A stretch of DNA of 64,000 bases, taken from contig NZ_BJNG01000005.1 in assembly GCF_006539565.1 (NCBI RefSeq), positions 62,001 to 126,000 of the forward strand. Direction: 5' to 3'. The DNA comes from Pseudonocardia hydrocarbonoxydans. GTDB taxonomy: Bacteria > Actinomycetota > Actinomycetes > Mycobacteriales > Pseudonocardiaceae. Every line of letters begins with the position of its first letter. The first letter of the stretch is position 1. The notes below the pieces were generated by a model. It made no database searches and was not told the origin of the DNA. It saw only the letters and a program-made list of their open reading frames with translations. The position numbers were made by a program, and so were the translations under genes. Below, in pieces: positions 1 to 64,000 of this stretch.

Positions 1-551
1 GGGATGCGCACGAGGTGCCCGCCGCCGGGGGTGTGCAGCCGCACGTAGTCGCCCTGCGCCTCGACGAACCGCACGTCGTCGCGCCGGACGAACCGCGTGC
101 GCCCGCCCAGCTCGACCGGCACGGCCGCGAGCGCGTCGACCGGTTCGGCGGGCGGGGCCGGCTCGGTGCCGTCGGTGGTGGCGAAGCGGCGCACCCGGTC
201 GAGCGCGGCCGCGAGGCGCTCCGGGCCGACCGGTTTGAGCAGGTAGTCGACCGCGCCGATCCCGTAGGCCGACGCGGCGTGCTCCTCGAAGGCGGTGACG
301 AACACGACCACCGGCGGGTCGGTCATCCGCGCCAGCAGCGACGCCAGCTCCATGCCGTCCATCGCGGGCATCGACACGTCGAGGAACACGACGTCGAACG
401 GGGCCGCCTGGATCTGCCGCAGCGCCTCGACCGGGCCGGGCGCCGTGGACACCGTGCCGACGCCGGGCGACTCCAGCAGCATCCGGCGCAGCTCCTCCAG
501 CGCGGGCGCGACGTCGTCGACGACCAGCACCCGCATCCCCGGCGCAGTCAC
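1..551 (-). CDS. LytTR-family response regulator (3' end outside window)
   Basis: A cytoplasmic two-component response regulator. The visible protein begins TAPGMRVLVVDD and has a receiver domain (about residues 6-120) with the acidic pair VVDD, the phosphoacceptor in VVFLDVSMP, and the lysine in DYLLKPVG. A linker rich in Pro and Ala leads into the start of a LytTR DNA-binding domain (RFVEAQGDYVRLHT), which runs off the left edge. The GTG at 551 gives a 4-bp GTGA overlap with the stop of the upstream kinase, which favours it over the ATG at 536. It is co-transcribed with that kinase as a LytS/LytR-type pair. Target genes cannot be told from this window. Confidence 0.9.
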   Translation of the reverse strand, partial: MTAPGMRVLVVDDVAPALEELRRMLLESPGVGTVSTAPGPVEALRQIQAAPFDVVFLDVSMPAMDGMELASLLARMTDPPVVVFVTAFEEHAASAYGIGAVDYLLKPVGPERLAAALDRVRRFATTDGTEPAPPAEPVDALAAVPVELGGRTRFVRRDDVRFVEAQGDYVRLHTPGGGHLVRI

Positions 552-1636
552 GTCGCCGCCACGCCCGGCTGGAACCGCGGCACCCGCAGCACCACTCGGG
601 TGCCCGCGCCGTCGGCGGTCTCCACCACCAGGCCGTAACCGGGGCCGAACACGCTGCGCAGCCTGCGGTCGACGTTGACCAGCCCGAGGCTGCCCGGGTT
701 GCCGCGCCCGGCCAGGACGTCGGCGGCATAGGCCGGGTTCATGCCCGCGCCGTCGTCCTCCACGCTGATCACGCACTCGCCCCCCTGCGCCTCCCCGGTG
801 ACCTGGACCAGGCCGCCGGGCCCCAGCTCCACCCCGTGCCGCACGGCGTTCTCCACCAGCGGCTGCAGCGCGAGGTAGGGCAGCGCGACCGGCAGGATCT
901 CCGGAGCGATCCGCACCTGCACCCGCAGCCGCTCCCCCAGCACCGCCCGGGCCAGCGCCAGGTAGGCCTCGATCGCGGCGAACTCCCCGGCCACGGTCGT
1001 GTAGTCGCCGCTGCGGGCCAGGCTGTGGCGGGTGTAGGCGGCGAAGTCGAGCATGAGCTCGCGGGCGCGCTCCGGGTCGGTCCGGACGAACGAGGCGATC
1101 ACCGTCAGCGAGTTGTAGACGAAGTGCGGTGAGATCTCCGCGCGCAGCGCCCGCAGCTCCGCGGCCTCGGCGACCCCGGCCGAGGCCTCCAGCCGGCCCC
1201 GCTCCAGCGCCTCCCCCACCCACCTCGCCGTCTCGCGCACCTGACCCGCCGACAGCCCGCCCTGGACGACGAGCACCCCGGCCAGCTCGTCGCGGGCGTG
1301 CACCGGCTGCGCGACGAGGTCGCCGCGCACCGCCCGCGAGTCGGTGCGCAGCACCCGCTCCACCAGCGCCGCGGCCATCACCGGGTTGTCGGGCCGCCCA
1401 CCCCACTGCGGCTCGCCGGACAGCCCCGCGAGCCCCACCGAGGCGACGCCGAGCAGCCGGCGCAGGTCGGCCGCCGCACCGGCGGCCCGCGGGCCGCCGA
1501 GCCCGTCGCGCAGCTCCACGGCGATCCGCCGGCCCGCCGACAGCGTGGCGACGGCCTCCGGGCCCGGCCGGGTGCGCCGCAGCCAGGACGGCGTCAGCCA
1601 CGACGGAGGGACCCGCAAGCGGGGGACAGCGAGCAT
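548..1636 (-). CDS. LytS/YehU-type sensor histidine kinase
   Basis: A 362-residue histidine kinase of the His_kinase (LytS/YehU) class. The phosphoacceptor His (about residue 171) is in the family motif EISPHFVYNSL, followed by the N-box LQPLVENAVRHG and the G-box SVEDDGAGM. The N-terminal half is GAF-like with no membrane segment, so the protein should be cytosolic or membrane-tethered by a partner. It overlaps the LytTR regulator by 4 bp, making a classical pair. In actinobacteria such pairs often sit beside organic-acid symporters, but no symporter is visible here, so the stimulus is unknown. Confidence 0.92.
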   Translation of the reverse strand: MLAVPRLRVPPSWLTPSWLRRTRPGPEAVATLSAGRRIAVELRDGLGGPRAAGAAADLRRLLGVASVGLAGLSGEPQWGGRPDNPVMAAALVERVLRTDSRAVRGDLVAQPVHARDELAGVLVVQGGLSAGQVRETARWVGEALERGRLEASAGVAEAAELRALRAEISPHFVYNSLTVIASFVRTDPERARELMLDFAAYTRHSLARSGDYTTVAGEFAAIEAYLALARAVLGERLRVQVRIAPEILPVALPYLALQPLVENAVRHGVELGPGGLVQVTGEAQGGECVISVEDDGAGMNPAYAADVLAGRGNPGSLGLVNVDRRLRSVFGPGYGLVVETADGAGTRVVLRVPRFQPGVAAT

Positions 1637-1692
1637 GTCCGCCTCTCCGTCGGGGCCCCAGGACGTGACCGTGTGACTCTACGCTCGGCCGT

Positions 1693-2847
1693 GTGGAACT
1701 GAGCACCGAGGAACAGACCGTGATCTCCACCGTGCGTGAGTTCGTCGAACGCGAGGTCCGGCCGGTCGTCCGCGAGCTCGAGCACACCGACACCTACCCC
1801 GAGAAGCTGATCGAGCAGATGAAGCGGCTCGGCGTCTTCGGGCTGGCGGTACCCGAGCCGTGGGGCGAGGCCCCGGTGTCGATGCCCTGCTACGCGCTGG
1901 TCACCGCGGAGCTCGCCCGCGGCTGGATGAGCCTCGCGGGCGCGATGGGCGGGCACACGGTCGTCGCGAAGCTGCTGGTGGCCTTCGGCACGCCCGAGCA
2001 GCAGGACCGCTGGCTGCCCCGCATGGCCACCGGCGAGGTGCGGGCCACGATGGCGCTCACCGAGCCCGGCGGCGGCTCGGACCTGCAGGCGATGACCACC
2101 CGGGCCCGCCGACGCGCCGGCGGCGGGTACGTCGTCGACGGGGCGAAGACCTGGATCACCAACTCGCGGCGCTCACAGCTGATCGCGCTGCTGTGCAAGA
2201 CCGACCCGGACGCGTCGCCGCCGCACCGCGGCATCTCGATCCTGCTCGTCGAGCACGGCCCCGGCCTGACGGTGTCGCGCGACCTGCCCAAGCTGGGGTA
2301 CAAGGGCGTCGAGAGCTGCGAGCTGACGTTCACCGGCCACGAGGTCGCCGACGACGCCCTGCTCGGCGGCGTCGAGGGGCGCGGGTTCGCGCAGATGATG
2401 AAGGGCCTGGAGACCGGGCGCATCCAGGTGGCCGCCCGCGCGCTCGGCGTCGGGCGGGCCGCCTTCGACGACGCGCTGCGCTACGCCCAGGAGCGGGAGA
2501 GCTTCGGCAAGCCGATCTGGCGGCACCAGTCGGTCGGCAACCACCTCGCGGACATGGCCACCAAGCTCACCGCCGCCCGGCAGCTGATCCTGCACGCCGC
2601 GCAGCGGTACGAGACCGGTGAGCGCTGCGACCTGGAGGCGGGCATGGCGAAGCTGTTCGCCTCCGAGGCCGCGATGGAGGTCGCGCTCGACGCCGTCCGC
2701 ATCCACGGCGGCTACGGCTACTCCACCGAGTTCGACGTGGAGCGCTACTTCCGCGACGCCCCGCTGATGATCGTGGGCGAGGGCACGAACGAGATCCAGC
2801 GCAACGTCATCGCCGCGCAGCTGGTGGCACGCGGCGGGCTGGACTGA
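1693..2847 (+). CDS. acyl-CoA dehydrogenase
   Basis: A 384-residue flavoprotein that oxidises an acyl-CoA to the trans-2-enoyl-CoA and passes electrons to ETF. The FAD-binding stretch ALTEPGGGSD lies near residue 120. The C-terminal signature GGYGYSTEFDVERYFRDA is followed by VGEGTNEIQRN, whose Glu is the likely catalytic base. The length is typical of short/medium-chain enzymes. It starts at a GTG and is divergent from the kinase gene, 56 bp away. Substrate chain length cannot be read from sequence alone. Confidence 0.95.
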   Translation: MELSTEEQTVISTVREFVEREVRPVVRELEHTDTYPEKLIEQMKRLGVFGLAVPEPWGEAPVSMPCYALVTAELARGWMSLAGAMGGHTVVAKLLVAFGTPEQQDRWLPRMATGEVRATMALTEPGGGSDLQAMTTRARRRAGGGYVVDGAKTWITNSRRSQLIALLCKTDPDASPPHRGISILLVEHGPGLTVSRDLPKLGYKGVESCELTFTGHEVADDALLGGVEGRGFAQMMKGLETGRIQVAARALGVGRAAFDDALRYAQERESFGKPIWRHQSVGNHLADMATKLTAARQLILHAAQRYETGERCDLEAGMAKLFASEAAMEVALDAVRIHGGYGYSTEFDVERYFRDAPLMIVGEGTNEIQRNVIAAQLVARGGLD

Positions 2848-2854
2848 CCGGGGC

Positions 2855-3055
2855 TCAGTCGGCGGCCACGCGGTCCGCGGCGTCGAGGCCCAGCATCGCG
2901 AGCATCTCGGCGCAGTCGTCGACGTCGATGGCCCGGCCGGCGACGACGCGTGCGGCGCGGCGGTTCTGCAGGTCGTTGCTCGTCTCGTGGGCGACCTGGG
3001 CGGCGGCGAACCGGCCGCCCTCCTCGTTGGTGGTGGGGCTTCCGGTCCAGCTCAC
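2855..3055 (-). CDS. small hypothetical protein
   Basis: A 66-residue reading frame beginning MSWTGSPTTNEEGGRF, convergent with the acyl-CoA dehydrogenase and ending 7 bp from its stop. It has no signal peptide, membrane segment or recognised domain. A helical middle (AAAQVAHETSNDLQNRRAAR) is followed by an acidic tail. It is kept because it fills the gap tidily and its composition is protein-like, not because a family was recognised. Confidence 0.5.
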   Translation of the reverse strand: MSWTGSPTTNEEGGRFAAAQVAHETSNDLQNRRAARVVAGRAIDVDDCAEMLAMLGLDAADRVAAD

Positions 3056-3135
3056 GTGTCCGTGCTCCCTCTCGTCGCGCGCCGCGGGCCCCGAAGGGGC
3101 CTGCCTGCACGTCGTGGGGGAACCCTACCCCGGGT

Positions 3136-3864
3136 TCAGGCCGGTCGGCCGACCCATGCGGCGAGGCGTGGGGCCAGTGCGGCGAACAGCTCCGGGTCCT
3201 GCACCATCGCCGTGTGCCCGCAGGTCACCTCGACGTGCTCGGCGCCGGGGGCGAGGCAGGACCGCCAGCCGACGACGCCGTCGGTGCGGGAGTAGACGGA
3301 CACGACCGGCATCGCCAGCGGCGCGGAGAGCCCGGCCTCGGTGGCCGCGCGGCAGGTGCCGTCGAGGCAGTCGCGCTCCAGCAGCCCGCGCAGGCCGAGG
3401 TCGGAGAGCCGGACCAGGGCCCGGCAGGCGACGGTGACCGCGGCGCGGGTGTCGAGCGGGTCCAGCACCGGCGTGCCGAGCATGACCAGCGCGCGCACCA
3501 GCTCGGGGCGGCGCACCGCGACCAGCCGCCCGATCCAGCCGCCGCGGCTGTGCCCGAGGAGCACGACCGGTCCCCCGGTGGCCTCGGCGTGCCGGACGAC
3601 GCGCCGCTCGAGCCGGTCGACCAGGTCGGCGCTGCACCCCACGTTGATCCCGAGCCCGGCGCCGGTGGTCCGGTAGCCGCGCGCGTCGAGCCAGGTCCGC
3701 AGCGTCGCCATCGACGCGTCGGCGCCGCCGAAACCGGGCACGACGACGACACCGAGCCCGCCGCCCTCGCCCGCTCCGGGTTCGGTCCACACCGGATGGC
3801 GGCGCAGCGTCCGCCGGCCGACGCCGACGACGGGGGCGAGCTCACGGACCACGTCGGAGAACAC
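3136..3864 (-). CDS. alpha/beta-fold hydrolase
   Basis: A 242-residue alpha/beta hydrolase. The nucleophile elbow is GHSRGG (about residue 119), the oxyanion region is VVVVPGFGGAD, a plausible acid is the Asp in SRTDGVVG, and the catalytic His is in VTCGHTAMVQD near the C-terminus. It resembles lipases and esterases of the PGAP1-like or triacylglycerol type. No signal peptide is seen, so it is probably intracellular. It stands alone between the small protein and kdpE. The substrate is unknown. Confidence 0.8.
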   Translation of the reverse strand: MFSDVVRELAPVVGVGRRTLRRHPVWTEPGAGEGGGLGVVVVPGFGGADASMATLRTWLDARGYRTTGAGLGINVGCSADLVDRLERRVVRHAEATGGPVVLLGHSRGGWIGRLVAVRRPELVRALVMLGTPVLDPLDTRAAVTVACRALVRLSDLGLRGLLERDCLDGTCRAATEAGLSAPLAMPVVSVYSRTDGVVGWRSCLAPGAEHVEVTCGHTAMVQDPELFAALAPRLAAWVGRPA

Positions 3865-3915
3865 GACCGGTCCAACGCGCGGGCGCGCCGGTCCGGTGCC
3901 CGGTCGCGAGGGGGC

Positions 3916-4595
3916 TCACACCTCGAACCGGTATCCCATGCCCGCCTCGGTGATCAGGTGCCGCGGCCGCGACGGCTCGGTCACGAGCTTGCGCCGCAGC
4001 TGGGCGAGGTAGACCCGCAGGTAGTTCGTCTCCGTGCCGTAGCCGGGCCCCAGACGGCGCGCAGCAGCTCGCGCTGCCCCACCAGCTTGCCGCGGTGGCG
4101 CACCAGCAGCTCCAGGATCCCCCACTCGGTGGGCGTCAGGTGCACCTGGGCACCGTCGCGCACGACCTTCTTCGCGGCGAGGTCGACCCGGACGTCCCCG
4201 GCGTCGACGACCGGTTCCCCGTCGACGGTCGCCGCCGCCGCGCGCCGCACCGCCGCGCGCAGCCGGGCGAGCAGCTCGGCCATCCCGAACGGCTTGGTGA
4301 CGTAGTCGTCGGCGCCCGCGTCCAGCGCGCCCACCTTGTCGGTGGACCCGTCCCGCGCGGACAGCACGATGATCGGCACCGGCGTCCAGCCGCGGAGCCC
4401 CGCGATGACCTCGGTGCCGTCGAGGTCGGGCAACCCGAGGTCGAGCACGACGACGTCGGGCGGGTGGTCGGCGGCCGCGCGCAGGGCGCCGCCGCCGTCG
4501 GGGGCGACGGTGACGTCGTAGCCGTGCGCGGTGAGGTTGATCCGCAGGGCGCGCAGGATCTGCGGGTCGTCGTCGACGACGAGCACGCGCGTCAC
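3916..4595 (-). pseudogene. kdpE: kdpE response regulator with a -1 frameshift
   Basis: An OmpR-type regulator of the kdp operon. The receiver domain is complete (VLVVDDDPQIL, phosphoacceptor in DVVVLDLGLPDLDG, lysine in DDYVTKPFG). The winged-helix domain is in frame down to RELLRAVWGP and then shifts into ARRRTTCGS. The lost end, GYGTETNYLRVYLAQLRRKL through the C-terminal GYRFEV, sits in another frame ending at 3916. Restoring one G in the run around 4043-4050 rejoins the two parts. As read, the protein loses its recognition helix and wing. Either this is a real mutation or a sequencing error in a G/C run. It overlaps kdpD by 4 bp. Confidence 0.88.
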
Positions 4596-7102
4596 GGGTG
4601 CACCGGGGCGGGACGCCGGGCCGCGGGCAGGGCGACGACCAGGGTCAGGCCGCCGCCGGGGGTGTCCTCGGCGACCAGCGTGCCGCCCATCGCCTCGGTG
4701 AACCCGCGCGCGACGCTGAGCCCGAGCCCGACCCCGCCGGTCGCGTGCCGGTCACCGCGGGGACCGAACGCCGCGAACAGGTCCTCGCGGGCCCGCCCCG
4801 GACCGCGGTCGACGACCCGCAGCTCGACGCGGTCGGAGTGGGCGCTGGCCCGGACCGCGACCGGGGCGCCGCGGCCGTGGCGCAGCGCGTTGTCGACCAG
4901 GTTGGCCACGACCCGCTCCAGCAGCCCGGCGTCGGCCACGACGTCGGGCAGCGTCTCCTCGACCGCGACCTCGACGCGGGCCGAGCCCTCCACCCCGGCG
5001 AGCGCGGGGACGACCACCTCGTCGTAGCCGACCGGTGCGAGCAGCGGCACGACCGCACCCGCGGCCAGGCGCGAGGAGTCGAGCAGGTTGTCGACCAGCG
5101 CGGTGAGCCGGTCGGCCGACTCCTCCACGGTCGCGGCGAGGTCGGCCCGGTCGGCGGCCGAGAGCCGCAGCTGCTCGTCGCGCAGGCTCCCGGCCGCGGC
5201 CTTGATCGAGGTCAGGGGCGTGCGCAGGTCGTGGCCGACGGCCGAGAGCAGCGCACCGCGCAGCTCGGTGGCCTCGGCGCGGCGGCGGGCGGCCGCGGCG
5301 TCGGCGGCGTCGCGCTGGCTGCGCAGGGCGAGCAGGGCCTGCCCGCCGACGGTCTCCAGCAGCCTGCGGTCCGCCGCGGCCAGCGCGCGGCCGCGCCCGA
5401 CCAGGTGCAGGCCCGGCTCGACCGCCACGTCGACGTCGCAGTCCTCGGGTCGCTCGCACACCGGCGGCCCGACCTCCGCGACGCGCCGCCACCGCCCGTC
5501 GACCCGTTCCAGGACGGCCACCGACGCGAGCCCGAACGCGTCGCCGACCTTCTCCAGCAGCCGCGGCAGCGGGTCGGTGCGGGTGAGCACGGTCCGGGAG
5601 AACGACGCGAGCAGCGCGGCCTCGGTGCGCAGCCGCGCGGCCTGGGCGGTGCGCCGCGCCGCGCGGTCGACGACCAGCGCCACCAGCACCGCCACCAGCA
5701 CCATCGCGACGATCGTGACCGCGTTCTCCGGCCGGGCGATGGTGAGGCTGCCGGTGGGCGGGGTGAGGAAGTAGTTGAGCAGCAGCCCGCCCAGCAGCGC
5801 GGCCAGTACCGCGGGCCCCAGCCCACCCACCAGCGCGACGACGACGGTGGCCAGGAAGAACAGCACGACGTCGGTGGAGAGGTCGCCGACCTCCAGCAGC
5901 AGCACCCCGGCGCCGGTGGCCAGGCCCGGCAGCAGCACGGCCAGCACCCAGCCCCACGCCCCGCGCACGGCGGGCACCCCGGGCCGCGGCACCGGCAGGC
6001 GCAGGCGCCCGCCCGCCTCGGCGTGGGTGACCATGTGCACGTCGATGGGGCCGGAGTCCTGCACCACCCGCGATCCGATGCCCTCGTCGAACGCCCGGGC
6101 CAGCCGGGAGCGGCGCGAGGTGCCCAGCACCAGCTGGGTGGCGTTGACGCCGCGGGCGAACTCCAGCAGCGAGTCCGGCACGTCGTCGCCCACGACGGTG
6201 TGGAACGACGCCCCGACGTCGTCGGCGAGCGTGCGCAGCGTCGCCAGCGCGCCGATCGGGGCGCCGGCGAGGCCGTCGCCGCGCAGCACGTGCACGCACA
6301 TCAGCTCGGCCGACCCGGCCCGCTTCGCGATGCGTGCGGCGCGGCGCAGCACCGTCTCGCTCTCGGTGCCCCCGGTGAGCGCGACGACCACGCGCTCGCG
6401 GGTCTCCCAGGTGTCGGTGACGCCGCGGTCGGCGCGGTGGCGCTGCAGCGCGACGTCGACCTGGTCGGCCACCCACAGCAGGGCCAGCTCGCGCAGCGCG
6501 ATGAGGTTGCCGGGCCGGAAGAAGTTGCTCAGCGCCGCGTCGACCTTCTCCGCCGCGTAGACGTTGCCGTGGGCCATCCGCCGGCGCAGCGCCTCCGGGG
6601 TGATGTCGACGAGCTCGATCTGCTCGGCGCGGCGCACCACCTCGTCGGGCACCGTCTCGCGCTGGGTGACCCCGGTGATCCGCTCCACCACGTCGTTGAG
6701 CGACTCCAGGTGCTGCACGTTCACCGTGGTGAGGACGTCGATGCCGGCGTCGAGCAGCTCGGCGACGTCCTGGTGGCGCTTGGCGTTGCGGGAGCCGGGG
6801 GCGTTGGTGTGCGCCAGCTCGTCGACGACGGCGACCTGCGGGGCCCGCGCCAGCAGCGCGTCGACGTCCATCTCCTCCTGCACGGTGCCCCGGTGCAGGT
6901 GACGGCGGCGGGGCACGGTCTCGAGTCCCGCCGCCAGCTCGGCGGTGCGCGCCCGGCCGTGGGTCTCCACCAGCCCGACGACGACGTCGGTGCCCCGTTC
7001 CCGGCGGCGGTGCGCCTCGCCGAGCATGGCGAAGGTCTTCCCGACCCCCGGCGCGGCGCCGAGGTAGATCCGCAGCTCCCCGCGCTCACCCACGCCGCTC
7101 AT
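4592..7102 (-). CDS. kdpD: osmosensitive K+ channel histidine kinase KdpD
   Basis: The 836-residue membrane sensor kinase partner of KdpE. In order it has an N-terminal KdpD domain with the Walker-like GAAPGVGKT (about residue 15) and DELAHTN, a UspA-like domain (about 235-370), four membrane segments (about 390-480), a GAF-like region, the H-box SAVGHDLRTPLTS (about residue 620) and the ATPase motifs. The start is the ATG at 7102, overlapping the kdpC stop; the longer frame to 7510 is only kdpC read out of frame. The gene is intact, although its regulator and the pump's channel subunit are damaged. Confidence 0.96.
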   Translation of the reverse strand: MSGVGERGELRIYLGAAPGVGKTFAMLGEAHRRRERGTDVVVGLVETHGRARTAELAAGLETVPRRRHLHRGTVQEEMDVDALLARAPQVAVVDELAHTNAPGSRNAKRHQDVAELLDAGIDVLTTVNVQHLESLNDVVERITGVTQRETVPDEVVRRAEQIELVDITPEALRRRMAHGNVYAAEKVDAALSNFFRPGNLIALRELALLWVADQVDVALQRHRADRGVTDTWETRERVVVALTGGTESETVLRRAARIAKRAGSAELMCVHVLRGDGLAGAPIGALATLRTLADDVGASFHTVVGDDVPDSLLEFARGVNATQLVLGTSRRSRLARAFDEGIGSRVVQDSGPIDVHMVTHAEAGGRLRLPVPRPGVPAVRGAWGWVLAVLLPGLATGAGVLLLEVGDLSTDVVLFFLATVVVALVGGLGPAVLAALLGGLLLNYFLTPPTGSLTIARPENAVTIVAMVLVAVLVALVVDRAARRTAQAARLRTEAALLASFSRTVLTRTDPLPRLLEKVGDAFGLASVAVLERVDGRWRRVAEVGPPVCERPEDCDVDVAVEPGLHLVGRGRALAAADRRLLETVGGQALLALRSQRDAADAAAARRRAEATELRGALLSAVGHDLRTPLTSIKAAAGSLRDEQLRLSAADRADLAATVEESADRLTALVDNLLDSSRLAAGAVVPLLAPVGYDEVVVPALAGVEGSARVEVAVEETLPDVVADAGLLERVVANLVDNALRHGRGAPVAVRASAHSDRVELRVVDRGPGRAREDLFAAFGPRGDRHATGGVGLGLSVARGFTEAMGGTLVAEDTPGGGLTLVVALPAARRPAPVHP

Positions 7103-7734
7103 CCTCCCGGCAGGCCGACCGCCGCCGCCACCGCCGGGTTCAGCTCGGTCGTGTTCACCGTCGGCTCGCCCAGGAGGCCCAGGACACGGCCGCTCGTGTG
7201 CTCCGCGACCAGCGCCCGGACCGCGTCCACCGGCAGGCCGGTCACCCGCGCGACCCGCGGCACCTGCAGCTCGGCGTAGGCGGGGCTGATGCCGGGGTCG
7301 ACGCCCGACGCCGAGCTGGACACCGCGTCGACCGGCACGCGGGAGACGTCGACGCCCTCCCGGGCCGCGATCCGCTCGCGCCGCGCGGCGACCGTCGCCA
7401 CCAGCCCCTCGTCGAACCCGCCGAGGTTGGCCCCGGCCGAGGTGGACGGGTCGCCGGGGCCCAGGCCCAGCGCGTCGTCCGCGGTGGCCGAGGGCCGCGT
7501 GTGGAACCACGGGTCGGCCGCCGGGTCGGCCGCGACCGGGTCGATCCCGATCAGCGACGACCCGACGGCGGTGCCGTCCGCGGAGTACCGGATCGAGCCC
7601 TCCGCGGGCCCGGACAGCCCCGGGAGCCGGGAGACGAGCCAGATCCCGAGCGGGTAGGCGATCCCGAGGAGCAGGGTCATGACCAGCAGCACGCGCACGG
7701 CGGTGCCGGACTGGCGGGCGATGGAGGTGAGCAT
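7099..7734 (-). CDS. kdpC: K+-transporting ATPase subunit KdpC
   Basis: A 211-residue single-pass membrane subunit of the KdpFABC K+ pump, thought to stabilise the KdpA-KdpB complex. One N-terminal transmembrane helix (about residues 14-35) is followed by an extracytoplasmic domain with the family stretches WFHTRPSA and SSASGVDPGISPAYA. The ATG start at 7734 overlaps the kdpB stop, and the stop overlaps the kdpD start. The length is normal for the family. Confidence 0.95.
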   Translation of the reverse strand: MLTSIARQSGTAVRVLLVMTLLLGIAYPLGIWLVSRLPGLSGPAEGSIRYSADGTAVGSSLIGIDPVAADPAADPWFHTRPSATADDALGLGPGDPSTSAGANLGGFDEGLVATVAARRERIAAREGVDVSRVPVDAVSSSASGVDPGISPAYAELQVPRVARVTGLPVDAVRALVAEHTSGRVLGLLGEPTVNTTELNPAVAAAVGLPGG

Positions 7735-9776
7735 CAGATCCCCGGGACGAGACGGACGAGCAGGTCGATGAGGAAGATCCCGGCGAACGGCGTGACGACG
7801 CCGCCCAGCCCGTAGACCAGCAGGTTGCGGCGCAACAGGTGCGCGGCGCCGACGGGCCGGTACCGCACGCCCCGCAGGGCCAGCGGCACGAGCGCCACGA
7901 TGACCAGCGCGTTGAAGACGACGGCCGAGAGGATCGCGGAGTTCGGCGACGCCAGCGCCATCACGTCGAGCCGGTCGAGCTGCGGGTACAGCGCCGCGAA
8001 CATGGCCGGCAGGATCGCGAAGTACTTCGCCAGGTCGTTGGCCACCGAGAACGTGGTGAGCGCACCGCGGGTGATGAGCAGCTGCTTGCCGATCTCGACG
8101 ACCTCGATGATCTTGGTGGGGTCGGAGTCGAGGTCGACCATGTTGCCGGCCTCCTTGGCCGCGGCCGTCCCCGTGTTCATCGCGACGCCCACGTCGGCCT
8201 GCGCGAGCGCGGGCGCGTCGTTGGTGCCGTCGCCGGTCATCGCGACCAGCCGCCCGCCCTCCTGCTCGCGCCGGATGAGCGCCAGCTTGTCCTCGGGGGT
8301 GGCCTCGGCCAGAAAGTCGTCGACGCCGGCCTCGCGGGCGATGGCCGCGGCGGTGAGCGCGTTGTCCCCGGTCACCATGACGGTGCGGATACCCATGGCG
8401 CGCATCTGCGCGAAGCGCTCCCGCATCCCGGGCTTGACCACGTCGGAGAGCCGCACGACGCCCAGCACCCGCCCCCCGTCCGCGACGACGAGCGGCGTGC
8501 CGCCCTCCTGCGCGATCGTGTCCACCACCTCCCGCACGGCGGTCGCACCCGGGTCGGCGCCGACCCGCTCCAGGACCGCGCTCGCGGCCCCCTTGCGGAT
8601 CTCCCGGCCGCCGACGTCGACGCCGGACATCCGCGTCTGCGCCGTGAACGGCACGAACTCCGCGACCGCCTCCTCGCGGGTGGCCTCCTCCGGCAGCCCG
8701 AACCGCTGCGCGCACAGGGCGACGATCGAGCGGCCCTCCGGCGTCCGGTCGGCGAGGCTGGACAGCCGCGCCGCCGCCGCGAGGTCCTCGGGCGACACCC
8801 CCTCGACCGGGACCAGGTCGGTGGCCTGCCGGTTGCCGAAGGTGATCGTGCCGGTCTTGTCCAGCAGCAGGACGTCGACGTCGCCCGCGGCCTCCACCGC
8901 CCGGCCGGAGGTGGCGAGCACGTTGCGCTGCACCAGCCGGTCCATCCCGGCGATGCCGATCGCGGACAGCAGCGCCCCGATCGTGGTGGGGATGAGGCAG
9001 ACGAGCAGCGCGGTGAGCACGACCAGCGACTGCTGCGCACCGGAGTAGGCCGACATCGGCTGCAGCGCCACGACCGCGAGCAGGAAGACGATGGTCAGTG
9101 CGGAGAGCAGGATCGTCAGCGCGATCTCGTTGGGCGTCTTCTGCCGCTGCGCGCCCTCGACGAGCGCGATCATCCGGTCGACGAACGACTCCCCCGGCCG
9201 CGTCGTGATCTCCACGACGATCCGGTCGGACAGCACGGTGGTGCCGCCGGTGACCGCGCTGCGGTCGCCGCCGGACTCCCGGATCACCGGCGCGGACTCG
9301 CCGGTGATCGCCGACTCGTCGACGGTGGCGATGCCCTCGACGACGTCGCCGTCGCCGGGGATCACCTCGCCGGCCCCGACGACCACGCGGTCGCCGACGC
9401 GCAGGGCGGTGGCGGGCACCTCCGTCCCGTCGACCCGGCGGGCGACCGTCTCGGTGCGGGTGCGCCGCAGCGACTCCGCCTGCGCCTTCCCCCGTCCCTC
9501 CGCGACGGCCTCGGCGAGGTTCGCGAACAGCACGGTGGCCCACAGCGACCCGGCGACCAGCACCGAGAACACGCTCGGCTCGACGATCGTCAGCCCCGTG
9601 ACCAGCACCGACCCGACCCACACCACGAACATGACGGGGTTGCGGAGCTGGGCGCGCGGGTCGAGCTTGCGCACCGCATCGGGCAGGGCCGCGACGAGCT
9701 GGGACGGGGCGAACGCGCCCGCCCGCACCGCCGGGGCGGGCCGGTCCAGGACAGCGGTCGCGCTCCGGGTCGTCAC
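7734..9776 (-). CDS. kdpB: K+-transporting P-type ATPase subunit KdpB
   Basis: The 680-residue catalytic P-type ATPase subunit of the Kdp pump. It is complete: actuator motif AITGESAPV, phosphorylation site [13 protein letters not shown] (Asp about residue 305), hinge [18 protein letters not shown], and the expected membrane segments. The GTG start at 9776 overlaps the kdpA stop by GTGA. No inactivating change is seen in KdpB, so the damage in this operon is confined to kdpA and kdpE. Confidence 0.96.
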
Positions 9777-10865
9777 AGCAGTGCCTCCGCGAACGGTCCC
9801 AGCGCGAGCGCCGGGAAGAAGGTGAGGGCGGCGACCAGGACGACGGTGCCGCCGAGCAGGACGCCGAACAGCGGTCCGGACGTGGGCAGGCTCCCGGCGC
9901 CGGGTTCGACGCGCCGCTGCGCGGCGAGCGACCCGGCCATGGCCAGCACCGCGAGGATCGGCACGAACCGGCCGACCAGCATCGCGACGCCGAGGCTCGC
10001 CTGGAAGAACGGGTCGGTGACCGTGATGCCCGCGAACGCGCTGCCGTTGTTGTTGGCCGCGCTGGCGTAGGCGTAGAGCACCTCGGTCAGGCCGTGCGGG
10101 CCGGAGTCGTTCAGCACGCCCTCGAGCGGCTGCGTGAGGGCGGCGCCGGTGCCGAGCAGCACCATCGTCGGCATCGCCAGCACCGCGACGACGGCGGCCG
10201 TGACCTGCACCCGCCCGAGCTTCTTGCCCAGGTACTCCGGGGTGCGCCCGACCATCAGCCCGGCCAGGAACACGGCGATGACCGCGAGCACCAGCATGCC
10301 GTAGAGGCCCGCCCCGACCCCGCCGGGAGCGACCTCGCCGAACAGCATGTTCAGCAGCGTCATGCCACCGCCGAGGCCGGTGTAGCCGTCGTGCCAGCTG
10401 TTCACCGCGCCCGTCGACGTGCCGGTGGTGGAGATCGCGAACAGCACCGAGGACCCGATCCCGAACCGGGTCTCCTTGCCCTCCATGGCGCCGCCCGCGA
10501 GCAGGTGCGCCGGGCCGTTCGGGTGGCTCTCGGCCCACCAGGCGACGGTGAGCAGGGTCGCCCACAGCGTGCCCATGACCGCGACGAGCAGGTGGCCCTG
10601 GCGCCGGTCGCCCACCAGCACGCCGAACGTGCGGGTGAGACACACCGGGATCACCAGCAGCAGGAAGACCTGTAGGAGGTTGGTGACCGCGTTCGGGTTC
10701 TCGAAGGGGTGCGCGGAGTTGGCGTTGAACACGCCCCCGCTCCACCCGCCAGTGCCGCTCGCTCCCGTACACCCGGGCCATGTAGCCGCCGAAGGGCGCG
10801 TACACGGCCGCGAGCAGCACGAGGAGCACCCCGACCTGGAGCAGGCCGGCGAGGGTGGACGACAT
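9773..10865 (-). pseudogene. kdpA: kdpA with a large out-of-frame internal deletion
   Basis: KdpA is the channel-like K+-binding subunit, about 555 residues in other bacteria. Here the first 42 residues (from [20 protein letters not shown] to [10 protein letters not shown]) are followed directly, in another frame, by [20 protein letters not shown], which begins at the second selectivity-filter region. About 190 residues (roughly 570 bp) are missing, including the first filter loop. The junction lies in the C-run near 10734-10738. The remaining 319-residue tail to [18 protein letters not shown] is well preserved. The product cannot form a K+ path unless the deletion is an assembly artefact. 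Confidence 0.9.
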
Positions 10866-10951
10866 CAGAACCTCTCCGGCCGGACCAGCGCGAGGAACAG
10901 GTAGCCGAGCAGGGCCAGTGCGACGACCGCCCCGACGACGTTCTCCGTCAC
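10865..10951 (-). CDS. kdpF: KdpF small membrane subunit
   Basis: A 28-residue single-helix peptide reading (M)[18 protein letters not shown] followed by LALVRPERF. Size, hydrophobic helix and the basic C-terminus match KdpF, which stabilises the KdpABC complex. The GTG start at 10951 overlaps the stop of the upstream 27-residue gene (GTGA), and the stop overlaps the kdpA ATG (TGATG). A second in-frame GTG lies at 10954. Confidence 0.85.
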
Positions 10952-11031
10952 CACCGCTCCAGCCCCCGCAGCGTCAGCGCGAGCATCAGGAACCCGCCGA
11001 TCAGCAGCAGCACGTACGCGATGTCGGCCAT
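10948..11031 (-). CDS. 27-residue membrane peptide at the head of the kdp operon
   Basis: Reads [20 protein letters not shown] then LRGLERW: one transmembrane helix with a short basic tail, similar in design to KdpF. A strong ribosome-binding site (a purine run GGGGAGGGGGAGG) lies just upstream of the ATG at 11031. Its stop overlaps the kdpF start by GTGA, so it is translationally coupled to the pump genes. It may be a second small accessory subunit. It is too short for ordinary gene callers. Confidence 0.65.
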
Positions 11032-11191
11032 CGCCGGACCTCCCCCTCCCCCCGGCGGTTCCGGCGGGGACGGTGGGAGCGTGCGCCCACCCCGGCCGCC
11101 CGCGGGGGCTCCGCTACGGGTGCTTGACGGGCGGCGGGTCGGCGTTGACGCGATCTTGACGCGGGGGTGACGGGCGCCACCGCCCGCCCCG

Positions 11192-11265
11192 CACGCCCGG
11201 GCCCGCATGCCCGAGGGCCGCACGCCCGCGGTCCGCACGCCGGGGGTCCGCACGCCGGGGGTCCG
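11192..11265. repeat. 15-bp tandem repeat
   Basis: Units begin near 11206, 11221, 11236 and 11251, with a shorter imperfect copy from 11192. The units at 11236 and 11251 are identical (CACGCCGGGGGTCCG); the others differ at a few positions. The array is non-coding and lies between the kdp operon head and the next gene. Confidence 0.8.
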
Positions 11266-11299
11266 CAGGCACACCATCCGGGCCCGTGGCTCGGCTCGC

Positions 11300-11490
11300 A
11301 CGCGCACCGTCCCGGCCCGTACGCGCACCTTCGACCCTCACGCGCACGGTCGAGCACCCACGCGCACCGTCGAAGGTGCGCGCGGGGCCGGAACGTGCGC
11401 GCCCGCAGCGTGCGCGCGGCCCGGCACGTGCGCGCCCGCAAACGTGCACGCGGCTGGCACGTGCGCGCGGGGCCGAGAGGTGCGCGCGGG
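11300..11490. repeat. array of ACGCGCAC motifs that inverts to GTGCGCG
   Basis: The left part has four ACGCGCAC motifs starting at 11300, 11321, 11340 and 11360, spaced 19-21 bp. The right part has the opposite orientation: GTGCGCG or a close variant starting at 11376, 11395, 11410, 11428, 11444, 11461 and 11480, spaced 15-19 bp. A 13-bp inverted repeat (CGCGCACCTTCGA, 11322-11334 and 11370-11382) marks the turn-over point. With the preceding 15-bp array this fills most of the 485 bp (11032-11516) that hold no recognisable gene. Confidence 0.75.
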
Positions 11491-11516
11491 GTAGGGAGGA
11501 GCGCGTGGGGGGCCGG

Positions 11517-12392
11517 TCAGACCCGGGCGATGCGGCCCGGTGGGGGCGCGGCGACCGCGTCGGGGTGCAGCGCCCCGGCCAGCGCCTCGATCCCGTCGAC
11601 GAGCCGGGGCCCGGCCCGCACGACGTAGGCCGCGGAGTCCATCGCCAGCACCGGCACGTCGGGGAGCAGGTGGCGCACCGCGGCGGTCTGGGCGAGCGCG
11701 TCGTCGAGTCCGTACCCGCAGGGGGCGACGACGACCACGTCGGCGGCGGGCAGGTCCGGCCAGCCGACCGACGTGCTGCGCCCGGCGTCGACCCCGCCGA
11801 CCGGCTCCCCGCCCGCGCGGCGCACCAGCTCGGGCACCCAGTGCCCGGCCAGGAACGGCGGGTCGGTCCACTCCAGCACCAGCACCCGCGGCCGGGCCCG
11901 ACCCGCCACCGCGGCCGCCACGGCCGCGAGCCGCGCCCGCAGGCCCGCGACCAGCGCGTCCGCCTGTCCGGGGGCCCCGCCGCGGTGGCCGATCTCCGCG
12001 ATCGCGGCCAGCACCTCGTCGACGGAGTGCGGGTCGACCGAGAGGACGTCCGCGTCGGAGCCGAGCAGCGCCAGCGCGTCGGTGACGGCGCCCGCGGGCA
12101 GTGCGCAGACCCGGCACAGGTCCTGGGTGAGGATCAGCTCGGGGCGCAGCGCGCCCAGCGCGGGGGCGTCGACCTGGTACATCGGCAGGCCCCGGGCGGC
12201 CCGGTCGCGCACCACGGCGTCGATCTCGCCGGGCGTCAGCCCCTCCGGCAGGGCGGTGTCGACGACGACCGGCACGCGGTCCCGGATCCCGGCCGGGTGG
12301 TCGCACTCGAAGGTGACGGCCACCAGGTCGTCGACGAGCCCGACCGCGGCGGCGATCTCGGTGGCGGCGGGGAGCAGCGACGCGATCCGCAT
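11517..12392 (-). CDS. BtuF-like cobalamin-binding protein, no signal peptide
   Basis: A 291-residue periplasmic-binding-fold protein (BtuF/FecB clan) opening MRIASLLPAATEIAAAVG, the usual start of cobalamin-binding proteins. Further family stretches are LILTQDLCRVCA and a C-terminal lobe with DVVVVAPCGYGLDD. There is no signal peptide or lipobox, so it is predicted to be cytosolic, unlike classical BtuF. No transporter genes adjoin it. Proteins of this soluble type are common in actinobacteria, and their role is unclear. It ends just before the repeat block. Confidence 0.8.
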   Translation of the reverse strand: MRIASLLPAATEIAAAVGLVDDLVAVTFECDHPAGIRDRVPVVVDTALPEGLTPGEIDAVVRDRAARGLPMYQVDAPALGALRPELILTQDLCRVCALPAGAVTDALALLGSDADVLSVDPHSVDEVLAAIAEIGHRGGAPGQADALVAGLRARLAAVAAAVAGRARPRVLVLEWTDPPFLAGHWVPELVRRAGGEPVGGVDAGRSTSVGWPDLPAADVVVVAPCGYGLDDALAQTAAVRHLLPDVPVLAMDSAAYVVRAGPRLVDGIEALAGALHPDAVAAPPPGRIARV

Positions 12393-12484
12393 CCGGCGAG
12401 CGTAGGCGCCGCGACCGCAACCGGATGTATCCGGCGGTCGGGATTCGGCTCGACAGAGCGGGTACCCGAGGGGCCGGAGGTCGG

Positions 12485-13009
12485 ATGGACGAGCAGTACC
12501 AGCAGGTGACCGTGCTCGGCGAGGTGTACCGCGTGACCCGCGGGCCCGGGGCCGTGTCGGTGGAGGCGCTGCGGCGCGACGACGTCGTGGAGCGCCTGAG
12601 TGCCGCCGCGGTGGCGGGCGGCCGACGGGTCGTCGCGGTCGACCGGTCGGGCCTCGCCGCGACCTACACCGGCCGCGTGCGCACCGACCCCGAGCGGGGG
12701 CGCCTCGTCGTCACCGACGTGGAGTCCGGCGGCCGGACCTACCACGCCGTCGCGGCGCCGGAGGAGCACCACGACCGCCTCACCGACGCGCTGCACGGGG
12801 CCGAGCTGCCCCGGCTGCTGCGGATCCCGCGCCTCGCGAGGGCCGTGCACGAGGGCGGGGCGGGGTTGTCGTCCCCCGCCGCGGCCCCACCGGATCCCGG
12901 CGACGACGGGGCCCTCGCCTGCGCGCTGGCGCGCCGGAAGGCGACGCTGCCGGTCAGCCGGTTCGCCGCGGTGTACTGCGCCGCGTGCGTCCTGCACGCC
13001 GCGACGTGA
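12485..13009 (+). CDS. hypothetical protein
   Basis: A 174-residue protein that I do not recognise, beginning MDEQYQQVTVLGEVYRVTRG. The first 110 residues look like a mixed alpha/beta soluble domain. A Pro/Ala/Gly-rich linker (about 125-140) is followed by a tail with two cysteines (YCAACVLH) that might bind metal. The ATG at 12485 has AGGT upstream. It is divergent from the BtuF-like gene and convergent with the DUF2252 gene, 4 bp apart. Confidence 0.65.
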   Translation: MDEQYQQVTVLGEVYRVTRGPGAVSVEALRRDDVVERLSAAAVAGGRRVVAVDRSGLAATYTGRVRTDPERGRLVVTDVESGGRTYHAVAAPEEHHDRLTDALHGAELPRLLRIPRLARAVHEGGAGLSSPAAAPPDPGDDGALACALARRKATLPVSRFAAVYCAACVLHAAT

Positions 13010-13013
13010 CCGG

Positions 13014-14426
13014 TCAGTACCCGGGCTCGCAGGCCAGCTTCCCGCGCCGCACGGCGTCCACGAGCGCGGCGTGGTCGGCCTCGGTCTGGTCGGCGTACCG
13101 GCGGGCGAAGGCGCTCAACGCGCGGTCGACGTTGTCCCCGCGCCCGACGTACCCGGAGATCATCGACGCCCCGCTGGTGCGGGCGTGGCCCTTGGCCAGC
13201 AGGTGCCCCACCACCCCCGAGTAGTCGACCAGGGCGGCCGGGTGGATCCCCTCCAGCTCGATGGAGCCCTTCATGTCGCGGAACTGGCGGACGTAGAACT
13301 GCATGTCACCGACGCTGGTCCAGCCCAGCAGCGGGTCGCTGACGGTCTGCAGCGCCTGCTGGTACTCCACGACCCGCTGTCCCTGGTGCGCGTGCAGCGC
13401 CGAGTCGCCGTGGACGTGGCGGGCCAGCACCGAGCGGCGGGCCTGCTTGAGCTGCAGGAACACGACGTCGTCGGGCGCGGAGCCCTCCAGCAGCGCGACG
13501 TAGGCCCGCAGGCCCACGCTGCCGACGCCGACGACCTTGTGCCCGACGTCGAGCAGCGTGTAGCCGCCCAGGACGCGGCGCCAGTGCGGCGCCAGTGTCT
13601 GCAGGTAGTCGTCGAGCGCGGCGCCGACCAGGTCGGCCTCGGCGTCGGGCAGCCGGGTCATCAGCGGCGGCTCCTCGACCAGGCGACGGGTGCCGGCGAC
13701 CTCCTCGGTGAACCGCGGCAGCGCGCGGTCCCCGGTGCGCCGCCGCGCCCGCCGGGCCGCCCGGACGATCTCGGCGCGCAGCGCGCGCGGGCTCTCCTCG
13801 GCGAGCCGGTCGACGTCGAGGCGCTCGTAGGAGCGCGAGAGCAACGGCTTGCGGGCGAGGAAGCGCACCTCGTCCCGGTAGGCCGCCACGCAGGTGCGCA
13901 CCGCGTCGGCGCACTGGTCCTCCGACGCCGACCCGTGCCGCCCGGCCACCCAGATGCTCGCGACGAGCCGGCGCAGGTCCCACTCCCAGGCGCCGGGGTG
14001 CGCCTCGTCGAAGTCGTTGAGGTCGATGACCAGGTCGCGTTCGGGCGAGGCGTAGAAGCCGAAGTTGCCCAGGTGGGCGTCGCCGCAGACGACCGGGGTG
14101 ATCCCGGTGCGCGGCAGCCCGGCCACGTCGTCGGCCATCACCACGGCCGAGCCGCGCAGGAACCCGTAGGGCGAGGCGGTCATCCGGCCCACCCGGATCG
14201 GCACCAGCGACTCGACGCGGCCGACGTGCGACTCGATGATCTGCGCGACCGGGTCCGGCCGGTCGGGGCCGGGGTCCCAGACGGCCAGTGACGACCGCGG
14301 CACCCGCTTGCGCAGCGCCTTGCCCATCGCCATGCGCTCCGCGCGGGCCACGGGCCGTTGCCGCAGCGAGGCGTAGGCGGTGCCGTCGGCGTCGGCGAGG
14401 ACGGTGTGGCCGGAGGCGCGAGTCAC
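13014..14426 (-). CDS. DUF2252 domain-containing protein
   Basis: A 470-residue protein of the DUF2252 family. The kinase-like core shows VVCGDAHLGNFGFYASPE, then a second acidic motif in VIDLNDFDEAHPGAWEWDL, reminiscent of the catalytic loop and metal-binding Asp of aminoglycoside-phosphotransferase-like folds. Family members have no established reaction. No membrane segment is predicted. It stands alone on the minus strand with a GTG start. Confidence 0.85.
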   Translation of the reverse strand: MTRASGHTVLADADGTAYASLRQRPVARAERMAMGKALRKRVPRSSLAVWDPGPDRPDPVAQIIESHVGRVESLVPIRVGRMTASPYGFLRGSAVVMADDVAGLPRTGITPVVCGDAHLGNFGFYASPERDLVIDLNDFDEAHPGAWEWDLRRLVASIWVAGRHGSASEDQCADAVRTCVAAYRDEVRFLARKPLLSRSYERLDVDRLAEESPRALRAEIVRAARRARRRTGDRALPRFTEEVAGTRRLVEEPPLMTRLPDAEADLVGAALDDYLQTLAPHWRRVLGGYTLLDVGHKVVGVGSVGLRAYVALLEGSAPDDVVFLQLKQARRSVLARHVHGDSALHAHQGQRVVEYQQALQTVSDPLLGWTSVGDMQFYVRQFRDMKGSIELEGIHPAALVDYSGVVGHLLAKGHARTSGASMISGYVGRGDNVDRALSAFARRYADQTEADHAALVDAVRRGKLACEPGY

Positions 14427-14460
14427 CCGCGCAGGCTATCCCCGCGGGCGACCCGGGGGC

Positions 14461-14601
14461 TCAGAGCAGGACGAGGCCGAGCAGGAACAACGCGACGGTC
14501 AGCCCGAACAGGACGGCGACGACGCGGTCGGCGGCCGGGGCGGCCGTCAGCGGCGGGCCCGGGACGGCGGCCCGGGTGGCGGTGGTGGTGATCACGGTCA
14601 T
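14461..14601 (-). CDS. 46-residue single-pass membrane protein
   Basis: A short frame beginning MTVITTTATRAAVPGPPLTA, with a hydrophobic C-terminal helix (VVAVLFGLTVALFLLGLVLL) that ends at the stop. A GAGCAGG ribosome-binding site precedes the ATG. It sits in the gap upstream of the DUF2252 gene, is too short for standard gene callers, and has the look of a real tail-anchored membrane peptide. No family was recognised. Confidence 0.5.
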   Translation of the reverse strand: MTVITTTATRAAVPGPPLTAAPAADRVVAVLFGLTVALFLLGLVLL

Positions 14602-14736
14602 GCCTGCTCATCGCCGTCGGGTGCCGATCGGTTAGCCGTGGGCGGGCGCGTCATCCCTTCCGGTGGCGTCGTCCTCCGGGCCGTAACGGACCCGCGGGCC
14701 CGACGGCGGCACGGCATCCGGGGCAGGATCGCCCCC

Positions 14737-16356
14737 ATGAGCGCCCCCGGCCCCGTCGCCCGCACCGTCGACCGCCTCGCCACCCGCGTGCTGGGCCTGC
14801 CCGGCGCCCGGACCGGCTACACCGTGCGCACCGAGCGGGTCCCGGTCCGCGACGGCGTCGTGCTGCTCGCCACCCACCTCGCCCCCGACACCGCGCACCC
14901 GCTGGGCACGGTGCTGGTGCGCACGCCCTACGGCAGACGCTCCCCGCTCGACGTCGTGTCGGCCCGCACGCTGGCCGCGCGCGGCTACCACGTGCTCGTG
15001 CAGAGCTGCCGCGGCACCTTCGGTTCCGGCGGGGTGTTCGAGCCGATGGTCCACGAGGTCGACGACGGGCTCGACACCGTCGCCTGGCTGCGGGGGCAGG
15101 ACTGGTTCGACGGCCGGCTCGCCACCGCGGGGCTGTCCTACCTGGGCTGGACGCAGTGGGCGCTGATGACCGACCCGCCGCCGGAGCTGAAGGCCTCGGT
15201 CGTGGTGGTCGGGCCGCACGACTTCGCCGAGGTGACCCACGGCCGCGGCGCGTTCACCCTCGACGACTTCCTGGGCTGGAGCGCGATGATGGCCGTCCAG
15301 GAGGTCGGCGGTCCGCTGCGCCGCGCCGCCCGCAGCCTGACCGGGCGCCCGGCGCTGCGCCGGGCCCATGCGGGCCTGCCGCTCGTCGACGCCGGGGAGG
15401 CGCTGCTGGACGGCGGCGCGCCCTGGTACCGCGACTGGGCCTCGCACCCCGACCGCAACGACCCGTTCTGGGAGCCGCGCCGGGTCACCGCCGCGCTGGA
15501 ACGGACCACGGCGCCGGTGCTGCTGGTCGGCGGCTGGCAGGACCTGTTCCTGGACCAGACGCTGCACCAGTACGCCGTGCTGCGCGGGCGCGGCGCGCCG
15601 GTGGCGCTCACCGTCGGCCCGTGGACGCACCTGCAGGTCGCCGTGGCCGCGGACGTGGCGCGGGAGACCCTGCAGTTCGTCGACCAGCACCTGGCCGGGG
15701 TCGGGGCCCGGCCGTCCCCGGTGCGCATCCACGTCACCGGGGCGGGGCAGTGGCGCGACCTGCCGGAGTGGCCGCCGCCGACCGCGGCCCGGACCTGGCA
15801 CGCGGCCGCGGGCGGCGCGCTGCTCCCCGACGGGGTGGCGGTCCCCGCACCGGCCACCCGGTTCCGCTTCGACCCGACCGACCCGACGCCGACCGTCGGC
15901 GGCCGGCTCCTCGCCGCGGGCGCCGGGGTGCGCGACAACGCGGCGCTGGAGGCCCGGCCCGACGTCGTCGCGTTCACCGGGGAGCCGCTGGCCGCCGACC
16001 TGGAGGTCGTCGGCGAGCCGACCGTGGAGCTCGACCACTCCACCGACAACCCGCACGCCGACGTGTTCGTCCGCCTCTGCGACGTCGACGCCGGGGGCCG
16101 CTCCCGCAACGTCACCGACGTCCTGCTGCGGCTGGACCCCGACCGCGGGCCGGGTCCCGTGCGCCTGACCCTCGACGCGTGCGCGCACCGGTTCGCCGCG
16201 GGGCACCGGCTGCGGCTGCTGGTGGCGGGCGGGTCGCACCCTCGCTTCGCCCGCAACCTGGGCACCGGGGAGCCGGCCGCCGGGTCGTCGCGGACGGCGC
16301 CGAGCGTGCACACCGTCACGGGGGCCCGGCTGACGCTCCCGGCCGTCGGCCCGTGA
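14737..16356 (+). CDS. CocE/NonD family hydrolase (X-Pro dipeptidyl-peptidase type)
   Basis: A 539-residue serine hydrolase of the CocE/NonD family. An alpha/beta-hydrolase domain carries the oxyanion Tyr region VRTPYGRRSP, the nucleophile elbow AGLSYLGWTQW, the acid in GGWQDLFLD and the His in GPWTHLQ. The C-terminal third is the family's jelly-roll domain, with FTGEPLAADLEVVGEP and HRLRLLVAGG. The ATG at 14737 is chosen because the longer frame upstream overlaps the 46-residue gene and has no family homology. Likely substrates are esters, acyl amides or short peptides. Confidence 0.9.
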   Translation: MSAPGPVARTVDRLATRVLGLPGARTGYTVRTERVPVRDGVVLLATHLAPDTAHPLGTVLVRTPYGRRSPLDVVSARTLAARGYHVLVQSCRGTFGSGGVFEPMVHEVDDGLDTVAWLRGQDWFDGRLATAGLSYLGWTQWALMTDPPPELKASVVVVGPHDFAEVTHGRGAFTLDDFLGWSAMMAVQEVGGPLRRAARSLTGRPALRRAHAGLPLVDAGEALLDGGAPWYRDWASHPDRNDPFWEPRRVTAALERTTAPVLLVGGWQDLFLDQTLHQYAVLRGRGAPVALTVGPWTHLQVAVAADVARETLQFVDQHLAGVGARPSPVRIHVTGAGQWRDLPEWPPPTAARTWHAAAGGALLPDGVAVPAPATRFRFDPTDPTPTVGGRLLAAGAGVRDNAALEARPDVVAFTGEPLAADLEVVGEPTVELDHSTDNPHADVFVRLCDVDAGGRSRNVTDVLLRLDPDRGPGPVRLTLDACAHRFAAGHRLRLLVAGGSHPRFARNLGTGEPAAGSSRTAPSVHTVTGARLTLPAVGP

Positions 16357-16582
16357 GGTGGTGGTAGTTCGCCGGGCGCAGACGCATCGCGTGCAGCACC
16401 ACCGGCGGGTCGCCGGGGGCCACGACGACCTCGACGAGATCGCGGTCGGCGGTGAGCCCGATGTGCAGCACCACCCCGCCCTCCGGCGAGGACTGGTCGA
16501 CCGAGCGGAGCGGGGCCTCGAGCACGCGGCGCACGGCGTCGGCGGTGAGGCCGTGCTTGCGGGCGCTGCGCGTCAGTCGCAC
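16316..16582 (-). CDS. small BrnT/DUF4258-like protein
   Basis: An 88-residue protein opening MRLTRSARKHGLTADAVRRV, with the pattern ARKHG...V...HAMRLRPANYHHL seen in the BrnT/DUF4258 group of small RNase-toxin-like proteins. It starts at a GTG and overlaps the end of the CocE gene by 41 bp, convergently. No antitoxin gene is visible beside it, so it is either an orphan or not a toxin. Confidence 0.55.
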   Translation of the reverse strand: MRLTRSARKHGLTADAVRRVLEAPLRSVDQSSPEGGVVLHIGLTADRDLVEVVVAPGDPPVVLHAMRLRPANYHHLTGRRPGASAGPP

Positions 16583-16611
16583 GCCGTGATCCTAACGATC
16601 CAGCCCTACTG

Positions 16612-16657
16612 GTGAGGCACGTCTCACCGGCGGTGAGAACTGCACCGAATGTCTCAC
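16612..16657. promoter_or_regulatory. phased GTGAG/CTCAC half-sites, putative operator
   Basis: Four pentamers alternate in orientation: GTGAG 16612, CTCAC 16623, GTGAG 16633, CTCAC 16653. Their starts are 11, 10 and 20 bp apart, about one or two helical turns. They lie between the divergent small BrnT-like gene and the TPR gene. Confidence 0.5.
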
Positions 16658-16739
16658 ATCACGGTCACTCGACTGGACGATCAACGGATCTGCCGGATAC
16701 TTTCCGTGACAGCAACCGTCGAGACCCGGGGGACGCGCG

Positions 16740-17498
16740 ATGGCCTGGTGGAACCGCAGGGACAAGCCCGCCGCACCGCGGCACGGCACCCGTGCCGAGC
16801 GCGTGGAGGCGCTGGCCGCCCGCAACGCCGAGGCGGCGGCACGGCTCGCCGACGGCGATGCCGAGGAGGCGGTGCGCCTGCTCACCTCTGCGGTCGCGGG
16901 CTGCCGCGCCCTGCTCGGCGACGACCACCCCGACACCCTCGTCGTGGAGGGCAACCTCGCCGTGGCCACCGCCCGGGCCGACCGGCCGCGCGAGGCCGTC
17001 GACCTGCTGCGCTCCGCCGTCGACGTCCGGGCCCGCCTGCTCGGCCCGGACGACCCCCGCACGCTCGACGCGCGCGACGCGCTGGCCACCGGGTACCGGC
17101 TCGCCGGGCGGCACGCCGAGGCCGTCGACCTGGCGGCGGTGGTCGCGGACGTGCGCCGCCGCGACCTCGGGCCGGCCGACGTCGCCACGCTGGCCGCACG
17201 CACCGGGCTGGCGCTGGCGCAGGCCGCGGGCGGCCACCTCACCGCCGCCGTCACCGTCCTGGATTCGGCCCTGCGCGACGCCGAGTTCGCCCTGGGCCCG
17301 CGCAGCGTCCACACGATCACCGTGCGCGCCGCCCTGGCGAGCTGCCTCGCCGAGCTGGGGCGCACCGGGGAGGCCGTCGCCGGGCTGGAGCGCGCCCTCA
17401 CCGACTGCACCGAGCTCCTCGGCCCGGACCACCCCGACACCCGCGCCCTGGCCGCCGACCTGATCGACGTGCGCCGCCCCCAGCGCCTCGGCGTGTAG
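16740..17498 (+). CDS. tetratricopeptide-repeat protein
   Basis: A 252-residue all-helical protein with about four kinesin-light-chain-like TPR units, each ending in a motif such as LLGDDHPDTLVVEGNLA, LLGPDDPRTLDARDALA or LLGPDHPDTRALAADL. The N-terminus is MAWWNRRDKPAAPRHG, basic and unstructured. No enzymatic or DNA-binding domain is present, so it is likely a scaffold, of a kind often fused to regulators in actinobacteria. The gene is preceded by the phased GTGAG sites. Confidence 0.85.
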   Translation: MAWWNRRDKPAAPRHGTRAERVEALAARNAEAAARLADGDAEEAVRLLTSAVAGCRALLGDDHPDTLVVEGNLAVATARADRPREAVDLLRSAVDVRARLLGPDDPRTLDARDALATGYRLAGRHAEAVDLAAVVADVRRRDLGPADVATLAARTGLALAQAAGGHLTAAVTVLDSALRDAEFALGPRSVHTITVRAALASCLAELGRTGEAVAGLERALTDCTELLGPDHPDTRALAADLIDVRRPQRLGV

Positions 17499-17501
17499 GT
17501 C

Positions 17502-18245
17502 TCAGCCCGGCCGCAGCGCGGCCAGCACCTCGGCCTCCACCGCGCCGGCCGCCGCCGTGGCCTCCTGCGGCCGGGGCCGCGGCAGGTCCACCGGGATCTC
17601 GCACCGCACCCGGGTCGGGCGGGGCCCGAGCACCACCACCCGGTCGGACAGGCGCACGGCCTCGCGGATGTCGTGGGTGATCAGCAGGACGGTCCAGCCG
17701 AACCCGGCGCGGACGTCGTCGAGCCAGGTCTGCAGGTCGGCGCGGGTCAGCGAGTCCAGCGCGCCGAACGGCTCGTCGAGCAGCAGCACGGCCCGGTCCT
17801 GGACGACGGTGCGCAGCAGGGCCGCGCGCTGGCGCATCCCGCCGGACAGCTCCGCGGGGCGGGCCCCCTCGAAACCGGCCAGCCCGAACGCCCCGAACAG
17901 CTCCCCCGCCCGGCGGCGGGCCGTGCGGCGCGGCACGCCGGCGACCTCCAGCCCGAGCGCGGTGTTGTCGAGCACCGTGCGCCAGGGGAACAACAGGTCC
18001 TGCTGGGGCATGTAGGCGAAGGGGTCGACGCGTCCGGTCGCGTCCCGCCCGTCGACGACGACGCGCCCGGCGTCGGGCCGGTGCAGGCCCGCGACCACGT
18101 CGAACAACGTCGACTTGCCGCACCCGCTGGGCCCGATCAGCGACACGAACTCCCCGGGCGCCACGTCGAAGCTGACGCCGTCGAGCACGGGCAGGCCGGG
18201 GAAGGCCAGGTGCACGTCCTGCACCCGCAGCTTCGGCTCACCCAT
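17502..18245 (-). CDS. thiZ: ABC transporter ATPase, thiamine-precursor type
   Basis: A 247-residue ABC ATPase of the nitrate/taurine/HMP import type. Walker A is IGPSGCGKST, the signature is ELSGGMRQRAALLR, Walker B is VLLLDEPFGALD, and the H-loop is LLITHDIREA. It overlaps the permease by 8 bp and is the last gene of an operon that starts with a TPP riboswitch. This makes uptake of the thiamine pyrimidine precursor (HMP, or formylaminopyrimidine) the likely role rather than taurine or nitrate. Confidence 0.85.
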   Translation of the reverse strand: MGEPKLRVQDVHLAFPGLPVLDGVSFDVAPGEFVSLIGPSGCGKSTLFDVVAGLHRPDAGRVVVDGRDATGRVDPFAYMPQQDLLFPWRTVLDNTALGLEVAGVPRRTARRRAGELFGAFGLAGFEGARPAELSGGMRQRAALLRTVVQDRAVLLLDEPFGALDSLTRADLQTWLDDVRAGFGWTVLLITHDIREAVRLSDRVVVLGPRPTRVRCEIPVDLPRPRPQEATAAAGAVEAEVLAALRPG

Positions 18246-19116
18246 CCCGGCTCCACGGGGCCACCAGCCGCTGCACCAGGAACGTCAGCGCGAACAGGGT
18301 GACGCTCAGCAGCGCCGTCACGACGACGGCGGCGAGCACCAGGTCGGTGCGGAAGGAGTTCTTCTGCACGCTCATGAAGATGCCGAGCCCGGCCGTGGCG
18401 CCGACGTACTCGGCGAAGATCGCCCCCGTCACGGCGTAGGTGATGCCGATGCGCAGCGAGGTGAAGAACGACGGCATCGCCCCGGGCAGGCGCACGTAGC
18501 GGAACTGCGCCCAGCGCGAGGCCCCCATGCTGCGCAGCAGGCGGGTGGCCTGGCGCGGCGTCGAGTCGAACCCCTCGATCAGCCCGACCGTCATCGGGAA
18601 GAAGGTGACCAGGGCGATGACGACGACCTTCGGCGCCAGCCCGAACCCGAACCAGATGATCAGCAGCGGCGCGATCGCGATGATCGGCAGCGTCTGCGAG
18701 GCCACCAGCAGCGGGGTCAGCGCGCGGCGCAGCCACGGCGAGAAGTCGACGGCCACCGCGAGCCCCCAGGCCAGCGCCAGCGACACCGTGAACCCGACGG
18801 CGGTGGCCTGCAGCGTCGGGACGGTGTTGGCCCAGAGCTGCTCGCGGTAGGCCCAGCCCTGCTCCAGCACCCGCAGCGGCGACGGCAGGATCTGCGGCGC
18901 CACCCCGGACACCTCGACCCCGACCTGCCACACCACGAGCAGCCCGGCGACGACGGCCAGCGCCGGCCCCACCCGCCCCGCGAGTCCCCGTTTCCCCGCC
19001 CGCGAGTCCCCCGTTCCCCGCCCGCGAGTCCCCCGGATCCCGCCCGCGAGTCCCCCTCCAGCGGTCGCGGGCACGTCCCCGGGTCGCGCCGTCACCGCGA
19101 CCGGCCGTGCGGTCAC
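18238..19116 (-). CDS. thiX: ABC transporter permease, thiamine-precursor type, with repeat-encoded N-terminus
   Basis: A 292-residue inner-membrane permease (BPD transporter family, NMT1/THI5-associated), with about six membrane helices and an EAA loop (about residues 195-215, GASRWAQFRYVRLPGAMPSF). The GTG start overlaps thiY by GTGA. The first 47 residues are Gly/Arg/Ala-rich (TGDSRAGKRGLAGR) because they are encoded by the 22-bp tandem repeat at 18979-19056. The true permease fold begins near GPALAVVAGLLVVWQ. The extension is probably tolerated as a disordered cytoplasmic tail. Confidence 0.88.
   Translation of the reverse strand: MTARPVAVTARPGDVPATAGGGLAGGIRGTRGRGTGDSRAGKRGLAGRVGPALAVVAGLLVVWQVGVEVSGVAPQILPSPLRVLEQGWAYREQLWANTVPTLQATAVGFTVSLALAWGLAVAVDFSPWLRRALTPLLVASQTLPIIAIAPLLIIWFGFGLAPKVVVIALVTFFPMTVGLIEGFDSTPRQATRLLRSMGASRWAQFRYVRLPGAMPSFFTSLRIGITYAVTGAIFAEYVGATAGLGIFMSVQKNSFRTDLVLAAVVVTALLSVTLFALTFLVQRLVAPWSRDG
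18979..19056. repeat. 22-bp tandem repeat, locus 1 (inside thiX)
   Basis: CGCGAGTCCCC cores start at 18979, 19001, 19023 and 19045, exactly 22 bp apart. The remaining ten bases of each unit are C-rich (for example CGTTCCCCGCC). The same family recurs at 25536 and, inverted, at 28213. The array lies in the 5' coding part of the permease gene. Confidence 0.88.
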
Positions 19117-20111
19117 GGCGCCAGGTAGTCGTTGGTGAACCAGGTCGCGAAGTCCGGGCGCCCGGTCAGCGGGGCGCCGTCCGGCCCGGTCAGCACCCCG
19201 GAGTCCGCGACGAACCCGGAGTAGCCGCTCCAGCGCTCCAGCGTCTGCGGGCCCACGTCACCGGCCTCGTCGCGCAGGTACTCCGCCGCCAGCAGGTCCT
19301 GGCTGCGGGTCACCAGCTCGGGCTCGGTGAAGAAGCCCGGGTTGGCCTCCATCAGCAGCTGCGCGCCGCGGGCGGGGTCGTCGGCGGCGAGCCGGTACCC
19401 GCGCTGGGCGGCCTGGACGAACGCGCGCGCGTCGTCGGGGTTGGCGGTCAGCCACGGCGAGTTGCCGATCAGCACGACGCTGTAGGCGTCGGGGAACCCG
19501 AAGTCGGTGTAGGCGAAGGTCTTCAGCGCCTCCCCGCGCAGCTCGGCCTCGATCCCCTCCCACGCGACGAACGGCTCGGTGAAGTCGACGTCGCCGGAGT
19601 AGAGAGCCTCGTAGGCCGAGGTGCCGAGCACGACGGTCTCGAAGTCGCCCGCACCGCCCGCACCGCGGATGACCGCCTGCATCTTCGGCACCTCCCCCGG
19701 CCCGCCGAACCCGCCGTAGACGGCGCCGTCGAGATCGGCGGGGCTGACGATGTCGGCCCGGTCGGCGCGCACCGCGATCTCGGTGCCCCAGTGCTGCAGC
19801 ACCGCCATCACCGAGGTGATGTCGGCGCCCGCGGCCTTGGAGAAGGTGAAGGAGTCCTGGAAGGAGATGCCGAACTCGGCGGCTCCCGAGGACACCAGCG
19901 TGTCGGGCGAGGTCGAGTTGTAGGGCAGGAACTCCACGTCCAGGCCCGCCTCGGCGAACCAGCCCTCCACCTGGGCGACGTAGAGGCCCGTGTGATTGGT
20001 GTTGGGCGTCCAGTCCAGGGCGACCCGGATCGTCCGGTCCCCCGATCCGCCGGAGCACCCGGCGAGGACGAGCGCGAACGTCGTGAGCAGGACAGCGAGA
20101 AGACGGGCCAT
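19113..20111 (-). CDS. thiY: NMT1/THI5-like substrate-binding lipoprotein
   Basis: A 332-residue extracytoplasmic binding protein. The lipoprotein signal ends at the lipobox LVLAGC, so it is anchored outside the membrane. The NMT1/THI5 fold is shown by IRVALDWTPNTNHTGLYVAQ and the ligand-loop region GFGGPGEVPKMQ. Close relatives bind HMP or formylaminopyrimidine. The gene directly follows a TPP riboswitch and is first in the thiYXZ operon, so the ligand is almost certainly a thiamine precursor. Confidence 0.92.
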   Translation of the reverse strand: MARLLAVLLTTFALVLAGCSGGSGDRTIRVALDWTPNTNHTGLYVAQVEGWFAEAGLDVEFLPYNSTSPDTLVSSGAAEFGISFQDSFTFSKAAGADITSVMAVLQHWGTEIAVRADRADIVSPADLDGAVYGGFGGPGEVPKMQAVIRGAGGAGDFETVVLGTSAYEALYSGDVDFTEPFVAWEGIEAELRGEALKTFAYTDFGFPDAYSVVLIGNSPWLTANPDDARAFVQAAQRGYRLAADDPARGAQLLMEANPGFFTEPELVTRSQDLLAAEYLRDEAGDVGPQTLERWSGYSGFVADSGVLTGPDGAPLTGRPDFATWFTNDYLAP

Positions 20112-20115
20112 GACG

Positions 20116-20210
20116 GTCCTCCCTACGCCGGTGCTAACCGGGTCAGGTTCGAACGGTCGACGGCCGGCCTGCCGCCCTCTCAGCCTCGGATCGTGGGCTC
20201 CCGCGGGTCG
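20116..20210 (-). promoter_or_regulatory. TPP (thiamine pyrophosphate) riboswitch
   Basis: Reading the minus strand towards thiY, the aptamer hallmarks appear in order: CGAGGCTGAGAGGGC (the conserved CTGAGA), a variable P3 arm, GAACCTGACCCGGTTAGCACC, and GGCGTAGGGAGGACC. The final GTAGGGAGG includes the ribosome-binding site 7 nt before the ATG at 20111, so control is probably at translation initiation: TPP would hide the site. No separate poly-U terminator was seen. Confidence 0.93.
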
Positions 20211-20356
20211 GGTCGACTGTACGCGACCGGGACCCCTCCCGCGCCCCCCGCGGACGCTGGCCCCCGCACCAGGAGTGGTGCCACCACCCGTCCGGCGGCC
20301 CGCTCCGCGCCCGACACTGACCTCACCGACACCGACACCGACCCCCGGAGCCCCCC

Positions 20357-20668
20357 GTGCGTGCCCACGTCCCCGCCCTCGTCCTCCTCGCCGTGCTGAC
20401 CGCCTCGGCCTGCACCACCCGCACCAGCACCTGCGTCGACGAGGTGTGCACCATCTCGCTGAGCGGGGAGCAGACCGTCGAGGTCGAGATCGGCAGCCTG
20501 GAGCGCGACCTCCGCGTCTCGGGCATCACCACCGACGCGGTCACCGTGTCCGCCCGCGGCGAGGCCGCCGACCTCGGCGTCGGCGAGAGCGCCCGGGTGG
20601 GCGGGCTGCTGGTGCGCGTCGACTCGATCTCCGGCGGCGACGTCGGGCTGAACGTGCAGCGCGGCTAG
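20357..20668 (+). CDS. small putative lipoprotein
   Basis: A 103-residue exported protein with a signal peptide and lipobox (LLAVLTASAC). After the acylated Cys there is a short domain with two further cysteines (STCVDEVCTISLSG), likely disulphide-bonded, and a beta-rich remainder. It starts at a GTG and is convergent with the ROK gene by 4 bp. No family was recognised. Confidence 0.7.
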   Translation: MRAHVPALVLLAVLTASACTTRTSTCVDEVCTISLSGEQTVEVEIGSLERDLRVSGITTDAVTVSARGEAADLGVGESARVGGLLVRVDSISGGDVGLNVQRG

Positions 20669-21855
20669 AACGCCCCGAGCACCGGTTCGAAGGCCAGCTC
20701 CGCGGCCCCGACGAGCGTCGCGTCGCGACCCAGCGGGCTGGTCTCGATCCGCGTCCCGCCGACGGCCCGGCTGACCAGGCTGCGCTCGTGCACCAGCCCG
20801 CGGACGTGGTCGACGACGCCGGGCGGCAGCGCGGTGAACAGGTCGCCGAGCACCACCAGGTCCGGCGCCATCATGTTGACGACGGTGACGAGCCCGGTCG
20901 CGAGCCACTCGGCGAACTCGTCGAGCGGCCCGGGCACCGGGGCGGTCTCCAGCGACCGCAGCTCGGCCACGACCACACCGCGCGGGGTGTCCTCGGGCAT
21001 GCCGAGCGCCCGGCACAGCGCACGCTCCCCGACCTCGGTCTCCCAGCACCCGCGCGACCCGCAGTAGCAGGACCGGCCGCCCGGGCGCACCACCAGGTGC
21101 CCGAGCTCGCCGACGTAGCCGCGGGTGCCGCGCAGCGGGCGTCCCCCGGAGATGACGCCGCCCCCGACCCCCTTGTCCGCGGAGATGTACACCAGGTCGG
21201 CGACGTCGCGGGCGGCGCCGCGCACGTGCTCGGCCAGCGCCCCCATCTCGGCGTCGTTGGCCACCTGCACGGGCAGCCGCAGCACCGCGGCGAGCCGGGC
21301 GCCGAGCGCGATGTCGCGCCACTCCAGGTTGGGCGCCTCGTGCACCCACCCGTCGTCGCGGCGCACGACGCCGGGTACGGAGATGCCTGCCCCGGCGGGC
21401 GTGACCGCCAGCTCCTCGGCCAGCAGCTGGGCCGACTCGGCGACGTGGGTGATCACCTCACCGGGTGTACGGGTGGCGCGGCGCAGGTTCCAGCTGTGCC
21501 GCCCGATCACCTGCCCGCCCAGCCCGACCATCGACATCGCGACCTGCTCCACCCGCACGTCGACGGCGAGCACGACGGCCGACTCCGCCTGCGGCAGCAC
21601 CATCAGCGACGGCCGCCCCGCGCCGGTCCGGCGGGCCGGGACGGCCTCGCTGACGACGCCGGACTCCGCGAGCCCGTCGACGACGGCCTTGATCGTGCTG
21701 CGGTTGAGCCCCAGCTCCGCGGCCAGCGTGGCCCGGGTGCACGGCCCGTCGACGTGCAGGCGGCGCAGCAGCGCGGACCGGTTGTGCCGGCGCGCCTCGT
21801 CGGGACGGGCGCCCGACGAGGCGCTGCCGGGGTCCCCCACCCATGCGCGGTTCAC
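20665..21855 (-). CDS. ROK-family transcriptional regulator
   Basis: A 396-residue regulator with an N-terminal winged helix (LLRRLHVDGPCTRATLAAEL) and a C-terminal ROK sugar-binding domain, including the zinc motif CYCGSRGCWE. The GTG at 21855 has GGAGG 4 nt upstream and is preferred to the ATG further out. It is the last gene after xylFGH on the same strand, so it is likely the XylR-like repressor of this transporter. Confidence 0.9.
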   Translation of the reverse strand: MNRAWVGDPGSASSGARPDEARRHNRSALLRRLHVDGPCTRATLAAELGLNRSTIKAVVDGLAESGVVSEAVPARRTGAGRPSLMVLPQAESAVVLAVDVRVEQVAMSMVGLGGQVIGRHSWNLRRATRTPGEVITHVAESAQLLAEELAVTPAGAGISVPGVVRRDDGWVHEAPNLEWRDIALGARLAAVLRLPVQVANDAEMGALAEHVRGAARDVADLVYISADKGVGGGVISGGRPLRGTRGYVGELGHLVVRPGGRSCYCGSRGCWETEVGERALCRALGMPEDTPRGVVVAELRSLETAPVPGPLDEFAEWLATGLVTVVNMMAPDLVVLGDLFTALPPGVVDHVRGLVHERSLVSRAVGGTRIETSPLGRDATLVGAAELAFEPVLGAF

Positions 21856-21916
21856 GGTGCCTCCGCGGGCGGGATCGGGACGTCGCTCCCCCGAAGGAAA
21901 GCACACGCACGTCGGC

Positions 21917-23371
21917 TCACCTGCCGGCGACCGCCGACCGGCGCCGGGAGAGCACGTCGACCGACGCCGCCAGCAGCAGCACCAGCCCCGTCACGACGAA
22001 CACCACGGCCGCCGGCTGGCGCAGCAGGCCCAGCCCGTTCTCGACGGTCGCGAGCACCGCCCCGCCGATCACGGCGTTGCTGATGCGCCCGCGCCCCCCG
22101 AACAGCGAGGTGCCGCCGATGACGGCCGCGCCGACGGCGAACAGCAGGGTGTTGCCGCCGCCCGCGCCCGGGCTGACCGACCCGACCTTCGACGAGTACA
22201 CGATCGCGCCGATCGCCGCGAACACCGAGGCGATGACGAACACCGACGCCCGGATCCGCACGACGTCGATACCGGCGCGGCGCGCGGCCTCCCGGTTGCC
22301 CCCGACGGCGTAGACGTGGCGGCCGAAGCGGGTGCGGTCGAGCACGAACGTGCCGGCGACCAGCAGCGTCAGCACGATCGGCACGACGAACGGAACGCCG
22401 GTGATCGGCAGGTCCCCCGGCGAGCGGTCGAGCGTGAGCAGGAAGGTGGCCACCGCGCCGAGCACGACCACGGCGCCGACCTTGATCAGCACCAGCCCGG
22501 TCGGCTGGGCGACCAGGCCCAGCCTGCGGCGCGAGACCTGCCGGTTGAGCAGCACCGCCGCGTAGCCGCCCGCGGCGACGACGAACAGCACCCAGCTGCC
22601 CAGCGTCGACAGGTTGCCGTTGGCGACGGCGTTGAGCACCGGGTCGCGCAGGCCGAGCGTGCCGCCGTCCCCGATCAGCGCCAGGATGATGCCCTGCCAG
22701 GAGATGAACAGCGCCAGCGTCACCACGAACGACGGCATCCCGACCTTGGCCACCAGGAAGCCGGTGATGCAGCCGATGACGACGCCGACGCAGACCGCGA
22801 GCAGCATCTGCAGCCACGGGTTCGGCGGGAAGCCGATGACCATGAGCCCGAGTGCGAGCGCGCTGAGCGCGGCCCCGGCCCAGATCCGCAGCAGCAGCGC
22901 CAGCACGATCGCCAGCACGATGACCAGCAGGAACAGCACGAACACCGTGGTGCCCATGCCGCCGAGCAGGTTGCCGCCGCTGACCAGGTGCAGCGCCATC
23001 ACCGCCGCCGCCAGCCCCGACGCCGTGCCCGCCGCCAGGTCGATCTCGCCGGTGAGCAGCACGAACACCAGGCCCATCGCGATGATCGTGCGGCCGGCGC
23101 CCTGCTGGAGCAGGTTGGCGATGTTGAGCAGGCTGGGGAAGGTGCCGGTCGAGTCCAGCGTGCTGAACAGGATCAGCAGGGCCAGCAGGCCGAGCAGTGC
23201 GGGCAGCGCGCCCAGCTCCCCGGTGCGCAGGCCGCGCAGGTAGGCCGCGACGGCCTGGCCGGTCGTGCGCGCGGTGGTGTCGATGCCGAAGTCGGCCGCC
23301 CGGCTCGCCGCCGGGGCGGCCCGCTGCGCCGCGGACTTCTTCTCCAGGTCGGGCTTCTCCGGGGCGCTCAT
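21917..23371 (-). CDS. xylH: xylose-type ABC transporter permease
   Basis: A 484-residue permease of the XylH/RbsC family, with 10 or more hydrophobic segments and the family stretches VFVLLTGEIDLAAGTASGL and GGNREAARRAGIDV (EAA-like loop). The ATG at 23371 overlaps the xylG stop (TGATG). A charged N-terminal tail (MSAPEKPDLEKKSAAQRAAP) precedes the first helix. Longer upstream readings are xylG out of frame. Confidence 0.92.
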   Translation of the reverse strand: MSAPEKPDLEKKSAAQRAAPAASRAADFGIDTTARTTGQAVAAYLRGLRTGELGALPALLGLLALLILFSTLDSTGTFPSLLNIANLLQQGAGRTIIAMGLVFVLLTGEIDLAAGTASGLAAAVMALHLVSGGNLLGGMGTTVFVLFLLVIVLAIVLALLLRIWAGAALSALALGLMVIGFPPNPWLQMLLAVCVGVVIGCITGFLVAKVGMPSFVVTLALFISWQGIILALIGDGGTLGLRDPVLNAVANGNLSTLGSWVLFVVAAGGYAAVLLNRQVSRRRLGLVAQPTGLVLIKVGAVVVLGAVATFLLTLDRSPGDLPITGVPFVVPIVLTLLVAGTFVLDRTRFGRHVYAVGGNREAARRAGIDVVRIRASVFVIASVFAAIGAIVYSSKVGSVSPGAGGGNTLLFAVGAAVIGGTSLFGGRGRISNAVIGGAVLATVENGLGLLRQPAAVVFVVTGLVLLLAASVDVLSRRRSAVAGR

Positions 23372-24144
23372 CAGACGGTCACCGCCTCGGGGCGCTGCAG
23401 GCCCAGGTCGCCGGAGCGGCCCGCGGTGATGAGCTCCACGACCTGGCCGTGGGTCACGTCCTTCGTCGGCACCTGGGCCACCATCCGTCCGAGGTAGAGG
23501 CAGGCGATCCGGTCGGAGACCTCGAACACGTCGGCCATGTTGTGGCTGATCAGCACCACGCCGAGGCCCTGCTCGGCGAGGCGGCGGACCAGGTCGAGCA
23601 CCTGGCGGGTCTGGGCGACGCCGAGTGCGGCGGTCGGCTCGTCGAGGAGCACGACCTTGGAGTCCCAGAGCACGGCCTTGGCGATCGCGACGGTCTGCCG
23701 CTGCCCGCCGGACAGCGCCGCCACGGGCATCCGCACCGAGGTCACGGTGCGGACCGACAGGGACGCGAGGGTGTCGCGGGCCGCCTGCTCCATGTCGGCC
23801 TCGTCGAGCAGCCACGGCTTGCCGCGCTCGCGGCCCAGGAACATGTTCTGGACGATGTCGAGGTTGTCGGCCAGCGCGAGGTCCTGGTAGACGACCTCGA
23901 TGCCGAGCTTGGCGGCGTCGGCCGGGGCCGTGACGCTGACCGGCGCCCCGTCGAAGATCACCTCGCCGCTGTCGGTCGGGTGGATCCCGGCCACGCACTT
24001 GACCAGCGTGGACTTGCCGGCGCCGTTGTCGCCGACGAGCGCGGTGACCTCTCCGGCCCGCACCGTGAAGTCGACGTCGTGCAGCACCTGCACCGCGCCG
24101 AAGCTCTTGTTCACCCCGCGTAGCTGCAGGATCGGTTCACTCAC
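23371..24144 (-). CDS. xylG: sugar ABC transporter ATPase, single domain
   Basis: A 257-residue ABC ATPase with Walker A VGDNGAGKST, signature ALSGGQRQTVAIA, Walker B VVLLDEPTAALG and H-loop ISHNMADVF. Unlike Enterobacterial XylG or RbsA it has only one nucleotide-binding domain, the form common in actinobacterial FrcA-like systems, and would act as a homodimer. The GTG at 24144 has GGAGG upstream. Confidence 0.92.
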   Translation of the reverse strand: MSEPILQLRGVNKSFGAVQVLHDVDFTVRAGEVTALVGDNGAGKSTLVKCVAGIHPTDSGEVIFDGAPVSVTAPADAAKLGIEVVYQDLALADNLDIVQNMFLGRERGKPWLLDEADMEQAARDTLASLSVRTVTSVRMPVAALSGGQRQTVAIAKAVLWDSKVVLLDEPTAALGVAQTRQVLDLVRRLAEQGLGVVLISHNMADVFEVSDRIACLYLGRMVAQVPTKDVTHGQVVELITAGRSGDLGLQRPEAVTV

Positions 24145-24162
24145 TCGGCACCTCCGGTGCCC

Positions 24163-24202
24163 GTGCGCGGGAACCGTGGCCGGGGCCACGGTTCCCGCGC
24201 AC
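24163..24202 (-). terminator. perfect 19-bp hairpin between xylF and xylG
   Basis: The arms at 24163-24181 and 24184-24202 (GTGCGCGGGAACCGTGGCC and its exact complement) are separated by only two bases. There is no U-run. It lies 14 nt after the xylF stop and probably protects or partly terminates the transcript, so that xylF mRNA exceeds xylGH. Confidence 0.75.
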
Positions 24203-24215
24203 GAGGGGTCGTGGG

Positions 24216-25331
24216 TCAGCTGATGCCGAGCTCGGCGCAGGCCGCGGCCACGTCGGCGACGCAGACCTCGGACGCCGGGACCGCACCGTCGTCGATGACG
24301 GTCTTCACGTTGTCACGGGTGATCAGCTGCGGGGTCAGCAGGACCGACTTGACCTGGCGGTTGCCCTCCGGGTCGTCGACGGAGCCGGTCGCGATGGCGT
24401 CGGCGGCGGCGGTGTCGTCGGCGGCCAGTGCGGCGGCGAGCTCCGCGGTGGCCTGCGCCTCCTCCTGGATCGGCTTGTAGACCGTCATGTACTGGTCACC
24501 GCGCAGGATGGCCTGCAGGCCGTCGGGGGTGGCGTCCTGGCCGGTGACCGGGACCGTGCCGTTGAGGCCGTACTTCTGGAGCACGGTGATGATCGCGCCG
24601 GCGAGGCCGTCGTTGGCCGCGAGGACGCCGCCGACCTGGCCGCCGTTGCCGGTGAGCAGCTGCTCGAAGGTGGTGCCGCCGATCTGGTTGTCCCAGTCCT
24701 CGATGGCCTGGCTGGCGGTCTGGGTGAGGGCGCCGGAGTCGTAGAGCGGCTGGAGCACCGACAGCGCGCCGTTGTAGAACAGCGTCGCGTTGTTGTCCGT
24801 CGGCGCGCCGCGGATCTCGATGACCTGTGCGCCCTGCTGGCCCGACAGCGCGTCGGCCAGGCCCTGGCCCTGCAGCGCGCCGACCCCCTCGTTGTCGAAG
24901 GAGACGTAGTAGTCGCTGGAGCCCCCGAGGCTCAGGCGGTCGTAGTCGATCGTCGGGATGCCCTGGGCCTTGGCCTTCGCGGCCACCGCGGCACCGGACT
25001 CGCTGGTGATCGCGGCGATCACGAGCACGTCGACGCCGCTGGCGATGAAGCCGTCGGCCAGCGTGGTGAAGGTCTGCTCGTCACCCTGGGCGTTCTGGAT
25101 GTCGGCGTCGAGACCGGCCTCGGCCATCGCCTGCTCGAGCAGCGGGCGGTCGAAGCCCTCCCAGCGGGCCGAGCTCTCGGTCTCCGGGAGGATCACGCCG
25201 ACGCGCGGCGCATCGGCCGCGACCTCGGCTCCGGGCGCCGCGGACGGGGCGGCGGCGTTCTGACCGCAGGCGGCCAGAGTGAGGGCGACTCCCAGCCCGA
25301 GTGCGAGCTGGGCGGTTCTCCTGGTGCGCAT
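24216..25331 (-). CDS. xylF: D-xylose-type substrate-binding lipoprotein
   Basis: A 371-residue periplasmic-binding protein with a lipoprotein signal (LTLAACGQNA). It shows XylF-like stretches: RVGVILPETESSARWEGF, SGVDVLVIAAITSESGAAV, IDYDRLSLGGSSDYYVSFDN and VPVTGQDATPDGLQAILRG. The ATG at 25331 has GAAGGA upstream; a longer in-frame extension has no signal-peptide logic. It leads an operon with xylG, xylH and the ROK gene. A small inverted repeat (25366-25380, GTTG-N7-CAAC) upstream could be the regulator's site. Confidence 0.9.
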   Translation of the reverse strand: MRTRRTAQLALGLGVALTLAACGQNAAAPSAAPGAEVAADAPRVGVILPETESSARWEGFDRPLLEQAMAEAGLDADIQNAQGDEQTFTTLADGFIASGVDVLVIAAITSESGAAVAAKAKAQGIPTIDYDRLSLGGSSDYYVSFDNEGVGALQGQGLADALSGQQGAQVIEIRGAPTDNNATLFYNGALSVLQPLYDSGALTQTASQAIEDWDNQIGGTTFEQLLTGNGGQVGGVLAANDGLAGAIITVLQKYGLNGTVPVTGQDATPDGLQAILRGDQYMTVYKPIQEEAQATAELAAALAADDTAAADAIATGSVDDPEGNRQVKSVLLTPQLITRDNVKTVIDDGAVPASEVCVADVAAACAELGIS

Positions 25332-25685
25332 GCTGGTCCTTCCACATCGTCGGGGGGAGGTAAATGTTGTGACCGGCAACGTATGCCTCTCATCGGAGTG
25401 GTGCCAAGCACACTGCATCGTTCAAGTCATCCCGGTTCGGTCACGTTTCGGTGACGCCAGGTCCGATTTGTTGCGACTCCCACCGTCCGGCGGCGTCGAT
25501 TGGCCCGTTCGCCGCACCGCCCGCCCCACCCCACCCGCGAGTCCCCCGTTCTCCGTCCGCGAGTCCCCCGTCCTCCGTTCGCTGGCCGCGGCAGCCCGGC
25601 CCCGTCCGCGGCCCCGACACGGGCCGCCCGCTCGCGTCCCACCGCCGTTCACCTCGCGGCAACCGACACCGGCCAGAGTGCGCAC
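25332..25685. other. intergenic region between divergent xylF and ppk2
   Basis: About 350 bp without a gene. It holds the xylF promoter area, which is locally A/T-richer, and a second inverted repeat GTCAC-N6-GTGAC at 25440-25455. It also holds a 22-bp tandem repeat (25536-25579). Frames reading through the repeat have no family similarity. Confidence 0.7.
25536..25579. repeat. 22-bp tandem repeat, locus 2
   Basis: CGCGAGTCCCCC cores start at 25536 and 25558, 22 bp apart, in the same orientation as locus 1. A degenerate third start (CGCTGG) falls at 25580, again 22 bp on. Confidence 0.85.
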
Positions 25686-26630
25686 GTGAACCTCCCCGCC
25701 CTGCTCGCGGACCACTCGGCGCTGAGCGTCGACGACACCGACGACGACGACCCGGTCCTGCTCGGACCCGACGGCGCACACGTCGACACCTGGCGCGAGG
25801 GCTATCCCTACGACGAGCGACTGTCCCGCGAGGCCTACGAGCGGAACAAGCGGCTGCTGCCGATCGAGCTGCTGAAGCTGCAGAACTGGGTGAAGGAGAC
25901 CGGGCAGCGGGTCGTCATCCTCTTCGAGGGGCGCGACGCAGCGGGCAAGGGCGGCACCATCAAGCGCTTCATGGAGCACCTCAACCCGCGCGGCGCCCGG
26001 GTCGTGGCACTGGAGAAGCCCACCGAGCGCGAGTCGACGCAGTGGTACTTCCAGCGCTATGTCGCCCACCTGCCCGCGGCCGGGGAGATCGTGCTGCTCG
26101 ACCGCAGCTGGTACAACCGCGCGGGCGTCGAGCGCGTCATGGGGTTCGCCGAGCCGCGCGACTACATGGAGTTCCTCCGGGAGGCCCCCGAGCTGGAGCG
26201 GATGTTCGTCCGCAGCGGGATCCACCTGGTCAAGCTGTGGTTCTCGGTGTCGCGGGACGAGCAGCGGACGCGCTTCACCATCCGCCAGGTCGACCCCGTC
26301 CGACAGTGGAAGCTCAGCCCGATGGACCTCGCCTCGCTCGACAAGTGGGACGAGTACACCGAGGCGAAGGAGGCGATGTTCTTCTACACCGACACCGACA
26401 CCGCCGACGCGCCGTGGACGGTCATCAAGAGCAACGACAAGAAGCGCGCCAGGCTGGAGGCGATGCGGCACGTTCTGCGCCTGTTCGACTACCCGGGCAA
26501 GGACCTCGACATCGCCACCGATCCGGACCCGCTGATCGTCGGCCCGGCAGCCGAGGTGTTCGAGTCCGGCGAGCGGCCCGGCCACTTCCCGGCGCTGTCC
26601 GGCCGGCCCCGCCGACCCCCGGCGACCTGA
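25686..26630 (+). CDS. ppk2: polyphosphate kinase 2
   Basis: A 314-residue cytosolic PPK2-family kinase that transfers phosphate between polyphosphate and nucleotides. Walker A FEGRDAAGKGGTIKR (about residue 79), the lid-region EKPTERESTQWYFQRY, Walker B IVLLDRSWYNRAGVERVMGF and WKLSPMDLASLDKW are all present. The GTG at 25686 is chosen because upstream codons are repeat-derived. Class I members make GTP/ATP from NDP; the direction cannot be settled here. Confidence 0.93.
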   Translation: MNLPALLADHSALSVDDTDDDDPVLLGPDGAHVDTWREGYPYDERLSREAYERNKRLLPIELLKLQNWVKETGQRVVILFEGRDAAGKGGTIKRFMEHLNPRGARVVALEKPTERESTQWYFQRYVAHLPAAGEIVLLDRSWYNRAGVERVMGFAEPRDYMEFLREAPELERMFVRSGIHLVKLWFSVSRDEQRTRFTIRQVDPVRQWKLSPMDLASLDKWDEYTEAKEAMFFYTDTDTADAPWTVIKSNDKKRARLEAMRHVLRLFDYPGKDLDIATDPDPLIVGPAAEVFESGERPGHFPALSGRPRRPPAT

Positions 26631-26726
26631 CGCGCCCTCCCGCATGCTGGGAAACGCCGGTCCTCCCAACGGGTCGAACTTCATCACTGTGAGTCACATC
26701 AGAGTGGACTACAGTCCGTGAACGGG

Positions 26727-27599
26727 TTACCGCGGGTCCGCATTCGCCGCAACGTCGCCGTCGCGGGACCGCAGCGCCACCGCGGCGACGACCGCCGCGA
26801 TACCCAGCCCTTCGAGCAGGCCCGGCACCTGCGCGAGCGCGACGAGGCCGACCACGGTGGCGGTCGCCGGCAGCAGCGCCAGGAGGACGGCGAAGCGGGC
26901 CTGGCCCACGCGGCGGAGCACCAGCTGGTCCAGGACGTAGGGCACCAGGCTGGACAGCACCCCCACCCCGACCGCCAGCAGCAGCACCGTCGGATCGGCC
27001 AGCGCACCGTCGGCCCGGGGGCCCACGAGCAGCAGCGGCGAGAGGACGACCGCGGCCACCGCGAACCCGACGGCCATGTCGTCCAGGCCGTTGCCCGCGG
27101 TGGCGACGCGCTTGCCGAGCAGGATGTAGGCGGCCCACATCCCGGCCGCCGCGAGCGCCCAGAGGACCCCCTCCGGGCTACCTGACCAGCGCACATCCGC
27201 GATCAGTGCCACGCCGAGCGCCGCGAGCGCGACGGCGGCGAGATCGCGGGGGCGGCGGGACGCGGCCGCCGCGACCGCCACCGGGCCGACGAACTCGATC
27301 GCCACGGCCGTGCCCAGCGGCAGCCGGGCGATCGCCTCGTAGAACGCCAGGTTCATCAGACCGGTCGCCATCCCGAAGGCGACCGCCCGCGCCAGGCGCG
27401 GCCCGCGCCACGCCGCCCGGCCCGGCCGGCGCCAGGCCAGCAGTACCGCCGCGGCACCCAGCAGCCGCAGCACCGCGACCGCGCTGGGCGGCAGCCGGTC
27501 GAACAGGCCGACCGCCAGCGCGGCACCGACGTACATCGACAACCCGCCGACGACGAAGAGCGCGGGCGCGGGTATCCACGCGCGGGTGGCCGTCGTCAT
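26727..27599 (-). CDS. EamA/RhtA-type exporter
   Basis: A 290-residue membrane protein of the drug/metabolite transporter superfamily, with about ten helices in two EamA repeats. The first repeat contains PPSAVAVLRLLGAAAVLLAW and LPLGTAVAIEFVGPVAVA; the second contains GMWAAYILLGKRVA and SLVPYVLDQLVLRRVG. The pattern is closest to RhtA-like threonine/homoserine exporters. The ATG at 27599 is preferred over an upstream extension of non-hydrophobic residues. The substrate is not known. Confidence 0.88.
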   Translation of the reverse strand: MTTATRAWIPAPALFVVGGLSMYVGAALAVGLFDRLPPSAVAVLRLLGAAAVLLAWRRPGRAAWRGPRLARAVAFGMATGLMNLAFYEAIARLPLGTAVAIEFVGPVAVAAAASRRPRDLAAVALAALGVALIADVRWSGSPEGVLWALAAAGMWAAYILLGKRVATAGNGLDDMAVGFAVAAVVLSPLLLVGPRADGALADPTVLLLAVGVGVLSSLVPYVLDQLVLRRVGQARFAVLLALLPATATVVGLVALAQVPGLLEGLGIAAVVAAVALRSRDGDVAANADPR

Positions 27600-27878
27600 G
27601 ACTTCAGAACGTAACAAGCGAGCGGGGACTGTTCGGCGACGGCACCTTGCGGTGTCACAGCACGGCACGCATCATTCACTCGTAGTCAACGAAGGTCCCG
27701 CATTCGTCACCGGAGCGCCATCTCGCCGGTCACTCACGGTCAAACGTGACGGTCGTCGCGACGCGCCTCGGGAACACGTGCGGGGGTGTGCAACGTCTGG
27801 GAGAGTGGACACACCGCGCGAGCGGTCGTCCAGGAACGCGGCTCCGGGCCTCCGGAGCCGAGACGGAGGGAGACCGCC

Positions 27879-28064
27879 ATGCAGCCAGGAACCCTGACCC
27901 GGCCCGAGTTGACCCTTGCCGACCGCTGCGACCGTTGCGGCGCGGCTGCGAAGGTCCGTGCCGTACTGCCGTCCGGCGGAGAGCTGTTGTTCTGCGGGCA
28001 CCACGGCCGGGCTCACGCGGACAAGCTCCGCGAACTCGACGCGAGCGTCCAGGCCGGCAGCTGA
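27879..28064 (+). CDS. DUF7455-type small zinc-ribbon-like protein
   Basis: A 61-residue protein reading MQPGTLTRPELTLADRCDRC and on to LFCGHHGRAHADKLRELD. The pattern C-x2-C ... C-x2-H fits a small metal-binding fold conserved in actinobacteria next to housekeeping genes. A strong ribosome-binding site (GGAGGGAGACCGCC) precedes the ATG at 27879; the upstream in-frame ATG at 27786 lacks one. A very stable hairpin follows. Confidence 0.8.
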   Translation: MQPGTLTRPELTLADRCDRCGAAAKVRAVLPSGGELLFCGHHGRAHADKLRELDASVQAGS

Positions 28065-28117
28065 GCGGAGCCGGCCCGGACGCCGGCAGACCACACAGAC
28101 CACACACGCAATCGACA

Positions 28118-28153
28118 CGACGGGGCGGGGACCACACGGTCCCCGCCCCGTCG
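28118..28153 (+). terminator. perfect 16-bp hairpin terminator
   Basis: The arms at 28118-28133 (CGACGGGGCGGGGACC) and 28138-28153 are exact complements around an ACAC loop. It lies 54 nt after the small gene's stop. It has no U-run, as is usual for actinobacterial intrinsic terminators, and could act in both directions between convergent genes. Confidence 0.85.
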
Positions 28154-28212
28154 CCGTGGGCGGTCGACGACGCGCGCGCCTCGGGCCCCGGCGTACGGGC
28201 GCAGGACGCGGG

Positions 28213-28270
28213 ACTCGCGGGCGCGGGAACGGGGACTCGCGGGCGGGGAAAGGGGGACTCGCGGGGCGGG
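28213..28270. repeat. 22-bp tandem repeat, locus 3 (inverted)
   Basis: ACTCGCGG cores start at 28213, 28235 and 28257, exactly 22 bp apart. This is the complement of the CGCGAGT core of the other two loci. It occupies the 3' flank of the helicase gene, ending 3 bp before its stop. Confidence 0.88.
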
Positions 28271-28272
28271 GG

Positions 28273-29991
28273 TCAGCGCCAGGAGCGGAGGGTGGCGATG
28301 CGCTCCTCGAGCTGCTCCATGTTGGCCATCGCCGTGGGCGGGCCGCCGCACCGCGTGCGGAGCTCGTTGTGGATCTTCCCGTGTGGCGTGTTCGTACGGT
28401 GGTGGTGCAGCGCGACCAGGGTGTTGAGCTCCTTGCGCAGTGCCGCGATCCGCTCCCGCACCGACTGGGCGGGCCGCTCGGCGGGGGGCGGGGGCGTCAC
28501 GGCCGGGGCGGTGCGGGCCGAGCGCGAGAGCCACTCGCTCTGCCGCTTGCCCAGCAGCGTGCGCACCTGGTCGGGCTCCAGCAGGCCGGGCAGGCCCAGG
28601 TAGTCCTCCTCGTCGGCGGAGAACGAGGTGCCCTCGTAGATGAGCTGGTCGAGCTCGGCGTTGGCACCGAGCGCGGTGAACGAGGGCTCGTCCTCCCCCG
28701 GCTCGTCGGCCTGCCGGTTGGCCGCGGCGAGCTCGTCGTCGTCCCAGCCCTCCTTGGGACGGTGCGGCTCGCCCAGCACGTGGTCGCGCTGCGCCTCCAG
28801 CTCGCTGGCCAGCCCGAGCAGGACGGGCACGCTGGGCACGAACACCGACGCCGTCTCCCCCGGCCGCCGCGAGCGCACGAACCGGCCGATCGCCTGGGCG
28901 AAGAACAGCGGCGTCGACGCGCTGGTGGCGTAGACGCCCACGGCGAGCCGCGGCACGTCGACACCCTCGGAGACCATGCGGACCGCGACCATCCACCGGT
29001 CGGTCGATGCGCTGAACCGCGCGATCCGCTCCGAGGAGCCCGCCTCGTCGGACAGGACCAGCACCGGCGGCGTGCCGGTGACCTCGGTGAGGATCGCCGC
29101 GTAGGCCCGGGCGGTGGTCTGGTCGGAGGCGATGACGAGCCCGCCCGCGTCGGGCATGCCGCCCGCACGGTGCCCGGACAGCCGCTTGTCGGCCGCGGCG
29201 AGGACGGCCGTGACCCACTCGCCGCCCGGGTCGAGGGCCGTGCGCCAGGCCCGCGCCGTCTGCTCGGCGGTGAGCGGCTCGCCGAGGCGGGCCGTCATCT
29301 CCTCGCCCGCGCTCGTGCGCCAGCTGGAGACCCCCGAGTAGGCGAGGAACACCACGGGCCGGACGACGCCGTCGGCGAGGGCCTCGGCGTAGCCGTAGGA
29401 GTGGTCCGAGCGGCTGCGCAGGGCACCGGCGGAGTCGGGCAGGTAGTCGACGAACGGGATCGGGTTGTCGTCGCTGCGGAACGGGGTCCCGGTGAGCGCG
29501 AGGCGCCGCACGGCCGGCTCGAACGCCTCCTTGACCGCGTCGCCCCACGAACGGGCGTCACCCGCGTGGTGGATCTCGTCGAGGACGACGAGCGTGCGCC
29601 GGTTCTCGGTGCGCAACCGGTGCAGCGCCGGGTGGGCCGCGACGCCGGCATAGGTGACGGCGATGCCGGTGTAGTCCGACGACGTGCCGCCCGCGGAGTT
29701 GCGGAACTCCGGGTCCAGCGCGATCCCGACGGCCGCGGCGGCCTGGCTCCACTGGTACTTCAGGTGCTCGGTGGGTGCCACGACCGTCAGGTGGGTGATC
29801 GTCCTGTCGGCGAGCAGCTCGGCGGCCACCCGCAGCGCGAAGGCGGTCTTCCCGGCGCCCGGGGTGGCGACCGCCAGGAAGTCCTGCGGGCCGGCGGCGA
29901 GGTAGCGGCTCAGCGCCTTGCGCTGCCAGGCGCGCATCGGGCGGGACGACGGCGCGATCGGCTCGGCCGCGGTCCGGTGGGCCTGGGACAC
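28273..29991 (-). CDS. DEAD/DEAH-box superfamily 2 helicase
   Basis: A 572-residue ATP-dependent helicase-like protein. Motif I is VATPGAGKTAFAL (about residue 43), motif II VVLDEIHHAGD, motif III ALTGTPFRSDD, and motif VI QAIGRFVRSRRPGE. The XPB/UvrB-like SF2 arrangement plus an acidic, Pro-rich tail matches a family common in actinobacteria that lacks a defined role; no nuclease domain is seen. The GTG at 29991 has GGGAG upstream. It is not adjacent to restriction or defence genes. Confidence 0.88.
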   Translation of the reverse strand: MSQAHRTAAEPIAPSSRPMRAWQRKALSRYLAAGPQDFLAVATPGAGKTAFALRVAAELLADRTITHLTVVAPTEHLKYQWSQAAAAVGIALDPEFRNSAGGTSSDYTGIAVTYAGVAAHPALHRLRTENRRTLVVLDEIHHAGDARSWGDAVKEAFEPAVRRLALTGTPFRSDDNPIPFVDYLPDSAGALRSRSDHSYGYAEALADGVVRPVVFLAYSGVSSWRTSAGEEMTARLGEPLTAEQTARAWRTALDPGGEWVTAVLAAADKRLSGHRAGGMPDAGGLVIASDQTTARAYAAILTEVTGTPPVLVLSDEAGSSERIARFSASTDRWMVAVRMVSEGVDVPRLAVGVYATSASTPLFFAQAIGRFVRSRRPGETASVFVPSVPVLLGLASELEAQRDHVLGEPHRPKEGWDDDELAAANRQADEPGEDEPSFTALGANAELDQLIYEGTSFSADEEDYLGLPGLLEPDQVRTLLGKRQSEWLSRSARTAPAVTPPPPAERPAQSVRERIAALRKELNTLVALHHHRTNTPHGKIHNELRTRCGGPPTAMANMEQLEERIATLRSWR

Positions 29992-30141
29992 ACGACTCCC
30001 TGACGTCGACGGCTACTGGGGGGACCGCGCTGCGCTGTCGCGGTCGAGACGCGGACCAGGGTAACGGGGCGGTGTCACCCGACGCGCCGAGACCCGGCGT
30101 GCCCGGCGGGCGGGGCACCGGTGGTCCATCCTGTGCCGACC

Positions 30142-31167
30142 ATGACCGATGCGCCGACCGGCAACGACCCCGCCCCGAGCCTGCGCCGGGTGATCGGCCG
30201 CACCCTGGGCAACGCCTGGGACCAGGACATCTTCTCCCACTCCGCACAGGCCGCCTTCTGGCAGGCGCTCTCGTTGCCGCCGCTGCTGCTGGCCCTGCTG
30301 GGCTCGCTCGGCTACGTCGGGGAGTGGTTCGGGCCCGACACCGTGGAGGTCGTCGAGGAGGCCATCGTCGCCTTCGCGCGGCAGGTCTTCACCCCCGAGG
30401 TCGTCGACGAGATCATCGCGCCGACCGCGTCGAGCATCCTGACGATCGGGCGGGCCGACGTGGTGTCGGTCGGGTTCGTGATCGCGCTGTGGGCCGGGTC
30501 GTCGGCCATCGCGTCGCTGGTGGACTCGATCACCGAGGCGCACGGGCAGAAGCTGGTGCGCCACCCCGTCTGGCAGCGGATCTTCTCGCTGCTGGTCTAC
30601 CTGCTCGCGCTGGTGGTGGCCGTGTTCGGCCTGCCGGTCATCGTGCTGGGGCCCGAGCTGCTCCCCCAGGTGCTCCCGGTCGCCTGGCAGGGTCCGGCGA
30701 CGTCGCTGGTCGGCGCGTTCTACTACCCGGGCGCCGCGCTGCTCACCGTGCTCGTGCTGACCGCCGTCTACCGCCTCGCGCTGCCGCACACCCTGCCGTG
30801 GCGGCGCCTGCTGCCGGGCGCGCTGCTCGCGATGGTCGTGTTCATCGCCAGCGCCACCGGCCTGCGCGTCTACATCGCGGTCCTGACGAGCACCGGCTAC
30901 ACCTACGGGGCGCTGGCCACCCCGATCGCGTTCCTGCTCTTCGGGTTCCTGCTCGGCCTGTCGATCGTGCTCGGCGCCCACCTCAACAACGCCGTCGAGC
31001 AGGCCTGGCCCGCCCGGCCGGAGCCCGCCCCGCGCCGGATGGACCGGCTGCGGGCGATGGCGACCGCTCCGGACCTGCCCGCGGCCCGGCCCGACTTGCC
31101 CGCGACCGGTCCCCCCGCCCATGCTGCGCAGACCCCCGCCACCGACGCCGCGAAGGAGCCCCGATGA
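30142..31167 (+). CDS. YihY/virulence factor BrkB family membrane protein
   Basis: A 341-residue integral membrane protein with about six helices and the family stretches HSAQAAFWQALSLPPLLLAL and YPGAALLTVLVLTAVYRLAL. A Pro/Ala-rich cytoplasmic tail follows the last helix. The stop overlaps the phaC ATG (ATGA), so it is translationally coupled to the PHA genes. The function of the family is not settled; YihY was once misassigned as RNase BN. Confidence 0.85.
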   Translation: MTDAPTGNDPAPSLRRVIGRTLGNAWDQDIFSHSAQAAFWQALSLPPLLLALLGSLGYVGEWFGPDTVEVVEEAIVAFARQVFTPEVVDEIIAPTASSILTIGRADVVSVGFVIALWAGSSAIASLVDSITEAHGQKLVRHPVWQRIFSLLVYLLALVVAVFGLPVIVLGPELLPQVLPVAWQGPATSLVGAFYYPGAALLTVLVLTAVYRLALPHTLPWRRLLPGALLAMVVFIASATGLRVYIAVLTSTGYTYGALATPIAFLLFGFLLGLSIVLGAHLNNAVEQAWPARPEPAPRRMDRLRAMATAPDLPAARPDLPATGPPAHAAQTPATDAAKEPR

Positions 31168-32867
31168 CGGCCGAGCAGGACCCCACCGACGCCGACGTCG
31201 CGACCGGTCTGGACATGCTGCTCTCCGACGGCGCGCTGGGCCCGCTGCGCCGGATGCTCCCGGCCGCGGCCGGGCTGCGGATGGCCGCGGCGCTGGCCGC
31301 GCGGCCGGTCACCGTCACCCGCCGCGGGGCGGGGCTCGCCGCGGAGCTGGCGAAGATCGGGGTCGGCGCCTCGCAGGTGGCGCCGAGCCCCAAGGACAAG
31401 CGCTACGCCGACCCGGCGTGGACGGAGAACCCGCTGCTGCGTCGCCTCGTCCAGGCCCACATCGCGGCCGGGGGCACCGCCACCGACCTCGTCGAGGACG
31501 CCGACCTGGACTGGGCCGACCACGAACGCGTCCAGTTCGCCGTCGGCAACGTCGTCGACGCGCTCGCGCCCAGCAACAGCCTGCTCAACCCCGCGCTGTG
31601 GAAGGCGGCGCGCGAGACGCGCGGCGCCAGCCTCGTCGACGGGGCGAAGCGGCTGGTCGACGACCTGTCGACGGCCCCGCGGGTGCCGTCGATGGTGGAG
31701 CCCGACGCGTTCACCGTCGGGGAGGACGTCGCCGCGACCCCCGGGGCGGTGGTGCTGCGCACGCCGGTGTTCGAGCTGATCCAGTACCTGCCGCAGACCG
31801 GGTCGGTCCGCGAGATCCCGCTGCTGATCGTCCCGCCGACGATCAACAAGTTCTACGTCGCCGACCTCGCACCGGGCCGCAGCATCGTCGAGAACCTGGT
31901 GCGCAACGGCCAGCAGGTGTTCCTCATGTCCTGGCGCAACCCCGGCCCCGAGCAGGCCGCGTGGGACCTGGACACCTACGGCGCGGCGATCCTGGAGGCC
32001 ATGACGGCCTGCGAGCGGATCAGCAGGCAGGACGCCACCGCGCTGATGGCGTTCTGCTCCGGCGGGATGATCACCTCGATGGTGCTGGGCCACCTCGCGG
32101 CCACCGGCGCCCAGGACCGGGTCGCCTCGGTGAGCTTCGCCGTCACCGTGCTCGACCAGGCCAAGGCCGGCACCACCGGCGCCCTGCTCGACCCGGAGAC
32201 CGCCCGCCAGGCCGTGGCGGCGTCGCAGAAGAAGGGCTACCTCGACGGACGCACGCTGGCCGAGGTGTTCGCCTGGCTGCGGCCCAACGACCTGATCTGG
32301 AACTACTGGGTCAACAACTACCTGCGCGGCAAGGCGCCCAAGCCGTTCGACATCCTGTTCTGGAACGCCGACACCACCCGCATGACGGCCGGGCTGCACC
32401 GCGACTTCATCGACATCGCGGTGGCCAACGCCCTGGTCCACCCCGGCGGCACCACCATGCTGGGCACGCCGGTGGACCTGTCGAAGGTCGACCGCGACAT
32501 GTACATCATCGCCGGGATCGCCGACCATCTCTGCGCCTGGCAGTCCTGCTTCCGCACCACGCAGCTCCTCGGCGGGGAGAGCCGGTTCGTGCTGTCCACC
32601 AGCGGGCACATCGCCTCGATGGTCAACCCGCCGGGCAACCCGAAGGCGAGCTTCCGGGTGGCCCCGCCGGCGTCCCGGACCCCCACGCCGATCAACGCGG
32701 ACGCCTGGCTGGCGGTGGCGGAGACCGTCACGGGTTCCTGGTGGCCCGACCACGTCGAGTGGCTCGCGGCGCGCAGCGGGGACGAGGTCGACGCGCCCGC
32801 CGAACTGGGCGGCCGGGGGCTGCACGCGATCGTGCCCGCCCCCGGCGACTACGTTCGGGTGCGATGA
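31164..32867 (+). CDS. phaC: polyhydroxyalkanoate synthase
   Basis: A 567-residue PHA synthase that polymerises (R)-3-hydroxyacyl-CoA at the granule surface. The lipase-like box is ALMAFCSGGM with the catalytic Cys (about residue 294). The acid is in IIAGIADHLCAW and the His in STSGHIASMVNPP. A second phaC lies at 60148. It is the middle gene of a yihY-phaC-phaZ operon with ATGA overlaps on both sides, so synthesis and degradation are co-expressed. Confidence 0.93.
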   Translation: MTAEQDPTDADVATGLDMLLSDGALGPLRRMLPAAAGLRMAAALAARPVTVTRRGAGLAAELAKIGVGASQVAPSPKDKRYADPAWTENPLLRRLVQAHIAAGGTATDLVEDADLDWADHERVQFAVGNVVDALAPSNSLLNPALWKAARETRGASLVDGAKRLVDDLSTAPRVPSMVEPDAFTVGEDVAATPGAVVLRTPVFELIQYLPQTGSVREIPLLIVPPTINKFYVADLAPGRSIVENLVRNGQQVFLMSWRNPGPEQAAWDLDTYGAAILEAMTACERISRQDATALMAFCSGGMITSMVLGHLAATGAQDRVASVSFAVTVLDQAKAGTTGALLDPETARQAVAASQKKGYLDGRTLAEVFAWLRPNDLIWNYWVNNYLRGKAPKPFDILFWNADTTRMTAGLHRDFIDIAVANALVHPGGTTMLGTPVDLSKVDRDMYIIAGIADHLCAWQSCFRTTQLLGGESRFVLSTSGHIASMVNPPGNPKASFRVAPPASRTPTPINADAWLAVAETVTGSWWPDHVEWLAARSGDEVDAPAELGGRGLHAIVPAPGDYVRVR

Positions 32868-33685
32868 ACAACGTGATGACGGACGAACTGCTCGAGGTCG
32901 ACGTACGCGGCCGCCGCCTGCGGGTGGCCGTGCGCCGCGCCACCGGCGACGCCTCCCGCACCCCGCTGCTGCTGATGAACGGCATCGGCGCCAGCCTCGA
33001 GCTGCTCCAGCCCTTCGTCGAGGAGCTGCCGCCCGAGCTGGAGGTCGTCCGCTTCGACGTGCCCGGCATCGGCGGCTCGCCGATGCCGCTGCTGCCCTAC
33101 CACATGTCGACCTTCGCCCCGCTGGTCGGCTCGCTGACCAAGCGCCTGGGCTACTCCCAGGTCGACGTCATGGGCTTCTCCTGGGGCGGCGGGCTGGCCC
33201 AGCAGTTCGCGGCGGTCAACCGGCGGCGCTGCCGCAAGCTCGTGCTGGCGGCCACCGGCACCGGCTCGCTGATGGTGCCGGCCCGGCCGAACGTGCTGGC
33301 CAAGATGCTCACCCCCCGCCGCCACCGCGACCCCGAGTACGCGCGCACCATCGCCGGGGAGATCTACGGCGGCACGATGCGCACCCACCCCGAGCGCGCC
33401 TCGGAGGTGCTGCACACCTACACCCGCCGGGGCCCCAAGCGCGGCTACTACTACCAGCTGCTCGCCGGGGCCGGGTGGAGCAGCCTGCCGGGCCTGCCGC
33501 TGATCCGGCAGCCCACGCTCATCGTCGCCGGTGACGACGACCCGATCATCCCGCTGGTCAACGCCCGGATCATGCACAAGGGCATCCCGAACTCGCGGCT
33601 GCACGTCTACTCCGGGGGGCACCTGGCGCTGCTCACCGAGGCGGCGGAGCTCGCCCCGGTGATCGACGGGTTCCTGGCCGGGTAG
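32864..33685 (+). CDS. phaZ: intracellular poly(3-hydroxyalkanoate) depolymerase
   Basis: A 273-residue alpha/beta hydrolase of the medium-chain-length PhaZ type. LLLMNGIGASLELLQPFVEE and RFDVPGIGGSPMPLLPY are hallmarks. The nucleophile elbow is VMGFSWGGGLAQQFA, the acid is in VAGDDDPIIP and the His in YSGGHLALL. It overlaps phaC by ATGA and probably mobilises stored polymer. Confidence 0.93.
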   Translation: MNNVMTDELLEVDVRGRRLRVAVRRATGDASRTPLLLMNGIGASLELLQPFVEELPPELEVVRFDVPGIGGSPMPLLPYHMSTFAPLVGSLTKRLGYSQVDVMGFSWGGGLAQQFAAVNRRRCRKLVLAATGTGSLMVPARPNVLAKMLTPRRHRDPEYARTIAGEIYGGTMRTHPERASEVLHTYTRRGPKRGYYYQLLAGAGWSSLPGLPLIRQPTLIVAGDDDPIIPLVNARIMHKGIPNSRLHVYSGGHLALLTEAAELAPVIDGFLAG

Positions 33686-33690
33686 GGCCC

Positions 33691-34335
33691 TCAGGCCGCC
33701 GCTCTGCGGCCGTCGCCGTCGGGGACGGCCACGGCGAGGCGGTAGGACGACGCGCGCGTGGTGCCGAGCGTGACCAGCTCCACGACCTCCAGGCCGGCCG
33801 CGGCCAGCACGCGCCGGAAGTCGTCCTCGTAGGTGACGGTGCCGAAGTCGATCGTGGTGACGTGCCGGATCAGCGGCTTCACCTTCTCCCTCAGCGGCGA
33901 GCGCCGGTGGTGGAAGGTCTGGGTGAAGAACAGCTGCCCACCGGGGGCGAGCAGCCCGGACACGTGGCGCAACGCGGCCACCGGGTCGGGCAGCAGCATC
34001 AGGCTGGCGCTGAAGTAGGCGGCGTCGTACGGGCCGCCGCGGTGGTCGTAGACCGACTCCAGCAGCGGCGTCACCTGCCCGGACAGCCCGGCCCGGCGCA
34101 TCTCCTCGACGCAGCGGTGCAGGTAGTCGCGGTCGATGTCCAGACCCGTGACCCGCAGGTCCTTCTCGCGGATCCGGTCGGCGCCGCGGGCCAGGGCGTG
34201 ACCGGTGCCGATGCCCACGTCCAGGATGCGGGCGCCGTGGGGCAGGCGGTCGAACACCGCCCGGTACCAGCCGGCCGTGAGGCCGGTGATCACGCGGTCG
34301 TAGAGCCAGCCGCGTACGGCACCTCGTGTGGGCAT
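33691..34335 (-). CDS. class I SAM-dependent methyltransferase
   Basis: A 214-residue Rossmann-fold methyltransferase. The SAM-binding motif I is ARILDVGIGTGHALARG (about residue 45), followed by VTGLDIDRDYLHR and FTQTFHH. The start is uncertain: the ATG at 34335 leaves a 7-bp gap from the DUF3039 stop, while a GTG at 34356 would overlap it. It is convergent with phaZ. The substrate is unknown. Confidence 0.82.
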   Translation of the reverse strand: MPTRGAVRGWLYDRVITGLTAGWYRAVFDRLPHGARILDVGIGTGHALARGADRIREKDLRVTGLDIDRDYLHRCVEEMRRAGLSGQVTPLLESVYDHRGGPYDAAYFSASLMLLPDPVAALRHVSGLLAPGGQLFFTQTFHHRRSPLREKVKPLIRHVTTIDFGTVTYEDDFRRVLAAAGLEVVELVTLGTTRASSYRLAVAVPDGDGRRAAA

Positions 34336-34342
34336 GGCCGGT

Positions 34343-34591
34343 TCAGTCGTCCCCACCGGGGCGCAGCCCGTCGTAGATCTTCTTGCAGTCGGGGCAGACC
34401 GGCGAGCCGGGCTTGGGCGACCGCGTGACGGGGAAGGTCTCCCCGCACAGGGCCTGCACCATGTTGCCCAGCACCGCGCTCTCCGCGATCCGGTTCTTCT
34501 TGACGTAGTGGAACATCTTGGGCTCGTCGGTGCCCGTGCTGTCGGTGCCCTCCGGGCGGGTCTCGACGTCGGGCAGAACCTGGGTGGCCAT
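34343..34591 (-). CDS. DUF3039 family protein
   Basis: An 82-residue protein opening MATQVLPDVETRPEG, with the family core HYVKKNRIAESAVLGN and a cysteine pair CPDCKKIYDGL near the C-terminus plus an upstream Cys (ALCGE), probably a small zinc site. DUF3039 proteins are widespread and uncharacterised in actinobacteria. It is divergent from psuG, with start codons about 26 bp apart. Confidence 0.87.
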   Translation of the reverse strand: MATQVLPDVETRPEGTDSTGTDEPKMFHYVKKNRIAESAVLGNMVQALCGETFPVTRSPKPGSPVCPDCKKIYDGLRPGGDD

Positions 34592-34619
34592 GAAATCGAG
34601 TATGACAGGGCCGTCCATG

Positions 34620-35543
34620 ATGGCCCACGTGTCCCGTTCCGCCCTCCGTCCCGTCCCCTCCCCCGAGGTCCGCGACGCCCTCGCGACGGGCGGCGCCGTC
34701 GTCGCGCTGGAGAGCACGATCCTCGCCCACGGCCTGCCCGCCCCGCGCAACCGCTCCGCCGCGAGCGAGCTGGAGGAGCGCGTACGGGCGCACGGCGCCG
34801 TCCCGGCCACCGTCGCGGTGCTCGACGGCGTGCCGCGCGTCGGGCTGTCCGCGGCCGAGCTCGACCGGGTCTGCGGCGGCGGGCTGGACAAGCTCTCGGT
34901 CCGCGACCTGGGCGTGGCCGTCGGGCTGGGCCGCGACGGCGCCACGACGGTGGCCGCGACGGCCGCGCTGGCCGCCGCGGCCGGGGTGGCCCTGTTCGCC
35001 ACCGGCGGCCTGGGCGGGGTGCACCGCGGCGCGCGGGAGTCCTGGGACGTCTCGGCCGACCTGGCCGCGCTGGCCCGCACCGGCGTGTTCGTCGTCTGCT
35101 CGGGGGTGAAGTCGATCCTCGACGTCGCCGCCACGCTGGAGGTGCTGGAGACCCAGTCGGTGCCGGTGCTGGGCTACCGCACCGACGCCTTCCCCGGCTT
35201 CTACCGCCGCGACTCCGGCCAGCCGGTGCCCTGGCGCGTCGACTCGCCCGCGCAGGCCGCCGACGTGTGGCGCGCGCACCGCGACCTGTCCCCCGGCGTC
35301 GGCGCCGTGCTCGCGCAGCCCGTCGCCGTCGACGACGAGCTGGACGCGGGCCTGCACGACCGCCTGCTCACCGGCGGCCTGGCGCTGCTCGCCGAACGCG
35401 GGATCACCGGCAAGGACGTCACCCCGGCCCTGCTGGAGCACTTCCACGCCGGCAGCGACGGCGCGAGCCTGCGCACCAACCTGGCACTGGTGCTCGCCAA
35501 CGCCGGTCTCGCCGCGGAGGTCGCCCGGGCGCTGGTCGCGTGA
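34620..35543 (+). CDS. psuG: pseudouridine-5'-phosphate glycosidase
   Basis: A 307-residue PsuG that cleaves pseudouridine 5'-phosphate to uracil and ribose 5-phosphate. Family motifs are VALESTILAHGLPAPRN, FATGGLGGVHRGARESWDVS, GVKSILDVAATLEVLET and GITGKDVTPALL. The ATG at 34617 or 34620 is the start. It overlaps psuK by GTGA. The pair salvages pseudouridine from RNA turnover. Confidence 0.94.
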   Translation: MAHVSRSALRPVPSPEVRDALATGGAVVALESTILAHGLPAPRNRSAASELEERVRAHGAVPATVAVLDGVPRVGLSAAELDRVCGGGLDKLSVRDLGVAVGLGRDGATTVAATAALAAAAGVALFATGGLGGVHRGARESWDVSADLAALARTGVFVVCSGVKSILDVAATLEVLETQSVPVLGYRTDAFPGFYRRDSGQPVPWRVDSPAQAADVWRAHRDLSPGVGAVLAQPVAVDDELDAGLHDRLLTGGLALLAERGITGKDVTPALLEHFHAGSDGASLRTNLALVLANAGLAAEVARALVA

Positions 35544-36379
35544 GCCGGGTGGTGGTCGTCGGCGACCTCGCCGTCGACGTCCTGGTGACCCCGTCGGCCC
35601 CCGCGGCACCGGGCGCCGACGTCCCGGCCCGCATCCGCACGGTCGCGGGCGGTGCCGGGGCCAACACGGCGGCCTGGCTCGCGCACCTCGGGTCCGCGGT
35701 CACGCTGGTCGCGCGCGTCGGGGACGACGCGGCCGGGCGGTCGGCCGCCGCCGACCTGCCCGGCGTCGACCTGGCCCTGACCGTCGACCCGGACGAGCCG
35801 ACCGCCACCGTGGTGGTGCTGCTCGACGGCGACCGCACGATGCTCTCGGACCGCGGCGCGGCCGCGCGGCTGTGCCCCGCCGACCTGCCCCCGCTCGACG
35901 GGCGCGGGCACCTGCACCTGTCCGGCTACGTGCTGCTCGACCCGTCGTCGCGCCCGGCCGGGCTCGCGGCGCTGGCCGCGGCCCGCGACGCCGGCTGGAG
36001 CACCTCGGTGGACCCGCAGGCCGCCCCCGCGCTGACCCCGGAGTTCCCGGGCTGGGTGGCGGGCGTCGACCTGCTGCTGCCCAACGCCGACGAGCTGGCG
36101 GCGCTGGGCGACGGGGTGCACGGCGCGGTCGGCGCGGTGGCCGCCACCGCCGGGGCGGAGGGCGCGACCTGGACCGACGCGCGCGGCACGTGGAGCGTGC
36201 CCGCCCCCGTCGTCGAGGTGCGCGACCCCACGGGCGCGGGCGACGCCTTCGACGCGGGCCTGTTGCGGGCCTGGCTCGCCGGGGCGGGCCCGCGGGACGC
36301 GCTGCGGGCCGGGTGCGAGGCAGGCGCGGCGGCCGTGCAGCACCCCGGTGCCCGCCCGCCGCGGCCGTTCGCGCGCTGA
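35540..36379 (+). CDS. psuK: PfkB-family kinase, probable pseudouridine kinase
   Basis: A 279-residue ribokinase-family sugar kinase. The N-terminal RTVAGGAGANTAAWLAHLG binds substrate, and the C-terminal DPTGAGDAFDAG contains the catalytic Asp and the anion hole. Tight coupling to psuG makes pseudouridine the likely substrate. It is somewhat short for the family. It is convergent with the FtsZ-like gene cluster. Confidence 0.88.
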   Translation: MSRVVVVGDLAVDVLVTPSAPAAPGADVPARIRTVAGGAGANTAAWLAHLGSAVTLVARVGDDAAGRSAAADLPGVDLALTVDPDEPTATVVVLLDGDRTMLSDRGAAARLCPADLPPLDGRGHLHLSGYVLLDPSSRPAGLAALAAARDAGWSTSVDPQAAPALTPEFPGWVAGVDLLLPNADELAALGDGVHGAVGAVAATAGAEGATWTDARGTWSVPAPVVEVRDPTGAGDAFDAGLLRAWLAGAGPRDALRAGCEAGAAAVQHPGARPPRPFAR

Positions 36380-36385
36380 TCCGGC

Positions 36386-36709
36386 TCAGCGGAGCAGGCC
36401 CAGGTCCGCCATCACCACCGCGCTCAGGTTGGGCGTGCGCGAGCAGGTGGGCCGGACCTGCGGCCCGCCCGAGTAGTACCGGCGCAGCTCCTCGGAGAAC
36501 GCGACGGCGCCGGTTTCCGGCGACCGGTCCCCCAGCAGCGCCACGGCCACCTCCAGCTCGCGGCGCGACAGCTCCGCCCGCCAGAGCCGCTGGGTGACGA
36601 CGAGCGCGTCGCCAACCGCCTCCACCCGCATCGTCGACGACCCGGCCAGCGGCGCCACCGCCCGGCCGCCGCGGTAGCGCTGCTGGACCGCGGACCAGTC
36701 CAGGGTCAT
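36386..36709 (-). CDS. small cluster protein C (paralogue of A and B)
   Basis: A 107-residue protein beginning MTLDWSAVQQRYRGGRAVAP. It shares with proteins A and B the start pattern W-x2-V-x2-RY-x2-G, the middle motif RLWRAELSRRELE, and a C-terminal DLGLLR. It is the last gene of the operon and the most diverged of the three, with an insertion (GGPQVRPTCSRTPN). Its start overlaps the stop of protein B by ATGA. No known domain is recognised. It is probably a small subunit or adaptor of the FtsZ-like proteins. Confidence 0.75.
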   Translation of the reverse strand: MTLDWSAVQQRYRGGRAVAPLAGSSTMRVEAVGDALVVTQRLWRAELSRRELEVAVALLGDRSPETGAVAFSEELRRYYSGGPQVRPTCSRTPNLSAVVMADLGLLR

Positions 36710-37005
36710 TCCAGGAACCCCAGGTCCTTGAGCACGTGTGCTGCCGAGGTCGCCCGCACGTCCGCCACCAGCGCCCGGTACTCCTCGACGAACAGCCCGG
36801 CGTGGCGACTGATCGCGTCGGACTCGATGAGGCCGGCGGCCTTCTCCAGGTGCTCGCGGGCCAGCGTGTCGCGCCACAGCGAGTGCCGGATGTGCACCCC
36901 GGCGTCGTCGACGCCGGTGATCTCGAGCATCTTCCCGCCCGCCACGGTCGGGATCCGCTTCCCGCCGCCGTAGCGGTCCACGACGCGCTGCCAGTCCAGT
37001 GGCAT
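36706..37005 (-). CDS. small cluster protein B
   Basis: A 99-residue protein beginning MPLDWQRVVDRYGGGKRIPT. The conserved core is SLWRDTLAREHLEKAAGL, and the last residues KDLGFLE match protein A's KDLGYLD. The first half looks beta-rich and the second helical. It lies 2 bp after the sigma-like gene and overlaps protein C. The role is unknown; the repeated occurrence of this family in one operon suggests different partners for otherwise similar subunits. Confidence 0.8.
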   Translation of the reverse strand: MPLDWQRVVDRYGGGKRIPTVAGGKMLEITGVDDAGVHIRHSLWRDTLAREHLEKAAGLIESDAISRHAGLFVEEYRALVADVRATSAAHVLKDLGFLE

Positions 37006-37007
37006 CC

Positions 37008-37559
37008 TCAGCCCCTCTCCACACGGGCCGGCGCCAGGCCGGGCCGCACCAGTTCCCCCAGGTCCGCGAGCATCGCCTCGTGCCGGTACTCCGCGGCGGC
37101 CCCGTCGCAGGACAGCACCGCTGCCAGTTCCTCGACGTCGCCGCCGCGCAGGCACGTCACGACGAACGCCGCGCGGTGCTCCGCTGGCAGGCCCCCGACC
37201 CGGTCGCGCAGCTCGGGCCAGCCGCACACCGACACCAGCTCACCCGCGTCGGCCACGGCGATCAGCCCCTCGGCCAGCTTCGCGATGCGGCCGGAGAACG
37301 GCAGCCCGAAGTACCGGAAGACCGCGGGCCGCGCCACCATCCCCGCGACGACCTGCACACCCACCTGCTCGGCCAGGGACGGGTCGACGAGGCGGTGGGT
37401 GCAGGTGAACCGCACGGCCTCGAACAGCGCGCCCAACCGGTCGAGCCACTCGTCGAACTCCGGTGCGAACTCGGCCCCCTCCGGCGCGGGGTCCGGGTCG
37501 ACGGGGGCGGGGCCCTCCGCGGAGGCGGTCGGGCCGTGACCACCGGCGGTGCTGGTCAT
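37008..37559 (-). CDS. degenerate ECF-sigma-like protein in the FtsZ-like cluster
   Basis: A 183-residue acidic protein. The Pro/Ala/Gly-rich first 30 residues are followed by a helical domain. FTCTHRLVDPSLAEQVGV and PFSGRIAKLAEGLIA resemble sigma region 2. LPAEHRAAFVVTCLRGGDVE then EELAAVLSCDGAAAEYRHEA resemble the region 4 helix-turn-helix of ECF sigma factors. Key basic DNA-contact residues are reduced, so it may be an inactive or adaptor version. This reading is by eye only. A strong hairpin separates it from the upstream FtsZ-like gene. Confidence 0.5.
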   Translation of the reverse strand: MTSTAGGHGPTASAEGPAPVDPDPAPEGAEFAPEFDEWLDRLGALFEAVRFTCTHRLVDPSLAEQVGVQVVAGMVARPAVFRYFGLPFSGRIAKLAEGLIAVADAGELVSVCGWPELRDRVGGLPAEHRAAFVVTCLRGGDVEELAAVLSCDGAAAEYRHEAMLADLGELVRPGLAPARVERG

Positions 37560-37580
37560 CGCGGGTCTCCAGACGGGGGT

Positions 37581-37612
37581 GGAGCCGGCCGGCGGGTGCG
37601 CCGGCCGGCTCC
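37581..37612 (-). terminator. 14-bp perfect hairpin inside the FtsZ-like operon
   Basis: The arms GGAGCCGGCCGGCG (37581-37594) and 37599-37612 are exact complements with a GGTG loop, located 5 nt past the stop of FtsZ-like gene 1. It is likely a partial terminator or 3'-end stabiliser that lowers expression of the downstream sigma-like and small genes. Confidence 0.8.
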
Positions 37613-37617
37613 GGCGG

Positions 37618-39273
37618 TCAGGGGGTCGGGACGACCGTCTTGACCATCATCGAGATGTGGTCGGCCTGCACCACGGTGACGTCCTTGGAGACCGGTGCGT
37701 CGCCGCGGATGGCCTCGTGCGGGATGACCACCCAGCACGCGCAGCCCCAGATGCACTCGCCCGCCATGCCGTCGAACCGGATGGACTGCTCGGACAGCAT
37801 CACGCCGAGGTCGAGCAGCCAGGAGTGCATCATCAGCTTCTCGTCCCACGACTCGATCGCGTCGTAGGCGTCACGGGCGGCGTAGAAGGCCGTGAAGTCC
37901 GTCTTCGCCACCCCCGGGATGATGATGTTCGAGTACGCCGTGAGCTCGTCGAAGAACTCCCCGACCGAGGTGTTGACCGTGCCGTCGTCCCCGTCGAGCA
38001 CGAACGTCTGGAGGGTCTCCCTGAGCTTGGTCTCCAGACCCTCGTTCCACAGCTCGCGCGGGGCCACCGTGTGCGCCTCGACGTAGTCGGTCTTGAAGCC
38101 CTCCTTCAGGCCCGACCACTGCGGGATGTAGCCGATCCACTTGCTGACGACCTCGCGCCACTTGCTGCGCGGCTCGCCGGGCAGCACCTCCACGCCGGGG
38201 TGGGTGTACTTGGCGACGTCGAAGACCGTCCAGGTGCGGTCGCCGGAGATGTTGCGCTCGTGCGGGGCCCCGGTGAAGCCCATCGGGCGCAGCATCTTGA
38301 ACAGCAGGCGGCCGTAGTCCTGCACCACGAAACGCATGAACGAGTCGTTGACGAACTTCCGGGTGACGCCCTTGCGGAGCGCGTCGCGGATCGCCGGCTT
38401 CCCGGTCTTGGTGTACGACCCCAGCCGCTGCCAGGAGTGTTCCTGGGGCAGGGCGAAGAAGCCCCCGGTGAACGGGTTCTTGTACAGGTCGCCCCACACC
38501 GCCATGACGCCCTGGTTCTTGGCGTCGTCGAGCATGCAGTCGATCTCGTTCATCGTGGGGTAGAGCGCGGCGGCACCGCCGGCGTGGGGCTCGTCGCCGG
38601 AGAACGGCATCGCCGCCACCCCGACGACCGGCAGCCGCCGCCCGAGCTTGACGTTGGACAGGTGCCGCGCCAGGTCCACGACCATGCCCGAGCCGGTACC
38701 GCCGGACATCGAGAAGAACACCAGCACCAGCGAGGGCAGCTTGGTCCGGTTGATGCTCGCGACGAAGTCGTCGAGCTCCTTCTCCAGCGACTTGTCCTCG
38801 CCGTAGTAGTAGTGCCCGTAGATGGCCTTGGAGATGGCCCGCGGGACGGAGTCCCCGGCCTTGGGCAGCTCGGTGTCACTGGGCAGCCACGGCTCGTAGT
38901 TCGGGTTCCAGTAGTACCGGGGGTACTCCATCTTCAGGTACTCGCGCCAGCGGTTGAGGCTGGTCATGAGGTCCTTCTTCTCCGGCACGTCCAGCGAGAC
39001 CGTGCGGACCTGGGCCCGGTCGGTCGGGATGCCGCGCTCGGTGAGCCGCTGGTCGAAGCCGTTCACGTACTCCTTGAGCTCGTGCTGGTCCTGGTCGCCG
39101 ATGTCGATCGACAGGCCCGTGAACCGCGCGCGCGGGTCCTCCAGCATGTCCTCGATCTCGCCGGTGCGCAGCAGCGCCTCCACCATGTAGGCACCGGTCT
39201 TGCCGATACCGATCGCGTGGATGCAGTGCGGCGACTGGGCGCCGGTCGCGCTGTGGTACATGGACAGTGCCAT
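37618..39273 (-). CDS. tubulin/FtsZ-like GTPase-fold protein 1 (intact signature)
   Basis: A 551-residue protein whose N-terminal half follows the FtsZ/tubulin plan. It has a T1-like loop IHAIGIGKTGAYMVEALL (residues 18-35), a second strand with acidic loop LSIDIGDQ, the glycine-rich signature VFFSMSGGTGSGMVVDLARH (185-204), and a following strand LPVVGVAAMPF. A T7-like acidic stretch NEIDCMLDDAKNQGV comes next. The C-terminal half is unlike FtsZ and ends with FDGMAGECIWGCACWVV, with Cys at 507, 511 and 513. AGGAGG precedes the ATG. It may polymerise or serve as a nucleotide-binding enzyme subunit. The fold assignment is good; the function is unknown. Confidence 0.75.
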   Translation of the reverse strand: MALSMYHSATGAQSPHCIHAIGIGKTGAYMVEALLRTGEIEDMLEDPRARFTGLSIDIGDQDQHELKEYVNGFDQRLTERGIPTDRAQVRTVSLDVPEKKDLMTSLNRWREYLKMEYPRYYWNPNYEPWLPSDTELPKAGDSVPRAISKAIYGHYYYGEDKSLEKELDDFVASINRTKLPSLVLVFFSMSGGTGSGMVVDLARHLSNVKLGRRLPVVGVAAMPFSGDEPHAGGAAALYPTMNEIDCMLDDAKNQGVMAVWGDLYKNPFTGGFFALPQEHSWQRLGSYTKTGKPAIRDALRKGVTRKFVNDSFMRFVVQDYGRLLFKMLRPMGFTGAPHERNISGDRTWTVFDVAKYTHPGVEVLPGEPRSKWREVVSKWIGYIPQWSGLKEGFKTDYVEAHTVAPRELWNEGLETKLRETLQTFVLDGDDGTVNTSVGEFFDELTAYSNIIIPGVAKTDFTAFYAARDAYDAIESWDEKLMMHSWLLDLGVMLSEQSIRFDGMAGECIWGCACWVVIPHEAIRGDAPVSKDVTVVQADHISMMVKTVVPTP

Positions 39274-39349
39274 TGCGTTCCTCCTGCTTCGGAAATGCGG
39301 CTGGATTCGGGCGTGCGGCAGCGCGGTAGGGCCGGGGACGGCGGCCGGG

Positions 39350-39649
39350 TCAGTCGAGGTAGCCGAGGTCCTTGAGGATCGTGGCGGCGGTCGTCGGTCG
39401 TTCGTCGGCGATGTAGGTGCGGTAGTGGTCGATCACGTCGCCGTAGTTGCGGGTCATGCGGCCCTCGTCGAGCAGCGCCATCGCCTTCTCGAGGTGGGCC
39501 CGGGTGATCCTGTCCTGCCAGAGGCGGTGCGAGACGTAGATGTAGCCGTCGTCGGCGCCGGTGACCTTGAGCGTGCGCGCCCCCGGCATCGACGGGAGCT
39601 CGGCACCGTCCCGGTAGCGCGCGACGACGTCGGCCCATTCGGTGGCCAC
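39350..39649 (-). CDS. small cluster protein A
   Basis: A 99-residue protein beginning MATEWADVVARYRDGAELPS, with the core RLWQDRITRAHLEKAMALL and the ending KDLGYLD. It is clearly paralogous to protein B. It starts at a GTG one base after the FtsZ-like gene 2 stop and is followed by gene 1, so the order is large subunit, small subunit, large subunit. This suggests a stoichiometric partner of the FtsZ-like proteins. Confidence 0.8.
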   Translation of the reverse strand: MATEWADVVARYRDGAELPSMPGARTLKVTGADDGYIYVSHRLWQDRITRAHLEKAMALLDEGRMTRNYGDVIDHYRTYIADERPTTAATILKDLGYLD

Positions 39650-39650
39650 G

Positions 39651-41111
39651 TCAGGCGCCCGCGACGATGACTGCCTCCGGGACGGCCACCGGTGTCTCGA
39701 CCACCTCGCCGCGGATCGCGGCGTGCGGCACGACCACCCAGCAGGCGCAGCCCCAGATGCACTCCCCGCCCATCCCGTCGAACCGGATGGAGGGCTCGCA
39801 CAGCATCACCCCGAGGTCGAGGATCCACGAGTGCAGGAGCAGCTTGTCGTCCCACTCCAGCGGGTCGTAGAGGTCGCGGGACGGGACGAAGGCCGCCAGG
39901 TCCAGCTTGGTGGCGCGCGGGATCACCACGCTGACGAAGCCGGCGCCCGGCGCGGTCTTGACGACCGGTGGGACCCGGGTGGCCGCGACCTCGGAGATCG
40001 CCGGGCCGACGGCCTTCGCCGCGGCCGTGGCCTCCTTGCCGGAGCCGAACACGCGCGCCTCGGCGTACTCGGTGGAGAATCCCCTGGTCAGGCCCAGGTC
40101 GCCCAGCGATCCGGCGTCGTCGAGGTCGGTGACGGTCAGGATGTTGAGCCACTTGTCGCTCTGCTCCCCGCGGATCGCCGGGTGCCACTGGTCGCCGGGG
40201 ACGGCGAGCCAGTTCAGTGCCTTGAGCGACTCGTAGAGGTCCTTCCCGCCGCCTGCGGCGAGGAACTTCGCGACGCCCGGGGCGACGTCGCGCCCCTCGG
40301 GCTGGGGGACCGAGAAGAAGCCGCCGGTGAACGGGTTCTTGTAGAGGTCGCCCCACACGGCCATGACGCCCTGGTTCTTCGGGGTGTCGATCATGCAGTC
40401 CAGCTCGTTGATCACCGGGAAGAACTCGGCGGAGGGCTCGGTCGGGGTGATGCCGACGCCCACCACCCACGGCCGGCGGCCCAGCTTGATCGACGACAGG
40501 TGCCGGGCGAGGTCCACGACGATCCCGCTGGCGGTGCTGTCACCGAGCGAGAACGGGATCACCACGACCGGGGTCTTGTCGCTGGCGAGCACACCTGCGG
40601 CGAAGTCCTCCATCGCCCGGGTGATCTCCCCGTTCTGGTAGTACTCGCAGTTGTAGATCGCCTTGGCGATGGCGCGGGGCACCGGCTCGCCGGGGCCGGG
40701 CAGGGCCAGGTCGCCGGGCAGCCAGGGCTCGTAGTTCGGGTTCCAGTAGTAGCGCGGGTACTCCATCTTGAGGAACTCGCGGTAGCGGTTCAGCGAGGCC
40801 GACAGCCCGGCCCGGCTCGGGATGGGCAGGTCCACCGTGGTGACGGCGGCCGAGCCGCCCGCCGCGGCCCGGACGGCGGCCAGCGGCTCGTCGCCGATGT
40901 TCACCGCCAGCGCGGTGAAGCCGTCCGGGGCGTCGGCGAGGATCTCGGCGACGACCGCCGCACCGGCCGCGCCCAGGCCCAGCACGTGCAGCGAGAACGG
41001 TCCCTCGTGGTCGCCCGCGTGGTGGACGTTCTCCTTGCTCAGCGCCTCGATGCGGGCGAGCGTGGTGTCGTGGTCGTCGTGTCCGTGCCCGTGGCCGTGG
41101 TCGTCTGACAT
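39651..41111 (-). CDS. tubulin/FtsZ-like protein 2 (degenerate signature, His-rich N-terminus)
   Basis: A 486-residue paralogue of FtsZ-like protein 1. Shared blocks include KMEYPRYYWNPNYEPWLP (residues 115-132), KNQGVMAVWGDLYKNPFTGG and FDGMGGECIWGCACWVV near the C-terminus (Cys 451, 455, 457). At the same place (190-196) where protein 1 has SGGTGSG, this one has GDSTASG, so nucleotide hydrolysis is doubtful. The N-terminus MSDDHGHGHGHDDHD could bind metal. The ATG at 41111 is chosen; a GTG at 41123 adds four residues. An active/inactive heteromeric pair is inferred. Confidence 0.75.
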   Translation of the reverse strand: MSDDHGHGHGHDDHDTTLARIEALSKENVHHAGDHEGPFSLHVLGLGAAGAAVVAEILADAPDGFTALAVNIGDEPLAAVRAAAGGSAAVTTVDLPIPSRAGLSASLNRYREFLKMEYPRYYWNPNYEPWLPGDLALPGPGEPVPRAIAKAIYNCEYYQNGEITRAMEDFAAGVLASDKTPVVVIPFSLGDSTASGIVVDLARHLSSIKLGRRPWVVGVGITPTEPSAEFFPVINELDCMIDTPKNQGVMAVWGDLYKNPFTGGFFSVPQPEGRDVAPGVAKFLAAGGGKDLYESLKALNWLAVPGDQWHPAIRGEQSDKWLNILTVTDLDDAGSLGDLGLTRGFSTEYAEARVFGSGKEATAAAKAVGPAISEVAATRVPPVVKTAPGAGFVSVVIPRATKLDLAAFVPSRDLYDPLEWDDKLLLHSWILDLGVMLCEPSIRFDGMGGECIWGCACWVVVPHAAIRGEVVETPVAVPEAVIVAGA

Positions 41112-41156
41112 CTGGGATTGCACCTCTCTGGTTGATCACTCGGACTGGGGTGCGGG

Positions 41157-41936
41157 TCAGCAGGCGCGGGCCGGCACGGGCGTCGGCCCCGGCCGGCGGC
41201 GCCCGGCCCGGGCCCGGCGCAGCGCGTCGACCGACAGTTCTGCGTAGGAGAACTCGTGTTCCTCGTCGCCGCAGGCGGCCAGGGTCGCGCCGTCGAAACC
41301 GACGATCGTCGAATGCCCCGACCAGCGGTGCGGACCCGACCGCCCCGCCGCGTTCGGGGCCACGACGTAACAGGTGCCCAGCCAGGCCGCCGCGCGCGCC
41401 GCCCGCACCTGCGCGGCGGCCGGCAGACCCGGCTCGGCCTGGTAGCGGACCAGCAGCTCCGCGCCGTTGTACCGGCAGCGCGGGCCGGCGAGCGGGTCGT
41501 CCCGGCTGATGCTCAGGCCGGTGCGCAGCCCACCCGGACCGTCGACGACGTCGGGCGGGTCGCCACCGCGGCCTCCCGGGCCGCGCCGGTGCCGCGCCAC
41601 CACCTCGCCACGGTCGTCGATGAGCACCACGGCGTGCCCGGGTTCGGGGCGGCAGCACCCGCCGCTGGTCGAGAACACCCCCCACACCCCGGCCGTCCGG
41701 CAGGCCCGGGCGAAGATCGCGACGTCCTCTCCGGGCTCGACCAGCGGGCCGGCCTCCGGTGCCGTGCGGAAGCCGTGGGTGCCGTACTCGGGGAACACGA
41801 TCAGGTCGAGGCCGGGCTCACCGTGCGCCATGCCGACCACCAGGTCGGCGATGCGCAGGTAGTTGAGCCGCACGTCACCGCGGGTGCGCGGCGCCGGCAC
41901 GGTGTGGCTCAGCACCGCGACCCCGACCGTCCTCAC
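41157..41936 (-). CDS. aliphatic-amidase homologue lacking catalytic Cys and Lys
   Basis: A 259-residue nitrilase-superfamily protein aligned with AmiE/AmiF aliphatic amidases. Matching stretches are [11 protein letters not shown] (Glu50, the expected catalytic Glu), [42 protein letters not shown] and the SYAELS tail. Where AmiE has YRK this has HRR (Arg118), and where AmiE has IICDDG this has SISRDD, so the nucleophilic Cys is gone. It is also shorter at the C-terminus than AmiE. It is probably a non-catalytic sensor or structural protein. GTGA overlap with fmdA couples the two. Confidence 0.8.
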
Positions 41937-43186
41937 GACGAGACCGCGCAGGCCCCGCGGTCGGCCATGATCGGGCCGGCGGCCGAGGGCGTGATGTCGA
42001 AGTCGAAGATCGCCGTGGGCAGGTAGAGCGAGCAGCAGGCGTTCGGGATGTCCACCACGCCGCTGACCCGGCCCTCGATCGGCGCCGACCCGAGCAGCAG
42101 GTACGCCTGCGGGCCCGAGTAGCCGAACTTCTTCAGGTACTCGATCGCGTTGAGGCAGGCGTTGCGGTACGCGACCGTCGCGTCGTTGTAGAAGTTGGTG
42201 TTCGTGTCGTGCTCCACCGAGATGCCGATGAACGTGACGAACTCCGAGTACCGCGGCTCCACGTTGCCCGGGATGAGGATCGGGTTGGTGGTGACCCCGT
42301 AGGTCTGCATGCCGCCCTTGATCAGGTCGACGTGGAAGTCGATGAACCCGCCCATCTCGATGGCGCCGCAGAAGGTGATCTCGCCGTCGCCCTGGGAGAA
42401 GTGCAGGTCGCCGCCGGAGAACAGCGCGCCGGGATGGTGCACGGGGTAGAAGACCCGCGACCCGCGGGTGAAGTTCTTGATGTCGTGGTTGCCGCCGTTC
42501 TCCCGCGGCGGCACGGTACGGGCGCCGTCGCGGCCGATGCCGGCCAGCTCCTCACCGGTGGCGGTGCCCCCCAGCACGGCGGCCTCCAGCGGGGGCAGCG
42601 CCAGCGGCGGCACCCGGTCGGGATCGGTGGCGATCAGTGCGCGCTCCCGCTCGTTCCACTTCGCCAGCAGTCCCGGGGAGGGCGCCGTGCCGAAGAGGCC
42701 GGGGTGGGTGATGCCGGTGTAGCTGACGCCGGGGATGTGCCTCGAGGTGGCCTTCTGCCCGCTGAAGTCCCAGATGGCCTTGTAGGCGTCGGGGTACTGG
42801 TCGGTGAGGAAGCCGCCGCCGTTGAGCTTGGAGAAGATGCCGGTGTAGCCCCATCCCTGGCCGGGCGCGTCGCCGTACTCCTGCGGCGCCTGCACCGGGC
42901 CGAGGTCGAGGATGTCGACGACGAGCAGGTCGCCCGGCTCGGCCCCCTCGATCGCGATCGGGCCCGACAACATGTGGCAGCCGTCGAGGTAGACGTCGCG
43001 CACGTCGTTGGCCGAGTCGTTGTTGCCGATCTGGGAGTCGGTCCACTCGCGGCACTCGATCCGGATCGACGAACCCGGCTTGACGGTGGCCGCCGCCGGG
43101 ATGTCGGGGTGCCACCGGTTGTGACCGGGCACGACCTGGTCGCGCATCGACTTGGCCTGGTCCACGCTGAACACGACATCAGGCAC
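41933..43186 (-). CDS. fmdA: formamidase/acetamidase (FmdA family)
   Basis: A 417-residue FmdA/AmdA-family amidase that hydrolyses formamide or acetamide to ammonia and the acid. Diagnostic stretches are [78 protein letters not shown] and [20 protein letters not shown]. The GTG at 43186 has GGAGG upstream. It is the second gene of the operon and the only member of the cluster with an assignable reaction. Confidence 0.93.
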
Positions 43187-43242
43187 GGCGAACCTCCAAC
43201 GATTCTTCTCGGACGGACAGGGGACGGAGCGCAGGGACGGGC

Positions 43243-43527
43243 TCAGGGGCGGGGCAGCCGCAGCTGGCGGGGGTCGGTCACCCGCCGCTGGACGCGCCCG
43301 GTCCGGGGCGGAGGCGAGGTGACGACGTCGGGTAGGTCGGCGCTGCGGTGCTGCGCGTCGAGAGCGGAACGGAGCCCGGTGGGCAGCGACCGCAGCGCCG
43401 GGGCAGCGAGGACCCGCCGCGCCGGCCGGGCGCACGACGGGCATTCGGCGGGCGCTCCCGACTCGCTCATCGGACGGATCAGGTCGAAGGCCCCGCAGAC
43501 CGTGCAGGAGAACAGGTAGGTGGGCAT
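43243..43527 (-). CDS. fmdB: FmdB-family zinc-ribbon protein
   Basis: A 94-residue protein opening MPTYLFSCTVCGAFDLIRP, with a second pair CPSCARPARRV, the four-Cys zinc ribbon of FmdB, a putative regulator of formamidase genes. The remaining 50 residues are basic and disordered. A strong GAGGAGG precedes the ATG at 43527. It is the first gene of the formamidase/FtsZ-like operon. Confidence 0.9.
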   Translation of the reverse strand: MPTYLFSCTVCGAFDLIRPMSESGAPAECPSCARPARRVLAAPALRSLPTGLRSALDAQHRSADLPDVVTSPPPRTGRVQRRVTDPRQLRLPRP

Positions 43528-43545
43528 CGCGACCTCCTCACGTCC

Positions 43546-43590
43546 AATTACTGTCATTTCAAACTATGTTGATCGGAAGTAACTGTCAAC
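43546..43590 (-). promoter_or_regulatory. promoter/operator of the fmdB operon
   Basis: Reading minus, TTGACA (43589-43584) is followed after 17 nt by TAGTTT (43566-43561), a good vegetative promoter. Two copies of T-N-ACTGTCA on the plus strand (43548-43556 and 43580-43588, 32 bp apart) flank the -10. They are candidate sites for the divergent MarR protein. The region is A/T-rich compared with its surroundings. Confidence 0.65.
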
Positions 43591-43698
43591 CCTCCCGACC
43601 AGGGGAACCGGCAGGGTGAGTGCGTGATCGGGCCCGGCCTGGCGGCCGACGACCCCAGGAGCGATCATGTGTCCGGACCCGGGGGAAGGGGGCGGCAC

Positions 43699-44133
43699 GT
43701 GTCCGTGGTGCGCAGCGACGACGTGCGCCGCCCCGTACCGCTGGGCGACCTCGTGGGCCGCGTCGCGTACCGGATGACCCGTGAGGTCGAGCAGGAGCTC
43801 GCCGCCGCCGGGCTCAACATCGACCAGTGGCGCGTGCTGAACCTGCTCGCCGACGGGGCGGGGCACCCGATGAGCGAGATCGCCGAGCACGCGATGGTGC
43901 CCGCGCCGACGCTGACGAAGATCGTCGACCGGCTCGCCGACTCCGCGATGGTGTACCGGCGGGCCGACGCGGCCGACCGCAGGCGGGTCCTGGTCCTGCT
44001 CTCCGAGCGCGGCCGCGCCGTGTACGACGGGCTCGCGCCGGGCGTGGCCGCCGCGGAGGGCCGGATGTCCGGCGACCTCGACGCGGCCGAACGGAGGGCG
44101 CTGCGCCACCTGCTCGAGCGCCTGGCCGAGTAG
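43699..44133 (+). CDS. MarR-family regulator 1
   Basis: A 144-residue winged-helix regulator. The core is LNIDQWRVLNLLADGAGHPM, then MVPAPTLTKIVDRLADSAMV and DRRRVLVLLSERG in the wing. The GTG at 43699 has AAGGGGG upstream and gives the normal MarR length; the frame is open further upstream to 43624. It is divergent from the fmdB operon and the obvious candidate to control it. It is a close paralogue, of identical length, of the gene at 45092. Confidence 0.88.
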   Translation: MSVVRSDDVRRPVPLGDLVGRVAYRMTREVEQELAAAGLNIDQWRVLNLLADGAGHPMSEIAEHAMVPAPTLTKIVDRLADSAMVYRRADAADRRRVLVLLSERGRAVYDGLAPGVAAAEGRMSGDLDAAERRALRHLLERLAE

Positions 44134-44272
44134 CGCCGCAGCGGGCGGCCCGGCCCGGTCCCGGCCGCGAGCACCGCGCCGCTCCCGGCGATACCGCCCA
44201 CGACCGGTGCCGCGGGCGCGGGGAGCGGCACGACGGACCCGGCGGGGTCGGGTTCGCGCTCCGTCCGGGCCG

Positions 44273-44291
44273 GCACGCGACGCTCGCGTGC
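44273..44291. terminator. 8-bp hairpin between convergent genes
   Basis: GCACGCGA (44273-44280) and TCGCGTGC (44284-44291) are exact complements with a CGC loop. It lies between marR1 and the 208-residue gene, which converge. It is GC-rich with no U-run. Confidence 0.5.
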
Positions 44292-44332
44292 GGTCGGCGT
44301 GACGCGGTCGCGTCCGGGACGGAACGACGGGG

Positions 44333-44959
44333 TCACCTCGCGCCCCCCGGGTCCCCGGGCGCTCCCCGGCCCCCCGGGAACGCCGTCCCCCGGCCGGCGG
44401 CGCACCAGTCGGCGGTGCGCCGGTGCGTGCCGAGCCCGGCGACGACGAACTCGTCGCGCCGCCCGGCCGCGACCACCCCGAGGGTCCGCAGGGCGATCGA
44501 GATCGGCGCACGGGCCGACACGAACTCCTCCCGTGGACCCAGCAGCAAGGGGCCGCACACGAGCATCCCGGAGCTCCACACCGCCGCCGCCTGGCGGCCG
44601 TCCTGGCCGAGGTATTCGGCCTCGATCCAGGCGAGCGGTGCGCGCACCGAACCGGCCTCCAGCAGGGCGGCCAGCCCGGGGGTGAGCACGTCGAACCCCG
44701 ACTCCGGTCCGGTCAGCCACGTCCGCCTGTGGTGCGCGGCGTCGGGAGTGCCGCCCGGGAGCGGGCCCGTCCCCAGCACGCACAGCGAGGCGGGCGTGAT
44801 CCCGGCGGCCAGCGTGGCGGTGACCGGCAGCAGCCCGAGACCGGGCACGGCCAGCGGTACGACGCGCGCGTCCGGGTGCGCCGAGGCCAGGGTCTCCAGC
44901 ACCGGGAGGGACCCGACCACGGCGGACAACTCGTAGCGCAGGCCCTCGTCCGTGGCCAT
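44333..44959 (-). CDS. hypothetical protein of the amide region
   Basis: A 208-residue soluble protein that I do not recognise. It begins MATDEGLRYELSAVVGSLPV and contains ARVVPLAVPGLGLLPVT, AVWSSGMLVCGPLLLGPREE and EFVVAGLGTHRRTADWC. The tail is Gly/Pro-rich. A consensus ribosome-binding site (GGAGG, 7 nt) supports the ATG at 44959. It has its own TTGACA promoter sharing motifs with the fmdB promoter, and is divergent from the second MarR gene, so it is likely part of the same regulon. Confidence 0.7.
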   Translation of the reverse strand: MATDEGLRYELSAVVGSLPVLETLASAHPDARVVPLAVPGLGLLPVTATLAAGITPASLCVLGTGPLPGGTPDAAHHRRTWLTGPESGFDVLTPGLAALLEAGSVRAPLAWIEAEYLGQDGRQAAAVWSSGMLVCGPLLLGPREEFVSARAPISIALRTLGVVAAGRRDEFVVAGLGTHRRTADWCAAGRGTAFPGGRGAPGDPGGAR

Positions 44960-44979
44960 CGGCACCTCCGGTGTGTCGC

Positions 44980-45007
44980 GCATTACAGTCTATGTGAATA
45001 GTGTCAA
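44980..45007 (-). promoter_or_regulatory. promoter of the 208-residue gene
   Basis: Reading minus, TTGACA (45007-45002), 16 nt, TAATGC (44985-44980). On the plus strand TTACAGTC (44983-44990) and ATAGTGTCA (44998-45006) resemble the TNACTGTCA sites of the fmdB promoter. The divergent gene is MarR paralogue 2. Confidence 0.55.
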
Positions 45008-45091
45008 ACGAAAGTACATCGACACGATGACTGATTTACGATGGCGACGTGCGTTCGGCGGACCCGGCCGAGCCGGAACAGGGGGCGCCAG

Positions 45092-45526
45092 GTGACGACC
45101 AGCAGGCCCGAACATGTGGTGCGTGCCCCGCTGGACCGCCTGCTCGCGCAGGCGGAGCGGCTGGTCTCCCGCCGGATCGAGCCCACGCTCGCCGACGCGG
45201 GGCTCACCGTCGACCAGTGGCGCGTGCTGCACCTGCTGGCCGACGGGTCCGGGCGCACGATGTCCGCGATCGCCGCGGCCGTCGCCGTCCCCGGCCCCAC
45301 CCTGACCAAGGTCGTCGACCGGCTGGTCGACGCGGCCGCGGTCTATCGGCTCCCCGACGTGCAGGACCGCAGGCGCGTGCTGGTGCTCCTCTCCGAGGAC
45401 GGACGCGCCACGCACGACCGGCTCGCACCGCTCGTGCGCGCCCTCGAGGCGGAGGTGCTCAGCACCCTCGGACCCGACGCCGCGTTGCTGCTCGACCTGC
45501 TCGACCGGCTCGCGGCCCGAACGTGA
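45092..45526 (+). CDS. MarR-family regulator 2
   Basis: A 144-residue winged-helix protein paralogous to regulator 1: LTVDQWRVLHLLADGSGRTM, VPGPTLTKVVDRLVDAAAVY, DRRRVLVLLSEDG. Both genes have 145 codons. The GTG at 45092 follows an AGGGGG-type site. It is divergent from the 208-residue gene and convergent with the AmiC-like gene, so each paralogue guards one divergent promoter of the amide region. Confidence 0.88.
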   Translation: MTTSRPEHVVRAPLDRLLAQAERLVSRRIEPTLADAGLTVDQWRVLHLLADGSGRTMSAIAAAVAVPGPTLTKVVDRLVDAAAVYRLPDVQDRRRVLVLLSEDGRATHDRLAPLVRALEAEVLSTLGPDAALLLDLLDRLAART

Positions 45527-45547
45527 TCGACCGGCTCCACCCGCGGG

Positions 45548-46612
45548 TCACACGCCGCCGCTGATCTCCGCCAGCACGTCGAACTCCAGGCCGTCGGCCC
45601 GGGCCAGGTAGATGCGCTGGAGCAGGTGCCGGTTCCGTACCTGCACCGCGCCGCGCGGACCCTCGTAGGCGACCGAGTCGGACACGCAGCTCATCGCCGG
45701 GACATCCGTGCTGCCCGCGGCGGCCGCGAGGTGCGACAGCAGCGTGATGCCCTCGAAGCAGGACTCACCGGGGGAGGTGATCGCGGGAGCGGTCGGGCCC
45801 ATCCGGGCGAGGTAGCGGCGCTCGAAGTCCAGCCCGTGCGCGGTGCCCAGCGCCTCGAAGAAGCCGGCCGCCGAGTACAGCTCCTCGGTGTTCGCGGCGC
45901 CCGTCGCGAGCAGCATGTTCTCGTCCATCAGCGGGCTCAGCCGCACGCACCGGTCGTTCAGGCGCATCTCGGTGAAGGCCCGGTTGAACTGGACCGCGTC
46001 CGAACCCAGCAGGAACATCAGCACACCCTGGGCGTGCGAGCGCTCCACCCGGCGCAGGGCCGGACCGAACTCCTGGGTGCCCAGGTCCACGTAGACCTCG
46101 TCGCGGATCTCCGCCCCGACCGAGCCCGCGTACGCCCGGGCCGCCCGCGCGGAGGCCCGCGGCCACACGTAGTCGCTTCCGACGAGGCACCAGGACCGCA
46201 CGCCGAGCTCGCGGGCCATCCACGCCATCGCGGGACGCACCTGACCCGCCGGGGTCTCCCCGGTGAGGAACACCCCGGGGGTGCGCTCACCCCCCTCGTA
46301 GAGTGCGGTGTAGATGTAGGGCACGCGACCGCGCAGCCGCGACGCCACCGCCTGGCGGACCGCCGAGGTGTGCCACCCGCTCACCGCGGACACCGATCCC
46401 GACGCGACCATCGAGTCGACCTCGGTGGCCACCTCCAGCGGCGACCGGCCCCCGTCCACGGCTCGCAGCCGGACCTCCCGGCCGAGGATGCCGCCGACCT
46501 CGTTGATCTCCGAGACCGCCAGCCGGCCGCTCGCCCAGCACGACGGGCCGTAGATCCCGGACGGCCCGCTACCGGGCACGACGAAGGCGACATCGAGCAC
46601 GTCCGTGGCCAT
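45548..46612 (-). CDS. AmiC-like cytosolic amide-binding protein
   Basis: A 354-residue periplasmic-binding-fold protein (Peripla_BP, AmiC/UrtA/FmdD group). VAFVVPGSGPSGIYGPSCWA, INEVGGILGREVRLRAVDGG, GVFLTGETPAGQVRPAMAWM and WCLVGSDYVWPR are typical. It has no signal peptide, as in AmiC, which acts inside the cell as the amide sensor of the amidase operon. No AmiR-type antiterminator partner is seen. GGGAGG precedes the ATG. Confidence 0.85.
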   Translation of the reverse strand: MATDVLDVAFVVPGSGPSGIYGPSCWASGRLAVSEINEVGGILGREVRLRAVDGGRSPLEVATEVDSMVASGSVSAVSGWHTSAVRQAVASRLRGRVPYIYTALYEGGERTPGVFLTGETPAGQVRPAMAWMARELGVRSWCLVGSDYVWPRASARAARAYAGSVGAEIRDEVYVDLGTQEFGPALRRVERSHAQGVLMFLLGSDAVQFNRAFTEMRLNDRCVRLSPLMDENMLLATGAANTEELYSAAGFFEALGTAHGLDFERRYLARMGPTAPAITSPGESCFEGITLLSHLAAAAGSTDVPAMSCVSDSVAYEGPRGAVQVRNRHLLQRIYLARADGLEFDVLAEISGGV

Positions 46613-46752
46613 CCGGCCTCCCCAGCTCTTCGGGTGCGACCTCTCCCGATGCGGTGAGCGCCCAGTCTGCGACCGGCGTGTTGCGGTGAGATAGACAACG
46701 GCTGCGCCGATCGAGTGGTCACTGCGCAGCTACGTGTGTTAAGTAGGCCACC

Positions 46753-47151
46753 ATGTCCCCCCGCCGCGCCAGACCGGTCACCGACGGCTGCACCGTGACC
46801 GTCTGTCGCGGGTGCTGCTGCGGCACCGAACGCAAGCACCCCGGCGTCGACCACACCGGCCAGGTGGCCGCCCTCGTCGCCGGAGTCGGTGACGCCGGGC
46901 GGGTCCGGGTGACCGACTGCCTCGACGCCTGCGAGCGGTCCAACGTCGTGGTGGTCGGCCCCTCCCCCGCAGGCAGACGCGCCGGGGCGCGGCCGACGTG
47001 GCTGGCCAACGTCCTGCACCCGGAGACCGTGGCCGAGGTCGTCGACTGGGTGCGCGGCGGCGGGCCCGGCGTCGGCGACCCGCCCGGCCTGCTCGACCTC
47101 TGCGTGTTCACGCCCTCGCGCCGGGCCCGCATGGAAGCCGGCGAGATCTGA
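46753..47151 (+). CDS. (2Fe-2S) ferredoxin-like thioredoxin-fold protein
   Basis: A 132-residue protein with cysteines in VTVCRGCCCGTERKHPG and DCLDACERSNVVVVGPS, the four-Cys layout of thioredoxin-like [2Fe-2S] ferredoxins. Actinobacterial relatives are small stand-alone proteins beside iron or cobalamin genes, as here (FhuF-type and cobalt transporter genes follow). The physiological electron partner is not evident. Confidence 0.82.
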   Translation: MSPRRARPVTDGCTVTVCRGCCCGTERKHPGVDHTGQVAALVAGVGDAGRVRVTDCLDACERSNVVVVGPSPAGRRAGARPTWLANVLHPETVAEVVDWVRGGGPGVGDPPGLLDLCVFTPSRRARMEAGEI

Positions 47152-47158
47152 GCAAGAA

Positions 47159-47174
47159 ACTTCCGTTCGGAAGT
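47159..47174. promoter_or_regulatory. palindrome upstream of the SseB-like gene
   Basis: ACTTCCG-TT-CGGAAGT, a perfect 7-bp inverted repeat with a two-base centre, directly before TATTAAG and 14 nt from the ATG at 47189. It has the size of a TetR or MarR-type operator; it could also act as a small hairpin after the ferredoxin gene. Confidence 0.5.
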
Positions 47175-47188
47175 ATTAAGCTGGCAGC

Positions 47189-47596
47189 ATGGACCCCGAC
47201 GTGGACGAGCTCGCCGCGCAGGCCCGCACCGACCCGGCCGGGTCGGACCTCGCCCGGCTCTGGCGGGCCGTCTACGGGCTGGGCCGCTGGTGGCTGCTCC
47301 CCACCGGTGACCTCACCGATCCCCGGCCGATGCTCGGCGTGGCCGGCGGGCGGCGCTACCTGCTGGCGTTCACCAGCGAGCGGCACGTGACGAGGTTCGC
47401 CGACGCCCGCGACGGGACCGGGAGCGGGCGCGACACCGCCGCCCTGACGATCACGCCCGCGGAGCTCACCGGGATGGCCGAGACCCTCGGCCGGTCCGGG
47501 ATCGCCGGGGTCCTGTTCGACCAGGGGGTGCACGACCTGGTCGCCCCGGTCGCCGCGCTGCCGGCGATGTGGGCACGGTTCGGCTCCGCGGAGTGA
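47189..47596 (+). CDS. hypothetical protein, SseB-like
   Basis: A 135-residue soluble protein. The stretch DPRPMLGVAGGRRYLLAFTS and on to ERHVTRFADA resembles the N-terminal part of SseB-family proteins, which in actinobacteria are uncharacterised and unrelated to secretion. The C-terminal part (GVLFDQGVHDLVAPVAALPA) also fits. The start is the ATG at 47189; a palindrome lies just upstream. Convergent with the FhuF-type gene, 7 bp apart. Confidence 0.6.
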   Translation: MDPDVDELAAQARTDPAGSDLARLWRAVYGLGRWWLLPTGDLTDPRPMLGVAGGRRYLLAFTSERHVTRFADARDGTGSGRDTAALTITPAELTGMAETLGRSGIAGVLFDQGVHDLVAPVAALPAMWARFGSAE

Positions 47597-47603
47597 CCGG
47601 GTC

Positions 47604-48377
47604 TCAGCGGCGGGGGTGGGCCGCCGCGTAGGCGGCGGTGGCCCGCTCGAACAGCGCGGCGGTCGTCGACGGCGCCAGTACGGGGCAGCTGCTGCAGTAC
47701 GGCTGCTCCCTGGCCCGGTTGACCGCGGTGCGGAAAGCCAGGCAGCAGCTCCGCCGTCGCACGTACATCCACGGCTCGCCCCCGACGCGCCGGGCGCGCA
47801 CCTCCACCAGGTCGGCCCAGCCGGGCACCCGGTCCAGCCAGGCGAGGGCGTCGTCCACGTGGGCCGCCCGGTCCGCCCTCGGCCAGGACATGTGCAGCAA
47901 CGCGCTCGCCACCGCGTTGGCCACCGCCCCGCGCAGCACCCGGCGCCCGGCCCGAGCCCTGCGGTGCAGCGTGTCGGCGACCGGGTCGAGGTTGCCGGCC
48001 AACAGCCGGTGCAGCACGGCGTCCTCGCCCGCCGGCCCGGACAGGGGTTCCGGCGCGCCGGCGAAGGCCAGCCTGCGCAGCACACCCCCCTCGAGGAGAA
48101 CCCGGACGCGGGCCGGCCGGGGGTCGAGCAGCGCGTGGTCGCGGTGCAGGGCGGCCAGCACCGGCGCGACCAGCCGCTGGGCGTACCGCTCGAACTGCAC
48201 GCCGGCGGCCACCGCGGGACTCGTGGTGCCGAGCGCCGACGCCGCGGCGGCCAGTGCGGCCGGCCCGAAGAGTTCCGGCACCTCCAGCCAGCCGGGCCCG
48301 GTGGGGACACCCAGCCGCGCGACGAACCGGTCACCGAGGGCGGCCACGCCGGTGAGCACCTCCGGCTCCCCCGTCAT
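47604..48377 (-). CDS. FhuF-type (2Fe-2S) iron-reductase-like protein
   Basis: A 257-residue protein with the FhuF C-terminal iron-sulphur motif: RRRSCCLAFRT followed about 12 residues later by YCSSCPV (C-C ... C-x2-C). FhuF proteins reduce siderophore-bound Fe(III) in the cytosol. The ATG at 48377 has GGGAGG upstream; the longer frame adds a low-complexity Ser/Ala tail and is rejected. No siderophore genes are nearby. Confidence 0.87.
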   Translation of the reverse strand: MTGEPEVLTGVAALGDRFVARLGVPTGPGWLEVPELFGPAALAAAASALGTTSPAVAAGVQFERYAQRLVAPVLAALHRDHALLDPRPARVRVLLEGGVLRRLAFAGAPEPLSGPAGEDAVLHRLLAGNLDPVADTLHRRARAGRRVLRGAVANAVASALLHMSWPRADRAAHVDDALAWLDRVPGWADLVEVRARRVGGEPWMYVRRRSCCLAFRTAVNRAREQPYCSSCPVLAPSTTAALFERATAAYAAAHPRR

Positions 48378-48417
48378 CGCCGACCTCCCGGCCCCGAGTC
48401 CCTCGGCCCGGAGCTCC

Positions 48418-48732
48418 TCAGCCCTCGATGACGCGGTGCTCGCGCTGCTCGAGCTCGGGGCGGTCGGGCCGGAACCGGCTGACGTCCTCACGCTTCTTGG
48501 GCAGCCGGTCGTTGGCGATCAGCACCGCCATCCAGGGCAGCGGGATCGACAGGACGAGCAGGGTGACCGCGAGCCAGGGAATCGTGTAGAACACCGCGGC
48601 CAGGATCATCAACGGGATGCGCAGACCCATCATGATCTTGTATCGGTGTTTGCGTGCGGCGAGCTCCTGTTCGTAGGACATCGCCGCGTCCGTGATCAGG
48701 ACCGGGTTCGCCGCATGCTGCGGGTCGGCCAC
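48418..48732 (-). CDS. DUF3099 membrane protein
   Basis: A 104-residue protein with two adjacent membrane helices (about residues 33-52 and 55-75: GLRIPLMILAAVFYTIPWLA). The helices are flanked by a charged N-terminus (SYEQELAARKHRYKIM) and an acidic/basic tail (EQREHRVIEG), the DUF3099 pattern. The GTG at 48732 has AAGGAGG upstream. Function unknown. Confidence 0.87.
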   Translation of the reverse strand: MADPQHAANPVLITDAAMSYEQELAARKHRYKIMMGLRIPLMILAAVFYTIPWLAVTLLVLSIPLPWMAVLIANDRLPKKREDVSRFRPDRPELEQREHRVIEG

Positions 48733-48794
48733 GGTGCCTCCTTCGCGTGCCTCGCCGGCGGCGCCGGACACCGGCGGTGACCACGGGAACCGGG

Positions 48795-49691
48795 TCACTC
48801 GACCGCCGCTGACCATGGTGCCACCCGCCCCGTCGCGGCGCCTGTCGACCCGGCCGGGGCGCCGGTGGCGTGCACCACCGCGTCGGTCACCGCGTGCAGC
48901 TCGGCGGCGGTGCGGGGGCGCGCGTCGGACCCGGCCGCCGCGAGCAGGCGGTGCACCGCGGGCGCCCAGGCCGGGCCCAGCCGGGCCGCGCGGAGCAGGT
49001 CGGCGTCGCCGAGGACGGCCGAGGTCTCCCCCGTCACCACCCGCCCGCCGACGACGACCGCCACCTCGTCGGCGAAGCGGTGCGCGAGGTCGACGTCGTG
49101 GGTGGACAGCACCGGGGTCGTGCCGGTGGCGTGCAGCGCGTCGAGGGTGACGAGCAGCTCCTCGACCCCCGCCGGGTCGAGCCCGGCGGTGGGCTCGTCG
49201 AGCACCAGCAGCCGGGGCGCCATCGCGACGGCCCCGGCGATCGCCACCCGCTTCTTCTGGCCGAACGACAGCAGGTGCGTGGGCCGGTCGACGAGCTCGG
49301 TGATCCCCAGTGCCGCCAGCGCCCCGTCGACGCGGGCCCGCACCTCGTCGGGGGCGAGTCCGAGGTTGACCGGCCCGAACGAGACGTCCTGCCCGACGTC
49401 GGCGGAGAACAGCTGGTCGTCGGGGTCCTGCAGGACCAGCTGCACCTGGCTGCGCAGCGCGGTGAGCCCCCGCCGGGTGCGGACGACGGGCGCGCCGTCG
49501 AGCAGCACCTGGCCCGCCGAGGGCGCGAGCGCGCCCGCGAGGAGCCGGAACAGGGTGGTCTTGCCGCCGCCGTTGGGCCCCAGTACGGCGACGCGGCGGC
49601 CGGCGTGCAGGGCGAGGTCGGCGCCGTCGAGCACCGGGCGCCCGGGCTCGTAGGCGAAGCCGACGCCGCGGGCGGCGAGCACCGGCGTCAC
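48795..49691 (-). CDS. cbiO: cobalt ECF transporter ATPase
   Basis: A 298-residue ABC ATPase with Walker A LGPNGGGKTTLFRLL, signature LLSFGQKKRVAIAGA, Walker B LLVLDEPTAGLD and H-loop STHDVDLA. It matches CbiO of the CbiMNQO energy-coupling-factor transporter for Co2+. It overlaps cbiQ by GTGA. The C-terminal extension of about 70 residues (HRLLAAAGSDARPRTAAEL) is longer than in the shortest CbiO proteins. Confidence 0.92.
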   Translation of the reverse strand: MTPVLAARGVGFAYEPGRPVLDGADLALHAGRRVAVLGPNGGGKTTLFRLLAGALAPSAGQVLLDGAPVVRTRRGLTALRSQVQLVLQDPDDQLFSADVGQDVSFGPVNLGLAPDEVRARVDGALAALGITELVDRPTHLLSFGQKKRVAIAGAVAMAPRLLVLDEPTAGLDPAGVEELLVTLDALHATGTTPVLSTHDVDLAHRFADEVAVVVGGRVVTGETSAVLGDADLLRAARLGPAWAPAVHRLLAAAGSDARPRTAAELHAVTDAVVHATGAPAGSTGAATGRVAPWSAAVE

Positions 49692-50422
49692 GCGAGCACC
49701 AGCGCGGCGGCGACGACGGCGGTGACCAGGGCCGCCGAGGCCACCAGGAACGGCACCGAGAGCGGCCGGTCGTCGACCTGGACGCGCAGCGAGCCGGTGT
49801 AGCCACGCAGCGCGAGGCCCTGCTCCAGGCGGCGGGCCCGGTCGAAGGACCCGAGGAAGATCGCGGCGGCCTGGCCCGCGACGCAGCGGTAGGTGGTGCG
49901 CCAGGTGCGGAACCCGAGCCGGCCCGCCTGCGCCTCGCGCACGGTGCCCGCGGTGGCCAGCAGCAGGAACAGCAGCCGGTAGACCAGCGCCGCCACCTCG
50001 GTGACGGCCGGGGGCACGCCGAGGCGCTCCAGCCGCGGCAGGGCGTCGGCCAGCGGGGTGCTGGCGGCGAACAGGACCAGGCACAGCAGCGCGGCCGTGG
50101 CCCGCCCGGCGAGCGCGAGCGCCGCGCCGAGCCCCTCGGGCGCCCAGCGGACCAGCGGGTCGCCCCCGACCGCGACCAGCAGCGGCACCGACCCGACGAC
50201 GACGAACGCCATCGGCGCCCGTACCGCCCGAACTACCTGGCGGGGCCGCAGCCGCAACGGGCCGAGCAGGATCGCCGACGCGGCCAGCCCGACGAGCAGC
50301 GCCCCGGGCCACGGCGGCAGGGCGACCGCCGCCCCCACCAGCCCCAGCGCCAGCAGCGCCTTCTCCCCCGGGTGGCGCCGCCGCCACGGGTTGGTGTGGG
50401 CCAGGGTGTCCAGGCCCGGCAT
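49688..50422 (-). CDS. cbiQ: cobalt ECF transporter T component
   Basis: A 244-residue integral membrane protein (CbiQ). It has about six helices; AEGL-like contact helices ending in DRARRLEQGLALRGY carry the Ala-Arg-Gly signatures that bind CbiO. TNPWRRRHPGEKALLALGLV at the N-terminus is typical. It overlaps cbiN (TGATG) and cbiO. Confidence 0.92.
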   Translation of the reverse strand: MPGLDTLAHTNPWRRRHPGEKALLALGLVGAAVALPPWPGALLVGLAASAILLGPLRLRPRQVVRAVRAPMAFVVVGSVPLLVAVGGDPLVRWAPEGLGAALALAGRATAALLCLVLFAASTPLADALPRLERLGVPPAVTEVAALVYRLLFLLLATAGTVREAQAGRLGFRTWRTTYRCVAGQAAAIFLGSFDRARRLEQGLALRGYTGSLRVQVDDRPLSVPFLVASAALVTAVVAAALVLA

Positions 50423-50736
50423 CAGGTGGGGTCGTCGGGGGCCGGCACGCGCGAGGCCAGGCGACGGCGGGTCGTGAGCGAGCCGAACAGGTAGCCGAGG
50501 AAGCCGGCGCCGATCGCGGCCTGCAGCGCGAACAGCGTGGACGCCGTCTCGGACTCCGGCTCGAACAGCGGCGTGAACCACGGCTCGAAGCCGGGGTTGT
50601 CGGCCTCGATCTGCTCGACGGCCAGCCCGTCGGCCCCGCCGAACTCGGTCTCGCTGCCGATGAACACCAGCGGGACCACCGCGATGACGAGCACCGCGAG
50701 CACGAGCAGCCAGTTGACCAGCGTGGAGCGCGACAT
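50422..50736 (-). CDS. cbiN: cobalt transporter small subunit
   Basis: A 104-residue CbiN with two transmembrane helices (about 8-27 and 68-87) around an extracytoplasmic loop containing GSETEFGGADGLAVEQIEA and NPGFEPWFTPLFEPES. It is needed for Co2+ transport with CbiM. It lies 1 bp downstream of cbiM. Confidence 0.92.
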   Translation of the reverse strand: MSRSTLVNWLLVLAVLVIAVVPLVFIGSETEFGGADGLAVEQIEADNPGFEPWFTPLFEPESETASTLFALQAAIGAGFLGYLFGSLTTRRRLASRVPAPDDPT

Positions 50737-50737
50737 C

Positions 50738-51430
50738 TCAGACCTCCTGCGGGGCGGACGTGGTGGCGGGCCGGCGCAGCACGCCGAGGCGGCGCAGCTC
50801 GTCGGGGCTGACCTTCACCAGCAGCCGCACGATGAGCACGGTGAGCAGCCCCTCGCAGACCGCGAGCGGGATCTGGGTGACCGAGAAGATGGTGCCGAAC
50901 TTGACGACCGAGCCGAGCACGCCCGACGTGGCGTCGGGGTAGGCCAGCGCGAGCTGCACCGAGGTCGTGGAGTAGGTGGCGAGGTCGGCCAGCGAGGCCG
51001 CGAGGAAGACCCCGACCGACAACCCGCCGCCCAGCCTGCGGACCAGCACGAACACCGCGTAGGCGACCCACGGCCCGACGATCGCCATCGAGAACGCGTT
51101 GGCACCCAGCGTCGTGATGCCGCCGTGGGCGATCAGCAGGGCCTGGAACACCAGCACGATCGTGCCCAGCAGGGCCATCACCGGGGGCCGGAACAGGATC
51201 GCCCCCAGCCCGGTGCCGGTGGGGTGCGAGCTCGACCCGGTGACCGAGGGGATCTTCAGCGCGGACAGCACGAACGCGAACGCGCCGGCCGCGCCGAGCA
51301 GCAGCTTGGTGTCGGGGTCCTCGCGGACCTGCTTCACGACCGCCCGGGCCCCGTGGACGACGAACGGGGCGGCCACGACCGTCCAGGCGGCCGCGTGCAG
51401 CGGCGGGAGGTACCCCTCGGCGATGTGCAT
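50738..51430 (-). CDS. cbiM: cobalt-binding S component
   Basis: A 230-residue membrane protein that begins [13 protein letters not shown]. The invariant Met-His N-terminus forms the Co2+ site once the chain is processed or extended across the membrane. [18 protein letters not shown] with another His and about six helices confirm CbiM. It is the first gene of the cbiMNQO operon, preceded by an ArsR-type operator rather than a cobalamin riboswitch. Confidence 0.93.
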
Positions 51431-51500
51431 GACGGCTCCCGGGGGTCGCGGCGTGGACGGTCGGTCGACCCTAGGTCCGCGGTGCCGCGACCTGCAAGCC

Positions 51501-51514
51501 TGAACAGGTCTTCA
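51501..51514 (-). promoter_or_regulatory. ArsR/SmtB-type operator upstream of cbiM
   Basis: TGAACAGGTCTTCA, a TGAA-N6-TTCA site as in SmtB operators, lies 71 bp upstream of the cbiM start and 11 bp downstream of the arsR stop. A further GTTCA half-site (51524-51528) forms a wider repeat. It is the likely binding site of the adjacent regulator. Confidence 0.65.
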
Positions 51515-51525
51515 TTTGTTGACGT

Positions 51526-51927
51526 TCATGTGACGGAGGCGTCTCCGTGGGCGTGCAGGGCCACCTCGCCCACCACCCCGTCCGACACCACGTCGAGCAG
51601 CCGCTCGGTGAGCGCGCCGGTGACGCGGTAGCGCACCAGGCGGCCCTCGCGGTGCGCCAGCACCATGCCGTGCGCGCGGAGTAGGCGCAGGGCGTGCGAG
51701 ACGGCGCTGTCGCTCATGCCGACGGCGAAGGCCAGGTCGGAGACGCACAGGTCACCCGCGTGGTGCAGCGCGAGCAGGATCGAGAGCCGGTTGACGTCAC
51801 CCAGCGCGTCGAGGACGGTGGCGGCCTGCTCGACCTGGGCGGTGTCGGCGAGCACCGCGGTGGCGTCACAGACCTGGTCGGGGTCGATGACCCGGACGTC
51901 GCGGCGCCTCTCGGGGACCCTGTGCAC
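51526..51927 (-). CDS. ArsR/SmtB metalloregulator
   Basis: A 133-residue winged-helix regulator. LGDVNRLSILLALHHAGDLC and VSDLAFAVGMSDSAVSHALR form the DNA-binding region with a Cys at the alpha3 position. The C-terminal HAHGDAS is His-rich, suggesting Co/Ni/Zn sensing as in NmtR and KmtR. An extra Cys lies in QVCDATAV. The start is GTG 51927. It precedes cbiM, with an SmtB-like operator between, so it probably represses cobalt uptake. Confidence 0.88.
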   Translation of the reverse strand: MHRVPERRRDVRVIDPDQVCDATAVLADTAQVEQAATVLDALGDVNRLSILLALHHAGDLCVSDLAFAVGMSDSAVSHALRLLRAHGMVLAHREGRLVRYRVTGALTERLLDVVSDGVVGEVALHAHGDASVT

Positions 51928-51931
51928 GGCC

Positions 51932-52549
51932 CTAGGCCTTCGCGGCCTTCGCGGCGGCCTTGGCCGCCTGCTTGAACTCGCGCACCTTCAGCAGCGACTC
52001 CGGGTCGACGACGTCGGCGACCGACCGGTGCGCCCCCTCGTCGCCGTAGGACCCGGCGGCCTCGCGCCAGCCCTCGGGGGTGATCCCGCGCTGCTTACCC
52101 AGCAGCGCCACGAAGATCTGCGCCTTCTGCTTCCCGAAACCGGGCAGCGCCACCAGCCGCGAGAGCAGCTCCGCGCCGTCGCCGACGCCGTCCCAGACCA
52201 GCGTGACGTCGCCGTCGTAGGTCTCGACCAGCGCCGCGCACAGCGCCTGCACCCGCCCGGCCATCGACTTCGGGTAGCGGTGCAGCGCGCGGGGCGTCGC
52301 GAAGATCCCGACCAGCGCGTCGGGGTCGTGGGCGGCGAGCTCGCGGGCGTCGAGCCGGTCGCGGCCCAGGCGGCGGGCGAGCTCGGCGGGCGCCCAGAAC
52401 GCGTGCTCCATGGGGATCTGCTGGTCGAGCAGCATCCCGATCAGCAGGGCGAGCGGGTCGCGGTCGAGCAGCGCGTCGGATTCGGAGTCCTGGCTCAGCT
52501 GCAGCGGCACGCCCACGAGAGTAGCGGCGGGTGCATCCGAAACGGGCAC
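51932..52549 (-). CDS. HhH-GPD-type base-excision repair protein
   Basis: A 205-residue protein of the HhH-GPD family. The N-terminal half has DPLALLIGMLLDQQIPMEHA, the helix-hairpin-helix is ALPGFGKQKAQIFVALLGK, and it ends with a Lys/Ala-rich tail (KQAAKAAAKAAKA) that may bind DNA. It lacks the four-Cys iron-sulphur cluster of EndoIII. The substrate lesion is unknown. Its stop lies 4 bp from the arsR start on the same strand, so the two may be co-transcribed. Confidence 0.85.
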   Translation of the reverse strand: MPVSDAPAATLVGVPLQLSQDSESDALLDRDPLALLIGMLLDQQIPMEHAFWAPAELARRLGRDRLDARELAAHDPDALVGIFATPRALHRYPKSMAGRVQALCAALVETYDGDVTLVWDGVGDGAELLSRLVALPGFGKQKAQIFVALLGKQRGITPEGWREAAGSYGDEGAHRSVADVVDPESLLKVREFKQAAKAAAKAAKA

Positions 52550-52603
52550 GGGCGCAGTAGTCCCTCACGCAAGCTCCCCCATCCACCCCTCGAGAGGTAC
52601 CTC

Positions 52604-53419
52604 GTGCGACGCATCACCCTCGCTGCCGCCGGCCTGCTGGCCGCCGCCGCGACGACCCTCGCCGTCACGCCCGTCGCGTTCGCCCAGGAGACCGGGTCCG
52701 TCCGGGTCGTCCACGGCATCCCGGACACCCCGGTCGACGTCTACGTCGACGGCGAGCGCGCCCTGGACGACTTCGCGCCCGGCACCAGCGCCGGCCCGGT
52801 CGACCTGCCCGCGGGCAGCCGCGAGGTGACGGTCTTCCCGGCCGACTCCGACGGCTCCGGCGAGCCGCTGCTCTCCGCCACCGCCGACCTCCCGGCCGGG
52901 GCCGACGTCACCCTGGCCGCGCACCTGACCGAGGCCGGCGAGCCGACCATCACCCCGTTCGTGAACGACGTCTCCTCGGTGCCCGCCGGGCAGGCACGGC
53001 TGGTGGTGCGGCACACCGCCGCCGCCCCGGCCGTCGACGTGCTGGCCGGCGGCGCGCCCGTCGTCAGCGGGCTGACCAACCCCGACCAGGAGGCGCTGGA
53101 GGTGCCGGCCGGCACCGTGTCGGCCGCCGTGGCCGCCGCCGGGACCACCGACCCGGTCATCGGCCCGGCCGACCTGGACCTCGCCGAGGGCACCGCGACC
53201 TTCGTGCACGCCATCGGCTCCCTGGAGGCGGGCAACCTCGACCTGGTCGTCTTCACCGTCGACGGCCTGCACAGCGCCCCGTCCGGCGTGCCGTCGGGCG
53301 CCCCCTCGGGTGCGCCGTCGGAGAGCGGGACCGGCGCGCTCGCGCTGACCGGCGTCGTGCTGGTCGCGGGGGCCGTCGCGGTGGCGGTCCGCCGCCGCGC
53401 GACCACCGCGGGCCGCTGA
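52604..53419 (+). CDS. DUF4397 surface protein with class-F-type sorting signal
   Basis: A 271-residue exported protein. The signal peptide ends at AFAQ. Two DUF4397 beta domains follow (VRVVHGIPDTPVDVYVDG and LVVRHTAAAPAVDVLAGG), then a Ser/Pro/Gly linker. The C-terminus is GALALTGVVLVAGAVAVAVR with arginines: an LAxTG motif (LALTG), hydrophobic helix and basic tail, which is a cell-wall sorting signal. The next gene is a sortase, the likely partner. The start is GTG 52604. Confidence 0.88.
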   Translation: MRRITLAAAGLLAAAATTLAVTPVAFAQETGSVRVVHGIPDTPVDVYVDGERALDDFAPGTSAGPVDLPAGSREVTVFPADSDGSGEPLLSATADLPAGADVTLAAHLTEAGEPTITPFVNDVSSVPAGQARLVVRHTAAAPAVDVLAGGAPVVSGLTNPDQEALEVPAGTVSAAVAAAGTTDPVIGPADLDLAEGTATFVHAIGSLEAGNLDLVVFTVDGLHSAPSGVPSGAPSGAPSESGTGALALTGVVLVAGAVAVAVRRRATTAGR

Positions 53420-54033
53420 CCGCCCCGCACCGCGCCCGGCCGGGGCGGCCGTGGGGACCCGTCCTCGCGGCCGCCCTGGCCGTCGTCGCGGGGTGCGCCG
53501 CGCCGGCTCCCGCACCGGCCGCTCCCCCGTCGCCGGTACCCGCCGCTCCCCCGGCCGCGGCCCCGGCCGCTGATCGTCTCGCGGACCCGGTCCGGGTGCG
53601 GTTGGCTGCGGTGGGGGCCGAGGCGGAGGTCGTCGACGTCGGCGTCGACGCGCTGGGCGAGATGGAGGTGCCGCTGGACGTGTCCACCGTGGGCTGGTAC
53701 CGGTTCGGGCCCGCGCCCGGCGCGGACACCGGGTCGAGCGTGCTGTCCGGTCACGTCGACGACCGCGAGCAGGGCCGCGGGGCGTTCTACCGCCTCTCCG
53801 ACCTGGAGCCGGGCGACCCGGTGGAGGTCGACCTGGCCGACGGCTCGGTCGCGGCCTACCGCGTCACCGACGTCGAGCGCATCGCGAAGGAGGAGCTGCC
53901 GGTCGAGGTCCTGTTCGCCAGGGACGGCGCGCCGCGGCTCACCCTCGTCACCTGCGGCGGCGACTTCGACCGCGCCGCGCGCAGCTACCGCGAGAACATC
54001 GTGGTCACGGCCGTCCCGGTGTCGGTGGAGTGA
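53416..54033 (+). CDS. class F sortase
   Basis: A sortase with the catalytic His in SVLSGHVDD, the Cys in LTLVTCGGDFD and the Arg in RSYRENIVVTA, the class F pattern. The conserved domain starts near VRVRLAAVGAEAEVVDVGVD. The N-terminal VLAAALAVVAGCAAP plus a Pro/Ala linker would be a membrane anchor. No ATG or GTG precedes that anchor; a CTG at 53416 overlaps the upstream stop as CTGA and is the likely start. A GTG at 53596 would remove the anchor. Confidence 0.85.
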   Translation: MTAPHRARPGRPWGPVLAAALAVVAGCAAPAPAPAAPPSPVPAAPPAAAPAADRLADPVRVRLAAVGAEAEVVDVGVDALGEMEVPLDVSTVGWYRFGPAPGADTGSSVLSGHVDDREQGRGAFYRLSDLEPGDPVEVDLADGSVAAYRVTDVERIAKEELPVEVLFARDGAPRLTLVTCGGDFDRAARSYRENIVVTAVPVSVE

Positions 54034-54590
54034 CCGGGCCCGGGGGCGGGGAGCCGGTCGGGAGGTTCCTGGCCGGCGACCCGTCCGCGCTGCGCGAGCT
54101 CTACGACCTGCACGGCCGGGCGGTGTTCGGGTTCGCGCTGCGCTGCCTGCGCAGCCACCACGACGCCGAGGACGTCACCCAGCAGGTGTTCGTGCGGGCC
54201 TGGCGCGGCCGGGCCGGTTTCGACCCCGCGCGGGGCCGGATCGGGGCGTGGCTGATGGGGATCGCCCGGCACCAGATCGCCGACCGGCTCAGCGCCCGCG
54301 CCCGCGACACCGACATCGCCGCCCGCGCGGCCCGCAGCCCGATGCAGCTCCCGCCCCGCGGCGTGCCCGACCGGGTGGTCGAGGCGGTGGTGGTGGCCGA
54401 CGAGCTGAACCGGTTGCCCGCGCAGCAACGAACCGTCGTACGGCTGGCATTCTTCGACGACCTGACCCACCAGCAGATCGCCTCGCTGACGGGGCTCCCG
54501 CTCGGCACGGTGAAGAGTCATCTCCGGCGCGGGCTGGAGAGGTTGCGACGACGGTGGGAGGAGGCCGACGGTGTGGCACCCCGATCCTGA
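54030..54590 (+). CDS. ECF-type sigma-70 factor
   Basis: A 186-residue sigma factor. Region 2 is LYDLHGRAVFGFALRCLRSH then AEDVTQQVFVRAWRGR. Region 4 is LPAQQRTVVRLAFFDDLTHQ with GTVKSHLRRGLERLRRR. It starts at a GTG overlapping the sortase stop by GTGA and overlaps the anti-sigma gene by 20 bp, so surface protein, sortase, sigma and anti-sigma form one transcriptional unit. Confidence 0.93.
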   Translation: MTGPGGGEPVGRFLAGDPSALRELYDLHGRAVFGFALRCLRSHHDAEDVTQQVFVRAWRGRAGFDPARGRIGAWLMGIARHQIADRLSARARDTDIAARAARSPMQLPPRGVPDRVVEAVVVADELNRLPAQQRTVVRLAFFDDLTHQQIASLTGLPLGTVKSHLRRGLERLRRRWEEADGVAPRS

Positions 54591-55239
54591 CCAGCTCGCC
54601 CTGGCAGCGCTGCCCGCGGAGCAGCGCGACCCGGGCGTCGAGGAGCACCTGCGCGGGTGCCCGCTGTGCCGCGGGCACGTCGAGTCGCTGCGCCGGACCG
54701 TCGACCTCGCGGTGGCCGGCGGCGCGGGCGCCGACGACGAGTTCCCGCCCGAGCGCATCTGGACCGCCATCACCGGGGAGCTGGGCGTGGTCGACCCGCC
54801 GCGCCGGCGCCGGTGGCTCGTGCCCGCGCTGGTCGCGGTCGTCGCCCTGCTGGCCGGGCTCACCGCCGGCTGGCTGCTCGGCGCCGCCCCGCCCGCCGAG
54901 CGGCCGCTGGCCGTGCTCGCCGCCGTCGACGGCACCGGCGCGACGGGGACCGCGGCACTGGTCGAGCGCGACGGGACCCGCGAGATCGTCGTCCGCGTCG
55001 AGGGCGTGATCGCCGCCCCGGACGTCGACTACCTGGAGGCGTGGCTGATGGACGCCTCCGGCACCGGGATGCTGTCGCTCGGGGCGCTGGCCCGGGACGG
55101 CGGCGGCTACGCCGGGGAGTTCACGGTGCCCGCGGACCTGCCGACGGACCGCTTCCCCACCCTCGACGTGTCCGCCGAGCGCTTCGACGGCGTGCCCGCG
55201 CACTCCCGGGAGAGCCTGGTGCGCGGCACCGTCGGCTGA
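54571..55239 (+). CDS. anti-sigma factor (RskA-like)
   Basis: A 222-residue membrane anti-sigma factor. An N-terminal zinc-finger-like motif [16 protein letters not shown] binds sigma; a single transmembrane helix (about residues 88-108, [20 protein letters not shown]) is followed by an extracytoplasmic RskA-type domain ([20 protein letters not shown]). The partner is the overlapping ECF sigma factor. The signal is unknown. Confidence 0.9.
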
Positions 55240-55257
55240 CGCTGCTTGGATCGCGGG

Positions 55258-56736
55258 GTGGACACCACGACCGCCGAACACCTCCGGACCGCGCTCACCC
55301 GCCACCGCTACACCACCGACGCCGTGCGCGAGCTGCTCGGGACCGGCGCGCACGCCGCGCTCGGGCGGGGCGAGGTCGAACCGGCGTACCGCGCCGCGCG
55401 CGACGGCGGGGAGCTGGGGGTGCTGGTGCGGCTGCTGCTGCTCGGCTCCGTCGAGCCGGACGCCGCCGTCGCCGCCGCGCTCGCGCCGCTGTCCCCCGCC
55501 GACGCCGAGGCCGCGGGCCTGCTGAGACACGTCTCCGGGGGCACCGTCGACGGTGGGTGGGCCGCGGCACTGGACCTGCGCCCCTACGGCGTGGACGACC
55601 CGGACGACCCCGCCGAGTGGTGGGTGCTCTCGGACCTGGACTCGCGGCGCCAGGAGCGCGACCACGTCACCGGCGTCGGCGGGGCGTCGCTGACGCTGGC
55701 CTCGGCCACCGACCGCCGCCCCGTCGGCACCCTGCTCGACCTCGGCACCGGCTGCGGGGTGCAGGCGCTGCACGCCACCCGGCACGCGGGGGCGGTGACC
55801 GCCACCGACGTCGCCCCGCGCGCGCTGGCGCTGGCCCGGGCCACCTTCGCGCTCAACGGTCTCGACGTCGAGCTGCTCGACGGGCCGTGGCTGGAGCCGG
55901 TGGCCGGGCGCCGGTTCGACCGGATCGTGTCCAACCCGCCGTTCGTGCCGGGGCCCGCCCGCGTCGACTACGTCTACCGCGACTCCGGCGCCGCCGGGGA
56001 CGACGCGCTCGCCGCGCTGGTCCGCGACCTGCCCGCGCACCTGGAGCCGGGCGGGGTGGCGCAGCTGCTCGGGTCGTGGCTGCACGTGCGCGGCGAGGAC
56101 TGGCCCGACCGGGTGCGCTCCTGGCTCCCGCCGGGCGTCGACGCCTGGATCGTGCAGCGCGAGGTGGCCGACCCGGCGCTGCACGTCGGCACCTGGCAGC
56201 GCGACGCCGGGCTCGACCTCACCTCGACCGACGCCCGCGCCCAGGCCGGGGCGTGGCTGGACTGGATGGACTCCGCGGCCGTCGAGGCGATCGGGTTCGG
56301 GTACCTGGTGCTGCGCCGCACCGACGGCACCCCCGAGGTCGTGGTGGAGGACCTGCTCACCGAGGTGGCCGACCCGCTCGGGCCGGAGGTCGCCGGTTGG
56401 CTCGACCGCGTCGACTGGCTGCGTGCCCACCCCGACCTGCTCGACACCCGGCTCGCCGTCGCCCCGCAGGTGGTGCTGGAGACCTTCTCCACGCCCGGCG
56501 ACGAGGGCTGGACCGACGCCGGCTCGGCCGTCGCGCGGCTGGACGGGCCGCGCTGGCGCCACGAGGTCGACGGCCCCGCCGCCGCCCTGCTCGCGGGCTG
56601 CCGCGGCGCCCTGCCGCTGCGCGAGCTGCTGGAGCTGCTGTCCTTCGCCCACGACCGCCCCGTCGACGAGCTGGTGGCCGCGACCCTTCCGGCGGTGCGC
56701 GAGCTGGTGCGCCACGGCCTGCTGGTCCCGGCGTGA
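55258..56736 (+). CDS. class I SAM-dependent methyltransferase (PrmC/RsmC-like)
   Basis: A 492-residue protein with an N-terminal helical domain and a central methyltransferase domain: [20 protein letters not shown] (motif I), then [13 protein letters not shown] with the NPPF motif of N-methyltransferases that modify Gln, Asn or the exocyclic amines of bases. The C-terminal third is extra and typical of the actinobacterial version. GTG 55258 is favoured; TTG 55246 is possible. It overlaps dtd by GTGA. Confidence 0.88.
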
Positions 56737-57155
56737 GGGCCGTCGCGTCCCGGGTGTCCCGCGCGTCCGTGACGGTCGACGGGGCGACGGTCGGGTCGAT
56801 CGGGCCGGGACTGCTCGTCCTGCTCGGGGTGCACCGCGACGACACCCCCGACGCCGCCGGCGCCATGGCCCGCAAGCTCGCGGAGCTGCGGATACTGGCC
56901 GGGGAGCGGTCCTGCGCCGAGGCCGGCGCCCCGCTGCTGGTGGTCAGCCAGTTCACCCTCTACGGCGACACCCGCAAGGGCCGCCGCCCGTCCTGGTCCG
57001 CCGCGGCCGCCCCCGCGATCGCCGAACCCCTGGTGGAGGCCGTGGTGGCGGCCCTGCGGGACCGCGGCACCGAGGTGGCGACGGGGGTGTTCGGGGCGGA
57101 CATGGCGGTGGAGTCGGTCAACGACGGCCCGTTCACGGTGATCGTCGACACGTGA
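56733..57155 (+). CDS. dtd: D-aminoacyl-tRNA deacylase
   Basis: A 140-residue Dtd, a homodimeric proofreading enzyme that hydrolyses D-aminoacyl-tRNA. The family motifs [17 protein letters not shown] and the C-terminal [11 protein letters not shown] (GP motif) are present, and the N-terminus [17 protein letters not shown] is normal. It starts with a GTG overlapping the methyltransferase stop. Confidence 0.95.
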
Positions 57156-57561
57156 GTGGGGTGGGCGCGGCTCCTACCCGGCGACCGCGGTTCTACGCCG
57201 GGCCCGACCTCACGTTCCGGGTGGGCGGGGGACGCGGCGGGACCGGTCACGCTCCGCGAGGCGCCGGGCTGGTGGGCCCGGCGTCGACGCGGTGGCAGGC
57301 GGGCGCGTGCGCGCGTCGGCAGGGCGGCGGGGTCGGCAGAGCGCCGCAGGCCGCAATGGGGAGCGGGGCGGGGACGCCATGGGGCGGGGGCGACGGCCCG
57401 GCCGAGCCGACGAACGCGTCCCGGACGGCATCGGTGACCGCGTCCCCGACAGCGGCGCCGCCGACCGTCGTCCACAGCCCGGGATCGCTGCGCCGAGCAG
57501 CGGGTCGGACCACCTCGCCGATGCGCTGAACGGTCCCTGAACTGCGACAACATGCACAGTT
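57156..57561. other. intergenic region, no convincing gene
   Basis: About 400 GC-rich bases between dtd and the SOS box. An 88-codon minus-strand frame (57247-57513, MVRPAARRSDPGLWTTVGGA) reads away from the SOS box but has no recognisable family, and plus-strand frames are low-complexity Arg/Gly/Ala. I see no clear terminator. Confidence 0.6.
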
Positions 57562-57577
57562 TCGAACATCTGTTCGA
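57562..57577 (+). promoter_or_regulatory. LexA-binding SOS box
   Basis: TCGAAC-ATCT-GTTCGA, a perfect match to the actinobacterial LexA consensus TCGAAC-N4-GTTCGA. It immediately precedes a -10 hexamer, TATACT (57579-57584), so LexA would block polymerase. It controls the HNH gene at 57591. Confidence 0.93.
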
Positions 57578-57578
57578 G

Positions 57579-57584
57579 TATACT
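57579..57584 (+). promoter_or_regulatory. -10 hexamer; leaderless start likely
   Basis: TATACT ends 6 nt before the ATG at 57591, which puts the expected transcription start at or within a base or two of the start codon. Only a weak AGGG lies between. The mRNA is probably leaderless. Confidence 0.7.
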
Positions 57585-57590
57585 TAGGGC

Positions 57591-58874
57591 ATGACCGGCG
57601 ACGCCCTCCACCACGCGCACGAGAATCTCGCTGCCGCCCTGGACGACCTCGCCGCCACCGCCCGGAACGCCACCGACACCGAGCTGCTGTCGGTGCTCAC
57701 GATGTGCGAGGGCCTCACCCGTCGCATCGACCTCCTCGCCACCACCGCCGTCGCGGCGCTCGACGCCCAGGGTGCGTTCCTCACCCGCGGCTACCGGTCC
57801 ACCACCCGAGCCCTGTCCGACCTGCTGGGCTGGGACCACCGCCACGCCCACCGCCACACCGTCGTCGCCGACGCCGTGCACACCCGCACGACCCTCGACG
57901 GCACCCCGCTCCCCGCCCGGCTGCCCGCCACCGCCGCCTCGTTCACCGCGGGCGACATCGCGCTGCGCCACGTCGAGGTGATCGCCCGGGTCCTGGCCAC
58001 CCCCGCGGCCTCCCGCCTGGCCCCGCCCGCGTGGTCCGCCGCCGAGCAGCAGCTCGCCGCCGACGCCTCACGGCTCGACCCCACCGCGCTGCAGACCCTG
58101 GGCACCGCGCTGATCGCCCTGCTCGACCAGGACGGCGCCGAACCCGACGACGACTCCCCGCCGCCGGTCAACGAGCTGCGCCTGACCCGCCACCGCGGCG
58201 GCGCGGGAGGATCGCTGACCGGCCGGTTCGAGGACCCGGCCCTCTACGACGCCATCGCCGCCGTCATCGACGCGAAGGCGAAGCCGCTGACCGCCGACGA
58301 CCACCGAACGGCGCCCCAGCGCCAGGCCGAGGCGTTGGCCGACGTCTGCGGGTACGTCCTCGACCACGACGACGACCTCCCCGACACCGGTGGTCGCCGC
58401 CCCCATATCTCGGTGATCATCCGGCTCGACGACCTGGAACGCCGGGCCCGGGCGGCGATGCTCGACTTCGGCGGCACGATCACCCCTGCCGCCCTCCGCG
58501 CCCTGGCCTGTGACGCCGGAGTCGTCCCGGTCGTGATGAACGGCGCCGGGCAGCCCCTCGACGTCGGCCGGGAGAAGCGCACCGTCCCCGACGGGCTCCG
58601 CCGGGCCGTCACCGCCCGCGACGGCGGCTGCGCCCACCCCGGCTGCGACCGCCCGCCCTCCTGGTGCGAGGTCCACCACATCCAGCACTGGAGCCGCCAG
58701 GGTGCGACCGAGATCGACAATCTCGTCATGCTCTGCAAGGCCCACCACCGCCAGATCCATCACACCGGCTGGACGGTCCGCATCCGCGACGGACTGCCCG
58801 AGTTCCTCCCACCCCGGTGGATCGACCCGCAGCAGACACCACGCCGCCTGCCGCCGGCCCTCCTGATCGCCTGA
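57591..58874 (+). CDS. DUF222 / HNH endonuclease (13E12-repeat type)
   Basis: A 427-residue protein with a DUF222 helical domain (about residues 20-270) and a C-terminal HNH nuclease domain: ARDGGCAHPGCDRPPSWCEV, HHIQHWSRQGATEIDNLVML, CKAHHRQIHHTGWTV. The Cys pairs bind structural zinc, and the HH...N...H triad is catalytic. It resembles mycobacterial REP13E12 proteins, several of which are LexA-controlled; here the SOS box is perfect. No flanking repeats or integrase were seen. Confidence 0.93.
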   Translation: MTGDALHHAHENLAAALDDLAATARNATDTELLSVLTMCEGLTRRIDLLATTAVAALDAQGAFLTRGYRSTTRALSDLLGWDHRHAHRHTVVADAVHTRTTLDGTPLPARLPATAASFTAGDIALRHVEVIARVLATPAASRLAPPAWSAAEQQLAADASRLDPTALQTLGTALIALLDQDGAEPDDDSPPPVNELRLTRHRGGAGGSLTGRFEDPALYDAIAAVIDAKAKPLTADDHRTAPQRQAEALADVCGYVLDHDDDLPDTGGRRPHISVIIRLDDLERRARAAMLDFGGTITPAALRALACDAGVVPVVMNGAGQPLDVGREKRTVPDGLRRAVTARDGGCAHPGCDRPPSWCEVHHIQHWSRQGATEIDNLVMLCKAHHRQIHHTGWTVRIRDGLPEFLPPRWIDPQQTPRRLPPALLIA

Positions 58875-59062
58875 CCCGAGCCGACCGCCCGACTCCGGCT
58901 GCCGGCGGACGTCGGCGAACCGGCACCCGCGCTCCGCGGGACGGCCACCTCACCGGACGGACGACGCGGACCGCGTCGCCGCCGGAACCGCACCCGATCG
59001 GAGCGTGGCGTCGCCGCCGAACGCACGTCGTGGGAGGAGCGGGAGTCGTCCTAGGGTGCGGC

Positions 59063-59743
59063 ATGCCCCGTTGTCGTACGGCTCTGCTCGCGTCCCTGGC
59101 TGCCGCTCTCACCGCCTGCGCCACCGCACCGGCCCCGGTGCTGAGCCCGGCCGACGGCACCACGGCACCCACGGCACCCACGGCCGGCGAGAGCAGGGAC
59201 GTCGCCGGGTTCACCGGGGTGGAGCTGAGCACCGTCGGCGACCTGGTCATCGAGCAGACCGGCACCGAGTCGCTGACGATCGAGGCCGCCCCCGAGGTCG
59301 TGCCGCTGCTGACCAGCGAGGTGTCCGGCGGCGTCCTGCGGCTGGGGGTCGCGCCGGGCGCCGAGATCACCACCCGCGAGCCGATCGTCTACCGCCTCAC
59401 CGTCGCCGCGCTCGACGCGCTGTCGGTCTCGGGCGCCGGCGACGTCACCGCGACGGGACTGCGGACCGAGCGGCTCACCGTCGAGATCGACGGTGCGGGG
59501 GACGTGACGCCGGCCGGCGAGGCCGGCACCCAGGTCGTCACCGTCACCGGAGCCGGGGACTACGACGCCGAGGGGCTGTCGAGCCGCACCGCGGAGATCA
59601 CCGTCGAGGGCACGGGCGACGCCGTCGTGGCGGTGAGCGAGCGGCTCGACGTCCGGATCGACGGCGTCGGGTCCGTCGAGTACATCGGCGATCCGGTGGT
59701 GACCCGCGACATCGACGGGGTCGGGTCTGTGCAACCGCGCTGA
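59063..59743 (+). CDS. DUF2807 (GIN domain) lipoprotein
   Basis: A 226-residue lipoprotein (lipobox AALTAC). After a Thr/Ala/Pro-rich spacer comes a repetitive beta-solenoid GIN domain: FTGVELSTVGDLVIEQTGTE, LDALSVSGAGDVTATGLRTE, VEIDGAGDVTPAG, VTGAGDYDAEGLSS. Its ligand is unknown. The ATG at 59063 follows the only plausible signal peptide. Confidence 0.88.
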   Translation: MPRCRTALLASLAAALTACATAPAPVLSPADGTTAPTAPTAGESRDVAGFTGVELSTVGDLVIEQTGTESLTIEAAPEVVPLLTSEVSGGVLRLGVAPGAEITTREPIVYRLTVAALDALSVSGAGDVTATGLRTERLTVEIDGAGDVTPAGEAGTQVVTVTGAGDYDAEGLSSRTAEITVEGTGDAVVAVSERLDVRIDGVGSVEYIGDPVVTRDIDGVGSVQPR

Positions 59744-59744
59744 G

Positions 59745-60122
59745 TCACGCCGGGTCGTCGACGAAGCTCCGGTAGACCGACAGCAGGGCCGCCCGCTGGG
59801 CCGGGGTCAGCCGGGGGTCGCGGGCGATCACGTCCTCGGTGCTCTCCGCCTCGGGGGCGGGGGCCGCGTCGCGCCAGCCGGCCTGGATCAGCAGCTGCTC
59901 GGTGGACAGGTGCAGCGCGTCGGCGATGGAGTGCAGCACCTTGAGCGAGGGCTGGTGCAGGCCGCGCTCGACCTGGCTGAGGTAGGCGTTCGACACGCTG
60001 GTCATCGCGGCCATCTCGCGCAGCGACAGCTTCGCCAGCTGACGCTGCGCGCGGATGAACCCGCCCAGCGCGTTCATCGACCACGAGCCGGACGGGTCGT
60101 CGGGCTGCTCTGCCGCACTCAT
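59745..60122 (-). CDS. XRE-family regulator of the PHA locus
   Basis: A 125-residue protein with an N-terminal helix-turn-helix: FIRAQRQLAKLSLREMAAMT then SVSNAYLSQVERGLHQPSLK. The tail (EDVIARDPRLTPAQRAALLS) is acidic and helical. It lies 25 bp downstream of phaC on the same strand, so it is probably co-transcribed and is a candidate PHA regulator. Confidence 0.88.
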   Translation of the reverse strand: MSAAEQPDDPSGSWSMNALGGFIRAQRQLAKLSLREMAAMTSVSNAYLSQVERGLHQPSLKVLHSIADALHLSTEQLLIQAGWRDAAPAPEAESTEDVIARDPRLTPAQRAALLSVYRSFVDDPA

Positions 60123-60147
60123 GCCCGCATCATGTCCTGTCGGGGCC

Positions 60148-61890
60148 TCAGGTGCCCAACACGTAGCTCCCCGGCGCGGCCATCAGGACCGGGTGCGCGT
60201 CGCTGCCCAGCCGCGGCGGGTCGGTCATCTCGCCCGCCCGCTCGCCGATCCACGGCGTCCAGTCCTCCCACCAGCTCGCCTTGTGCTCACCGGCGTCGTC
60301 GCGCCAGTCGTCGGCGCTCGCCGGGAGCTCGGCGGCCTCGCCGAACCAGTGCTTGGACTTGGGCGAGGGCGGGTTGACGACGCCCGCGATGTGCCCGGAG
60401 TTCGACAGCACGAACCGGGTGGTGCCGCCGAGGTGGCGCAGGCCCTTGTAGACCGAGCGCCACGGCGCGATGTGGTCGGCCTCCGCGCTGACGACGTAGG
60501 CGTCCTGGGTGACCGCGCCCAGGTCCAGCCGCTCCCCCGCGAGCTCCATCTTGCCCTCGACGAGCTGGTTGTCGAGGTAGAGGTTGCGCAGGTACTCGGT
60601 CTGCATCGCGGCGGGCATGCGGGTGGAGTCGGCGTTCCAGGCCAGCATGTCGAACGCGGCGGGCTCCTCGCCGAGCAGCCAGTCGTTGATCACGTAGTTC
60701 CACACCAGGTCGGTGGCGCGCAGCAGGTCGAACGTCGACTTCATGCTGGTGGCGGGCAGGTAGCCGGTGCGGCGCATGGTGCGCTCCAGGCGGTCGACCG
60801 TCTTCTCGTCGGTGAAGACGCCGAGCTGGCCGGGCTCGCTGAAGTCGAGCAGCGTGTTCATCAGCGTGATCGAGTTGATCCGCTGGTCACCGCGCGCGGC
60901 GAGCCAGGCGGCGGTGGCGGCGGCCAGCGTGCCGCCCAGGCACAGCGCGGCGACGTTGACCTTCTCGGCGCCGGTGACGTCGCGGATCACGTCGAGCGCG
61001 GCGAGCGGGCCGTCCTGCATGTAGTCGGCCATCACGACGTCGCGCATGCTCTCGTCGGGGTTGCGGTAGGAGATCACGAACACCGTGTGCCCGTGCTGCA
61101 CCGCCCACTCGACGAGGCTCTTCCGGGGCGCGAGATCCATGATGTAGTACTTGTTGATCCACGGCGGCGAGAGCAGCAGCGGCACCTCGTGCACCTGCTC
61201 GGTCTGCGGCTTGTACTGGATCAGCTCCATCAGCCGGTTGCGGTGCACGACGACACCGGGCGTGGCCGCGAGGTCCTTGCCCACCTCGAACTCGCCCGGG
61301 GTGATCTGCCGGGGCATCCCGCCACCGGAGACGGAGTCCCGCAGCATGTTGCGGGTGCCGCGGAACAGGCTCTGCCCGCCGGTCTCGAACGCCTTCTTCA
61401 CCATCGTCGGGTTCGACCACGGCCAGTTCACCGGCGAGGTCGCGTCGACCGTCTGACGGACCAGGAAATCGATCTTGCGACGGGCCACGGGGCTGAGCTC
61501 GACCCCGCTCGCCACGGCCTCCAGGTACTCGGCGAACAGCGCGTGCTGCTGACGGAGGAGGTAGTAGTAGGCGTTGCCCTCCCAGGCCGGGTCGGCGTAG
61601 CGGCGGTCCTTCTCCGGCAACGCGGCGGGGCCCGCGCCGTGGCCACCGAGGCTGCGCGCGAGCGCCGTGAGCGTGGCCCGGCCGGACCCGGCCGCGAGAC
61701 CGGCGGTACGGCGGGCGACCGGCAACGGCCGCGTCAACAGGCCCTTGGCCACCTCACCGAGCGCACCGCCGAAGGCCACGGGATCGATCCGGGCGGCCAG
61801 CGCGCCGGGGTCGAGCAGATCCTTCACGCCGTTGACCACCCCCGCTGCGGTCCGCTGGATCGTGGTGGTCGGGTCGCTCGGTGGGGTCAC
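60148..61890 (-). CDS. phaC: polyhydroxyalkanoate synthase, second copy
   Basis: A 580-residue PHA synthase. Catalytic Cys is in NVAALCLGGTLAAATAAW, Asp in VVSAEADHIAPWRSVYKG and His in LSNSGHIAGVVNPPS. WINKYYIMDLAPRKSLVEW and the family tail WEDWTPWIGERAG are typical. The GTG at 61890 has GGAG upstream. It is distinct from the copy at 31164 and is transcribed with the XRE regulator. Confidence 0.94.
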   Translation of the reverse strand: MTPPSDPTTTIQRTAAGVVNGVKDLLDPGALAARIDPVAFGGALGEVAKGLLTRPLPVARRTAGLAAGSGRATLTALARSLGGHGAGPAALPEKDRRYADPAWEGNAYYYLLRQQHALFAEYLEAVASGVELSPVARRKIDFLVRQTVDATSPVNWPWSNPTMVKKAFETGGQSLFRGTRNMLRDSVSGGGMPRQITPGEFEVGKDLAATPGVVVHRNRLMELIQYKPQTEQVHEVPLLLSPPWINKYYIMDLAPRKSLVEWAVQHGHTVFVISYRNPDESMRDVVMADYMQDGPLAALDVIRDVTGAEKVNVAALCLGGTLAAATAAWLAARGDQRINSITLMNTLLDFSEPGQLGVFTDEKTVDRLERTMRRTGYLPATSMKSTFDLLRATDLVWNYVINDWLLGEEPAAFDMLAWNADSTRMPAAMQTEYLRNLYLDNQLVEGKMELAGERLDLGAVTQDAYVVSAEADHIAPWRSVYKGLRHLGGTTRFVLSNSGHIAGVVNPPSPKSKHWFGEAAELPASADDWRDDAGEHKASWWEDWTPWIGERAGEMTDPPRLGSDAHPVLMAAPGSYVLGT

Positions 61891-62116
61891 GGCAACTCCT
61901 TCGTCGTCGGTTTCCTCGTGGGTACCCCATCGTGACGGCTTACCCACGGGTAGCCATAAGCGCTGGTCACAGGTCACGTGCGAGCGTCGTCACCTCTGAT
62001 GCTTGAAATCCCAAGCGATACCTCCGAGTAGGCCACGTGTTGCTGCACATGCCTATCGCCACCTACCGTCTGGTAACGACGGCGACGCGGCCGTCCGAGC
62101 CCCCCAGGAGCCCACG
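61891..62116. promoter_or_regulatory. divergent promoter region of the second PHA locus
   Basis: 226 bp between phaC and the PhaC-like gene. It includes an imperfect palindrome GGCTTACCCACGGGTAGCC (61938-61956), the likely site of the XRE regulator, and A/T-richer stretches. No gene is seen. Confidence 0.5.
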
Positions 62117-63370
62117 ATGACCGCACCCACCACCTCGATGGGTGGCGCGCTGCGCCACCTCGCGGCCTACAACGCCACCGCGGCGACCCGCACCACCGCC
62201 GAGCTGACGCGTTCGGCGGCGCACCTGTGGCTCGACGCCGTGACCCGTCCGCGCACGCCGTGGGCCAACGCCGCCCGCGGCGCGCTGTGGTGGAGCACCA
62301 TGCTCGACCGGCGCGAGCCGACCTGGCACCGCGCCAACACCGTCGCGCTCACGACGCCGTTCGCGTACCTGCGCGACTTCACCGACCCCGCCGACGCGGG
62401 CGACGACGTCGTCCCCACGCTGGTGCTGCCGCCCCAGGCCGGGCACTCCAGCCACGTCATCGACTTCTCCCCGCGGCAGAGCCAGCTCGCCGTGCTCGCC
62501 GGGGCCGGCCTCACGAAGCTGTACGCGCTGGAGTGGCGCCCGGCGACCACCGCGACCCGCGACGTCGGCATCACCGACTACCTCGAGGTCATCGACCGGT
62601 CGATCCGCCGCATGGGCGGGCGCGCCAACCTCGTCGGCGACTGCCAGGGCGGCTGGCTGGCCGCGATCTACGCGGCGCTGCACCCCGAGCGGGTGCACAC
62701 CCTCACCCTCGCCGGGGCACCGATCGACTTCCACGCGGGCGAGTCCGTCATCGCCTCCTCCACCCGGGCCATGACCGGGGCGCTCGGCCTGGCCCCGTAC
62801 AAGGCGCTGGTCCGGATGGGCGGAGGCAACATGCCCGGGCGTGCCGTGCTGGCCAACTTCATCGGGATCCAGCCGCAGTCCGAGGTCTCGCGCCAGCTGC
62901 AGCTGCTGCAGAACATCGACGACGAGGCCCACGTCGAGCGCTACCGGGTCTTCGAGGACTGGTTCAAGCACACCCAGGACATCCCCGGCGCGTTCTACCT
63001 GTGGCTCGTCGAGCACCTGTTCCACGGCAACGAGCTGATCTCCGGCGACCTGGTGATCGACGGCCGTCGCGCCGACCTCGCGAACATCACCTGCCCGCTG
63101 TTCCTGCTCGCCGGGTCGACCGACCACATCACGCCGCCCGCGCAGCTGTTCGCCGCGGCCGACGCCGTCGGCACGCCGCCGGAGCAGATCACCCGGCGCA
63201 CCGCGCAGGGCGGGCACCTCGGGCTGTTCATGGGCCGCGACGCGCTGCGCGACGACTGGCGGCCGCTGATGGAGGCCGTGTACGCGCTGTCGACCTCGGC
63301 CGGTCCGCGTCCGGAGCACGCGGACGCCGTGGCCGACCCGCGGGACACCCCGCGGCTCCCGGCGCCCTGA
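62117..63370 (+). CDS. PhaC-like alpha/beta hydrolase (DUF3141-like)
   Basis: A 417-residue alpha/beta hydrolase with a cysteine nucleophile: RANLVGDCQGGWLAAIYAAL, acid in LAGSTDHITPP and His in AQGGHLGLFMG. SSHVIDFSPRQSQLAVLAGA resembles PHA synthase and DUF3141 proteins. AGGAG precedes the ATG. Divergent from phaC, it may be a depolymerase, a synthase partner or a thioesterase; the Cys-type elbow argues for thioester chemistry. Confidence 0.82.
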   Translation: MTAPTTSMGGALRHLAAYNATAATRTTAELTRSAAHLWLDAVTRPRTPWANAARGALWWSTMLDRREPTWHRANTVALTTPFAYLRDFTDPADAGDDVVPTLVLPPQAGHSSHVIDFSPRQSQLAVLAGAGLTKLYALEWRPATTATRDVGITDYLEVIDRSIRRMGGRANLVGDCQGGWLAAIYAALHPERVHTLTLAGAPIDFHAGESVIASSTRAMTGALGLAPYKALVRMGGGNMPGRAVLANFIGIQPQSEVSRQLQLLQNIDDEAHVERYRVFEDWFKHTQDIPGAFYLWLVEHLFHGNELISGDLVIDGRRADLANITCPLFLLAGSTDHITPPAQLFAAADAVGTPPEQITRRTAQGGHLGLFMGRDALRDDWRPLMEAVYALSTSAGPRPEHADAVADPRDTPRLPAP

Positions 63371-63405
63371 CGGGCCGCTGAGGGTGCGCTGAGACCGCGC
63401 TCGCT

Positions 63406-63435
63406 CCCGGGAACGATTCCCGGGACGGGCGCGTT
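63406..63435 (+). promoter_or_regulatory. probable SigE/SigH-type promoter of the sigma gene
   Basis: GGAAC (63410-63414), 17 nt, CGTT (63432-63435), close to the stress ECF promoter consensus. The -35 lies inside an inverted repeat CCCGGGAA-CGA-TTCCCGGG (63406-63424), which may also end the upstream transcript. Confidence 0.6.
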
Positions 63436-63511
63436 CAACCCCGTGAGAGCCCCGGCGACGACGGACCACAGCATCCGCTCACCGCCCGGGCCGCGCAGGG
63501 GAGGAAGACAC

Positions 63512-64000
63512 ATGACAGCGCCCACGAAGTCCGCGCCCACGCCCACCCGACCCACGAAGGCCCGATCGGCCGCCGTGAAGACCGTCCCGAGCCAGCGTAC
63601 CGGCTCCGGAGCCCGACCCGACTCCGCCGAGCCGGTGGCGTCGTCGGTCTTCGCGAACGCCGCTCCCGGCGAGCGTCCCGAGATGTCCGCCGAGGACCTC
63701 GACGCCCAGAGCCCCGCGGCCGACCTCGTCCGCGTGTACCTCAACGGCATCGGCAAGACCGCACTGCTCACCGCGGCCCAGGAGGTGGAGCTCGCGCGGC
63801 GCATCGAGGCCGGCGTGTTCGCCCAGCACGTGCTCGACAGCGCGGCCGCCGAGGGCACCGAGCTCGAGCGCCAGTACGCCGCCGACCTGCGGTGGATCGT
63901 GCGCGACGGCCGCCGGGCCCGCAACCACCTGCTCGAGGCCAACCTCCGGCTCGTGGTCTCGCTGGCCAAGCGCTACACCGGCCGCGGAATGCCGCTGCTG
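63512..64000 (+). CDS. sigB: SigB/HrdB-type group 1 or 2 sigma factor (3' end outside window)
   Basis: A primary-type sigma-70 factor, cut at the right edge after 163 codons. A basic, Pro/Thr-rich N-terminus ([20 protein letters not shown]) leads to region 1.2 ([20 protein letters not shown] then [11 protein letters not shown]) and the start of region 2 ([20 protein letters not shown]). A SigB-type identity is suggested by the short N-terminal extension. GGGGAGGAAG precedes the ATG at 63512. Confidence 0.85.

Follow-up and report, generated by a model that had tools for sequence, protein, structure and literature searches.

Tubulin-fold proteins of a Pseudonocardia operon as probable subunits of an acetonitrile hydratase-type cobalt enzyme

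What might two proteins resembling tubulin and FtsZ do in an operon of amide metabolism? The question is raised by a 64,000-nucleotide stretch of Pseudonocardia hydrocarbonoxydans contig NZ_BJNG01000005.1 (the window), in which nine genes form one minus-strand unit running from 43527 to 36386 in the order fmdB, fmdA, a degenerate amidase gene, tub2, small A, tub1, a gene for a sigma-like protein, small B and small C (Table 1). The initial annotation had described the same unit, and every one of its genes was recovered in place. It had seen most junctions as overlapping or nearly touching, which applies to only half of them (4 of 8): fmdA and the amidase gene, as well as small B and small C, overlap by 4 nt, the spacing is 1 nt between tub2 and small A and 2 nt between the sigma-like gene and small B, and the remaining four intergenic gaps measure about 45-76 nt. 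The likely start codons of tub2 and small B are the ATG at 41111 and the ATG at 37005. Small B and small C share 42% and 31% identity with small A, in agreement with the paralogy proposed earlier for the three small proteins, and the label "sigma-like" was upheld by a profile search.

Table 1. Operon genes and neighbouring regulatory and cobalt genes in the window
Feature	Position	Strand	Basis
fmdB-family zinc ribbon protein, 94 aa	43243-43527	-	TIGR02605 and PF09723 above cut-off
fmdA, formamidase/acetamidase, 417 aa	41933-43186	-	NF045496 627.4 bits, cut-off 500
Degenerate aliphatic amidase homologue, 259 aa	41157-41936	-	PRK13286 183 bits, cut-off 427; residues read
tub2, tubulin-fold subunit (predicted), 486 aa	39651-41111	-	RHA1 homologue; model superposed on CetZ
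small A, putative AnhE-type metallochaperone, 99 aa	39350-39649	-	RHA1 99-aa homologue
tub1, tubulin-fold subunit (predicted), 551 aa	37618-39273	-	RHA1 homologue; model superposed on CetZ
ECF-sigma-like protein, 183 aa, probable regulator	37008-37559	-	13-row profile match to ECF sigma factor in the PDB, E 1.5e-5
small B, AnhE paralogue, 99 aa	36706-37005	-	Alignment
small C, AnhE paralogue, 107 aa	36386-36709	-	Alignment
MarR-family regulator, divergent from fmdB	43624-44133	+	PF12802
Protein of unknown family, recurrent near the trio in relatives	44333-44983	-	No Pfam or NCBIfam match
Second MarR-family regulator	45041-45526	+	PF12802
AmiC/UrtA-like ligand-binding protein, 354 aa, probable amide sensor	45548-46612	-	PF13458; under UrtA cut-off
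cbiMNQO cobalt ECF transporter	48795-51430	-	Four genes
CbiM	50738-51430	-	Part of cbiMNQO
CbiN	50422-50736	-	Part of cbiMNQO
CbiQ	49688-50533 (start approximate)	-	Part of cbiMNQO
CbiO-type ATPase	48795-49691 (start approximate)	-	Part of cbiMNQO
ArsR/SmtB-family metalloregulator, upstream of cbiM	51526-51927	-	NF033788 above cut-off

Fold and conserved motifs of the two large proteins

Tub1 passes the Pfam model Tubulin_2 (PF13809; 28.4 bits, cut-off 27) and matches PF00091 under the family cut-off (E 1.3e-5), and window tub2 by itself matched no Pfam family. Among the 64 aligned members of both subfamilies, PF00091 was matched by 56 and PF13809 by 55 (E<=0.01). A search of the PDB with tub1 alone gave a best E of only 0.72, and profile A1 found the FtsZ/CetZ entry 4b46 (E 5.1e-4). 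AlphaFold models of both proteins are confident (pLDDT 88.6 for tub1 and 91.1 for tub2) and superpose on CetZ with Z 21.0 and 20.9, respectively. The tubulin/FtsZ plan initially recognized in both proteins is thereby borne out by structure prediction; its restriction to the N-terminal half was mistaken, since the models match tubulin through the C-terminal half, with structural alignments covering residues 14-535 of tub1 and 38-470 of tub2. By these models, the predicted fold of both proteins is the two-domain tubulin/FtsZ fold. Tub1 and tub2 belong to separate old clades, as expected for the partners of a heterodimer.

The T4 signature GGGTG(S/T)G is intact in window tub1 and in 33 of 34 tub1 rows, whereas the loop is decayed in window tub2 (GDSTASG) and the signature is retained in 20 of 30 tub2 rows. 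The T7-loop catalytic acids are not apparent after the long helix, the loop being placed by secondary structure only. The nucleotide pocket would be kept in tub1 yet decaying in tub2 within the genus Pseudonocardia. The N-terminus of tub2 is rich in histidine. Furthermore, the family carries a conserved C-terminal cysteine cluster, GEC[IL][WL]GCACW (C-x3-C-A-C), which reads GECIWGCACW in both window proteins; none of the 43 loci readable for both subunits lacks it altogether. Across these loci the motif was lost 8 and 2 times in the individual subunits, and the 0 double losses against about 0.4 expected under independence are weak statistics.

The RHA1 locus and the nitrile hydratase assignment

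The tub2, small A and tub1 trio shares 53%, 61% and 56% identity, over nearly the full length and in the same order, with proteins encoded on pRHL2 of Rhodococcus jostii RHA1. There, an amidase gene is followed by tub2 (55.8 kDa), a 99-aa protein of 11.1 kDa, tub1 (63.0 kDa) and a nickel transporter. The initial statement that such a pair has no described role is wrong if this locus encodes acetonitrile hydratase (ANHase), a cobalt nitrile hydratase reportedly presented as novel in 2007. The three pRHL2 products fit what we take to be the published ANHase subunit masses. Gene order, the size of the small protein and these presumed masses together fit an assignment of pRHL2 163335-166915 as the ANHase locus; its location on pRHL2 is not given in the accessible parts of the published text on pRHL2 and nitriles.

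According to the literature, ANHase of RHA1 is arranged as alpha-AnhE-beta, AnhE being a cobalt metallochaperone (PMC3511329, PMC3680314); each enzyme carries one Co, two Cu and one Zn (PMC3766881), and acetonitrile and further small nitriles are recorded as supporting growth (PMC6941271). By this order both large genes would encode subunits of the enzyme, and it is matched in the window by a large subunit, an AnhE-like protein of about 11 kDa and a second large subunit. Small A is thus most likely an AnhE-type metallochaperone by sequence and gene order, which small B and small C probably assist in cobalt delivery. An AnhE profile retrieved no convincing relative from the PDB (best E 0.074). 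On self-subunit swapping in ANHase maturation, PMC7329996 and PMC3511329 contradict each other. The former also states that CxLCSC occurs in all known NHase alpha subunits. This motif is absent from both the pRHL2 and the window proteins; hence, either that sentence overlooks ANHase or the pRHL2 locus is not ANHase.

Homology to pRHL2 and the shared gene order, the nearby amidase and cobalt genes and the retained cysteine motif suggest that the operon serves nitrile degradation and that tub2 and tub1 are very probably the subunits of an ANHase-type cobalt nitrile hydratase, each with a tubulin/FtsZ fold. We consider it highly improbable that the pair is instead a nucleotide-driven machine for metal insertion or assembly of a hydratase encoded elsewhere. 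The nucleotide-pocket motifs retained in tub1, CobW at many trio loci and, at a few of those from proteobacteria, NorQ/NorD-type genes would agree with such a machine, as would three matches to the classical NHase alpha subunit elsewhere in this genome. Nevertheless, the neighbourhood gene clusters of the relatives include no further hydratase gene that keeps recurring beside the trio, NHase_alpha matched 0 of 1 pRHL2 record and likewise none of 14 control genomes, and the alpha-AnhE-beta order published in PMC3511329 places the large genes within the enzyme.

Cobalt supply, the amide step and the proposed pathway

Cobalt supply genes lie near the operon in the form of cbiMNQO and an ArsR-type regulator inside the window. 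Comparison of relatives revealed that the trio is found together across phyla, with Co/Ni uptake or CobW genes near it in 38 of 51 sources; such genes were not in reach in the other 13, 7 of them with full 10-kb flanks. These cobalt genes, the AnhE-type chaperone and the conserved cysteine cluster would be unexpected of a structural polymer that gathers the amidases, as the actual enzymes, into a filament or compartment, and the RHA1 gene order would make the large genes enzyme subunits. The T4 signature could be counted for a polymer in tub1 and against it in tub2, with its one third of rows lacking the signature and its decayed window copy. The scaffold or compartment put forward in the initial annotation found nothing in its favour beyond the predicted tubulin fold of both domains; we reject it as very improbable.

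In 40 of 51 sources the trio has an aliphatic amidase or FmdA nearby, and the proposed link of the pair to small-amide metabolism holds. All catalytic positions are kept in 29 of 36 amidase-bearing sources. The window homologue retains the Glu but reads R and S at the catalytic Lys and Cys positions, by what we take to be the Glu-Lys-Cys numbering; together with the low PRK13286 score (Table 1), this confirms the degeneracy noted at the outset. A close fmdA (>=86%) occurs in 6 of 51 sources, the window included, and in all 6 the in-operon amidase is degenerate or absent, while in loci L005 and L018 the amidase is degenerate yet no fmdA is within reach. FmdA has probably replaced the decayed in-operon amidase in the Pseudonocardia group, as far as sequences indicate. 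With fmdB matched in 6 of 49 genome-contig loci, a constant company of fmdA and fmdB with the pair, which the initial annotation had proposed to check, is rejected; of that gene set, it is tub2, the small gene and tub1 that travel together.

In the ANHase-type pathway that we propose, cobalt would be imported via CbiMNQO and handed to the enzyme by AnhE (small A, probably with B and C), most likely at the C-terminal cysteine cluster. There the metal would promote R-CN + H2O -> R-CONH2, and FmdA, standing in for the decayed amidase, would split the amide into acid and ammonia. The MarR, AmiC-like and ECF-sigma-like proteins probably control the gene set. A tubulin-fold enzyme in small-amide chemistry, putatively nucleotide-driven, had been suggested before, which comes close; the best reading is that it makes small amides from nitriles.

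A metalloenzyme of the same family acting here on another substrate, such as cyanide, thiocyanate, isonitriles or an N-substituted amide, is unlikely, although less so than a scaffold or an insertion machine. Formamide is the expected product of cyanide hydration, and the Pseudonocardia form departs from RHA1 in having the cysteine motif in both subunits, FmdA of the formamidase family instead of an aliphatic amidase and extra AnhE paralogues. Against this, the trio is 53-61% identical to that of RHA1, most relatives keep an aliphatic amidase suiting acetamide-like products, mostly with complete catalytic positions, and acetamide is also a substrate of FmdA-family enzymes.

Meaning and comparison with known systems

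The activity of ANHase has already been described, but the open-access literature searched yielded no account of such a tubulin-fold metalloenzyme or of a tubulin fold for ANHase. The PDB, searched by sequence, yielded no ANHase relative with a solved structure. A fold of the cell skeleton and cell division thus seems used here as a metal enzyme for small nitriles, e.g., acetonitrile, which would be, to our knowledge, the first tubulin-superfamily protein mainly doing metal-based small-molecule chemistry. We lean slightly towards a tubulin/FtsZ branch turned cobalt metalloenzyme, with a C-terminal C-x3-C-A-C cobalt centre that arose independently of the classical nitrile hydratase claw and an old pocket used not for filaments but for assembly or for an insertion of cobalt that depends on AnhE. 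A tubulin fold would place ANHase in a structural family, point to a candidate metal site and add many members from several phyla that could serve biocatalysis and the removal of nitriles, and the fate of a nucleotide site once a cytoskeletal fold becomes an enzyme would become testable.

Among known systems, ANHase of RHA1 (anhA-anhE-anhB) is like the window in its large-small-large order and in sequence, with an amidase upstream and a Co/Ni transporter nearby. It differs in carrying the cysteine motif in tub2 only, whereas the window has a decayed amidase with FmdA in front, a gene for an ECF-sigma-like protein and two more AnhE paralogues. Classical Co/Fe NHase (alpha/beta, PF02979) resembles the window system in the proposed reaction, the use of cobalt, a small protein acting as activator, the amidase neighbour and the possession of a cysteine cluster; the window subunits are twice as large, with a tubulin fold predicted, another gene order and C-x3-C-A-C in place of CxLCSC. 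Kinship to it by sequence was rejected, since neither tub1, tub2 nor the 64 family members show sequence similarity or a match to the PF02979 alpha-subunit domain. With CetZ, FtsZ, tubulin and TubZ the pair shares the predicted fold over both domains and, in tub1, the T1 and T4 loops, at 10-16% identity in the alignments and with T4 decayed in window tub2; unlike them, it has the conserved cysteine cluster, a His-rich N-terminus, operon cobalt genes and a metallochaperone. Tubulin_2, the bacterial tubulin-like family whose cut-off tub1 exceeds, is a general domain family whose model states no activity. Finally, the Pseudomonas amidase operon comprises amiE, amiC and amiR, and has a parallel here in the AmiC-like binding protein near the trio and, among relatives, in AmiE and in regulators of the AmiR or MarR type; in the window, by contrast, AmiE is decayed, and a putative hydratase and cobalt genes are added.

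A unit probably related to acetonitrile hydratase

The unit under study is very probably a nitrile hydratase operon of the type of acetonitrile hydratase (ANHase), the cobalt enzyme of Rhodococcus jostii RHA1. The nine-gene minus-strand unit proposed in the initial annotation was confirmed in the order fmdB, fmdA, degenerate amidase, tub2, small A, tub1, sigma-like gene, small B and small C, where tub1 and tub2 encode the two large tubulin/FtsZ-like proteins. Family profile searches made the assignments of FmdA (formamidase/acetamidase) and FmdB (zinc ribbon protein) firm. The presumed ANHase locus on pRHL2 of RHA1 carries, in order, MarR, a substrate-binding protein, an aliphatic amidase, tub2 (514 aa, 55.8 kDa), a 99-aa protein of 11.1 kDa, tub1 (568 aa, 63.0 kDa), a small gene and a nickel transporter; identity between the window and this locus is 53% for tub2, 61% for small A and 56% for tub1. 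RHA1 ANHase reportedly has an 11.1-kDa AnhE and subunits of about 63 and 56 kDa, and we know of no similarity between ANHase and other nitrile hydratases.

PMC3511329 gives the ANHase gene order as alpha, AnhE, beta, with AnhE as a cobalt metallochaperone, and PMC6941271 names acetonitrile, acrylonitrile, propionitrile and butyronitrile as nitriles used by RHA1. According to PMC7329996, CxLCSC occurs in all known nitrile hydratase alpha subunits, which counts against the ANHase identity of the pRHL2 locus: unlike classical alpha subunits, the pRHL2 tub proteins are without CxLCSC. Two of these papers differ on ANHase maturation, which proceeds by self-subunit swapping in PMC7329996 but not in PMC3511329. 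No NHase_alpha match was found in the pRHL2 record, a weak control (0 of 14 control genomes matched; the window's genome does). Three classical alpha-subunit matches lie elsewhere in the window's genome, which may therefore carry nitrile hydratases of two unrelated kinds.

Coordinates of the features discussed (L, locus; G, genome, G000 being that of the window; C, contig)
Feature	Source	Positions	Strand
Nine-gene unit	window	43527-36386	-
tub1	window	37618-39273	-
tub2	window	39651-41111	-
216-aa protein	window	44333-44983	-
Two small ORFs	window	46753-47596	+
FhuF-like protein	window	47604-48491	-
cbiMNQO and ArsR/SmtB-type regulator	window	48795-51927	-
Third tubulin-like copy	L027	14221-15477
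Third tubulin-like copy	L029	14241-15503
Third tubulin-like copy	L031	14629-15975
Third tubulin-like copy	L040	14188-15543
tub2 match with in-frame TGA codons	G022:C44	4564-6018
NHase alpha match (L054-L056)	G000:C8	14560-15111
NHase alpha match (L054-L056)	G000:C1	43244-43786
NHase alpha match (L054-L056)	G000:C31	18067-18618

Predicted fold and distribution of the large proteins

Window tub1 scored above the Pfam Tubulin_2 cut-off, with a Tubulin match below cut-off, and window tub2 searched alone against Pfam gave no family match. Of the 64 relatives aligned for both subfamilies together, 56 matched PF00091 and 55 matched PF13809 (E<=0.01). AlphaFold models were confident for both tub1 (pLDDT 88.6, pTM 0.91) and tub2 (pLDDT 91.1, pTM 0.91), and with each of them the 50 Foldseek matches listed were all FtsZ, CetZ, TubZ or tubulin entries or microtubule complexes. 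VIA-align superposed CetZ 3zid_B on tub1 with Z 21.0 (316 aligned, rmsd 5.2) and on tub2 with Z 20.9 (285 aligned, rmsd 4.3); since alignments to tubulin reach residue 534 in tub1 and 470 in tub2, the predicted tubulin fold covers both domains of each protein.

In tub1 the T4 signature was intact in 33 of 34 rows, and in tub2 in 20 of 30, window tub2 reading GDSTASG at this position. An NxDxxD/E-like motif was not apparent in the loop that follows the long helix, as placed by secondary structure only. GTP may still be bound by tub1, and GTP-driven polymerisation is conceivable.

Scanning of genome contigs for the tub genes revealed 49 loci, including some metagenome bins and two partial matches (L046, L049), labelled Pseudonocardia, Actinomycetospora, Gordonia, Williamsia, Mycobacterium, Tetrasphaera, Rubrobacter, several cyanobacteria, Proteobacteria, Paenibacillus and Alicyclobacillaceae; one labelled Deltaproteobacteria, 83% identical, may reflect misbinning. 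Fifteen plasmid records matched as well, 12 of them from Rhodococcus. Both genes were present in 8 of the 36 genomes searched from the window's genus, its own counted (one additional genome had a 38-position match only), and together in none of the 24 same-order genomes searched; the set is thus accessory. One same-genus tub2 match contains two in-frame TGA codons, as a pseudogene or through sequence error. In the midpoint-rooted tree (34 tub1, 30 tub2 and 4 third copies), all tub2 rows form a single clade (support 1.0), opposite one that unites tub1 and the third copies (support 0.82), suggesting that the duplication probably predates the spread across phyla. The third copies, of about 420-450 aa and without the Cys motif, occur in four proteobacterial loci and branch inside tub1; three of these loci carry NorQ- or NorD-type genes.

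Candidate metal site and neighbouring genes

The Cys motif GEC[IL][WL]GCACW, similar to but not the same as the classical claw CxLCSC, was scored in the 43 loci with both subunits readable, among them L010 and L022, whose partial tub2 covers the motif. Both subunits carry it in 33 of these loci; in 8 it is confined to tub2 and in 2 to tub1, and none of the 43 lacks it in both. Five of 48 loci were left out for a cut or missing gene, including L041, with tub2 lacking the motif and tub1 cut before its position. In RHA1 only tub2 has the motif; in the window both subunits do. As about 0.4 double losses are expected under independence, retention in at least one subunit is no more than suggestive. 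H204 and H358 (tub1 numbering), invariant over 64 aligned rows, and C246, at 97%, are possible ligands for further metals. A His-rich tub2 start was seen in RHA1, the window and at least five others among 30 tub2 rows (L032, L035-L038), some rows being cut before the true start.

Neighbours were counted in 51 sources (the 49 loci, RHA1 and the window) over all 64 kb of the window and at most 10 kb per side of the loci, many contigs being shorter. CbiM, CbtA, CbtB, NicO or CobW was found in 38; seven of the 13 sources without a counted cobalt/nickel gene have full flanks (L001-L005, L015, L018), L002 having a CbiQ match left out of the count. The window's genome (5.29 Mb) has 2 CbiM, 1 NicO, 0 CbtA and 5 CobW-family matches, a density at which, as a crude yardstick, about 3% of such stretches would be positive by chance. 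The cobalt transporter genes cbiMNQO of the window, with the ArsR/SmtB-type regulator, share the strand of tub1 and are located some 9.5-12.7 kb upstream of it. Between cbiMNQO and an AmiC-like gene sit the FhuF-like gene and two small ORFs without Pfam match, one of them rich in Cys; these ORFs have relatives in L001, L002 or L007. The 216-aa protein, without Pfam/NCBIfam match, has counterparts near the tub2-small A-tub1 trio in related loci, which form a cluster of 10.

Redoxin/peroxiredoxin-type matches occurred in 13 of 51 sources (L001, L002, L006-L008, L014, L025, L027, L029, L030, L039, L040, L042). Because metal-ligand cysteines are oxidised in classical nitrile hydratases, according to PMC7329996, a redox role of these proteins in maturation is conceivable by analogy.

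The amide step and comparison with RHA1

An amidase or FmdA homologue was found in 40 of 51 sources. At the catalytic positions, numbered after Pseudomonas AmiE, 29 of 36 sources with amidase homologues retain every residue, one copy is cut (L022) and six in-operon copies lack some (window, L001, L002, L004, L005, L018). All six sources with a close fmdA (86% or more: window, L001-L004, L017) have either a degenerate in-operon amidase or none, L004 carrying an intact amidase as well at another place in its locus. This rule is not strict, since in L005 and L018 the amidase is degenerate with fmdA not found within reach, and L045 has an intact amidase with a more distant FmdA. FmdA probably displaced the in-operon amidase in the Pseudonocardia group.

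Small A, B and C and the RHA1 99-aa protein form one family (81 places aligned), for which AnhE is proposed; mostly two or three copies occur per locus in Pseudonocardia/Actinomycetospora and mostly one elsewhere, Rhodococcus-type loci included. The sigma-like gene, related to ECF sigma, was present in 27 of 51 sources, with actinobacterial labels save one metagenome bin.

A tubulin fold of ANHase subunits was not described in the open-access literature searched on nitrile hydratase/acetonitrile with tubulin. The proposed ANHase activity itself has already been described; compared with the presumed ANHase locus of RHA1, the Pseudonocardia form has another amide step, extra AnhE copies and another layout of the Cys motif.
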